Shown: positions 1 to 33,927 of the stretch, piece by piece
How the letters are laid out: every line of letters begins with the position of its first letter
Numbering within the stretch: position 1 is the first letter of the stretch
NCBI GenBank assembly: GCA_903889655.1
Contig: CAISYL010000223.1
Location: 1-33,927, forward strand
Direction of reading: 5' to 3'
DNA from: an uncultured Alphaproteobacteria bacterium
GTDB lineage: Bacteria; Pseudomonadota; Alphaproteobacteria; Parvibaculales; Parvibaculaceae
Length of the DNA stretch: 33,927 nt
The notes under the pieces: generated by a model
Told to the model about the DNA's origin: nothing
The model's input: the letters and a program-made list of their open reading frames with translations, nothing else
Database searches by the model: none
Translations under genes and position numbers: made by a program

Positions 1-542
1 CGGCCCAGCTTGAAAGACTTGCCGGCGTGGATTTCCCCGTCACCCGTTCGCTCGATGAGCTTCATCATCCGAGCGGCCCCTTTAGGCTTGTAGCGCAAAA
101 TCTCCCTGAGGACTTTCACAGGGCTCTCGGCCGGACCACCGATCTCCACTTCATATCGGTAGCCACATTGCTCGGCGTCAGCACCGTAGTTCGGCTCCGA
201 AATGTCCTCGGGATTATTCGGGCCAGCAAACTCCACGGCCAATTTGGTCGGCGCACCCCTCATCTCGGAACCGTTGAAGCGAAGGAAGGGCATCGCGCTT
301 CCAGCCGGGCGCGAGAAACTGTTCGCCACGAAATCGCACACAAACCAGAGGGCGCGAAGAAACGTCGTCTTGCCGGCGGCATTCGCACCGTAGATCGCAA
401 CCACTTTCGGCGCGTAGATGTCCGCACCCTTCCAAACCGGCTCGAGGTGCTGGTCGTCGTCGCCACGCACCCGGGTCCCCAGGTCGATAACCTGCAGATC
501 CCGGACAGAATAGAAGTTGGCGACCTCAAGACGATAAAACAT
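1..542 (-). CDS. AAA family ATPase, N-terminal part (cut by left edge)
   Basis: The reading frame opens at ATG 540-542 on the minus strand and runs off the left edge after about 180 codons without a stop. A strong ribosome site (AAGGAGG) lies about 8 nt upstream. The protein starts MFYRLEVANFYSVRDLQVID, the usual opening of OLD/RloA-like AAA ATPases, and has a Walker A motif, GANAAGKTTF, near residues 61-70. Walker B, the signature region and any C-terminal domain lie outside the window. Proteins of this type often act in phage or plasmid defence, sometimes with a partner nuclease; that role is inference, since no partner is visible. It is divergent from the RES/Xre pair. Confidence 0.75.
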   Translation of the reverse strand, partial: MFYRLEVANFYSVRDLQVIDLGTRVRGDDDQHLEPVWKGADIYAPKVVAIYGANAAGKTTFLRALWFVCDFVANSFSRPAGSAMPFLRFNGSEMRGAPTKLAVEFAGPNNPEDISEPNYGADAEQCGYRYEVEIGGPAESPVKVLREILRYKPKGAARMMKLIERTGDGEIHAGKSFKLG

Positions 543-961
543 GCAAAAAGCCTCCTTGCCCACTTCATATAATGGCTTATGGAGCGGTATCCAACTGTTT
601 TTTGTCGCAGTTGCCTTTTCATGCGATTGCCATCTGTCTTCGGTCACCGAGTACGGCGCCCCTGACTTGACCACACTCTCCGTCATGGAAGGCGGGATAG
701 CCTGGTGCCACACCAACGCGACCAGTGGCCCGGCAGGCGCGCTTCCTGTGTTCGCGTTCTCTGCCGACCGATCTCGGTAAGTCTATGTCCCATCGGCCTT
801 TTCCGATTTGTCGCGTGTGTGGCATGGGGTCTCGGAAAACTGTCTTCTTTCAATAGGTTATCCGGGGACTTCTCTTTGGAGGCAGACCTCATAACGCTTT
901 ACGAACTTGACGAAGTTGTCGATATTCACTAAATCCTTCAACCTCATTCGAGGTATCGACC
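543..961. other. intergenic region between divergent genes
   Basis: This 419-bp stretch separates the minus-strand ATPase from the plus-strand antitoxin. Its left edge holds the ATPase ribosome site and its right end the antitoxin promoter. The small open frames inside have no convincing start site or protein-like composition. I see no RNA gene, repeat or mobile element in it. Confidence 0.6.
907..935 (+). promoter_or_regulatory. predicted promoter of the RES/Xre module
   Basis: TTGACG (907-912) and TAAATC (930-935) are separated by 17 bp, matching the alphaproteobacterial housekeeping promoter pattern in the -35 box and moderately in the -10 box. Transcription would start near 942, with a GAGG ribosome site at 950-953, 8 nt before the ATG at 962. 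Confidence 0.45.
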
Positions 962-1720
962 ATGGTTGCTTCAAGATCCGCAGTGAGCGTTCGCCGTACG
1001 ACGGGAAAGCGCAATCGTCCGCGCGCCAAGGCGCCTGAATCAACTCTTGTTGTCGGCCTGAAGGACGGTCCGTCAAAGAGGCGCGTATTCTTGGAAGTGA
1101 AGATGTCCGACGCTGCATCCTTCGCATTTGCCGACAGTCCGAAAGGATTCAAGGTGCTCCTGAAAGAGCGAATGAAGGTGCTCCTGCAAGGTTACGGCAA
1201 CGCGATTGACAAGAGCCGCGCAGAGGGCCAGCGAGTGAGCTTCCGGGTCGACGTCGATCCCGAGGGCGGGACTGCGGTGACGCCGATAGCCGACGATGTC
1301 GTGCTTCCCCCTCGTTCCGACAATCTGGAGTCCGCGCTGACTGCGGCACGCGAGCGCGGCCGCCTCCGGGCCGCCGACATCTTGAGTCACGAAGATATGT
1401 TGAGCGCCGAGGAATTCGCAAAGTTGCTCGGGACGACACGCGTGACAGTGAACACGAAGCGGCGTACCGGTCAGGTCCTCGGGCTCGACGGCGCGAAGCG
1501 CGGCTTTCGATTTCCGAACTGGCAGCTCAACGCTGAGGGCAAGCCCTATGCCGAACTGGCGTCGTTGCATGAATTGCTGGGTGGACCTTGGGCCGTCTAT
1601 CGCTTTCTGGTGCAGCGGCACGGAGAACTCAATGGGATGACAGGACGGGAGGCTCTGGAACGCGGAAAGGTGAAGTCCGCGCTTAAGGCCGCCGAGAGCG
1701 TCGGAAGAGATTTTTCCTAA
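962..1720 (+). CDS. Xre/MbcA/ParS-like antitoxin of a RES module
   Basis: This 252-residue protein is the likely antitoxin of the RES toxin that starts at the base after its stop codon. The N-terminal ~135 residues are basic at the start and otherwise unassigned. A helix-turn-helix-like segment (SAEEFAKLLGTTRVTVNTKR) lies near residues 147-166, and the C-terminus carries the antitoxin-type segment with GGPWAVYRFL and ..REALERGKV near residues 213-240. The start is ATG 962 with GAGG 8 nt upstream. It is longer than the usual 120-160-residue Xre antitoxins because of the N-terminal extension. Antitoxins of this family usually repress their own promoter and occlude the toxin active site; that is family knowledge. 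Confidence 0.75.
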   Translation: MVASRSAVSVRRTTGKRNRPRAKAPESTLVVGLKDGPSKRRVFLEVKMSDAASFAFADSPKGFKVLLKERMKVLLQGYGNAIDKSRAEGQRVSFRVDVDPEGGTAVTPIADDVVLPPRSDNLESALTAARERGRLRAADILSHEDMLSAEEFAKLLGTTRVTVNTKRRTGQVLGLDGAKRGFRFPNWQLNAEGKPYAELASLHELLGGPWAVYRFLVQRHGELNGMTGREALERGKVKSALKAAESVGRDFS

Positions 1721-2326
1721 ATGCGAATTCCGCCACCCAAGGGGTTTGCGAACGCGAAGCTTCGAATTCATCAAATACAGGTTGGAGAGCAGTTCGGCCG
1801 AGTTTACCTCGCCCGGCACTCGGACCCACTCGGCTTTGGCAAGACGCCGAGCCGATTCAGCGATCCAAGCCGTCGCGTCGACCGCAACCGTTTCGGTGTT
1901 CTCTATCTCGGCCAAACCGTGAAGGTCTGTTTTCTCGAAGCCGTTCTTCGAGATCGCCATGACGGCGAATTCGGCGACCTGCCGATTGGAGAGGATGAAC
2001 TGACCAGTCGCCACTACGCGGTGATCAAGACAAACTCTCCGATCAGAATGGTGGACCTGCGTAGCGGCAGCGCCGTCGCCATGGGCGTTCCGACGGATGT
2101 CGCTAAGGCAGCCAGTCATTCCTTGGCGCGAAAATGGTCCGCCGCCTTCCACGATCATCCTGATCAGCCGGACGGGATTATCTATCCGTCCCGCTTGAAT
2201 GGACATACAAACTTGGCCGTCTACGATCGCGCTGTGGGAATGCTGACGGCAGTCGCGACCATGAGTCTGCTGGAGGCGCCCGGACTTCCGGAGGTGTTGA
2301 ACGATTTGAGAGTCAGCCTTGCTTAG
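1721..2326 (+). CDS. RES-domain toxin (NAD+ phosphorylase family)
   Basis: The 201-residue product shows the RES pattern: an early arginine in FGRVYLARHSDP (residues ~28-39), a glutamate in the strand VKVCFLEAVLRD (~66-77), and a late serine in GIIYPSRLNGHTNLAVYDR (~151-169). These match the Arg, Glu and Ser positions that define the RES fold. Characterised members deplete NAD+ in the cytoplasm and so arrest growth. The ATG at 1721 follows the antitoxin TAA directly, implying one transcript and coupled translation. The antitoxin-first order and the pairing fit RES/Xre type II modules. On a mobile element the likely job is stabilisation or defence (inference). Confidence 0.87.
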   Translation: MRIPPPKGFANAKLRIHQIQVGEQFGRVYLARHSDPLGFGKTPSRFSDPSRRVDRNRFGVLYLGQTVKVCFLEAVLRDRHDGEFGDLPIGEDELTSRHYAVIKTNSPIRMVDLRSGSAVAMGVPTDVAKAASHSLARKWSAAFHDHPDQPDGIIYPSRLNGHTNLAVYDRAVGMLTAVATMSLLEAPGLPEVLNDLRVSLA

Positions 2327-2353
2327 TCCGGCGAGCTAAATCTTCTCGACGCG

Positions 2354-2393
2354 TTGACATCCTCTCCGCACGAATGCGGAGCTTCCGGTGAGC
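2354..2393 (-). repeat. solo IS200/IS605-type right end
   Basis: These 40 bases are identical to the right end of the tnpB element at 6207-6246 and match 36/40 of the one at 11704-11743. Read on the minus strand they contain the hairpin CTCCGCA-TTCG-TGCGGAG and finish in GGATGTCAA. No tnpB is attached here: the neighbours are the RES gene and the terminator of a small membrane-protein gene. It is a remnant, or a deletion product carrying only the right end. Confidence 0.85.
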
Positions 2394-2408
2394 CGCGTCA
2401 TGCGAAAG

Positions 2409-2433
2409 CCCCTCCCGGTTGCCCGAGAGGGGG
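2409..2433 (-). terminator. rho-independent-like terminator, cassette E
   Basis: On the minus strand a CCCCTC...GAGGGG-type hairpin is followed by CTTT. It lies just after the mini-ORF of cassette E and matches the hairpins after the other four cassettes. Confidence 0.7.
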
Positions 2434-2435
2434 GT

Positions 2436-2450
2436 TCAAAACTCAATCAT
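2436..2450 (-). other. conserved five-codon mini-ORF, cassette E
   Basis: ATG-ATT-GAG-TTT-TGA (M-I-E-F-stop) follows a CTGGAGGTCTCG ribosome-site-like sequence and precedes the terminator. The same layout, with different codons but the same length, occurs after all five membrane-protein cassettes. Whether it is translated is unknown. Confidence 0.4.
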
Positions 2451-2475
2451 CGAGACCTCCAGAAGTGGGAGGAAG

Positions 2476-2727
2476 TCAGTGGCCGCCGACCCAAAGAGCC
2501 GACATGTAAACCGAAACCGGAAGCCATATGAACGCGCAGAAGCATATCGCGATCAAAAGCGCATTCTTCGATATTCGAGCTCCTCGAGAGGTCTTCTCGT
2601 AGCGTTTCAGAAACACGCCGAGCCATATCGCGACCACAAGGACGACCAGCATGATCACGCCCCAAAGATCCGAGTGAAGCATCAGCTTTGCCGGAGCAGC
2701 AAAGAATGAGACCAGAAGATCAACCAT
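2476..2727 (-). CDS. small two-helix membrane protein, cassette E
   Basis: This 83-residue protein belongs to a family of five paralogues in the window. It has a hydrophobic helix near residues 20-40, a basic loop KRYEKTSRGARISKN (~41-55) and a second helix (~56-72), and ends in ALWVGGH. By the positive-inside rule the loop is cytoplasmic and both ends face the periplasm. ATG 2727 is preferred over the TTG 3 nt upstream; an ATGGTG motif precedes it as in the other family members. It lies 15 bp downstream of icmV in the same direction, so it may be co-transcribed. It lacks the leader found before the other four. I do not recognise the family; a role with DotA, such as entry exclusion, is inference from location. 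Confidence 0.75.
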   Translation of the reverse strand: MVDLLVSFFAAPAKLMLHSDLWGVIMLVVLVVAIWLGVFLKRYEKTSRGARISKNALLIAICFCAFIWLPVSVYMSALWVGGH

Positions 2728-2742
2728 CAAAACACCATTAAT

Positions 2743-3279
2743 CTATTGCGCCGTTGCACGCGGATGCGGCAGTAGATCGCCCGAGCGCAGATACTCCGCC
2801 GCCGAGCCGAGACGGCGGCGCCGAATTTGCCAGTTCGCGAGCCCGTGCTTGAGCGCCAGCATGGGCAGCGTCACCGTCATCACGAGCTTGAAGACGACGA
2901 GCGGCCCGCTCGTGAACCAGCTCATGCCGACTGCGCCGAAGGATGAATGCGGCGCGAACGAAGCGATGGTGAAGCCGATCCAAAGGATCGCGATCACCAA
3001 ATAGGTCCAGAACGCCGCGTTCGTTTCCCGAAGCCGGGCCTGCAGGCTCTCTTCCGTGTGACCGAAAAAGCGGACCGCGCGCCGGAAGCGCACGGCGTCG
3101 TCGGAGGCGGGATCGGAAATGGGCGCCTGCTCGGGAGATGTTCCGAAAGCCTTCACGAGCCCGCCGAGGTCACGCGATACCGGCTTGAGATAGCCGATCG
3201 TGCTGCGTGTCACCGTTCCCCAGGCGTCGGCCGCCGTCAGGAAGGAGATCGCACGGCCGGTTCGTTTCCAGGCTGACAT
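2743..3279 (-). CDS. icmV: IcmV-like type IVB secretion inner-membrane protein
   Basis: The 178-residue protein resembles IcmV of the Dot/Icm system in architecture: a soluble N-terminal third, a ..RRAVRFFGHTEESLQAR.. helix (residues ~105-121), two membrane helices (~128-147 and ~152-178 of the longer open frame, i.e. the hydrophobic YLVIAILWIGFTIASF and VVFKLVMTVTLPMLAL segments), then WQIRRRRLGS and a short tail. IcmV of Legionella is about 150 residues and is needed for substrate transfer. ATG 3279 is chosen because AGGAG lies 10 nt upstream. The gene is divergent from dotA, the arrangement also seen in Legionella, which supports the call. A fragment of a second copy of its 3' end lies at 11744-11827. 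Confidence 0.7.
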   Translation of the reverse strand: MSAWKRTGRAISFLTAADAWGTVTRSTIGYLKPVSRDLGGLVKAFGTSPEQAPISDPASDDAVRFRRAVRFFGHTEESLQARLRETNAAFWTYLVIAILWIGFTIASFAPHSSFGAVGMSWFTSGPLVVFKLVMTVTLPMLALKHGLANWQIRRRRLGSAAEYLRSGDLLPHPRATAQ

Positions 3280-3405
3280 TTCAGGGATGCTCCTCTCGAG
3301 TGGTTCGCTGAGCGATACTTGCGCTGCTCTTGGCCCAAGACAAGTAAAAAACATGCGTGGGCGGCCGAATGGGCAGTCTGAGGTGTCGAAACTTGCAATA
3401 GTTAT

Positions 3406-3419
3406 AAGTGTGTTCACTT
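3406..3419. promoter_or_regulatory. inverted repeat between icmV and dotA
   Basis: AAGTG-TGTT-CACTT is a perfect 5-bp inverted repeat in the AT-rich centre of the 255-bp icmV/dotA divergent region. It could be an operator for either gene; no protein is assigned. Confidence 0.3.
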
Positions 3420-3534
3420 TAATCGGTCGAAATACTATGCCGGGGCGCGAAATAGCGGCGTCTTTCACTTGCGCCTGTCTTGCATCGCTGTACTGTAGTT
3501 TAAAGACACGTTTTGTTCCCGAGAGGACCTCGTC

Positions 3535-5715
3535 ATGGCGGATGATAGTGCGGCGATCGCAATGCTTAATTCAGTGCCGAGTACCGATATCGCGCAAGGG
3601 CTCATCAACTCGCTTTTGTCGACGGACAGTCAGTCCGCGCTGATGACGGCGCTCTCGACCTTCAGCACGAACATGCTGGCCATCGCATCGATGATGCTCG
3701 CCTGGCACACGCTGGTCGGCATTGTCGCGACGGCCAAGGAGGGCCGGCTTCTCGGCTCCAAATGGCATGTGATCTGGGCGCCGATCAGAGTCTCCCTCGG
3801 CATCGCCCTCCTCGTTCCCGCATTCAACGGCGCGACGGCCGGCCAGCTGCTGGTCAAAGAAATCGCATCGCTGTCGAACGCCATGGCGACGACGGTATGG
3901 CAAGCCTACGCCACCTCGTTGACCGATAGCCCGTCGAACACGCCGCCCATCCAGGACGCCGGCGGCAAGAAGCTCGCGGTCGCCGCCCTCCGCAAGGAGT
4001 TTTGTGTCTCCGCACTTCAGGCAATCTCCGCCGACTCCGGCGGCGCCAATCTCGTGCCGACGAATATCTCGACGGAGATGACGGAATCCGGACGGCATCT
4101 CGTTCAGTGGCCTTCGTCCGCGACCACCGAAAGCGGAACGCTGAATTCGGCGGCCGTATTCGACTTCGGTTACTCCTGCGGCAAGATCTCGGTCCCGCTC
4201 AAGGCGGCGCAGTCGGACAATGCCGGCGCGCAGGCCTGGCAGCAGGCTCAGGTCCAGAACGTGGTGCAGCTTCTGAGCGGCATCGCATCGGCCCATCTGG
4301 CAACGGACTATGTCAACGCCAAGCTGCCTGGTTCGACCACGAAACCGCCGGCCGCAGAGACGATTCAATCGACAGTCGAATCCCTCGCGAAACAATACGA
4401 CGATGCCCAGCGCTCGGCCGCCGAGACTTATGTCAAGCAGCTCTATGGCACGGCATCCGCCGATCTCCAGAAGTCGATCAAGGCAGAGGGCTGGGTCAGC
4501 GCTGGCGTTTACTGGCGCACCCTGACGGAGTACGCCAAGAGCTACATGGACGCCGTCATCGGCGGCGCCTCGGTCGGCGACGGCGACACGTCGAAGCTCG
4601 GCATGGATGTCGGCCAGGACTACGCCGCGATGTCCAAGGACTTCTATGGCGTCGTCGATCACGTGTTTCCGGATCCCGCCACTCCCGATATCCACGCCGT
4701 GTCATCTGCCATGGATAAGGCGAGCACGGCGTCGGAGGCAAATGCGTCGGGGAGCACTCTCTGGGATACGGCGATCGGATATTTCACCTCGGCTATTTAC
4801 ACGGCGACGAACGGATTTTCTGGAACCGTGTTGAAGTCCTCCGCCGATCCGATCGGTGATCTGATCACCTATGGGCATGCTCTGACGTTGACTGCGTCAG
4901 TTATAGTCGCATCGGTTGTCGGGGCCGCCGTGATGACGACGAATGGCTTGGCAAGCCTGGTGGGCGGCTCCGGTGCGTTTCAAGTTGTTGCCCATTATGG
5001 CTTTCTGTCTTCGGAGATCATCGGGGGTTTCGGCATATTCTACGCCTACGTAATCCCGATGATGCCCTTCTACTACATCATTATGCTGCTCGTCGGCTGG
5101 ATGGTGATGATCGTCGAGTCCATCATTGCCGTTATCATCTGGGCGTTCCTCTTCGTGCGGATGGACGGCGACGAGATGATCGATAACCCGCAGCGTCAGG
5201 GCGTCCTCATTCTCTTCAACCTGCTCCTGCGGCCGACCCTCGGCGTGCTCGCCCTCGCCCTCGCGATGACGGTGCTGCCGCTGATCCTCAATGTCGTGAA
5301 CCGCCTGGTCATCCCGGCGTTCTTCGCCGCCCAGGGCGCGAGCCTCGTGGCGCTGGTCGGCGCCATCGCATCGATCGCAATCGCAGCTTACATTCACTAT
5401 CAGCTCATTTCCCGAACCTTGAGCCTGATCACGGACCTGCCCGACCGCATCGCGCGCTGGTTCGGCCTGCCCGGCGAGGGATTGGGCGAAACGCACCATG
5501 CCGGCCAGGCGGCGGCGGCCTTCACCGGAGCGGCCCTGGGCTCGGGCCGGCACGCCTCCGATGCCGCCCGGAATCTGGGAAACCTAGGGAATGGCCCCCG
5601 CTCCTCCCAAGAGTCGACACCCGATCTGACGGCCTCCGATCCGTCGGCACCAAAAGGCGACGGAGGTGATCAGCCGTCCGCTGGCGGGGCATCGGCGCCG
5701 CGGAATAGAAAATAA
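3535..5715 (+). CDS. dotA: DotA/TraY-family type IVB secretion membrane protein
   Basis: The 726-residue protein is a polytopic inner-membrane component of type IVB (Dot/Icm, IncI-type) transfer systems. Hydrophobic segments lie near residues 48-68 and 84-102, after the family pattern G.LLGSKWHVIWAPIRVSLG. A long periplasmic-type region follows (~120-430), then a ..SADPIGDLITYGHAL.. segment (~440-455), typical of the family just before the C-terminal helices, and five or more helices to ~630. The tail (~650-726) is low-complexity and probably disordered. The length is closer to TraY of R64 (~745) than to Legionella DotA (~1050). ATG 3535 has GAGAGGA upstream. It is divergent from icmV. A 69-bp piece of a second copy lies at 6138-6206. 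Confidence 0.88.
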   Translation: MADDSAAIAMLNSVPSTDIAQGLINSLLSTDSQSALMTALSTFSTNMLAIASMMLAWHTLVGIVATAKEGRLLGSKWHVIWAPIRVSLGIALLVPAFNGATAGQLLVKEIASLSNAMATTVWQAYATSLTDSPSNTPPIQDAGGKKLAVAALRKEFCVSALQAISADSGGANLVPTNISTEMTESGRHLVQWPSSATTESGTLNSAAVFDFGYSCGKISVPLKAAQSDNAGAQAWQQAQVQNVVQLLSGIASAHLATDYVNAKLPGSTTKPPAAETIQSTVESLAKQYDDAQRSAAETYVKQLYGTASADLQKSIKAEGWVSAGVYWRTLTEYAKSYMDAVIGGASVGDGDTSKLGMDVGQDYAAMSKDFYGVVDHVFPDPATPDIHAVSSAMDKASTASEANASGSTLWDTAIGYFTSAIYTATNGFSGTVLKSSADPIGDLITYGHALTLTASVIVASVVGAAVMTTNGLASLVGGSGAFQVVAHYGFLSSEIIGGFGIFYAYVIPMMPFYYIIMLLVGWMVMIVESIIAVIIWAFLFVRMDGDEMIDNPQRQGVLILFNLLLRPTLGVLALALAMTVLPLILNVVNRLVIPAFFAAQGASLVALVGAIASIAIAAYIHYQLISRTLSLITDLPDRIARWFGLPGEGLGETHHAGQAAAAFTGAALGSGRHASDAARNLGNLGNGPRSSQESTPDLTASDPSAPKGDGGDQPSAGGASAPRNRK

Positions 5716-5726
5716 TTGACCGTAAA

Positions 5727-5803
5727 CTTGATGTCGCGAGAATGGAGCGCAGCTTTTCTGTGAAAGGAAAGCGCCGCATCCATGCGGCCGAAAGGTGGAC
5801 GAA
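5727..5803 (+). repeat. repeated 5' leader of cassette A
   Basis: This stretch shares GAGCGCAGCTNTTCTGTGAA followed by AGGAAA with the leaders of cassettes B, C and D. Before the start codon it forms the hairpin GCCGCAT-CC-ATGCGGC, which differs in sequence from the GCCGC/GCGGC hairpin of the others but keeps the pairing. The ribosome site AAAGGTGG follows. Confidence 0.6.
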
Positions 5804-6064
5804 ATGAACGCGATTATTGAGTTTCTGGTGCAGGTTTTCGCCTTTCCGGCTGCCATGATTTGGCGGCACCCGAGCAATATGCTGCCGATTTTTCTGATCT
5901 TCATGGCACTCATATCGTTGGGCATCATCCTGAAGAAGTTCGAAGCGCGTTCGAATATCGCTCGAATATCGAAGAAGGCGGTGATGTTCACGATACTGTT
6001 CGCGGGCTGTTTCTGGCTTCCCGCCTCGGTTGTTCTGTCAGTGATATGGGTCGGCGGCCACTGA
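5804..6064 (+). CDS. small two-helix membrane protein, cassette A
   Basis: This 86-residue paralogue of the cassette family begins MNAIIEFLVQVFAFPAAMIW. Helix 1 lies near residues 24-43, the basic loop KKFEARSNIARISKK at ~44-58 and helix 2 at ~59-77; it ends in VIWVGGH. ATG 5804 is chosen over the GTG at 5795 because AAAGGTGG sits 6-7 nt upstream. It lies directly downstream of dotA with its own leader and terminator. In the R64 plasmid the entry-exclusion gene excA follows traY (the dotA equivalent), so the position suggests exclusion or DotA modulation; this is inference, and no sequence similarity to ExcA is claimed. Confidence 0.8.
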   Translation: MNAIIEFLVQVFAFPAAMIWRHPSNMLPIFLIFMALISLGIILKKFEARSNIARISKKAVMFTILFAGCFWLPASVVLSVIWVGGH

Positions 6065-6089
6065 CTCTCTCCCCACCTCTGGAGGGCGC

Positions 6090-6104
6090 ATGCCTGAATA
6101 TTGA
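6090..6104 (+). other. conserved five-codon mini-ORF, cassette A
   Basis: ATG-CCT-GAA-TAT-TGA (M-P-E-Y-stop) is preceded by CTGGAGGGCGC and followed at once by the terminator. It matches the layout of the other four cassettes. Confidence 0.4.
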
Positions 6105-6105
6105 A

Positions 6106-6129
6106 CCCCTCTCGGGAACCCGGGAGGGG
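6106..6129 (+). terminator. terminator of cassette A
   Basis: A near-perfect GC-rich hairpin (CCCCTCTCGGG against CCCGGGAGGGG) is followed by TTTT, typical of an intrinsic terminator. Confidence 0.85.
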
Positions 6130-6137
6130 TTTTCGCA

Positions 6138-6206
6138 TGGGCCTTCCTCTTTGCGCGGATGGGCGGCGACGAAATGATCGATACCCCGCAGCGTCAGGGC
6201 GTCCTC
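6138..6206 (+). pseudogene. fragment of a second dotA copy
   Basis: These 69 bases align without gaps to 5140-5208 inside dotA with 6 mismatches (63/69). In frame they read WAFLFARMGGDEMIDTPQRQ, against WAFLFVRMDGDEMIDNPQRQ in the intact gene. The fragment begins just after the cassette A terminator and stops exactly at the right end of the tnpB element at 6207. The last 22 bases (6185-6206) are identical to the intact dotA. Confidence 0.85.
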
Positions 6207-6362
6207 TTGACATCCTCTCCGCACGAATGCGGAGCTTCCGGTGAGCTACGTCTTCTCGACGTGATATCTGACAGCGTATCTCTTGCGTTAACATGACATA
6301 GGGGCTGCAGGCGGAACGCTGAATTCGACGGAATACGCCAAGTCTTGGCACTATCGAGTTGT
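6187..6362 (-). ncRNA. predicted omegaRNA (reRNA) region of tnpB-1
   Basis: In IS200/IS605 elements the TnpB guide RNA is made from the end of tnpB through the right end, and the bases just outside the element form the guide. On that model the scaffold here is the minus strand from about 6362 to 6207 and the guide starts GAGGACGCCCTGACG (from 6206 downward), which lies in the dotA fragment. The 5' boundary is not known. The 117 nt between the tnpB stop and the 40-base right end show no other gene. Confidence 0.45.
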
Positions 6363-7970
6363 CTAAGCAGCCACCAAACCTGGCAGCGGCTTCGCCTTCC
6401 TCGACATCCGAGCCAAGGCTGGCTTCTCCCCACCGAAGTAGGGATTGGTCAGGCGCGGGTCGGCGGTGGAACCACTCCCACCGGATCGGGTGCTGAACAC
6501 CCTTCGCTTGCTGAACCGGCTCACCAGTTCCGCGAGGATCGCCGCCTTCGACTGGAACACGGAACCAATAGAGAGCGCACGGCGCTCCCCGATATTCCGT
6601 GACGCATTGACATCGGCGTGCATTCGAGAGCCGCACCACAGGCACCGGAAGGTGCCCTGTGACGGGCGATTTCGTTTGTCGACGTAGCCGCAGCACGAAC
6701 ATGTCTGCGACGTGTAGGCGGGATTGACCTCCTCCGAGACGATCCCGAAGCGGTCAGCCAAGTCGGCCAGTTTCGCCCGGATGACGGCGCGACCGCAGTT
6801 CTGGATGATGCGGTTCAGTCGCCGGGACAGAGCCGGGTTCTGGAAGTTCAGCCGCTCAAGGACGAGGGCGGCGGGCCGCCTGACCGCGACGAGCCGGTTC
6901 AGCACCCGGCCCACCTCGGTCCTGATCCAGCCCCGGAGCGCCGTCACCGCCTCCCGGTAGCGGGCGCTGTCGCGGGGCTTGCGACCCCGGCGCTGCTGCC
7001 CCTTTGCGATCTCGGCAATGCGGTGGTCGTAGGCGCGCAGGGCCTTGAGCCAATTCTGTCCGAGCAGAGCACCGTCATCCCCGGCGAACAGGGTGGAGAG
7101 GCCGAAATCCAGCGGCAGCACATCGCGCTCGGGCCGATAGGCGGCGCGAGACGCGGCGCATTCCTCCGCAATATCCGTCACCACCCCGAACATGACCCGC
7201 CCCGTGTCGCGGTCCTCGGTGATGAGGACACCGTTGCTGACCTTGCCCTTGCGGCTCTCGTGGCGGGCGTGGGTCAGCAGCGGAACGACGATCTTCTTGC
7301 CCGCCGTCATGGTGGACAGGTTCACCCACCAGCCAACCCGGCCATGCTGATTGGCCTTAGTCGGAGCCGAAAGGCAGGCGGCTCGGTGGTCGAGACGCAT
7401 GGAGATGTGGGACAGGTCCGGGCGGCGATGCTTGCCCATGACGTGGCGCATGATGGACCGGGCGAGGCTGCGGATGTGGTCGGGGATGATCTCCCCGGTG
7501 TCGCGCATCGCCACGTCCTTGCGGGCGAACCAAGCCCCGGCCCGGTTGATGACGTGCAGCATGTGCCGCGTGTCGGGGTCGAGGGTGCTGCCGTTCACCG
7601 TGTCTCGGAAGTCGTTGGCGCGGTTCGACAACCACGAGTCCAACTGGCCCACCACCTGCCACCGGCACATCTGGACCCGGTTGGCGGCACCGATCACGGC
7701 CGCGAACGTCACCTTGTCCACGTCGTGGGTCTTGTTGAACCGCCCCGTCTCGTGGAACAGGTGCCACTGATCCCGCCCGAGCAGCACCGCACCCTTCCGG
7801 TAGGCCGCGAGTAGGTCGCGGACGCGCGCATCCTTGCCCGCCGTCATGTTGGACGGCAGCAGGTCGCAGCGCATCACCGGGGGCGGGGCGTCCTTGGGGC
7901 GGAGGCTTCGTGGCATCAGGCCGCTTTCGCCGTGAGGAACTGTTTCAATATCATGATGGCGATAGGTCAT
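6207..7970 (-). mobile_element. IS200/IS605-type element with tnpB only (copy 1)
   Basis: The right end is clear: a hairpin and GGATGTCAA finishing at 6207 on the minus strand, 40/40 identical to the solo end at 2354. The left end is not identifiable; it lies at or beyond the tnpB start. No tnpA is present, so movement would need a transposase in trans. Confidence 0.65.
6363..7970 (-). CDS. tnpB: TnpB-family RNA-guided endonuclease (long form, 535 aa)
   Basis: The protein has the split RuvC-like centre of TnpB: Asp in LPLDFGLSTLF (~residue 289), Glu in ALVLERLNF (~371) and Asp in MHADVNASRNI (~453). A zinc ribbon, CSCCG...CLWCG, lies between ~420 and 445. TnpB uses a guide RNA from the element's right end to cut DNA next to a short motif. 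At 535 residues it is longer than the usual ~370-420, with an extended N-terminal region and a ~75-residue tail after the last catalytic Asp. ATG 7970 overlaps the TGA of an upstream reading frame (ATGA), which supports this start; ATG 7916 is the alternative. Its guide would come from dotA sequence. Confidence 0.85.
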   Translation of the reverse strand: MTYRHHDIETVPHGESGLMPRSLRPKDAPPPVMRCDLLPSNMTAGKDARVRDLLAAYRKGAVLLGRDQWHLFHETGRFNKTHDVDKVTFAAVIGAANRVQMCRWQVVGQLDSWLSNRANDFRDTVNGSTLDPDTRHMLHVINRAGAWFARKDVAMRDTGEIIPDHIRSLARSIMRHVMGKHRRPDLSHISMRLDHRAACLSAPTKANQHGRVGWWVNLSTMTAGKKIVVPLLTHARHESRKGKVSNGVLITEDRDTGRVMFGVVTDIAEECAASRAAYRPERDVLPLDFGLSTLFAGDDGALLGQNWLKALRAYDHRIAEIAKGQQRRGRKPRDSARYREAVTALRGWIRTEVGRVLNRLVAVRRPAALVLERLNFQNPALSRRLNRIIQNCGRAVIRAKLADLADRFGIVSEEVNPAYTSQTCSCCGYVDKRNRPSQGTFRCLWCGSRMHADVNASRNIGERRALSIGSVFQSKAAILAELVSRFSKRRVFSTRSGGSGSTADPRLTNPYFGGEKPALARMSRKAKPLPGLVAA

Positions 7971-8046
7971 CCTCTTTCACTTGCCAGAGACATGATCTCC
8001 TTCACGCCGGCATCAACCCGTTTGATGACGCGATAGGGAGATATTT
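7967..8046 (-). pseudogene. 3' remnant of an unknown gene upstream of tnpB-1
   Basis: Minus-strand codons reading EISPYRVIKRVDAGVKEIMS and then LASERG end in a TGA that overlaps the tnpB ATG. The composition looks protein-coding and the overlap is typical of an operon, but upstream the frame runs into the cassette terminator repeat at 8063-8087, so the 5' part has been lost. I cannot assign the family; a transposition-associated or regulatory protein would fit the position. Confidence 0.4.
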
Positions 8047-8062
8047 CTCCTCGCCATGCGAA

Positions 8063-8087
8063 CCCCATCTCGGGAAACCGGGAGGGG
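8063..8087 (+). terminator. orphan cassette-type terminator
   Basis: The hairpin (CTCGGG-AA-CCGGGAG core within CCCC...GGGG) followed by TTT and CGCG is the same as the terminators of the five cassettes, but no cassette gene lies upstream. It marks a sixth cassette whose body was lost or replaced by the tnpB element. Confidence 0.65.
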
Positions 8088-8108
8088 TTTCGCGTTTTGG
8101 ACGTCGCG

Positions 8109-8189
8109 CGGAGCTTGTGCCGGTCAGAATAGAGCGCAGCTCTTCTGTGAAAGGAAACGGCCGCCTTTTGCGGCTGGATGGTGGACAAG
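8109..8189 (+). repeat. repeated 5' leader of cassette B
   Basis: The leader shares CGGAGCTTGTGCCGG, a GAGCGCAGCT block, AAAGGAAA and the GCCGC-CTTTT-GCGGC hairpin with cassettes C and D. It ends in GGATGGTGG, the likely ribosome site. Confidence 0.75.
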
Positions 8190-8441
8190 ATGATCGAGTT
8201 TCTCGTGTCGGTTTTCGCCTGGCCGGCGGCGATGATGTGGCGGCATCCCGGCAATCAGATGCTCGTCTTTCTGGTTTTGGTTGTGTTGATGCTGGTCGCC
8301 TTCATCGCGAAGCGGTTCGAGAAGACCTCGGACTTTGCGCGAATATCCAAGCGAGTGATCCTCATAGGCCTCTGGGGGTTTTACGTTGTGTGGCTGCCGG
8401 CAACCGTCATACCCTCGGTCATATGGATAGGCGGCCACTAA
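8190..8441 (+). CDS. small two-helix membrane protein, cassette B
   Basis: This 83-residue paralogue starts MIEFLVSVFAWPAAMMWRHP. Helix 1 lies at ~23-39, the loop KRFEKTSDFARISKR at ~40-54 and helix 2 at ~55-72; it ends in VIWIGGH. ATG 8190 has GGTGG 5 nt upstream. An in-frame ATG at 8178 would add MVDK but overlaps the ribosome site and the hairpin. The next cassette follows after its own mini-ORF, terminator and leader, so each unit looks independently transcribed. The function is not recognised; see cassette A for the exclusion hypothesis. Confidence 0.8.
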   Translation: MIEFLVSVFAWPAAMMWRHPGNQMLVFLVLVVLMLVAFIAKRFEKTSDFARISKRVILIGLWGFYVVWLPATVIPSVIWIGGH

Positions 8442-8465
8442 TACCTCCCACTTCTGGAGGTCTCG

Positions 8466-8480
8466 ATGATCGATTTTTGA
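8466..8480 (+). other. conserved five-codon mini-ORF, cassette B
   Basis: ATG-ATC-GAT-TTT-TGA (M-I-D-F-stop) sits after CTGGAGGTCTCG and directly before the terminator, as in the other cassettes. Confidence 0.4.
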
Positions 8481-8481
8481 A

Positions 8482-8505
8482 CCCCTCCCGGACACCCGGG
8501 AGGGG
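8482..8505 (+). terminator. terminator of cassette B
   Basis: CCCCTCCCGG-ACAC-CCGGGAGGGG hairpin followed by TTT. Confidence 0.85.
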
Positions 8506-8527
8506 TTTCGCGTTTGGGCGCGATCCG

Positions 8528-8609
8528 CGGAGCTTGTGCCGGTCAGAATAGAGCGCAGCTTTCTTTTGAAAGGAAAACGGTCGCCTTTTGCGGCTGGATG
8601 GTGAACACA
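8528..8609 (+). repeat. repeated 5' leader of cassette C
   Basis: Nearly the same as the leaders of B and D, with the GTCGC-CTTTT-GCGGC hairpin (one G-U pair) and GGATGGTG before the start codon. Confidence 0.75.
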
Positions 8610-8870
8610 ATGCTGAGCCCCACGACTGAGTCGGTGATACATTTTCTGGTCGATGTGCTGATGTGGCCGGCGACCCTCGCGAATCGTCCTGCCAATCAGA
8701 TGCTGATTTTTTTGGCGCTGTTCGTCGTTTTCGCGTTCGTCTTCGTCGCGAAGCGGTTCGAGAAGAAGTCGGATTTCGCGCGAATAACCAAGCGTGTCCT
8801 GCTCATAGCGATATTTGCCTTCTACGGCGTCTGGTTTCCCATCGCTGCGGTGCTGTCGATCCCGATCTGA
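8610..8870 (+). CDS. small two-helix membrane protein, cassette C
   Basis: This 86-residue paralogue begins MLSPTTESVIHFLVDVLMWP. Helix 1 lies at ~28-44, the loop KRFEKKSDFARITKR at ~47-61 and helix 2 at ~62-80; it ends VLSIPI and lacks the terminal GGH of cassettes A, B and E. The first ten residues are identical to cassette D, pointing to a recent tandem duplication of C and D. The start at ATG 8610 follows the family pattern; an in-frame ATG at 8598 is possible. It has its own leader and terminator. The function is unknown. Confidence 0.78.
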   Translation: MLSPTTESVIHFLVDVLMWPATLANRPANQMLIFLALFVVFAFVFVAKRFEKKSDFARITKRVLLIAIFAFYGVWFPIAAVLSIPI

Positions 8871-8887
8871 CGGCTTCCGGAGGTCGC

Positions 8888-8902
8888 ATGGCCGGGATTT
8901 AA
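8888..8902 (+). other. conserved five-codon mini-ORF, cassette C
   Basis: ATG-GCC-GGG-ATT-TAA (M-A-G-I-stop) follows CCGGAGGTCGC and precedes the terminator. Confidence 0.4.
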
Positions 8903-8903
8903 A

Positions 8904-8925
8904 CCCTCTCGGGAAACCGGGAGGG
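8904..8925 (+). terminator. terminator of cassette C
   Basis: CCCTCTCGG-GAAA-CCGGGAGGG hairpin followed by TTTT. Confidence 0.85.
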
Positions 8926-8949
8926 TTTTCGCGTTTGGGTGGATCCGCG

Positions 8950-9031
8950 CGGAGCTTGTGCCGGGCACAATCGAGCGCAGCTCTTCTGCGAAAGGAAAAC
9001 GGCCACCTTTTGCGGCTGGATGGTGAACACA
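8950..9031 (+). repeat. repeated 5' leader of cassette D
   Basis: Closely matches the leaders of B and C. One stem position of the hairpin is changed (GCCAC opposite GCGGC), leaving a mismatch. Confidence 0.75.
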
Positions 9032-9292
9032 ATGCTGAGCCCCACGACTGAGTCGGTGATAGATTTTCTGGTGCAGGTTTTCGTATGGCCGGCGCTCTTC
9101 GCTCGCAATCCCGGCCATCAGCTGATGCTTTTCGTGATTCTGTGGTTCGTTCTCATACCTGGCGCTTTGATCGCGAAGCGCTTCGAGATGACCTCTGATT
9201 TCGCGTATTTATCGAAGCGTGTCCTGCTCGTAGCGATGTGGGCCTTCTACGGCATCTGGTTTCCGATCGCTGCGGTGCTGGCGATCCCTTAA
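9032..9292 (+). CDS. small two-helix membrane protein, cassette D
   Basis: This 86-residue paralogue begins MLSPTTESVIDFLVQVFVWP. Helix 1 lies at ~27-46, the loop KRFEMTSDFAYLSKR at ~47-61 and helix 2 at ~62-80; it ends VLAIP. It is most similar to cassette C over the N-terminus but closer to A and B in residues 11-20 (DFLVQVFVWP), as if segments had been reshuffled. ATG 9032 is the family start. It is the last cassette of the array, followed by the HigBA-type pair. The function is unknown. Confidence 0.78.
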   Translation: MLSPTTESVIDFLVQVFVWPALFARNPGHQLMLFVILWFVLIPGALIAKRFEMTSDFAYLSKRVLLVAMWAFYGIWFPIAAVLAIP

Positions 9293-9315
9293 GCCCTCCC
9301 ACTTCTGGAGGTCGC

Positions 9316-9330
9316 ATGGCTGAGATTTAG
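9316..9330 (+). other. conserved five-codon mini-ORF, cassette D
   Basis: ATG-GCT-GAG-ATT-TAG (M-A-E-I-stop) follows CTGGAGGTCGC and precedes the terminator. With the other cassettes, all three stop codons are used at this one position. Confidence 0.4.
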
Positions 9331-9332
9331 AA

Positions 9333-9353
9333 CCCTCTCGGGGAACCGGAGGG
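9333..9353 (+). terminator. terminator of cassette D
   Basis: CCCTC(T)CGG-GGAA-CCGGAGGG hairpin with one unpaired base, followed by TTTT. Confidence 0.8.
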
Positions 9354-9392
9354 TTTTCGCGTTTTGGACGTCGCGCGAAACCCTCGTCAAAG

Positions 9393-9410
9393 TGTAATCT
9401 TTACATTACA
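9393..9410. promoter_or_regulatory. inverted repeat, likely operator of the HigBA pair
   Basis: TGTAAT-CTTTAC-ATTACA is a perfect 6-bp inverted repeat directly upstream of the promoter. The related half-sites TGTA...TACA recur at 9433-9443, over the -10 region. This fits autorepression by the antitoxin, which carries a helix-turn-helix. Confidence 0.5.
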
Positions 9411-9416
9411 ATCGCA

Positions 9417-9445
9417 TTGACGCCTCGCCATCTGTAAACTACATT
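9417..9445 (+). promoter_or_regulatory. promoter of the HigBA pair, possibly leaderless
   Basis: TTGACG (9417-9422) and TACATT (9440-9445) are 17 bp apart. The toxin ATG begins at 9452, about where transcription would start, and no ribosome site precedes it, so the mRNA may be leaderless. Confidence 0.5.
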
Positions 9446-9451
9446 TCACAA

Positions 9452-9739
9452 ATGATTGAGGTCGTCCAGACCGACGAATTCGCGAAATGGCTAGGCGGTC
9501 TCAAGGATCGGACAGCTCAACAACGCATTGCCCAGCGAATAGTCCGCCTGCAGTCCGGGTTGTTGGGCGACGTTAAATTTTTCAACGGAATCGGCGAGCT
9601 ACGCATCGATTATGGACCTGGCTACCGCATCTATTTTGTGAGGAAAGGCGAACTCCTTGTCCTCCTCTTGTGTGGCGGCGACAAGAGCTCACAGTCGAAA
9701 GACATCAAAAGTGCTATGAAATTGGCAGAGGAACTCTGA
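9452..9739 (+). CDS. higB: HigB/RelE-superfamily toxin
   Basis: The 95-residue protein matches the 'addiction module killer' branch of the RelE/HigB superfamily: MIEVVQTDEFAKWLGGLKDR at the start, a central GIGELRIDYGPGYRIYFV (~residues 50-67), and the C-terminal LLCGGDKSSQSKDIKSAMKL typical of this branch. Members cleave mRNA on the ribosome and arrest growth. The antitoxin follows after one base (toxin-first order, as in higBA). The start coincides with the predicted transcription start. Its job on this element is probably post-segregational stabilisation (inference). Confidence 0.87.
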   Translation: MIEVVQTDEFAKWLGGLKDRTAQQRIAQRIVRLQSGLLGDVKFFNGIGELRIDYGPGYRIYFVRKGELLVLLLCGGDKSSQSKDIKSAMKLAEEL

Positions 9740-9740
9740 C

Positions 9741-10316
9741 ATGGCCGTCAAAACGACTCCATTTGACGCTGCGCAATACATCGACACGCCTGAGGCGCAA
9801 GACGAACTGCTCCGCGATGCATTTGCGAGCAATGACGCGCACTACATCGCAAATGCACTTGGCGTAGTGGCCCGCGCGCGCGGCATGACTCAGGTGGCAA
9901 AGAACACGGATGTTACCCGCGAAGCGCTCTATAAAGCGCTGAGTACAGAAGGCGACCCCAAGCTCTCAACTTTTTTGAGCGTTCTGCAAGCCCTCCACCT
10001 TCAAATCGTGAGTCCGCTTAATACGGCCGATAAATTTCTTGGTTTGTCGATGGGAGAGATTCAGCACTTGAGTTGGACAAAGTGGAACTTTGTACAAAGC
10101 GAAGCCGACGCGGTCATTGAACTAAGGAAAATCGTCTCCCAGACTTTGTTTTTCCAATCAGACCTTGAAAAAACTGTGGCTTACGCTGACCGCATGGCCG
10201 CGATTCCGATCGCGGAGGCTGTTCTTGACAAGTCTCGACATGGGTCGCGGTGGAAATTTCGCTACAAACGCTTCCCACGCCACCAGATAAAGGAGCCCCA
10301 TCAGATTGGTGTTTGA
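9741..10316 (+). CDS. higA: HigA-like antitoxin with long C-terminal extension
   Basis: Residues 1-~92 are a standard antidote of the HigB-killer family: KTTPFDAAQYIDTPEAQDEL, then a helix-turn-helix (~50-75) with RGMTQVAKNTDVTREALYKAL and GDPKLSTFLSVLQALHLQI. Such antitoxins normally end here at about 95-105 residues. This one continues for about 95 more residues (from ~SPLNTADKFLGLS) with no family I recognise. The extension may be a real fused domain or the result of a rearrangement at the edge of the tnpB-2 element that follows. The ATG is one base after the toxin stop. Confidence 0.8.
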   Translation: MAVKTTPFDAAQYIDTPEAQDELLRDAFASNDAHYIANALGVVARARGMTQVAKNTDVTREALYKALSTEGDPKLSTFLSVLQALHLQIVSPLNTADKFLGLSMGEIQHLSWTKWNFVQSEADAVIELRKIVSQTLFFQSDLEKTVAYADRMAAIPIAEAVLDKSRHGSRWKFRYKRFPRHQIKEPHQIGV

Positions 10317-10462
10317 CGCCAAGACTGGCCGGGCACAACTGCAAGCTTAGCGGACGACGCTGTTTGTGCGAACGTGGGCGCTCGACGGACGTTGTGGCCG
10401 TCGGCGGGGAACGGATTCTGGATCCCCTTGGCCGGCGTCCTGTCGATGGCATGTTGAAATTT

Positions 10463-10489
10463 TCTCCAGGGCGCGCAGCTCTCTGGAGA
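10463..10489 (+). repeat. hairpin just upstream of tnpB-2 (possible left-end structure)
   Basis: TCTCCAG and CTGGAGA form a 7-bp stem around a 13-nt loop, ending one base before the tnpB ATG and including its GGAGAG ribosome site. It could be a left-end hairpin, a translational control, or both. Confidence 0.4.
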
Positions 10490-10490
10490 G

Positions 10491-11699
10491 ATGACGATCA
10501 ACCGCAAAGCAGCATTGTTCCGCCTTTATCCGACGCCTGAGCAGGACGCTCAGATGGCGCAGATCGCGGGCGCTTGCAGGTTCGTCTACAATCTTGCCCT
10601 GGAGCAGCGCCGGGATTGGTGGCGCCCGGGCCGGAAATTCAACTCTGTCAGCCAATGCCGAGAAGTCACCGAGCTTCGGGCTCAAGTCGACTGGATCAAA
10701 GCGGCGCCGGTTGCCGCTCTGCAGCAAGCTTTGCGCGATCTCGACCGCGCCTATCAGAACTGGTGGGCGGGCCGGGCCGACTATCCAACGCCGCGGAAGA
10801 AAGGCTTCAACGACAGCTTCCGCTTTCCCGATCCGAACTATCTGACGTTGAGGCGGACAGGGAAATCGTCCGGGCAATTGAAGCTGCCAAAACTGGGCTG
10901 GGTCAGATTGCGCGGGTGGAGAGCACTGCCTGGCGACCTTCGCAACGTCACTGTTTCCCGCCGCGCGGGGCAATGGTTCGCCGCCATCCAGTGTGAACGG
11001 GAAATACCCGAACCGATCCCCTCGAGCTTGCCGTCAGTCGGCATCGACATGGGTGTAGCCGTCTTCGCCGCCCTCAGCGACGGCACCAGCATTGCGCCAG
11101 CCAATCACGGCAAGAAGGCTTTGCGCGCATTGCGCAAGGCGCAGCGAGCCCTGGCCCGCAAGCGCAAGGGTTCGGCAAATAGGCGGAAGGCCGTTCGTCG
11201 CGTTGCCAGAATTCACCAGCGGGTGGCGAACGCCCGCAAAGACTTCCTCCACAAGCACAGCACGACCATTGCCAAGAACCACGGGACGGTCGTCGTGGAG
11301 GCGCTGAACTTGCGGAACATGTCCGCTTCGGCGAAAGGGACGACCGAGAAGCCGGGCCGCAAGGTTCGGCAGAAAGCCGGACTGAATCGCGCCATCCTCG
11401 ATCAGGGATGGGGCGCGTTCCGCATCATGCTCGCCTACAAGCTGGCGGATCGCGGCGGTCGATTGGTGGAAGTGCCGGCCGCCTACACCAGCCAGACCTG
11501 CTCGGCCTGCGGAGTAGTGGACTCCGCCAGCCGAGTCAGCCAGGCAGTGTTCGCCTGCTCGGGTTGCGGCCACACCGCCAACGCCGACACCAATGCGGCG
11601 ATCAACATTCTACGGCGCGCGGACAGCGCGTTGAAGCCTGTGGAGGGTCACCGCGTTGTGCGGCCCGGTGAAGCAGGAACCAGCCGGAGCGCCGCATGA
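10491..11699 (+). CDS. tnpB: TnpB-family RNA-guided endonuclease (402 aa)
   Basis: This is a TnpB of normal length. The N-terminus (INRKAALFRLYPTPEQDAQM) is the family's wedge-domain start. The RuvC-like residues are Asp in VGIDMGVAVF (~186), Glu in VVVEALNLRNM (~269) and Asp in NADTNAAINIL (~365), and the zinc ribbon is CSACG...CSGCG (~335-357). ATG 10491 has GGAGAG directly upstream. It is not a close copy of the 535-residue tnpB-1: the right ends are shared (36/40) but the proteins differ widely. Its guide would come from the bases after 11743, which are a fragment of an icmV gene. Confidence 0.9.
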   Translation: MTINRKAALFRLYPTPEQDAQMAQIAGACRFVYNLALEQRRDWWRPGRKFNSVSQCREVTELRAQVDWIKAAPVAALQQALRDLDRAYQNWWAGRADYPTPRKKGFNDSFRFPDPNYLTLRRTGKSSGQLKLPKLGWVRLRGWRALPGDLRNVTVSRRAGQWFAAIQCEREIPEPIPSSLPSVGIDMGVAVFAALSDGTSIAPANHGKKALRALRKAQRALARKRKGSANRRKAVRRVARIHQRVANARKDFLHKHSTTIAKNHGTVVVEALNLRNMSASAKGTTEKPGRKVRQKAGLNRAILDQGWGAFRIMLAYKLADRGGRLVEVPAAYTSQTCSACGVVDSASRVSQAVFACSGCGHTANADTNAAINILRRADSALKPVEGHRVVRPGEAGTSRSAA

Positions 11700-11703
11700 C
11701 GTG

Positions 11704-11763
11704 GCTCTCCGGAACCTCCGCTTTCGCGCGGAGAGGATGTCAATGGCAGATCCGGAGGCGCCG
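11704..11763 (+). ncRNA. 3' end of predicted omegaRNA of tnpB-2: right end plus guide
   Basis: Bases 11704-11743 are the right-end scaffold with the hairpin CTCCGC...GCGGAG and terminal TGTCAA. The 20 bases that follow (TGGCAGATCCGGAGGCGCCG) would be the guide. The RNA should extend upstream into tnpB; its 5' end cannot be set from sequence alone. Confidence 0.5.
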
Positions 11764-11827
11764 TCTCGGCTCGGCGGCGGAATATCTGCGCTCGGGAGAC
11801 TTGCTGCCGCATCCGCGCTCGAATTGA
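11744..11827 (+). pseudogene. 3' fragment of a second icmV copy
   Basis: Bases 11744-11817 align without gaps to icmV (2832 down to 2759) with 9 mismatches in 74. All 9 are synonymous: both encode WQIRRRRLGSAAEYL followed by RSGDLLPHPR. The fragment then ends in S-N-stop (TGA 11825-11827). It begins exactly at the end of the tnpB-2 element. Confidence 0.85.
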
Positions 11828-11828
11828 G

Positions 11829-11853
11829 GACGGCGGCGCAAACTGCCGCCGTC
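11829..11853. terminator. hairpin between tnpB-2/icmV fragment and the 339-aa gene
   Basis: GACGGCGGC-GCAAACT-GCCGCCGTC is a perfect 9-bp stem. It sits 4 bp after the stop of the minus-strand gene and 1 bp after the icmV fragment. No T-run follows on either strand, so termination is plausible but not certain. Confidence 0.45.
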
Positions 11854-11857
11854 GCTT

Positions 11858-12877
11858 CTAATCCCGCCCCCAGACCAGTCGCGTTTCGTTCAGCTGCAGC
11901 GCGGCAGACAATCGCGTGAGGCGGGCATGGTCGATGGCATCTTCATAGGGCGGTGGGAAATCGATCTTGACCGTATCGGCGCCATCGTTCCAGCAGAGGG
12001 ATTGCCCCTCGATCGAATATAGATCGTGTCGAAGGCCGAGATGGTTCAACCATTGGGAGACGCCCTCCAGGTTGCGCGGCGCAAAGAACTTCGGCGTTTC
12101 GTTGACGCCTTCGACGAGCTTTCCAAGGACCTCAAGCGCCGCCCTTGCTTTTCGGCAGACAAGACTCAGCGCGTTCGTTGATTTGCCCGCCGTCGCCCGC
12201 GCGACCGCGAACAGGGATTCGATGTCCTTCATCGCGGATTGGAATTCGAGCAATGGATCTTCGCTGAAGAAGAATCCGGTACCCTGCAGGCGATGCCGGA
12301 AGAGCACGTTCTCGACGAATTTCGGTACGGACTGACCCGCAGTCGCATATTTCGCGGCTTCGTTCTCCCGCATCTCTTTGACCTCGAGAACGGGTTCGCC
12401 TTTTCGGCATTGCTGGATCAGCAGCTCGTATGCTTCCGGCAATTGCTTTCGAAACCGCACATGGAGTCTCGAGATCTGGTCGAACCGCCGTTCGAGCGCC
12501 CAAATTGCTCGCACCAGTTTCTCGTCGGCAGCTTTGGCGCGTTCAAGCAATCGCAGGTAGTATTGCCGGTTGCCGAGATCGCGCATCGCGTTTTCTTGCT
12601 GCTGCCAAGTCTCGCCAGCGATTTTGGCGCCGCAAGAGCTTCCCATCAGCATCAGCTCGCCGGATTCGAACTCGACCGTGAACCCAAATTTGTGATTGGG
12701 AAAACCGCACATCGCGCAAGGCACCTTGTCATTGGGCCATGCGCTATAGGCGTAGAGATTCCTGATGGCTTTGAACTTTGCGCCGTCCGGCAAAGCCCAG
12801 ACGAGCCCGGACTGCTGGAGCGGGTTGTCGATCTTGAGTTCCGCGGCGAGAAGTTCTTCGTCGGTATGGTGGATCAC
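11858..12877 (-). CDS. conserved-looking hypothetical protein with Cys cluster
   Basis: I do not recognise this 339-residue protein. The GTG start at 12877 has AAGGA about 6 nt upstream. Near residues 54-83 it has CAMCGFPNHKFGF followed by MLMGSSCG, a CxxC plus a third Cys and a His that could bind zinc. The middle (~90-140) is rich in charged helices (LERAKAADEKLVRAIWALER). There is no signal peptide or membrane helix, so it is probably cytoplasmic. The next minus-strand gene upstream (13006-13317) is 128 bp away. Confidence 0.65.
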   Translation of the reverse strand: MIHHTDEELLAAELKIDNPLQQSGLVWALPDGAKFKAIRNLYAYSAWPNDKVPCAMCGFPNHKFGFTVEFESGELMLMGSSCGAKIAGETWQQQENAMRDLGNRQYYLRLLERAKAADEKLVRAIWALERRFDQISRLHVRFRKQLPEAYELLIQQCRKGEPVLEVKEMRENEAAKYATAGQSVPKFVENVLFRHRLQGTGFFFSEDPLLEFQSAMKDIESLFAVARATAGKSTNALSLVCRKARAALEVLGKLVEGVNETPKFFAPRNLEGVSQWLNHLGLRHDLYSIEGQSLCWNDGADTVKIDFPPPYEDAIDHARLTRLSAALQLNETRLVWGRD

Positions 12878-13005
12878 AGGATTCCTTCCGCGGCCTTCGC
12901 CCCGTTCGATCGTCCCTTGGATATCCCCTGCCTAAAGAAGGGTGATGGTACCCGATTCGGGGGTCAAGAAGCACCCCCAATGCGCCGCCCGCGTCAAACC
13001 GACTC

Positions 13006-13317
13006 TCAAATTCTCGGTGTAACGCCGCCCGCCGGCGAGCTTGCGGAATCGTCCTCACACCCCTCGTCGAGGCCAGCCCACTGGCGGATCGCCAATGCCT
13101 CCTCGTCGGGGAAGGGAAGGGCCCCAGGCGAAGCCCAGTCCACGAAAGCGGAATAGGGGCTTCCGGCCGCCGGCGGCACCCCGCGCGCGGCGCGCAGCGC
13201 GCTTAACTCACGGCGGCGCCCGTCAACCTTGTTGCCCGGTTCCCCAGCGTGACCCGGTACCGGCTCGCGTTTTGGCGGTGGTGTAAACGAGCCTCTACGC
13301 AGATCCTTGATGCCCAT
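13006..13317 (-). CDS. hypothetical protein, 103 aa, proline/alanine-rich
   Basis: The start MGIKDLRRGSFTPPPKREPV at ATG 13317 is supported by AAAGGAAG 6 nt upstream. The product is hydrophilic, rich in Pro, Ala and Gly, ends acidic, and has no recognisable domain or membrane segment. The longer frame to 13431 lacks a ribosome site. Its own ribosome site sits inside a 24-bp palindrome, suggesting control. The function is unknown. Confidence 0.5.
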   Translation of the reverse strand: MGIKDLRRGSFTPPPKREPVPGHAGEPGNKVDGRRRELSALRAARGVPPAAGSPYSAFVDWASPGALPFPDEEALAIRQWAGLDEGCEDDSASSPAGGVTPRI

Positions 13318-13321
13318 GACA

Positions 13322-13345
13322 GCTTCCTTTCGTCCGAAAGGAAGC
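13322..13345. promoter_or_regulatory. 24-bp palindrome covering a ribosome site
   Basis: GCTTCCTTTCG-TC-CGAAAGGAAGC has perfect 11-bp arms. On the minus strand it contains the AAAGGAAG ribosome site of the 103-residue gene. It could be a protein operator or an mRNA hairpin that hides the ribosome site. Confidence 0.5.
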
Positions 13346-13473
13346 CTCGGCACGCTGCAAGCCACCATCGTCGGGCAGACGGCAGTCAGGCTCGATGCTT
13401 CGCACCTTTGAACGGCTGAAAAGGCGCGCATGTCTTGGGGGCAAGGTTCACATCATGCCGGTCGACAAATCCC

Positions 13474-14853
13474 ATGGAACAGCCTCTTCATATCGCCATC
13501 CTCAATATCTGCCATCGAGGCTCGAAGCGGCGGCTGTGGCTGGCGGGCCGTCGTCTCGCACATTGCGGATTCAATCCGGGTGTGGACTACGTCGTGCGAC
13601 GGAGAGACGACGCACTTGAAATCACTCTCACCACACATCCTGGCCGAAAGGTTCACCGGAAATTCGTTTCGAGACGCCCGACGCCGGTGATCGACATCGC
13701 GAACGACGAAATCGAAGCATTCAGTAAAGGCCGCGACGTGCGCATCCGGGCGCGGTTCTTCCCCGGCCGCATTGTCGTCACCATCCACCCAGACGATGAG
13801 GCTGCCGTGCAGCGGGAAACGCGCACGGCTCGAATCCTCTCGTCGGGCAGGCCGCTCCGCATGGGCTCCCTTGCCCACGGCATCGGTGTCCTCGACCACG
13901 CGCTGCATGAGGGACTGGGCGCCAACGCTCCCGGTGCGACACTGACCTTTGCGGTTGAAATGGAGGAGCGGTATCTCGAAGCGTCAATCGCCAACAATCC
14001 GATTTGGCGGCAAGGCGGCACGAGCATCCATGCGCGGATCGAAGATCTCACGATCGACGATATTCCAAAAGTCGACATCCTCGCCGCTGGATTGCCCTGC
14101 ACCGGCGCTTCTCTTGCCGGGCGTGCCGCAACACGGCGCGCGCCCGAACTCCATCCTGAAGTCGGGCTGCTTTTTCTTCACTTTCTGCGCATCGTAGAGG
14201 CTGCTGACCCGACGATCGTCGTCCTCGAGAACGTTCCCGCCTACTCGACAACCGTCTCCTACCATGCGATCTGCCAGACGCTTCTGCTGCGTGGCTACGC
14301 TGTTGGCGATGCCATCATCGACGGTGCATCGCACGGCTCGCTCGAGAACCGTAAACGCTTGGTAATGGTCGCGCGGCCGCCGTCAATGCCCGATCCTCTT
14401 GGGATGATGATCCAGACGCCGGCCAGAGGGTCGATCGGCGATATCCTCGACGAAACCGTCGAACCCTCCGGTTGGTTCAGCGACGCCTATGTCCGGCGGG
14501 CAGCGGCGCTGCACGCCGGCAAGGGCAACAATTTCAAGTCCGCACTCGTCGACGCCGATGCGCCCGGAGTTCCCGTTATCACCCACGGATATCCGACCAC
14601 TCGGGCGACGAATCCCTATCTCATGCACCGCTCAAAGCCTGGCCAGATCCGCCGTTTCACGCCGGCCGAACATGCGCGCATTAAAACCGCGCCAGAATGC
14701 CTGGTTGCCGGGCTGCCTCCCACGACCGCGCACGAAGCTCTTGGACAGGGCGTTATCCATCGCGCATTCGTCCACCTCGGACAAGCTATCAGCGATGCCC
14801 TTCATCTATGGATCGGCGAGCGTGCCCGCATTCAAACTGCGGTCGCGTCGTAA
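13474..14853 (+). CDS. C5-cytosine DNA methyltransferase with N-terminal extra domain
   Basis: The C-terminal ~310 residues show C5-methyltransferase motifs in order: motif I-like SLAHGIGVLDHAL (~134-146), the catalytic PC in AAGLPCTGAS (~203-212), ENV in VVLENVPAYS (~249-258), RKRLVMVARP (~292-301) and a motif-X-like HEALGQGVIHRAFVHLGQAI near 424-443. It would methylate cytosine using SAM. The first ~105 residues are separate, with LWLAGRRLAHCGFNPGVDY resembling SymE/AbrB-type strands. ATG 13474 is chosen; the upstream TTG 13435 lacks support. No restriction enzyme is adjacent, so it may protect the element from host restriction or regulate it (inference). Confidence 0.82.
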   Translation: MEQPLHIAILNICHRGSKRRLWLAGRRLAHCGFNPGVDYVVRRRDDALEITLTTHPGRKVHRKFVSRRPTPVIDIANDEIEAFSKGRDVRIRARFFPGRIVVTIHPDDEAAVQRETRTARILSSGRPLRMGSLAHGIGVLDHALHEGLGANAPGATLTFAVEMEERYLEASIANNPIWRQGGTSIHARIEDLTIDDIPKVDILAAGLPCTGASLAGRAATRRAPELHPEVGLLFLHFLRIVEAADPTIVVLENVPAYSTTVSYHAICQTLLLRGYAVGDAIIDGASHGSLENRKRLVMVARPPSMPDPLGMMIQTPARGSIGDILDETVEPSGWFSDAYVRRAAALHAGKGNNFKSALVDADAPGVPVITHGYPTTRATNPYLMHRSKPGQIRRFTPAEHARIKTAPECLVAGLPPTTAHEALGQGVIHRAFVHLGQAISDALHLWIGERARIQTAVAS

Positions 14854-14908
14854 CCATGCAGGCATCGGGTACACGGCGCGATCTGCGAAATTGCGCAAAA
14901 CTGCAAAC

Positions 14909-14959
14909 TGACCGGAATGCTTGAGTTCGCCGACCACGACGCCGAGTAAATTCCGGTCA
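14909..14959. promoter_or_regulatory. spaced 10-bp inverted repeat upstream of the SbcCD-like operon
   Basis: TGACCGGAAT (14909-14918) and ATTCCGGTCA (14950-14959) are perfect inverse copies 31 bp apart, followed by a run of A. They lie between the methyltransferase and the coiled-coil gene and may be operator half-sites or a weak terminator for the methyltransferase. Confidence 0.35.
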
Positions 14960-15020
14960 AAAAACTTGCGGTCCGCATATCCGAGTGCATGTCTTCTGCA
15001 GCACAACGGAGGTTTCGACC

Positions 15021-15317
15021 ATGGCTCTTACGCCCCCCACTCCCTCGAAAAGCGCCGCCGACCAGCTCAAGGCGCTTCAGGTGAAGCATCAGGCCCTGAA
15101 GGACCGGAAAATTCGGCTTCAGACAGAGATGGAAACGGCACAGCGCGAGCTCGCTGCCGCCCAGCGGGAGGCGGAAGAGGCCTTCGGCACTTCCGATGTC
15201 GATCAGCTGCGCAATCTCTACGATGAGACCGAGCGCGAGAACGCGGCGAAAATCGAGGCTTTCGGCGCGCAACTCGCCGATATCGAAAAGATGCTGAACG
15301 AGGGGCTGGGACAGTGA
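15021..15317 (+). CDS. small coiled-coil protein, first gene of the SbcCD-like operon
   Basis: This 98-residue protein starts MALTPPTPSKSAADQLKALQ at ATG 15021 with ACGGAGG about 8 nt upstream. Residues ~12-60 and ~65-95 are charged heptad-rich helices (LQTEMETAQRELAAAQREAE), a typical coiled coil. Its stop codon overlaps the GTG start of the Rad50-like gene (GTGA), so the two are translationally coupled. Because the next protein starts with another coiled coil, this one may act as the separate distal part of the ATPase's returning arm or as a clamp on it (inference). No known family is claimed. Confidence 0.75.
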   Translation: MALTPPTPSKSAADQLKALQVKHQALKDRKIRLQTEMETAQRELAAAQREAEEAFGTSDVDQLRNLYDETERENAAKIEAFGAQLADIEKMLNEGLGQ

Positions 15318-17221
15318 CTATGCGCGAGGCCGATCTGCGAGATCAGACGCGACGTCTCCTGACCCGGCTCGATCGGGCCGGCGGCGAACTCGAAGCCCTG
15401 CGCCGGCGCGACGAGGAATTGACGCTTGCCGTCGGTCTCGCCAAGGGACGCATGGATCGCAAGGATGCGGTCGCTGATTATCTGGATCGACTCCAGTCCG
15501 CCGCTCACGAGCGCAACGTCGGATCCTACGAACGTCTGCTCACCGGACTGGTCTCCGACATTATCGAGACGGAGAGCAAAGTCGGCCTGGAGCTCTCGAC
15601 CGAGCGCGGTCTGCCGTCCCTCGAAATCTTCATGAAGCCCGCCGAAGACCTCCGCGAAGACATCATGGACGGCAACGGTGGCGCGCTCACGAACGTGATC
15701 TGCCTCGGTCTGCGCGCGATCGCGACCGCGAAAGCCCACAAACGCATGTTCATGGCCCTGGACGAGCCGGATTGCTGGGTCGAGCGCGGGCGTATCGAGC
15801 GCTTTTATTCGGTCATCAAGCAGCTCGCCAGTTCGATCGGGCTTCAATGCCTCTTCATTGCCCATCACGACATCTCCGCCTTCACTGATGGGATTGCGGT
15901 ATCGCGCCTATCCGCCGCATCCGATGGCGCTCTGGTTCTCGAAAAAGACCCCCGCGCCGCGAAATGGGCGAGCGATGACCAGCCCGGCATTCGCTTCATC
16001 CGGCTCGTGAACTTCATGAGCCATGTCGACACGATGCTCACCCTTTCACCGGGCGTCAACGCGCTGCTCGGCTCGGTCAACCTCGGGAAGAGCGTCTTCA
16101 TGCGCGCGCTGCGCGCCGCCGCCTACGGCGAATCCGCGGACAGCGACATCAGGCACGGCGAGAAGCGGCTCGAGGCGCATTTCGGACTGGAATACGGGCG
16201 AACCCTCATCTTCTCCCGCGAGAAGAAGCGGAGCCCCGTGAACCTCTGGACAGTGATCGATGCCCAGGGCCAGGTGGTCGAAGAAAACGGCACCCGTTAC
16301 GAAACCGGCGGACGGAACGTTCCCGACTGGGTCGAGCGGGTTCTCCAGATGCCGATGATGGATGGCCTCGACATTCATGTCTCGCACCAGAAGAAGCCGG
16401 TCTTTCTTCTCGGCGACAACGCCAGCAAACGCGCTTCCGTCCTCTCGGTCGGCCAGGAATCGAGCCACATCCAGGCCATGATCGCCCGCCACAAGGAATG
16501 GTGCACCGCGGACAACGCGACCGTTCGAAATGGCGAAAAGGAACTCGGCTCCATTCGGGCCAGGATCGCAGCGATCGAGCCCCTCGAAGAGCTTCGTCCG
16601 GCACTCGCGGCGGTGGGCGAGGGGCTGACGAGCCTCGCCGCGGAGCAGAACAAGGTCGCCCAGATGACGGCCGCCAGCGGGCGGATCGTGGAAAGAGCTT
16701 CCGGGCTGCAGGACGTTCGCGCGCAGCTCGCGGCCCTCGACGGTCTGCCCGATGAGGCGCCCATCATCACGGATACGGCCTCTCTGCTCGCCATCGGCCG
16801 CCGCCTGCGTGCCCGTACCTTGGCGATCGACACTTGCGCGGGGAGCTTGGTCGCGCTGGAAGCTCTCCCCGACACATCGCCAAGCGTCACCGAAGTGGAG
16901 CCGATCCACGCGGCTGGCCGGAAAATCGCCGACGCGTCGCAACGGGCGCAAACAGCCACACGCTTGCTCACGGCCTTGTCCGCGATCCCTGATGCAGCAC
17001 CAGCGCTGTCTGACGGCGCTGCGATGAGGACCGTCCAAAGCCGCCTCGACACCCTGACGGCGACCATCGAAGACAAGCAACGTGAACTCGTCGCTGTCGA
17101 CGATGAAATCTCGGTGTGCAGGGCCGAAGCTGGCAAGACGCTCGAGCTCACCGGCGGTCGTTGCCCCACGTGCAACGGCGGCATCGACGACATCGATCAC
17201 CTTCTTCACGCGGCGGATTGA
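15314..17221 (+). CDS. Rad50/SbcC-like ATPase with permuted domain order
   Basis: All Rad50/SbcC parts are present in an unusual order. Residues 1-~65 are coiled coil. The half that is normally C-terminal follows: a signature-like GNGGALTNVICLGLR (~118-132), Walker B and D-loop RMFMALDEPD (~143-152), and the H-loop in LFIAHHD (~179-185). Only then comes the normally N-terminal half: IRFIRLVNFMSHVDT (~227-241), Walker A LLGSVNLGKSVFMRAL (~250-265) and a Q-loop-like HVSHQKKPVFLL (~355-366). A long helical arm (~385-610) ends in a CPTC zinc-hook motif (~617-620), 15 residues from the C-terminus. The arm holds about three ~41-residue repeats of the type ALxxLPDxxPxxTD. GTG 15314 has GAGGGG upstream; ATG 15320 is the alternative. 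The Mre11-like partner follows after 2 bp. Confidence 0.87.
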   Translation: MTMREADLRDQTRRLLTRLDRAGGELEALRRRDEELTLAVGLAKGRMDRKDAVADYLDRLQSAAHERNVGSYERLLTGLVSDIIETESKVGLELSTERGLPSLEIFMKPAEDLREDIMDGNGGALTNVICLGLRAIATAKAHKRMFMALDEPDCWVERGRIERFYSVIKQLASSIGLQCLFIAHHDISAFTDGIAVSRLSAASDGALVLEKDPRAAKWASDDQPGIRFIRLVNFMSHVDTMLTLSPGVNALLGSVNLGKSVFMRALRAAAYGESADSDIRHGEKRLEAHFGLEYGRTLIFSREKKRSPVNLWTVIDAQGQVVEENGTRYETGGRNVPDWVERVLQMPMMDGLDIHVSHQKKPVFLLGDNASKRASVLSVGQESSHIQAMIARHKEWCTADNATVRNGEKELGSIRARIAAIEPLEELRPALAAVGEGLTSLAAEQNKVAQMTAASGRIVERASGLQDVRAQLAALDGLPDEAPIITDTASLLAIGRRLRARTLAIDTCAGSLVALEALPDTSPSVTEVEPIHAAGRKIADASQRAQTATRLLTALSAIPDAAPALSDGAAMRTVQSRLDTLTATIEDKQRELVAVDDEISVCRAEAGKTLELTGGRCPTCNGGIDDIDHLLHAAD

Positions 17222-17223
17222 AA

Positions 17224-18219
17224 ATGACCACAGCCATTATTGAATGCAGCGCATTCATCTTCGTCGGAGATCCGCACGTCACGACGCGAAAGCCCGGCCG
17301 CCGCAAAGACGTCGACTTCGGCTCGACCGTCATCGGTAAGATGGAGCAGATCGTCGACATCGCGAATGAGCACGACGCGCAGATCGTTTACCTCGGTGAC
17401 ATGTTCGACCGCTGCCACGAGGAAGACGAAAGCCTCAAAGTCCGCCTGATGCGGCTCTGGCGCCGCGCGAAATACGTCCCCGTGGGCATCGACGGCAACC
17501 ACGACAAAGGCTCGACGATCCTCAGCGACCGGGATTCGCTGGCGGTGTTGCGCGAGTCCGAGCGCATCAACCTCACCACCGCCGCCGGCCCGATCGGTCG
17601 CTTTCGGATCGGGGGCGTCACATTGGGCTTGGGCGGCTCCCCGCACGGCCAGGAAATCCCTTCTGACGTCGCCGGTGTCTTCGAGGATGTCGACGGAGTG
17701 ATCTGGATCACGCATGAAGATCTGGCCTTCGATGGAGCCTATCCCGGCGCCCAGGATCTTCGGGAGATCAAAGGGGTCCAGCTTGTCGTCAACGGGCACA
17801 TGCATCTGACGAAGCCCATCCGGCAAGTCGGCGAAACCATGTGGTTCAATCCCGGGAACATCACCCGCATGGCGGTGGATGCCGCCGATCACGTTCCCGC
17901 CGTCTGGAAGTTCGATCCGGTGAACGGCATCGAGCGGATCGAACTCGCTTATGTGAAGGACATCTTCGACATGACGGGCCGCCTGGTCGCGTCCGTCAGC
18001 CCCGGCGAGATGCCGCTCGCCGAACTTCCCCAGACCGAAGCCGAAAGCGCATTCGTGGAGCTCCTGCGTGCTGAAAACACGTCGGAGATCGAGAAAACGC
18101 TGGACGGCTCAGCACTGCTAGAAGAGATGATCGAGCGTTTCGAGAGCGAAAAGACGCCGGCCGACGTCCGGCATTTGCTGCTCTCCCTGCATCGTCAGGC
18201 GATGGAGACGGCCGCGTAA
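17224..18219 (+). CDS. Mre11/SbcD-like metallophosphoesterase nuclease
   Basis: The 331-residue protein carries the calcineurin-like phosphoesterase motifs: D and H in FVGDPHVTTRK (~14-24), GD..D in VYLGDMFDR (~56-64), GNHD (~94-97), a histidine in WITHEDL (~161-167), and GHMH in VVNGHMHL (~193-200). In SbcD/Mre11 these bind two Mn ions and cut DNA ends and hairpins in an ATP-dependent complex with the Rad50-type partner. ATG 17224 is 2 bp after the stop of the Rad50-like gene, so the pair is one operon. Residues ~245-331 would be the capping and partner-binding region. The complex would act in recombination or end processing of element DNA, or in defence (inference). Confidence 0.9.
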   Translation: MTTAIIECSAFIFVGDPHVTTRKPGRRKDVDFGSTVIGKMEQIVDIANEHDAQIVYLGDMFDRCHEEDESLKVRLMRLWRRAKYVPVGIDGNHDKGSTILSDRDSLAVLRESERINLTTAAGPIGRFRIGGVTLGLGGSPHGQEIPSDVAGVFEDVDGVIWITHEDLAFDGAYPGAQDLREIKGVQLVVNGHMHLTKPIRQVGETMWFNPGNITRMAVDAADHVPAVWKFDPVNGIERIELAYVKDIFDMTGRLVASVSPGEMPLAELPQTEAESAFVELLRAENTSEIEKTLDGSALLEEMIERFESEKTPADVRHLLLSLHRQAMETAA

Positions 18220-18265
18220 AAGCACTTTAAGACGCGAGCTCATTTCGACGTTGCGGGCAAATTGA

Positions 18266-18296
18266 CCAAGGGCTTACCGAACAGGCAATCCCTTGG
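18266..18296. promoter_or_regulatory. 7-bp inverted repeat upstream of the pentapeptide gene
   Basis: CCAAGGG and CCCTTGG are separated by 17 bp in the 166-bp gap after the SbcD-like gene. A TTGACC overlaps its left side. It could be an operator; there is no clear -10 box. Confidence 0.25.
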
Positions 18297-18385
18297 CACA
18301 ACCTTGGCCGGATTAACGTTTTGAGAACTCCTTTCTTGCAGCTCTCTTCTCCACTCTCAGCACTCCTTCGCTCAGAGTGTTCCCG

Positions 18386-20008
18386 ATGGCCAAAGCCAAA
18401 ATTCAAACGATCTTCGACGTTGACGGAAAAGTTCTCTACCAGGAAGCCGCTGCCACAAAGAAGGAACTGATCCAGACATTGGTCGCCCGCAGAATGAGCC
18501 TTGCCGGCGCCGACCTGTCGAATCTCAGCTTGCGGCACATGAATTTCCGAGGCGCCGACCTCGCGGGAGCGAAATTCGACAATTCGAATCTTTCCGGCTC
18601 GATCTTCAGCAACGCCAACCTCTGTTCGGCGTCGCTGCGTCGCAGCCGCCTGACCGGTGTCGAGGCCCAACGGGCGCGCTTCGAGGGAGCGTTTCTTGAA
18701 GAGGCCGATTTCGCAGGCAGCACGGTCAGTTTCTCATCCTTTCGTGGTGCCCACATGTCCGGCGCCAATCTCGCGCGGTGCAACGCCTCGAGCACAATAT
18801 TCGCGCATGTGGAGGGCAAAGGCGCGAACTTCTCGGGTTCGAAGCTGAAGAACGCCGATTTCAGCAACGTTATGATCCAGAACGCGGATTTTCGCGGCGC
18901 CAACCTGTCGACCACGCTCTCGCTGGCCGAGGAGCATCTGCCCGACCGGACCCGCGACGCTATCGTCATCGACTGCCTCTATGACGACGAAACCGTCCTC
19001 TGCGGATCGGTGGGCGCCATGAAGCGCGACGCCACACGGTCCGGATGGGCCCGGATGCTTCGCTGGTTCATCCCGGCCGGTCTTGTCACCACCGCGATGA
19101 TCGCAGCCCCCGGCATCGAGGCCTTCTTCAAACTCGAAAGCCTGGAGATGCCGACCAGCGGCGGCTTTATCCTCCTTCTTGGCCTGGCCGCCACGGTAAA
19201 GGTCGGCATCGAGGAGTGGCTTCGGGAGCGCGCGGCGAACGCGGTCGGCGACCTCCAGCTGCGCTATCGGCAGGCAATGGCGACTGCCAGCCGGCTCGCC
19301 CGTTCGAAGAGCGACCTCATCGCCGCGGTCGCGCGGCGCGCCGATCTCGAGCCTCTGAAGCTCGCTCTGGAGGCAATCAGGGAAGGGCAGGGCGCGAAGG
19401 CTGCGCTTCATCGCTTCCTCTGGATGGTGAGCGACAACGATGCCGTCATCATCTGCGAACGCCAACACCTGGCGATGGCCCTGTATGCCCTTTCCTCGAA
19501 CGAATCCCGCCGGTACCCGCTCAAACGAGATGTCATCCTGGTCAACGCAGGCGCCATCTCTTCCGATCTCAGCGGGCCGCCAAGCGCCCTGCGCTTTCAT
19601 GAGGACGGATCCATGACGGCGCTGTGGGGTAGCGGCGAAAAGCCGATCGCCCGCGTCGTCTATCCCGCCCGATACGGGTCGATCATCGCCTGCGACCCGG
19701 AGGGCACGCTTCTGCCGGCCTGCCCGGACAAGGTGACCGCGATCGCGCGGTTTCGCGCCGCCATCCTCGAGAGTTCTGGATTGGCTGAATTCGCCTATCC
19801 GACGCGCAGCCATTACGTGCAGCCAGGAAAGGACGGGACGATCCTCGTCTACCAGGCCTCGAGCCGACGTCTCGACAATCCGATCGGTCCGGCCGTCATC
19901 AAACCCGATGGGGAAATGCTCAACTTCCGCAATGGAAGTCCGAACACGCCACACCTCAACGGTCCGGCCGATGATGAGGACGCCGAGGTTATCAGCCCTG
20001 CATTTTAG
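18386..20008 (+). CDS. pentapeptide-repeat membrane protein
   Basis: Residues ~30-175 form pentapeptide repeats (ADLSNLSLRHMNFRGADLAG and about 25 more units of the A(D/N)LXX type), which fold into a right-handed beta helix. Two hydrophobic helices follow (WFIPAGLVTTAMIAAPGIEA ~225-245; GGFILLLGLAATVKVGI ~258-275). A ~265-residue soluble domain with no family I recognise follows. The layout suggests membrane anchoring with both large domains on the same side. ATG 18386 is chosen; there is no strong ribosome site, and GTG 18377 is an alternative. The 3' end overlaps the convergent dnaQ-like gene by 17 bp. The function is unknown. Confidence 0.78.
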   Translation: MAKAKIQTIFDVDGKVLYQEAAATKKELIQTLVARRMSLAGADLSNLSLRHMNFRGADLAGAKFDNSNLSGSIFSNANLCSASLRRSRLTGVEAQRARFEGAFLEEADFAGSTVSFSSFRGAHMSGANLARCNASSTIFAHVEGKGANFSGSKLKNADFSNVMIQNADFRGANLSTTLSLAEEHLPDRTRDAIVIDCLYDDETVLCGSVGAMKRDATRSGWARMLRWFIPAGLVTTAMIAAPGIEAFFKLESLEMPTSGGFILLLGLAATVKVGIEEWLRERAANAVGDLQLRYRQAMATASRLARSKSDLIAAVARRADLEPLKLALEAIREGQGAKAALHRFLWMVSDNDAVIICERQHLAMALYALSSNESRRYPLKRDVILVNAGAISSDLSGPPSALRFHEDGSMTALWGSGEKPIARVVYPARYGSIIACDPEGTLLPACPDKVTAIARFRAAILESSGLAEFAYPTRSHYVQPGKDGTILVYQASSRRLDNPIGPAVIKPDGEMLNFRNGSPNTPHLNGPADDEDAEVISPAF

Positions 20009-20699
20009 GGCCGGCTTCTGGTGCCGCGCTCCATTGCGGAAGGCCGAGCCGGTTCAAAAAGTCGAGATGACGGGCGAGATCGGCGGCGGGAATAGGCTGG
20101 GCTTCCCGAGGCACGCGCTGGCCGCGTGAAGCCGGCGCCGTCTGCACATTCTGATCCGCGAACCCGAGCGTCGCCTGCGGCCCGCCGCAAAGCTGAAGAT
20201 AGACCTGCGCAAGAAGATCGGCGTCGAGCAGCGCGCCGTGCTTCGTGCGATCGGTGAGGTCGATCTTGTAACGACGGCATAGCGCGTCGAGGCTTGCCGG
20301 CGACATCGGGAATTTCCGCCGGGCGAGCAGCATCGTGTCGACGATGCGGTTCCCGAGTGCCGGTCGCCCGACCTTCGCCAGCTCGGCATTGACGAATTCC
20401 AGGTCGAACTGGGCGTTGTGGATAATGAGGGTGTCCGTTCCGATGAACGCAAGAAAGTCGTCCACCACATCGCAAAAGAGAGGCTTGTCGGCAAGCATGT
20501 CGCCAGTGATGCCGTGCACCCGAACCGCATCGGCGGGGACGTCTCGCTGCGGATTCAGGTAGGCGTGATAGGTGCGGCCCGACCGCATTCCATTGATCAA
20601 CTCGACAACGCCGATTTCGATGATGCGGTGACCTTCGTCCGTGCGCAGCCCCGTTGTTTCGGTGTCGAGCGTATGCGATCGATTGGGCGTCGAGTTCAT
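19992..20699 (-). CDS. dnaQ: DnaQ-like 3'-5' exonuclease (Pol III epsilon type)
   Basis: The 235-residue protein has the DEDDh motifs: ExoI TLDTETTGL (~10-18), ExoII HNAQFDLEFVN (~94-104) and ExoIII HGALLDADLLAQVY (~154-167), with His and Asp in place. Its ~175-residue nuclease core is followed by a ~55-residue tail where epsilon subunits bind the polymerase. It should proofread for the DnaE-type polymerase encoded at 23637. ATG 20699 has AGGAA just upstream. It lies alone on the minus strand, overlapping the pentapeptide gene's end by 17 bp. Confidence 0.9.
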   Translation of the reverse strand: MNSTPNRSHTLDTETTGLRTDEGHRIIEIGVVELINGMRSGRTYHAYLNPQRDVPADAVRVHGITGDMLADKPLFCDVVDDFLAFIGTDTLIIHNAQFDLEFVNAELAKVGRPALGNRIVDTMLLARRKFPMSPASLDALCRRYKIDLTDRTKHGALLDADLLAQVYLQLCGGPQATLGFADQNVQTAPASRGQRVPREAQPIPAADLARHLDFLNRLGLPQWSAAPEAGPKMQG

Positions 20700-20776
20700 T
20701 TTCCTGCCTGCATTTCCTGAATAAGCGACGATCTCTTCGGAGAGATGAGCCTGCCTTTAAGCTCTGCAAGGTGAGA

Positions 20777-21439
20777 ATGACCGCAAGAATCAGCAAACAA
20801 AGCGCCCGCGTACTTGGCCTGCTCAAGGTCCGCTCGGCGCGAGCCAGGCGAGAGGCGCGCACCCATCACGATCGCCAGGAAGTACGTTTTATCGCGCCGA
20901 TCACGCCGAAAACGAAAAGTCGCGCGCGCACCTTCTACAGCGTGGCGGCGATCCGGAAAGCATTCCTGCTGTCAGGCGGCTCGGTCGAAAAGTTTCTCGC
21001 CACACTGAAGGCCCAAACCATCACGCCGACCGAGACCAGAGCCTTCGAGCGCGCGATCGCCGAATTCGGGGCGTTGGCGATGAAGGGGGCCGAGCCTTTT
21101 GACTGTCCGGTCGAGATCGATCTCGTCTTCATCCTGAAGGGAGACGCAACGGAGTGGCCGGTTGCGCCTTCCGACGGTGACCTCGACAACCACAAGAAAG
21201 CCGTTCTGGACGCTCTGAAGGGCGTTGTCATCACAGACGACCGCCTCGTCGTTCGATCGCGGCAAATCATGGTTTGCGGGCCGAATGAGGGCGTCTATTG
21301 CGCCTGTCGTCCTGCCTCGCCCGATATTTCTGACCTTACGGTCTGGGTCCAAAGGCAATTGGCCGGCGATACGAATGGTCGGCTTCCGGCGCTCGGGAGC
21401 GGCGAGGCTTCGGCGCCGGCGGCGTCGGGCGCATGGTGA
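20777..21439 (+). CDS. rusA: RusA-like Holliday junction resolvase
   Basis: Residues ~137-165 hold the RusA pattern of acidic residues, DGDLDNHKKAVLDALKGVVI followed by TDDRLVV: Asp residues around DLDN, a lysine in HKK and the downstream DD. RusA dimers cut four-way junctions; phage and plasmid homologues resolve recombination intermediates. The 220-residue product is longer than phage RusA (~120), with a basic N-terminal extension (RSARARREARTHHDRQE). ATG 20777 has AAGGTGAG just upstream. The last 104 bp overlap the convergent helicase gene, so the C-terminal ~35 residues are encoded opposite the helicase tail. Confidence 0.75.
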   Translation: MTARISKQSARVLGLLKVRSARARREARTHHDRQEVRFIAPITPKTKSRARTFYSVAAIRKAFLLSGGSVEKFLATLKAQTITPTETRAFERAIAEFGALAMKGAEPFDCPVEIDLVFILKGDATEWPVAPSDGDLDNHKKAVLDALKGVVITDDRLVVRSRQIMVCGPNEGVYCACRPASPDISDLTVWVQRQLAGDTNGRLPALGSGEASAPAASGAW

Positions 21440-23489
21440 GCTGCAGCAGATTGCTCTCGGCAAGAAACTGTGACGGCTCCATCGCCTGAGGCGCGCCAAA
21501 CCCCCGCTTTCGGGCATAACTGACGGTGAGCCCTCGCCGGGCGCGCGTGAACGCAACATGGCAAAGACACCGCTCCTCGTTGGTTCCGCCAAGATTGGGA
21601 CCCACCCACGGATCGGCAAGCGAGCCAACGAACGCGTCGTCCTCGCGCGCCGATTTGTGGGGCAGGGTGCCGTCTTCGAGACCCGGGACGAACACATAGT
21701 CGAATTCGAGCCCCTTGGACGCATGGATGGTCATGATCTGCACGACATCCGCACCCTTCGTGGACACGTCTGTATCCGTGAAGAGGTAGATGTCGTTCAG
21801 AAACTCGAAGACGTCGTCATACTCGGAGGCAAGGTCGAGCAGGAGCTCAATGTTGCCGAGGTGAGTGTGGACGTTATCCGGGTTCTCCTGCCTCACCCAT
21901 TCCCGGTAGTGGGTCTCGCGCAATACGAGCTCGAGCAGATTGACGGGGGTCGCATCGTTGCGCGCGAGATCAGTCAGGTCGTTCAGTAGCCGGCCAAGCG
22001 CGAGAGCGGCATCCTTGGCCTCCTGTCGAACGCGAGTGCCGGCGGCATGCGCACCGAAGTGCCCGCATGCGTCGGCAAATACAATACCGTTTGCCTCGGC
22101 AATTCCGGTGATGGAGCGAAGCGCGGCGTCGCCGAGACCCCGCGCAGGCCGATTGACGACGCGCTCGAACGATGTGTCGAGGAAGGGGTTGGCAGCCAGC
22201 TTCAAATAAGCCAGCAAATCACGCATTTCAGCGCGGTCGAGAAGCGATGTTCCCTTCCACACGCGATAGGCGATGCGCTTGCGGATCAGCTGCTCCTCGA
22301 GGGGAACGCTCATTCTGGACATGCGAAGGAGGATCGCGATTTCACTCGGCCGAACGCCTTTCGCGATGAGGCGGGAGATTTCGGAGGCCGTCTCGAATGC
22401 TTCCTTGTAGTCGTCGTCGAACTTGAGGACCCTGACGGACGAATCCTGGTCCGCGATATCAAGCGCCGAATTCAGCACTTTCGGCTCGGCACGGCCGGGC
22501 ATGTAATCGACGACGAGGTTCGCGGCGTCCAGGATGGTCTGCGTCGATCGGCGATTATTCGTGAGCGTGATTTCAATCACGCCCTCGCCGGACAGCCCCT
22601 CCATGATCGCCGGACAGGCAGCCCGAAAGGCATAGATGCTCTGGTCCGGATCACCCACCACCATGAGGTTGCGGTGATAGCTCGCGAGATGCTCGACAAG
22701 CTTTGCCTGCGTCAGATTGCAATCCTGGAACTCGTCAACCAGCAGGTAGCGAATCCTGCTGCTCTCCTGGTCGCGGATGTCCGGATAGTCTTCGAAAATG
22801 CCGACGGTTTTCAGGATCAGGTCCGCAAAATCGACCATGTTCCTGCGGGTCAGGGCATCCTGATAGGATAGGTAAATGCGGGCATTGATCTCCTGCTGGG
22901 CGGAGCGGTGCGGACGCGACGGGTCGGCGATCATGTCGACTGTGAGGCCACTTTCCTTCCAGCGGGCGATTGCCTTCTGTGCCTCTTCCGCAATTTCCTT
23001 GATGACCTTCTCCCGCTCGCGTTGCGCGACCTTGATCAGGGCCTTGTGCTGAGCTTCGGTATGGTCGGGATTGCGCTGGGGTTCCTCGAATTCGGGCACC
23101 ACGCCGGACTCGGTGACGGCACGCTCGATGAGCGCGCGAATGTCGTCGTCATCCGCAATCAGGAAGCGTTCGCTCTCCAATCCCGCCAAGGCCGTATGCT
23201 TGCGCAGGAATCTCGCGCAATAAGCATGGAAGGTTCCGAGCTTCACCTGGCGCGCGACGCTCTCGCCGACCTCCCTTGTCAGGCGCTCCGTGAACTCGTT
23301 CGCCGCCTTGCGCGTAAAGGTGATCGCCCGGATGGCCGGTGCCGGAACACCGCGCTCGATGAGGTACATGACCCGCGCCATCAGGGCTGTGGTCTTCCCG
23401 GTGCCAGCCCCTGCGGTAACCTTTACGACACCATCCGGTGCCATCGCGGCCTGTCGCTGCTGATCGTCAAGAAGTTCAAAAATTTTCAT
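21336..23489 (-). CDS. UvrD/PcrA-like superfamily 1 DNA helicase
   Basis: The 717-residue protein shows SF1A helicase motifs in order: DDQQRQAAMAPDG (Q motif, ~6-18), Walker A VTAGAGTGKTTALMAR (~23-38), AITFTRKAANEF (~55-66), Walker B VDEFQDCNLTQ (~235-245), VVGDPDQSIYAFR (~262-274), MTIHASKGLEFDYVFVPGLE (~588-607) and VAFTRARRGLTVSYA (~643-657). It would translocate 3' to 5' on single-stranded DNA. ATG 23489 is chosen at MKIFELLDDQQ; the frame upstream has no ribosome site. It is divergent from dnaE, with 147 bp between starts, and overlaps rusA at its end. Confidence 0.9.
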   Translation of the reverse strand: MKIFELLDDQQRQAAMAPDGVVKVTAGAGTGKTTALMARVMYLIERGVPAPAIRAITFTRKAANEFTERLTREVGESVARQVKLGTFHAYCARFLRKHTALAGLESERFLIADDDDIRALIERAVTESGVVPEFEEPQRNPDHTEAQHKALIKVAQREREKVIKEIAEEAQKAIARWKESGLTVDMIADPSRPHRSAQQEINARIYLSYQDALTRRNMVDFADLILKTVGIFEDYPDIRDQESSRIRYLLVDEFQDCNLTQAKLVEHLASYHRNLMVVGDPDQSIYAFRAACPAIMEGLSGEGVIEITLTNNRRSTQTILDAANLVVDYMPGRAEPKVLNSALDIADQDSSVRVLKFDDDYKEAFETASEISRLIAKGVRPSEIAILLRMSRMSVPLEEQLIRKRIAYRVWKGTSLLDRAEMRDLLAYLKLAANPFLDTSFERVVNRPARGLGDAALRSITGIAEANGIVFADACGHFGAHAAGTRVRQEAKDAALALGRLLNDLTDLARNDATPVNLLELVLRETHYREWVRQENPDNVHTHLGNIELLLDLASEYDDVFEFLNDIYLFTDTDVSTKGADVVQIMTIHASKGLEFDYVFVPGLEDGTLPHKSAREDDAFVGSLADPWVGPNLGGTNEERCLCHVAFTRARRGLTVSYARKRGFGAPQAMEPSQFLAESNLLQLTMRPTPPAPKPRRSRAPEADHSYRRPIAFGPRP

Positions 23490-23636
23490 TGCTGGCTCGC
23501 TGAAGTCTCGGAACGGGGTCGCATATCTTCGGTGGGAACCCCGCAAGGAACCTCACCGCTACCCGAGACATCGCCTTGCTTTGGCCCCTTGCAACAAAGG
23601 CTGCGAAAAAGTCCCTCCGCAGCAGGGAATTCAGGA

Positions 23637-26600
23637 ATGACCGGTCAATTCGTCCACCTTCACGTCCATAGCGACTGTTCGTTTTCGGAGGGCGTCAGCA
23701 AGGTCGACAGCCTGGTCGCCGCCGCCGCCGCGAACGGCCAGCCCGCCATCGCGCTCACCGATACCGACGCGATGTATGGCGCTTACGACTTCTCAAAGGC
23801 AGCATTGAAGAAGGGTGTGCAACCCATCGTCGGCGTAAAGCTGTACCTGCGTGTCGACGAAAAAACGCGGGGTTCAATCATCCTGCTGGCAGGTTCAGAC
23901 GTCGGATATCGCAACATCTGCACGCTGCTCGCGGCTGCCCATTTCCCTTATGACGAGAACGGCGACCGGCGAAAACGGCCCCTCGATCTTCCTCTTGTGC
24001 CGGGCGAGCTGCTCCAATCGCACGCCGACGACGTCTTTCTGCTGACCGGCGGTCGCGACGGCATCTTTTCGCAAATGTTCCGAAGCAAGGACCCTTCCGT
24101 TCAGCAGAACATCCAGCCCGCCTTCGACTACCTCCGCCATTGCTTCGGCGATCGTTTCTTCATCGAAATCTGTCGCAACGGGTCGGCGAGCGCGGAAGAC
24201 GTGAAAGTCGAGTCTCAGCTTCTCGACCTCGCCTATTCGGACAGTGCGATCGTATGCGCCGACGGCGTCGAACGCCGCGGCGCGCCGATCGTGGCGACCA
24301 CGGAAGTATTCTACTCCGACCCGGATAGGCACGACGCCTTCGAAATCGCGATGGCGGTGGCGGCGAAGAAAACGGTAGCGGGGCAGGGCACCACCCTGAT
24401 CCGCGATCATCCTCTCAACTATTACCTGCGCACCACCGCCGAGATGGGTGAGCTTTTCTCCGATCTCCCCGAGGCGATCGCGAACACAGCCGTGATCGCG
24501 GCACGCTGCGCCTTCGCCGTGGAAGGTCGAAAGCCGATCCTGCCGCCATTCCCGACCATGGGCGGCCGCACCGAGGCTGAGGAGCTGCGCGAGACCGCGA
24601 TGGCGGGGCTCGCCGAGCGTCTGCGTACTCTCGGCATTCCCGACGCTGTCCATGACAGCTATTATGAGCGCTTGAAATTCGAGCTCGACGTCATCATCAA
24701 GATGGAATTCCCGGGCTACTTCCTCATCGTTTCCGATTTCATCAAATGGGCGAAAGCTCAAGGTATCCCGGTCGGGCCAGGCCGCGGTTCGGGCGCGGGC
24801 TCGGTCGTTGCATGGTCCCTCACTATCACCGACCTCGATCCCCTGCGGTTCGGGCTCCTCTTCGAGCGCTTCCTCAATCCCGAACGCGTCTCGATGCCCG
24901 ACTTCGATATCGACTTCTGCCAGGATCGCCGCGGCGAAGTGATCCATTACGTGCAGCAGAAATACGGGCTCGATCTTGTCTCGGCGATCGTGACATTCAT
25001 GGTCTGCAAATCGAAGACCGCGCTGACCGATACCGCGCGCGTCTTCACCCACGATAAGTTCGGCGGATTCGGCGTCTTCGAAGTGAAGTCGTTGACCAAA
25101 CTCATCCCCGACGGCGAAGAGGGGCGAGACGTTTCTCTCGAAGAAGCCTTCCGGGATGTCCCGGAGCTGAAACACCGCCTCGCCACGGATGGGAAAATCC
25201 AGCTTCTCTATGACCATGCCCGAAAGATCGAAGGCCAGTATCGCGGCGCAGGCGCGCACGCCGCCGGCATCGTGATCGGTGGCAGACCGCTCTACGAGCT
25301 CGTCCCTACGGGCTGGGACGAAACGTCAAATATGCCCATCACCCATTTCAACATGAAGGGCGTCGAAGCGTGCGGCCTCGTGAAGTTCGACTTCCTCGGC
25401 CTGAAGACGCTCTCCGTACTCAATGAGGCGACGTCGCTCATTCGCGAGACTCAGGGCGAGGATGTCGACCTCTCCCTGATCCCGCTCGACGACAAGAACG
25501 TGTTGCGCCTTTTTGCGGAGGCCGACACGAACGGCATCTTTCAGTTCGAAAGCGACGGCATGAAGAATGTCCTCAAATCGGTCAAGCCGGACCGCATCGA
25601 GGATCTGATTGCCGTAAACGCGCTCTTCCGCCCAGGTCCGATGGATCAGATTCCGCTGTTCGCCTCCTGCAAGAACGGGGAACAGGAGCCGGTCTATCCG
25701 CGCCCGGTCGAGCGCACCAAGCCGTTCCTCGAGGAGACCTACGGAATCATGGTCTATCAGGAGCAGGTGATGAAGGTGGCGCAGGAAGTCGCCGGCTACA
25801 CACTCGGCGGCGCCGACCTCCTGCGGCGCGCCATGGGCAAGAAAATCAAATCCGAGATGGACCGCGAACGGTCAAAGTTCGTCGATGGCGCCATGGCGCG
25901 AGGTGCTACCCAGCAGGAAGCGGAATCGCTCTTCGAACACATTGAGAAGTTCGCCGGCTACGGGTTCAACAAATCGCACGCCGCCGCCTATTCTCTCATC
26001 GCCTATCGCGCGGCCTGGCTGAAAACCTACTACCCGGTGGAATTCTTTAGCGCGCTTCTCACTTACGAAGTCGGCAGGCCCGAACGAATGGCCCTGTTCA
26101 AGTTCGACATGGACGAGCGGGGCATTCCCCTGCTCCCGCCTGACATCAATCGATCGCGGGCCAGGTTCGCGCCGGAGCGCAGCGAGGCCGGCCTCGGCGG
26201 ATACGGAATCCGCTTCGGCCTGAGTGGCATCAAAGGCTTTGCCAAGGGCTTGGATGAGTTCGAGAAGAAACGTCCGGCAAACACCTCTTTCCGCGATCTG
26301 GTCGACTACGACGCCAAGATGCGTGGCTTCTTTAACAAGAAGCAAATCGATGCGCTCGCCAGCGTCGGCGCGTTCGACTGTCTCGACAGCAACAGACGCC
26401 GGTCGGCTTCCGTGCTGAACTGGCTCGCCGCCAACAAAAAGGATGCCAAACCAGCGGCCGACCTCTTTGGCGGGGCGGCGCCAGTCGTGATCCCGTCCAG
26501 CGTGGCGGATATCGAGGACTGGGGTGATGTCGCCGATCGCGAGTTCCAGGCGGTCGGCTTCTACTTCAACAAGCATCCGCTCGACCGGTACCTTCCTCGC

Positions 26601-27386
26601 ATGATTATGGCCGGCATCCGCCGGCGCGTGAGCTACCGCGCCTACATGACATCAACTCGTCGCGCCGAGCTCGAGAACAGGTATCTCGCAGGAATGGTCC
26701 GAAGCTTCGACCGCCGGGTCAACAAGAACGGCATCTCCTACGTTCGCCTGCACATCTCGGAAAGAGACGAAGACTACTCCGTCGATTTCTACGAGACGAA
26801 AGGTTGCTCGGCCGACGCGCTTTGCTCGCTCGTAGCCGCCCAGATCGAAAATCGAAAGCCGGTCGCGTTCGTGGCCGACATTATTCAGGATTCCGTCGGT
26901 GTCTTCATGAAGGGTAGCAAACTCTGGGACATCGATGAGTTTCTGCAGGACTTCCGAGGCGATTTCGAGGTCACGATCGGCGCCGATCACATCACGCCTA
27001 CCTCCGTCGAGCGGCGCACTCTGAAGGAAATCGAGGAAAACGGAAAAGCGAGCGACGTCACCTTGCGGAAGATGCGCCTCCAAGACGACATGGTATCCCG
27101 CAAGATTGCGAGCATTCGCGAGTCTCTGTCAGGATCGATGATCGAAGAAGCCGACGGCAAGGGAAGTCGCATTCGCATCCTCGTTACCGCCCCGGGGCAA
27201 GACGCGAAGATCGTTGAGATGCCGGGCCGCTATCGGATGACGATTGCTCTGGAGAGCCAGTTGAAGACCATCGATGGTCTGCTTGACCTGAAAGAGCAGT
27301 TCAGCGACGAGATCAAACGGCTCATGTCGCCAACGAAGGCTCTCCCGGCGCCCGAACTGCGTCAGGCCGCCGGGCCGCGCCAGTAA
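23637..27386 (+). CDS. dnaE: DNA polymerase III alpha subunit (DnaE)
   Basis: The 1249-residue protein is a full-length C-family polymerase. The PHP domain starts FVHLHVHSDCSFSEG (~5-19). Palm motifs are GRGSGAGSVVAWSL (~381-394), the catalytic PDFDIDF (~420-426) and VKFDFLGLKTL (third Asp, ~584). Finger motifs follow (ALFRPGPMDQIP ~662-673; MVYQEQVMKVAQEVAGYTLG and LLRRAMGKK ~705-735), then a helix-hairpin-helix region. PAADLFGG near 940 resembles the internal clamp-binding motif of DnaE. It looks like the replicative DnaE1 class, not the DnaE2/ImuC class. ATG 23637 follows AGGA; the open frame upstream to 22908 is the shadow of the helicase. An element-borne replicative polymerase is unusual. 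Confidence 0.93.
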   Translation: MTGQFVHLHVHSDCSFSEGVSKVDSLVAAAAANGQPAIALTDTDAMYGAYDFSKAALKKGVQPIVGVKLYLRVDEKTRGSIILLAGSDVGYRNICTLLAAAHFPYDENGDRRKRPLDLPLVPGELLQSHADDVFLLTGGRDGIFSQMFRSKDPSVQQNIQPAFDYLRHCFGDRFFIEICRNGSASAEDVKVESQLLDLAYSDSAIVCADGVERRGAPIVATTEVFYSDPDRHDAFEIAMAVAAKKTVAGQGTTLIRDHPLNYYLRTTAEMGELFSDLPEAIANTAVIAARCAFAVEGRKPILPPFPTMGGRTEAEELRETAMAGLAERLRTLGIPDAVHDSYYERLKFELDVIIKMEFPGYFLIVSDFIKWAKAQGIPVGPGRGSGAGSVVAWSLTITDLDPLRFGLLFERFLNPERVSMPDFDIDFCQDRRGEVIHYVQQKYGLDLVSAIVTFMVCKSKTALTDTARVFTHDKFGGFGVFEVKSLTKLIPDGEEGRDVSLEEAFRDVPELKHRLATDGKIQLLYDHARKIEGQYRGAGAHAAGIVIGGRPLYELVPTGWDETSNMPITHFNMKGVEACGLVKFDFLGLKTLSVLNEATSLIRETQGEDVDLSLIPLDDKNVLRLFAEADTNGIFQFESDGMKNVLKSVKPDRIEDLIAVNALFRPGPMDQIPLFASCKNGEQEPVYPRPVERTKPFLEETYGIMVYQEQVMKVAQEVAGYTLGGADLLRRAMGKKIKSEMDRERSKFVDGAMARGATQQEAESLFEHIEKFAGYGFNKSHAAAYSLIAYRAAWLKTYYPVEFFSALLTYEVGRPERMALFKFDMDERGIPLLPPDINRSRARFAPERSEAGLGGYGIRFGLSGIKGFAKGLDEFEKKRPANTSFRDLVDYDAKMRGFFNKKQIDALASVGAFDCLDSNRRRSASVLNWLAANKKDAKPAADLFGGAAPVVIPSSVADIEDWGDVADREFQAVGFYFNKHPLDRYLPRMIMAGIRRRVSYRAYMTSTRRAELENRYLAGMVRSFDRRVNKNGISYVRLHISERDEDYSVDFYETKGCSADALCSLVAAQIENRKPVAFVADIIQDSVGVFMKGSKLWDIDEFLQDFRGDFEVTIGADHITPTSVERRTLKEIEENGKASDVTLRKMRLQDDMVSRKIASIRESLSGSMIEEADGKGSRIRILVTAPGQDAKIVEMPGRYRMTIALESQLKTIDGLLDLKEQFSDEIKRLMSPTKALPAPELRQAAGPRQ

Positions 27387-27393
27387 CGGGCGG

Positions 27394-28821
27394 TTACCCG
27401 GCGGCGCGAGCCTGTTTCATCTTCTGAATGATGGCAGTGCGCTGCGCCGGCGAGAGCAGCGGCATCTCGTCGAGCGCCCATAGCACCTCGATGTTGCGCG
27501 AAAAGTGGAGCCAGGCGGTATAAAGCGACTTTGAATCGCCGCCCCATTCAGGGCGCCCGCCGGCAGCAAACCCCACCGGCACATCGACGAGATCCGGCAA
27601 CAATCCCGCTGCCATCCCATCACGAATATAGTCGCCCACGGACTCCGGGGGCACACGACAACGAATACTCCCGGAGCTGTAGGAAGACACATTGTGGCCG
27701 GCTTTTGTCATGGCATGAGCGTCCATGAATGTCCCGACGCGCTCAGATGATTTGACCCACAACGCCTCCCACGAGACTTCGGATCGTTGCGCCTTCAGCC
27801 CCACTTCCCGCCGGCGCTTCTCGTCCTCTTTCGTCGCATACGCCTTACGTATGGCCTCGGCCACGATGCCGGCCGACCAGGAATATTCGACGTTCTCATC
27901 GCCCAGGAAGTCGATCACTGCCTCCGGCATCTCGGCCATCGGCACCTTCATCTCACTGCCGATGAAACAGGTTTTCAGCTCGATATCGGCGACCTCGTTC
28001 AGCACGACGAGCTCAGGGTGTGGGGCCCATGACCGAACGGCTTTGCTTGCCGGATTCGCCGTCGTTCCGAAATTGAAAACGTGCCCCGCGCGATTTTTGG
28101 CGGCGGTAACCACCACCTCCGCTAGACACGGGTCGATCCCGTCGCACAGGCGCCGCAAAGCATCGGCGCCAAACTTTTGCGCGAGCGCTCTTCGGTCGTA
28201 GAAAATCCCGCCTTCCTTGGGAACCGGCGTTTGCAACAGCTCCGTCGTAAAGGCCACGCGGGACTTGCGGAGCCGCAGAAGCCCCCAGTTGCCCCCACCG
28301 GCGCCGCTGGGCGGCTTGACGCTCGTATAGGTCTGATACCCCTGATCCCTGGCGAACGCCGACAACGCGTCTCCATAGGCGAACGTCCCGGCGGCGAGAA
28401 ATGCGCCAAGATCGAGTACGAGCGTCGAGTTGACGAATGCCGTCGACATCGCGACATGCGGTTCGATCTTTCGCATGAGGTCGTACGCGATCCGGGCAAT
28501 ACGCGAGAAACATTGCGACACCGTCTTCGCGTACTTGTCCTCGGGCGCCGTTTTGGGATCCACGCCCCATTCGCGAAGCATCAGCTCGGGATTGATCGGG
28601 AGATAACCGTTCGACCTCAACCACGGGATGCGGTTCAGTTCCTGGGTCTTGAATTCGCCATAGCCGATGTTGCTGAGCCAGACAACGTCGCCTCGCAATT
28701 CATGGACGCTGGAAACGCGCTCCGCCGTGTGTCCAGCGATCGACGCCCAACCGCCGCGCGGAGCGCCCTTGGGATCGTCGAAGAGGATGAAGCCAAAATC
28801 GCGATTGAATAGCTCAGCCAC
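27394..28821 (-). CDS. unknown protein coupled to dotN in the type IVB operon
   Basis: I do not recognise this 475-residue protein. GTG 28821 overlaps the dotN stop by 8 bp and has GGAGGAG about 9 nt upstream, so it is translated with dotN. It has no signal peptide, no clear membrane helix and no Walker motifs. Notable stretches are FGFILFDDPKGAPRGGWASI near the start, a glycine-rich KPPSGAGGGNWGLLRLRKSR (~168-187) and a helical C-terminus. In Legionella the gene after icmJ/dotN is the large ATPase icmB/dotO, which this is not. As last gene of the operon it may be a cytoplasmic partner of DotN or of the coupling complex (inference). It is convergent with dnaE, with 7 bp between. Confidence 0.8.
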   Translation of the reverse strand: MAELFNRDFGFILFDDPKGAPRGGWASIAGHTAERVSSVHELRGDVVWLSNIGYGEFKTQELNRIPWLRSNGYLPINPELMLREWGVDPKTAPEDKYAKTVSQCFSRIARIAYDLMRKIEPHVAMSTAFVNSTLVLDLGAFLAAGTFAYGDALSAFARDQGYQTYTSVKPPSGAGGGNWGLLRLRKSRVAFTTELLQTPVPKEGGIFYDRRALAQKFGADALRRLCDGIDPCLAEVVVTAAKNRAGHVFNFGTTANPASKAVRSWAPHPELVVLNEVADIELKTCFIGSEMKVPMAEMPEAVIDFLGDENVEYSWSAGIVAEAIRKAYATKEDEKRRREVGLKAQRSEVSWEALWVKSSERVGTFMDAHAMTKAGHNVSSYSSGSIRCRVPPESVGDYIRDGMAAGLLPDLVDVPVGFAAGGRPEWGGDSKSLYTAWLHFSRNIEVLWALDEMPLLSPAQRTAIIQKMKQARAAG

Positions 28822-29560
28822 CTCTGAGCTCCTCCATTCTGGAGCGCAGCATGGTGTTCCAGGACGGAGGCTTCATTCCGGTGAACTGGCCGCCGCCGGT
28901 CACCCAGGCTTTGACCATCTCAGGCATGATGTCCCGAGATTCAGCTACGCGGACGCCGAGCGGCAGAAGGCGGACGCCAACGAGGAAATCGCTGCGACGA
29001 GAATATTGCTCATCGTTCATCCGCAGAAGCACATTCGCCAGCGTCTCCGGAGCGTCGGTACCCAAGCGGACCTTTGCTTCGTCACGGCGGCTCTTCAAGA
29101 GATCGAACATGCTGATTGCCATGTCCGCGAACTCGGCGGACGGGTCCGCGTTCATCCGCTGGAGGCCGGGCTGCGCCGAACCCGTCTCCTTCCAGTGCAG
29201 GGCGACTTGAATCGCTCGCACCAGATGATTGAGTTCGACTTGCTCCATCTCTGGCAGCCAGATCAGAGCGGCTTCCCCGCGGGCGCCGGCGAGGCCGATA
29301 TGCTGACACATATGGCAGTACGCACAGGCGGTCGCGAGATTTTCCGGCGAGTGGTCGCGGTGGTCGTCATTGAGATGATGCACTTCCTGATAACTCAACG
29401 CCCGGAAGCCGCAGAACCGACACCCAAAATCATCCCGAGATAGAATGGCCTGCTTGGTCCGCTGAAACTCGGCGTCCCGTTCATATTCCCCTTCATCACG
29501 CCATTGGACCTTCTTCGCCGAAAGGACGATGGGAATATAGGCTCGCTTCTGACTCGACAT
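28814..29560 (-). CDS. dotN: DotN/IcmJ-like protein with HNH-type zinc site
   Basis: The 248-residue protein has an HNH-like zinc module at ~43-85: CRFCG, then SYQEVHHLNDDHRDHSPENL and CAYCHMCQH. DotN (IcmJ) of Legionella has an HNH-like fold and belongs to the DotL/DotM coupling complex, so the domain and the location after dotG/dotF support the call. Plain HNH nucleases share the motif, but the operon position argues against a homing nuclease. The C-terminal ~120 residues are helical and unassigned. ATG 29560 lies 14 bp after the dotF stop; the upstream extension of the frame overlaps dotF and is not used. Confidence 0.75.
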   Translation of the reverse strand: MSSQKRAYIPIVLSAKKVQWRDEGEYERDAEFQRTKQAILSRDDFGCRFCGFRALSYQEVHHLNDDHRDHSPENLATACAYCHMCQHIGLAGARGEAALIWLPEMEQVELNHLVRAIQVALHWKETGSAQPGLQRMNADPSAEFADMAISMFDLLKSRRDEAKVRLGTDAPETLANVLLRMNDEQYSRRSDFLVGVRLLPLGVRVAESRDIMPEMVKAWVTGGGQFTGMKPPSWNTMLRSRMEELRGG

Positions 29561-29574
29561 GACGACTGGCCCGC

Positions 29575-30876
29575 TTACGGTCGAATGATGCCCATCGACG
29601 TGACGACGATCCATCCATTTGTCGTCTGCCGAATTGCCTTGACGACGCCGGCAGACGGAAGCGCGTCGCCGACGGACACCTTCACGATGCCGTGCCCGGA
29701 ATCGAGCCACGCCGAGTTCTGTGCCACGCCCTTCAGCACATAGCCGTCAAGCACCACAGGTTTGAGCGGCGGAGCTGCTTCATCGGCGACTGCGACGGGC
29801 GCCGACGGCGCTGCCGCTGCCTTTGCGGCCGAAGCGGCGGCGGCCTGCGCTCGAGTGGCAGCATGCTGGGCCGATGACAGTGCCCCTTTCAGGGAGTCCA
29901 CTTCCTTCGCCATCGCATCGAGCCGCTTCTCGCTCTCCGCCTGCTGCGCCAATGCGCTCTGAAGCGAATTCCGCAAGTTGTCGTTGGCGGCGCGCATCTG
30001 GTCGACTTCGGCGATCTTGCCTTCCAGAGCGGCCATCCTGTCCGTCATAGCCTTCATATCGGCCGCAATCATGGATGACGGTTTTTCGACTGCGCGCGTC
30101 ACCTGGGGAGGTTCCACAGCCTCAGCTGCCGCCGCCGGCACTGTCGTGACGGGTGTCGGCGTGCCGGGGATGGTGGCGGCATCCGCCGGCTGCTGGACCG
30201 GCGCGGGTGTCGGCACTGCGGCGGCGATCTGCCCGCCCATGGTCGGCTGCGGCGTAGTGGTTGCCAGCGGACGAGTCTGGCGAGGCGGAAGAGTGTTGAC
30301 GACGACCGTCTGGTTTGAGCCGCCCGTGAACATCGGAAGCACGTAGAGATAGCCGACCGTGGCCGCGACCAACGCAAGAATACCGACGCCCATCGGCATG
30401 ATCAGGCGGTTCCAGACGGGCACGCGCGGCGCGCTGCCGTCATCGTAGGCGTCGACCTCTTCACCCATCTCTGGCTCCGCGCCAAATCCGTCGATGTCGT
30501 CCGGATCGGGAAGCGGCTGCGCGCGCTCAGCGAAAGGAAGACGCTGGGAAGCCGGAGCGGCATGCTGCGACCGCTGTGGGGCGCGCCGGCCCGGCTGCGC
30601 GGTGTCCGCTGTCCTGGTGTCCACCTGCGTGGAATGGCGGTGCTGACCAAACACGTCGTCCGCGTCATCCTCGACGTAGTGATCGCCGGTCGATGTGTGT
30701 TCTTGGCGACCATCCGAGACCGGCTGGTCCGCACCCAGGTCGGGAAAGTCATCGTCTTCCAGATCGGCGAACGCGCCTCCGCTGCGCGCCGTCGACGCAG
30801 GCTTGGTCGTCTGAGTTGTGGGTTCGAGACCCGGAATGCTGTCCAGATCATCCGCTGCATCAAAAATGCTGCTCAT
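29575..30876 (-). CDS. dotF: DotF/IcmG (TraP)-like type IVB inner-membrane protein
   Basis: The 433-residue protein has a long acidic cytoplasmic N-terminus (MSSIFDAADDLDSIPGLEPT to ~165), a single membrane helix (LIMPMGVGILALVAATVGYL ~170-190), a Pro/Thr-rich linker, and a coiled coil (~270-355, MTDRMAALEGKIAEVDQMRA and following). It ends with a small C-terminal domain with VLDGYVLKGVAQNSAWLDSG and VKVSVGDALPSAGVVKAI. This layout and C-terminal pattern match DotF/IcmG and TraP, inner-membrane parts of the type IVB core. ATG 30876 has GAGGAA about 8 nt upstream and lies 17 bp after the dotG stop; the TTG 21 nt upstream is not preferred. Confidence 0.78.
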   Translation of the reverse strand: MSSIFDAADDLDSIPGLEPTTQTTKPASTARSGGAFADLEDDDFPDLGADQPVSDGRQEHTSTGDHYVEDDADDVFGQHRHSTQVDTRTADTAQPGRRAPQRSQHAAPASQRLPFAERAQPLPDPDDIDGFGAEPEMGEEVDAYDDGSAPRVPVWNRLIMPMGVGILALVAATVGYLYVLPMFTGGSNQTVVVNTLPPRQTRPLATTTPQPTMGGQIAAAVPTPAPVQQPADAATIPGTPTPVTTVPAAAAEAVEPPQVTRAVEKPSSMIAADMKAMTDRMAALEGKIAEVDQMRAANDNLRNSLQSALAQQAESEKRLDAMAKEVDSLKGALSSAQHAATRAQAAAASAAKAAAAPSAPVAVADEAAPPLKPVVLDGYVLKGVAQNSAWLDSGHGIVKVSVGDALPSAGVVKAIRQTTNGWIVVTSMGIIRP

Positions 30877-30893
30877 TGGAGAATTCCTCGCGT

Positions 30894-32039
30894 TCAAAGA
30901 AACAGAAGGCCGATGGGCGTTCCCGCCTCGACAGTGATGGTGGTCGGACGCGACCCATATTCCTGCTGGAGAATTTGACCAACCGCGCCGGCCGCGGTTC
31001 CCGTGGCCACCAGCGCCTTCTCGGTGCCGGAAAGAGTGGCATTCTGCGTCGTAGTGGAGCCGTAAGAGTTGACGGACGTGGATCCGGAGTTCGAAATCGC
31101 CTGACCCATCCCCTGAAGAAACGATGTCGTGAACGCGGTCGCGATCTTCTCCGCATAGTGATGGTCGACATCGGTCGCCAATCCGGTGCCGATGTACTTC
31201 GTGTCGACCGCCACCGCGTTGATCCCGACCGAGCCATTCACCTCGGTGCCGTCGCTCGTCGTCGCGACGGACATCTTCGAGAACTTGATCGACAGGCTAT
31301 CCCGACCCTTCTCGAACGATCCGACAACGATCGCGCCGGTATAAGGACCCTGAAGAACGCGAGCGATGACCGGCCCCGGACTGTCCGAATTGGCCGTGCT
31401 GATCGTCTCTGCATAGACAACCGTGCCCGCCAGCGGCAACGACAGTTTCGACGGGCTATCCTTGGTCGTGTGGTCTGCCGCGCTCGAAGAACTCGACGAT
31501 GACGTCTGCGCCGCTACGTCTTCGGAGGACGTCTTGGGCTCGGTATAAATGACAGCCGTGACCGGCTGTTCAACCGTGCGGGCCGCCAGGAGGGCTTTCA
31601 TACGCGCCTTCACCGCCTCGACCTGCTCCTGATTGACCTGGGCAATTGCCGCCTGTTGCACGCCGTTATCCGTCCGCGTGGGAAGCCCTCGCACCCCCGA
31701 CGTCGGCTCTGACGAGCCGGAAGGCCGTACAATCTCCGTCGGCGGCGGCGTCTGTGCGGCCGAGATGATCGTGGGGAACGCGCTTGCGCCTGAAGACTGC
31801 GCCGCGTCGATCCGGCGCTGATCCGCCGAACCGACTGCTTTCACGTAGGCCGGGCTCGGTGCTTCGGTGCGGGCATCGCCATGACTGGGGACGGCGCGAA
31901 CGCTCGACTGCGTCGCGGCGTCCCTCGATCCGCCAAAAACGACATAGGAGATCGCGAGAGCGAGCACGATGCCGACAAATGCCAGCACCATGCGCGAGCG
32001 CCCGTCTGCCCAAATATTTTTGATGCTCTCCATGGTCAT
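30894..32039 (-). CDS. dotG: DotG/IcmE (TraO)-like VirB10-type channel protein
   Basis: The 381-residue protein has one N-terminal membrane helix (VLAFVGIVLALAISYVVFGG ~18-37), a Pro/Ser-rich periplasmic linker to ~195, and a VirB10/TrbI-type C-terminal domain (~200-381) with LPLAGTVVYAETISTANSDS and GPVIARVLQGPYTGAIVVGS; it ends GTPIGLLFL. DotG spans the envelope and forms the central channel. Legionella DotG is about 1050 residues because of a long repeat region, which is missing here, so this is the compact IncI/TraO-like form. The ATG overlaps the dotH stop (ATGA, 32036-32039). Confidence 0.87.
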   Translation of the reverse strand: MTMESIKNIWADGRSRMVLAFVGIVLALAISYVVFGGSRDAATQSSVRAVPSHGDARTEAPSPAYVKAVGSADQRRIDAAQSSGASAFPTIISAAQTPPPTEIVRPSGSSEPTSGVRGLPTRTDNGVQQAAIAQVNQEQVEAVKARMKALLAARTVEQPVTAVIYTEPKTSSEDVAAQTSSSSSSSAADHTTKDSPSKLSLPLAGTVVYAETISTANSDSPGPVIARVLQGPYTGAIVVGSFEKGRDSLSIKFSKMSVATTSDGTEVNGSVGINAVAVDTKYIGTGLATDVDHHYAEKIATAFTTSFLQGMGQAISNSGSTSVNSYGSTTTQNATLSGTEKALVATGTAAGAVGQILQQEYGSRPTTITVEAGTPIGLLFL

Positions 32040-33028
32040 TTCACCTCGATGGATGGATTCGGCGTCTGATCCGCAATATCGGAGAGCACGCTCACACTTT
32101 TCATTTGCCCGTTGTCCGAGAGAATGAGGACCGGAGCATCCTGCATCGCATAGACGTTCACACCGCTGACATTGCTGCTCTTGGCAGTGTAGGCGGGGCT
32201 CAGAAGGGTGTAGTCGGTCCGTACATAGACGTTGCCGTCATAGCTCCAGGCTTCAACGGCGCCCGAACTGGTCTTGAGCGACTTGGCACCGTCCGGCGGC
32301 GTTCCGTCGAGGAAGGAGAGCAACTTTGCGTCTTTCGTCGCGGGCAGCATCCCGACCGAGGAGACGTCATAAAGGGCCTTCGGTCCACGGGCCGCGACGC
32401 GCATGTCGAGCCGAAAGTCCACATCCTGGTAGCCGGATTCCAGAAGAAGCATAACGGGCACCGGATATCCGACCAGGGTCACGACAAGATTGCTCTGCGC
32501 GACATTCGCCTTCGGCGCCACCACAATGATGTTCGTCTCTCCGGGCTTGCCTGCGGGCTGCGCAGTGAACATGGCCGGGTTCCCCGTCGTGACCGATTGG
32601 ATTGGCCACGGCTGACCTGTGATGTCCGACACGGTCAGCGTGGAGGCATTGCCGAGCGCCATGTGAACCGTGGGAGGTGTCTCTCCCGGCTTCAGGCTGA
32701 GATCGATCGATCTCGAAATCGGTGTAATCGGCCCCTGCGGCGTGCCGGCCGCCGACTCCGTATCGCGAACGCCCTGCTCGAACTGCTTGATCTCATCTGG
32801 CGACATCGGGAGGATGCCCGACATCGCTTTCTGGAAAGCTGCATCCGGTTTTGGAGCGGCAGGGGCCGCTTTCTTGGCCGCCGCCTCCTCCGCAGCACCG
32901 GCTACCACCTCGGCCTGAGCCTCCGTCAAGGAGGCGCCGCCGGCGGCGTCCGCCGCGTGACCGTCGCTTGCTGCAAAAGGCAGACAGACGATAAAAGCAG
33001 CCAGTATGTGTTTCGGACTTGTGACCAT
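32036..33028 (-). CDS. dotH: DotH/IcmK (TraN)-like outer-membrane complex protein
   Basis: The 330-residue protein starts with a signal peptide (KHILAAFIVCLPFAASDGHA ~6-25, cleavage probably after AHA/HAA). The family core is clear: LKPGETPPTVHMALGNASTL (~112-131), TVSDITGQPWPI (~132-143), and later VTLVGYPVPVMLLLESG. DotH/IcmK is exported and forms the outer-membrane ring with DotC, DotD and DotG. It lies 29 bp after the dotI stop, and its own stop overlaps the dotG start. ATG 33028 has only a weak ribosome site, which would make coupling to dotI useful. Confidence 0.88.
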   Translation of the reverse strand: MVTSPKHILAAFIVCLPFAASDGHAADAAGGASLTEAQAEVVAGAAEEAAAKKAAPAAPKPDAAFQKAMSGILPMSPDEIKQFEQGVRDTESAAGTPQGPITPISRSIDLSLKPGETPPTVHMALGNASTLTVSDITGQPWPIQSVTTGNPAMFTAQPAGKPGETNIIVVAPKANVAQSNLVVTLVGYPVPVMLLLESGYQDVDFRLDMRVAARGPKALYDVSSVGMLPATKDAKLLSFLDGTPPDGAKSLKTSSGAVEAWSYDGNVYVRTDYTLLSPAYTAKSSNVSGVNVYAMQDAPVLILSDNGQMKSVSVLSDIADQTPNPSIEVK

Positions 33029-33057
33029 TATAACTCGCCAGCTCTCGGTTCGCGGTT

Positions 33058-33726
33058 TTACTTCACGATTACTTGCTCGATGCCAAGTCCTTCCGGATTT
33101 TCATCCGCCGGAACCTGCACCACGGTCACCGCCACGACGATGCTCTGCGTCGCTTCCTGTGTCGCACTCTGATATGTGATCAATAGCGGGACTTCCAACT
33201 TCCAGGCGTATCTGCCATCGACAAGACCCTGGTCGACGACGACGGCTGCTTTGGCCGGCGAGGCCGTCGCCACGTACATGTTCTTGATCACTGCATCCAG
33301 ATTGCCCTTTTCCTGCAGCGCCTGCCTGAACCCCTCCCAGCCGCCTGGCGTGAAATAGGTCCGCGACTGCTCGATCTCCTGCTGATAGTTCGCGAAAGAA
33401 AAGGTGAATGCCTGATTGACCGCATCGGTGCTCCACGTCAGCACGCGACTCGTGGACTGCACCGGCTGATCGAGCGCCTGGAGTTCGCGCGCGCGCCCCA
33501 TCGGATCGGACGCGAAGTATTTGTATTGAATGCCCTTCTGAGACAGCCACACATTCCCGGCCACCGAAACCGACAACGCGAAGAGCAGACCGATGATGAG
33601 GCGCATGTAGATCACATGCCGTTCCCGCGTCACCGCGTCCCGTGCCAGAGCGGTCGCCACCGCCTCGTCCGCCTGGGTTGCGATCGCAGGTGCTGTCTTT
33701 CTCTGCTGCGGCTTCGGCTTGGACAT
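33058..33726 (-). CDS. dotI: DotI/IcmL (TraM)-like type IVB inner-membrane protein
   Basis: The 222-residue protein has a short cytoplasmic N-terminus, one membrane helix (MRLIIGLLFALSVSVAGNVW ~41-60) and a periplasmic domain of the DotI/IcmL fold, with WSTDAVNQAFTFSFANYQQE (~98-117), YFTPGGWEGFRQAL (~124-137) and ..WKLEVPLLITYQSATQEATQ.. (~174-193). DotI forms inner-membrane rings in type IVB systems and is homologous to TraM of R64. It is the first gene of the minus-strand operon. ATG 33726 has AGGAA about 9 nt upstream. A 138-bp divergent region separates it from the gene at the right edge. Confidence 0.88.
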   Translation of the reverse strand: MSKPKPQQRKTAPAIATQADEAVATALARDAVTRERHVIYMRLIIGLLFALSVSVAGNVWLSQKGIQYKYFASDPMGRARELQALDQPVQSTSRVLTWSTDAVNQAFTFSFANYQQEIEQSRTYFTPGGWEGFRQALQEKGNLDAVIKNMYVATASPAKAAVVVDQGLVDGRYAWKLEVPLLITYQSATQEATQSIVVAVTVVQVPADENPEGLGIEQVIVK

Positions 33727-33864
33727 TACTAACAGTTCCTAAATAAAGGTCGCTCCGACTTGCTTCTATTCCGATAGTATCAACTACACCGAAGAAATAA
33801 ACTGTTTTTCTTCTTGGTCTTCTGTTGTATAGGTTGTGAATGCTTGTCGCTGCAAGGTTTATTC
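33727..33864. promoter_or_regulatory. divergent promoter region of the dot operon
   Basis: This AT-rich 138-bp gap should hold the promoters of the dotI-dotN operon (-) and of the right-edge gene (+). A TTGTATAG motif near 33827-33834 could be an extended -10 for the plus strand. I cannot fix either promoter with confidence. Confidence 0.4.
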
Positions 33865-33927
33865 ATGTCGGATCGGCGCATTACAACACCATGGACAGAA
33901 GAGGACGTTAAGTTCCTCGCCGAACAC
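33865..33927 (+). CDS. N-terminus of a GcrA/Myb-like DNA-binding protein (cut by right edge)
   Basis: ATG 33865, with AAGG about 8 nt upstream, opens a frame of 21 codons to the window end: MSDRRITTPWTEEDVKFLAE and H. The PWTEEDVKFL segment resembles the first helix of Myb/SANT-like or GcrA-like helix-turn-helix proteins. Divergent from the transfer operon, it would be well placed to regulate it, but too little is visible to be sure. Confidence 0.35.
   Translation, partial: MSDRRITTPWTEEDVKFLAEH

Follow-up and report, generated by a model that had tools for sequence, protein, structure and literature searches.

A Rad50-like ATPase with permuted halves, encoded in an operon with an Mre11-like nuclease and a small helical hairpin protein

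Here, we describe a Rad50-like ATPase in which the two halves of the head are encoded in swapped order, with a CPxC zinc-hook motif close to the end of the chain. Its gene lies between those of a small helical hairpin protein, called S, and an Mre11/SbcD-like nuclease in a three-gene operon of the window (the whole stretch of DNA that was analysed, 33,927 nucleotides from an uncultured Alphaproteobacteria bacterium), and the permuted layout is common to dozens of bacteria and large plasmids. We consider it probable that the operon encodes an Mre11-Rad50-type DNA-end complex serving a megaplasmid, in which the circularly permuted Rad50-like subunit stems from the fusion of two genes, C and A, of a split Rad50 (C::A), and S acts in trans.

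Rad50 and SMC proteins are viewed as a single chain that leaves the head, turns at a hook or hinge, and returns. In the permuted family, the catalytic residues are kept even though the chain is interrupted at the hook and the halves of the head are connected in reverse, which makes the family a natural test of the importance of the hook and the return arm. It probably also illustrates how a protein can become circularly permuted when its gene is split and the pieces are later fused again.

Motif order and head residues of the ATPase

Residues 9-186 of the ATPase match positions 676-853 of 883 in Rad50 model NF041035 (E 2e-8), and residues 226-344 match positions 3-121 of 878 in Rad50 model NF003034 (E 3.6e-6), so that the C-terminal end of the Rad50 profiles is matched by the first half of the chain and the N-terminal end by the second. 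Two distinct PHROG families also match the two parts, 16465 on residues 225-447 (E 1.6e-14) and 15167 on residues 4-190 (E 0.0014). These matches bear out the permuted order proposed in an earlier note on this DNA, which had been made from the sequence alone. The coordinates of the operon and its motifs are collected in Table 1. The GTG start of the ATPase gene overlaps the stop of S by four bases, and an alternative in-frame ATG is found at 15320. Judging from the strand limits of the model and the alignment, the linker would join the old C-terminus to the old N-terminus at the junction of gene C and gene A.

Table 1. Features of the operon in the window (coordinates are those of the window)
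Feature	Coordinates	Strand	Basis
S, 98-residue helical hairpin protein	15021..15317	+	Helices 9-55, 60-97, turn G56-T57; S profile; model
Permuted Rad50-like ATPase, 635 aa	15314..17221	+	GTG start; Rad50 profiles, alignment, model
Degenerate ABC signature region, residues 122-134, GGALTNVICLGLR	15677..15715	+	Sequence motif
Walker B and start of D-loop, residues 146-153, FMALDEPD	15749..15772	+	D150, E151, D153 invariant, 12 rows
H-loop, residues 184-185 (H184, H185)	15863..15868	+	H184 invariant, 12-row alignment
Linker, about residues 210-224 (approximate)	15941..15985	+	Inferred from model strand limits (E207-210, E228-234) and alignment
Walker A, residues 253-260, GSVNLGKS	16070..16093	+	G253, G258, K259 invariant, 12 rows
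Q359, candidate Q-loop glutamine	16388..16390	+	Invariant in 12 rows and in 24 rows
Outgoing arm, predicted 95-residue helix, residues 381-475	16454..16738	+	AlphaFold2 DSSP
Distal arm, residues 475-587, 40-residue periodicity	16736..17074	+	AlphaFold2 model; L-x-x-[LI]-P-D-x-x-P at 475, 515, 555
CPTC zinc-hook motif, residues 617-620 of 635	17162..17173	+	C617, C620 invariant in 12 rows
Tail of 15 residues that includes H629 and H632, possible additional zinc ligands	17174..17218	+	Sequence
Mre11/SbcD-like nuclease, 331 aa	17224..18219	+	Pfam Metallophos E 8.6e-8; five motifs

Canonical Rad50/SbcC proteins (E. coli SbcC, T4 gp46, archaeal Rad50) share with the window ATPase the two lobes, Walker A, Walker B, the H-loop, the CPxC tip, a long helical arm and an Mre11/SbcD-like partner gene. 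The window ATPase differs from them in its swapped halves, in the position of CPxC near the chain end, in the absence of most of the return arm, in having GG[ASG]xxN in place of LSGGE, and in its extra gene S and His-rich tail. When features expected of Rad50/SbcC were tested one by one, the ATPase motifs were met at Walker A, Walker B and the H-loop (G253, G258, K259, D150, E151, H184; 12 rows), but not at the signature, where the Ser position is N, K, C, Q, R or E in 72 of 73 loci and the Glu position is A, S or G in all of them. The residue preceding GG is N in 56 loci, K in 5, C in 4, Q in 3, R in 3, S in 1 and E in 1, and that following GG is A in 60, S in 11 and G in 2; in one locus (L011), SG stands in place of GG. 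The suggestion that all catalytic motifs are intact therefore holds for the Gly and Lys of Walker A, the Asp-Glu of Walker B, H184 and Q359, the label of the last being our own assignment, but not for the signature, from which the Ser and Glu of LSGGE are missing.

The hook lies at a free chain end, as the same note had claimed: CxxC is 7-58 residues from the end in 70/70 permuted loci whose chain end is present. In Rad50/SbcC, CxxC is expected where a single chain turns from one arm strand into an antiparallel second one; this is not the case here, and the model has no return arm beyond CxxC. Since a 44-residue helix precedes the first lobe and only 15 residues follow the hook, the ATPase is not simply a Rad50 that was cut and rejoined. 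The idea of a chain cut after the hook with its old termini joined agrees with the reversed order and the hook near the chain end, but not with a return arm that is mostly absent. The 40-residue period of the distal arm has no underlying DNA tandem repeats, the only trace, of 11 bases, being elsewhere in the ATPase gene.

Conservation and distribution

Walker B precedes Walker A in 73/73 permuted loci (the window, 12 plasmids and 60 genome contigs), the reverse of the Rad50/SbcC layout with the Walker A half N-terminal and the Walker B half C-terminal. In a tblastn search, 23 plasmid records had a match, and in 17 of them it ran in the same order as a single piece covering 80% or more of the query. 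Of the 23, only 12 were read as permuted loci; of the 12 matching records from gammaproteobacterial plasmids, 6 were. That the order is an artefact of assembly or of a frameshift, in favour of which there is nothing except its oddity, is hardly credible against loci that all agree, come from independent assemblies including complete plasmids, and keep the catalytic residues invariant. Assembly error, left open by the earlier note, is ruled out.

The genome scan was seeded with one Walker B pattern, which does not require the permuted order; because it was the only seed, relatives with a different Walker B were missed. The scan gave 62 loci, 2 of them split or cut (L078 and L079), which were excluded from the permuted counts. 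The relatives are not independent, as Microvirga appears in 35 of the 62 titles and one locus (L067) repeats a Variovorax plasmid sequence. The distribution is patchy: the ATPase was found in 1 of 385 genomes of the class, and the protein is absent from 26/26 other genomes of the same genus. In the host's own genome, the SbcC model TIGR00618 reached just 19.4 bits, in a 1158-codon frame, so no canonical SbcC was recognised there. At E 1e-60, TIGR00618-type SbcC passed in 8 of 60 genomes of the phylum, none of them the host's own or one of 15 genomes of the same class.

Predicted fold

AlphaFold2, given the window and 23 of the 60 genome-contig loci, predicts both lobes of the ATPase with confidence, the ten-residue pLDDT means ranging from 81 to 97 across residues 11-380; the pTM is 0.59, and residues 477-529 fall below pLDDT 50. 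The top PDB matches of the model in Foldseek are Rad50 chains, with TM-scores by target of 0.73 for 1f2u_B, which we take to be the C-half chain of that entry, 0.61 for 1f2u_C (aligned to residues 224-367), 0.58 for 9a9j_A and 0.66 for 9a9j_B. VIA-align placed residues 224-378 on Rad50 1-161 with Z about 11. SMC heads scored equally, and the Walker A lobe fits SMC and RecF heads about as closely as it fits Rad50; this comparison covered mainly residues 217-455, and unrelated coiled coils give similar Z. We regard the Rad50 fold of the head lobes as met, the first lobe being less directly tested and resting on the Foldseek chain matches. Contact between the two halves to form a single ABC head is inferred, because the motifs are conserved, each half folds confidently and coil-type matches span both arm helices; the contact itself was not measured and no complex was modelled.

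Split relatives and the origin of the permutation

In phages and plasmids of other bacteria, the same Rad50 is split at the hook into separate genes: A, the Walker A half ending in CxxC; the small gene S; and C, the Walker B half. The permuted ATPase is C fused to A of this split system. Two features of the split group are met by the permuted loci, in which S lies beside the C half in 73/73 and the A half has its CxxC at the end of the chain in 70/70. The order A, S, C, nuclease was seen in 28/28 viral contigs found with the C half, many of them near copies; in these and in six other split loci (L008, L015, L082-L085) A precedes S and S precedes C, collinear with canonical Rad50. Two further split loci (L079 and L007) have the order A-nuclease-S-C, which becomes the window's S-C::A-nuclease if the genes are set on a circle and read from S; in L007 and L016, S was identified by eye instead of with the profile. 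In Bacillus phage vB_BboS-125 (gp32, gp34, gp35), for instance, A ends at CxxC, a small coil gene stands beside C and the nuclease is near, whereas in the window C::A is one chain.

A tree of 27 of the 73 permuted loci and 14 split loci, picked for diversity and rooted on canonical SbcC and T4 gp46, recovered the fused form as one clade (97/92) with split L079 as its sister (96/90), and the other split forms fell outside this group in the best tree. We infer that the route was likely a fusion of two already separate genes, not a single cut-and-join of a whole Rad50; this direction is favoured, not proven. The opposite course, in which canonical Rad50 was permuted directly, through a tandem duplication that was then trimmed, and fission produced the split forms afterwards, is unlikely in our judgement, but it draws on an AU test that does not reject the 14 split rows as a single clade (p 0.157), on the long branches and unsure placement of split L007 and L016, and on the absence of an unfused S-C-A intermediate among the split loci and viral contigs. 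It has to be set against the position of L079 and the other split forms in the best tree, the collinearity of A-S-C with canonical Rad50, and the finding that the fused rows stay on one side of a branch when three long rows are left out, with support of just 92/87. Microbacterium phage Magritte (L080) was considered as an S-C-A intermediate and rejected: its next ATPase looks clamp-loader-like by eye and carries the annotation 'ASCE ATPase', and no A or S could be recognised within its 4.9-kb stretch.

The permuted form was not found in viruses, a profile scan of viral contigs matching 17 stretches and a second one, built on the C half of split locus L079, matching 18, with no relative among either. 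Going by length and TM-score, the best 50 of 452 BFVD matches look like halves, nuclease fusions and general SMC-like proteins, and A7KV18 is the top viral fold match of the window ATPase among these. Yoshida et al. (2011, PMC3175470) name A7KV18 as a protein of Bacillus phage 0305phi8-36 and describe Mre11/Rad50 fusion proteins with the nuclease fused ahead of the Walker A half; their section 6 states that one P-loop segment 'was not observed' in the phage protein and does not describe a permutation. Those proteins are likewise mobile-element Rad50 variants made by gene fusion. Archaea-specific SMC-related proteins share the SMC-type head and zinc hook and give a weak profile match (E 1.3e-5), with Walker A N-terminal and Walker B C-terminal, the usual order, according to PMC9389158. 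No permuted or split Rad50/SbcC was found in the literature matches listed, which did not cover subscription papers and preprints.

The small protein S and the zinc-hook tip

S starts at ATG 15021 with GGAGG upstream at 15008-15012, and a match to the S profile lies upstream of the ATPase in 73/73 permuted loci (seeds from 10 of the 73; weakest match E 1.1e-8, L038). G56 is invariant in an alignment of 21 rows, and AlphaFold2, given the window and 20 loci including L079, predicts S with a mean pLDDT of 91.9. No natural S-C fusion was seen; the long ORFs in L011, L057, L059 and L065 are start extensions, with the S frame separate. This small conserved gene, left as 'hypothetical protein' in records, may supply the missing return arm. 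S would do so in trans, as a hairpin packed on the 95-residue outgoing helix past the 44-residue stub. The end of the chain is rich in histidine, with H-x1-4-H present in 21 of 27 rows, so the tip of the ATPase may hold a zinc of its own.

Genomic setting and function

Gene C would contribute a short arm and the lobe that carries the signature and Walker B; the Walker A lobe, the outgoing arm and the CPxC tip would come from gene A. Their fusion would therefore place a whole ABC head in one chain via a short linker, an arrangement convenient for structural work, and leave the zinc tip as a free chain end. By inference, two such heads would dimerise on ATP with the nuclease at the base of the arm, and DNA ends would be held by CPxC tips that link arms or complexes; DNA binding, ATPase activity and control of the nuclease are presumed in the same way. 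The cellular role, also inferred, is likely DNA-end tethering and processing for the megaplasmid. On megaplasmids with replication and repair genes of their own, the complex would most likely support the plasmid's own recombination-dependent replication and the repair of its breaks. The window also encodes DNA polymerase III alpha, UvrD and conjugation-type genes. On the other side, PLSDB types all 23 matching plasmid records as non-mobilizable, although the MPF_I label was given to 4 of those fetched.

In outline, the combination of a small protein with a nuclease and an SMC-like ATPase also recalls defence operons, and the operon could be imagined as an SMC-like defence or anti-plasmid module that acts against foreign DNA and not on that of the plasmid itself. 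The patchy distribution and the cytosine methylase gene directly upstream in the window would fit this, as would matches to the Mads, Gabija, Zorya and Jet models. However, those matches are local as well as weak (best E 3.4e-4), none of the 10 annotated plasmid stretches has a cytosine methylase annotation, the annotated neighbours of the relatives include topoisomerase, UvrD-type helicase, RecQ, RecJ, LigD and RdgC genes, and the partner nuclease is Mre11-like. We regard a defence role as quite improbable, though the weak matches leave room for it, and keep to a DNA-end complex of the megaplasmid.

The nuclease, whose presence in the operon the earlier note had recognised, carries all five motifs in the window (GDPH, GDMFD, GNHD, THED, GHMH), which satisfies the Rad50/SbcC expectation of a partner. 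It lies downstream of the ATPase in 70 of the 73 permuted loci (profile seeds from 10 of the 73; weakest match E 6.9e-4, L014), and in the other three the ATPase frame runs off the contig. As a speculation that we find possible but doubtful, CPxC and the H-x-H tail might form a self-sufficient C2H2-like zinc site within one chain, with S as the return arm in trans and the nuclease-dead plasmid clade as a pure tether. If true, this would be a Rad50 built from interchangeable parts, and its arm tips would require no partner or would pair in a new way. The nuclease motifs are lost in 6/6 gammaproteobacterial plasmid relatives examined, which means that end processing is not shared by the whole family, and nuclease-dead relatives are available naturally.

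The two halves of the ATPase are swapped

The ATPase reading frame translates into 635 residues. The motif positions listed in the earlier note were correct, off by a few residues at most, and the swapped order of the Rad50 halves that it claimed is borne out independently by NCBIfam Rad50 models. Positions 676-853 of 883 in NF041035 align to residues 9-186 (E 2e-8), and positions 3-121 of 878 in NF003034 to residues 226-344 (E 3.6e-6); these E-values are whole-protein, and the scores are far below the curated cut-offs. Two distinct PHROG families match the protein, one on residues 225-447 and the other on 4-190, and Pfam AAA_23 is above its cut-off on residues 229-335 only. We regard the permuted layout as real, with next to no doubt.

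Positions of features in the window and in related loci
Feature	Position	Remark
ATPase reading frame	15314-17221 (+)	635 residues
Signature-like GGALTNVICLGLR	residues 122-134	window ATPase
Walker B FMALDEPD	residues 146-153	window ATPase
H-loop HH	residues 184-185	window ATPase
Walker A GSVNLGKS	residues 253-260	window ATPase
CPTC	residues 617-620	window ATPase
His-rich tail	17174-17218	kind conserved among relatives, exact sequence not
RES-domain protein	1721-2326	
TnpB-like protein	6363-7970	535 aa, TNB domain alone recognised
HI1420-type antidote protein	9741-10316	
TnpB-like protein	10491-11699	
Pentapeptide-repeat protein	18377-20008	543 residues, behind nuclease gene
DNA polymerase III alpha	22908-27386	1492 aa, ~250 residues ahead of PHP domain
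TrbI, DotH/IcmK, DotI/IcmL-like genes	30894-33726	minus strand
Motif-less Mre11-like partner	L003:6724-7620	gammaproteobacterial plasmid
Motif-less Mre11-like partner	L004:6739-7647	gammaproteobacterial plasmid
Motif-less Mre11-like partner	L005:6854-7726	gammaproteobacterial plasmid
Motif-less Mre11-like partner	L006:6641-7417	gammaproteobacterial plasmid
Motif-less Mre11-like partner	L013:5751-6653	gammaproteobacterial plasmid
Motif-less Mre11-like partner	L014:5827-6600	gammaproteobacterial plasmid
Split Rad50 parts	L007:2598-3746	near RecA-like and clamp-like genes, by eye, without profile
Split Rad50 parts	L081:2813-3946	near RecA-like and clamp-like genes, by eye, without profile

Searching with the ATPase by tblastn matched 23 plasmid records among 72,556, 17 of them in one piece over at least 80% of the query at 24-38% identity. 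The matched plasmids are from Bosea, Rhizobium, Methylorubrum, Acidiphilium, Variovorax, Pseudomonas and Vibrio, and those of Alteromonas and Aeromonas matched over 56-73% of the query. Scanning 84,980 species genomes from a single Walker B pattern, one that did not require any motif order, gave 62 further loci (35 from Microvirga), of which 60 are permuted and two are split or cut. Walker B precedes Walker A in all 73 loci (the window, 12 plasmid loci and 60 genome-scan loci). Misassembly, which would have refuted the earlier note, is ruled out as the source of the motif order, since the order is kept in every one of these loci, plasmid records included. The claim of a hook near the C-terminus also held: CxxC lies 7-58 residues from the chain end in 70 of the 70 permuted loci whose end is present, as CPxC in 69 and CEKC in one. 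Residues invariant in a 12-row alignment include G123, D150, E151, H184, G258, K259, Q359, C617 and C620.

Fold of the lobes and the arm

The AlphaFold2 model, built with 24 alignment rows, has a mean pLDDT of 81.6 and a pTM of 0.59, and ten-residue means of pLDDT are 81-97 across residues 11-380. A Rad50 chain ranks top in Foldseek; TM-scores by target length are 0.73 for 1f2u_B, 0.61 for 1f2u_C (aligned to residues 224-367), and 0.58 and 0.66 for chains A and B of 9a9j. 1f2u_B is the C-half chain, and 1f2u was reportedly built from two separate Rad50 segments, which shows that a Rad50 head does not require an uninterrupted chain. VIA places residues 224-378 on Rad50 residues 1-161 with Z of about 11. 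Because SMC heads reach the same score, RecF a slightly lower one and unrelated coiled coils Z 9 to 11.5, this comparison of a predicted model supports the SMC/Rad50 class for the second lobe without singling out Rad50 alone; the first lobe is barely covered by the VIA alignments. Coiled-coil matches spanning residues 2-8 through 443-475 suggest, indirectly, that the N-terminal and outgoing helices of the model may lie side by side, for which the lobes would need to be together.

The model begins with helices 5-48 and 50-83, and a single 44-residue helix is all that stands ahead of the first lobe; the second lobe is followed by a 95-residue helix (381-475), short helices, helix 568-612 and then the tip. 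No return arm follows the tip in this model. The distal arm has a 40-residue period, with L-x-x-[LI]-P-D-x-x-P at 475, 515 and 555, and the model is poor over residues 477-529.

Signature and possible zinc site at the tip

The earlier note took all motifs to be intact. The invariant residues of Walker A, Walker B and H184 are indeed kept, but the Ser and Glu of the LSGGE signature are lost; side by side with SbcC, the permuted loci retain only GG (SG in one locus, L011). The signature Ser is important in canonical Rad50, and its absence means that ATP engagement may be altered relative to the canonical protein.

Behind CxxC, His accounts for 66 of 453 residues (14.6%), compared with 360 of 16,714 (2.2%) in the remainder of these 27 sequences. 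Of the 27 tails, 23 contain two or more His and 21 contain H-x1-4-H. Random windows drawn 2000 times from the same proteins average 1.9 and 0.6 and never exceed 7 and 4, a comparison that yields no strict probability as the tails are related by descent. Among all loci with a chain end, 65 of 70 have at least two tail His and two have none. Of 16 split rows, 4 have at least two. In the 25 residues behind canonical hooks there is one His in E. coli SbcC, in T4 gp46 and in three more SbcC proteins, and there are two in a fourth SbcC. At low confidence, AlphaFold2 flanks CPTC with bridge residues 616 and 623 and puts H629 and H632 on a helix spanning 627-634. On this model, CPTC and H629/H632 could form a self-contained zinc site, closed within one tip, or the tip could pair with a second one. 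The canonical Rad50 hook is described as a dimerisation module (PMC6969161).

The small gene S and the nuclease

The ATPase start overlaps the stop codon of the 98-residue gene S. A profile of S, for which 10 of the 73 loci served as seeds, matches upstream of the ATPase in all 73 permuted loci (weakest E 1.1e-8). The predicted structure of S (pLDDT 91.9) is a hairpin of two helices, 9-55 and 60-97, whose turn holds an invariant Gly; profile libraries gave only weak coiled-coil-type matches, none above its curated cut-off. The Mre11-like nuclease noted behind the ATPase recurs in 70 of the 73 loci. In the other three (L060, L066 and L076) the ATPase frame itself leaves the contig, and in L040 the nuclease is found only as a 215-residue piece in a single frame. 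The window nuclease has the motifs GDPH, GDMFD, GNHD, THED and GHMH; GSHD occurs in the nucleases of loci L070 and L071.

Of the 12 gammaproteobacterial plasmid records matched in tblastn, six were examined (three Pseudomonas, Vibrio, Alteromonas and Aeromonas). In every one the nuclease has no GNHD or GHxH and its D-x-H motif is disrupted, while the ATPase retains Walker A, Walker B and CxxC. The nuclease assignment is weak for Alteromonas and Aeromonas (E 1e-5 and 6.9e-4). The six ATPases form one clade (99/95), and the nuclease motifs are intact in L075, a Moraxellaceae contig that falls outside this clade. Judged from motifs alone, complexes of this clade would be naturally nuclease-dead and can hardly have an Mre11-type nuclease role. 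This speaks for tethering as the shared function.

Split relatives and proposed origin of the permuted gene

Bacillus phage vB_BboS-125 carries a Walker A gene of 471 residues (A) whose product ends in CPLC, a coil of 78 residues and a Walker B gene of 211 residues (C). The split A/S/C set is also found on plasmids of Bacillus, Geobacillus, Aneurinibacillus, Brevibacillus and Alkaliphilus, with the nuclease fused ahead of A in three of them. All 28 viral contigs recovered via the C half (L086-L113, many near copies) have the order A-S-C-nuclease; related records annotate the C half as ATPase, as chromosome segregation protein or as ParA. In each of the 16 split rows compared, CxxC stands at the end of the A chain. 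S lies upstream of C, mostly adjacent, wherever it is recognised in split loci (by eye in L007 and L016); in the phage L081 a clamp-like gene, identified by eye, stands between S and C, and in L080 S and A both went unrecognised. Genes A, S and C are in this order collinear with canonical Rad50 end to end, which suggests, by inference, that S represents a part of the return arm that became detached.

L079, a 1.1-Mb contig from a metagenome-assembled genome, and the Microcystis phage L007 share the order A-nuclease-S-C, which equals the window order S-C::A-nuclease when read circularly. From this we infer that tandem duplication of an A-nuclease-S-C operon, followed by fusion of C to the next A, would produce the permuted gene. 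In a tree of both lobes (47 rows, 382 columns), the 27 permuted rows form a single clade (97/92) with split L079 as its sister (96/90), the remaining split forms fall outside, and permuted and split rows together are separated from canonical SbcC and T4 gp46 (97/96). The permuted rows still group (92/87) after removal of three long rows. One origin of the permuted form is thus supported. A constraint placing all split rows in one group was not rejected (p 0.157), and precedence of the split form is favoured only.

We do not class the window ATPase as Rad50/SbcC proper, since it lacks three defining features that were tested (LSGGE signature, order of the halves, hook between arms); it is a permuted member of the split Rad50 group and, as far as anatomy tells, functions like Rad50/SbcC. 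PMC3175470 reports nuclease-Rad50 fusions and, for one of them, the Bacillus phage protein A7KV18, notes that a P-loop segment was not observed. A7KV18 ranks first among the viral fold matches of the window ATPase, and a nuclease::A gene with a presumed separate gene for the C half would fit. Within the portions consulted, circular permutation is mentioned for DNA methylases only (PMC7824862, PMC10853773), the usual Walker order is stated for archaea-specific SMC-related proteins (PMC9389158), and the literature surveyed yielded no report of a permuted or split Rad50.

Genomic setting and function

The window begins at contig base 1, in a genome of 4.36 Mb in 294 contigs. Its polymerase (DNA polymerase III alpha), UvrD and conjugation-type genes (DotH/IcmK, DotI/IcmL, TrbI-like) make it most likely that the window belongs to a plasmid bearing conjugation genes. 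Against the conjugation reading, PLSDB types all 23 matched plasmid records as non-mobilizable; four of the matched records retrieved bear an MPF_I label. The protein is absent from 26 of 26 other genomes of the genus and, with three candidates scored per genome, was found in one of 385 genomes of the class sample, its own. The host genome showed no recognisable canonical SbcC. Among the neighbouring genes in relatives are those for topoisomerase, UvrD-type helicase, RecQ, RecJ, LigD and RdgC, and T4 gp46/gp47 participate in recombination-dependent replication (PMC3175470). We settle, with moderate confidence, on plasmid-encoded DNA-end tethering and processing as the cellular role. Elsewhere in the window, the RES-domain and HI1420-type antidote proteins are candidate toxin-antitoxin parts.
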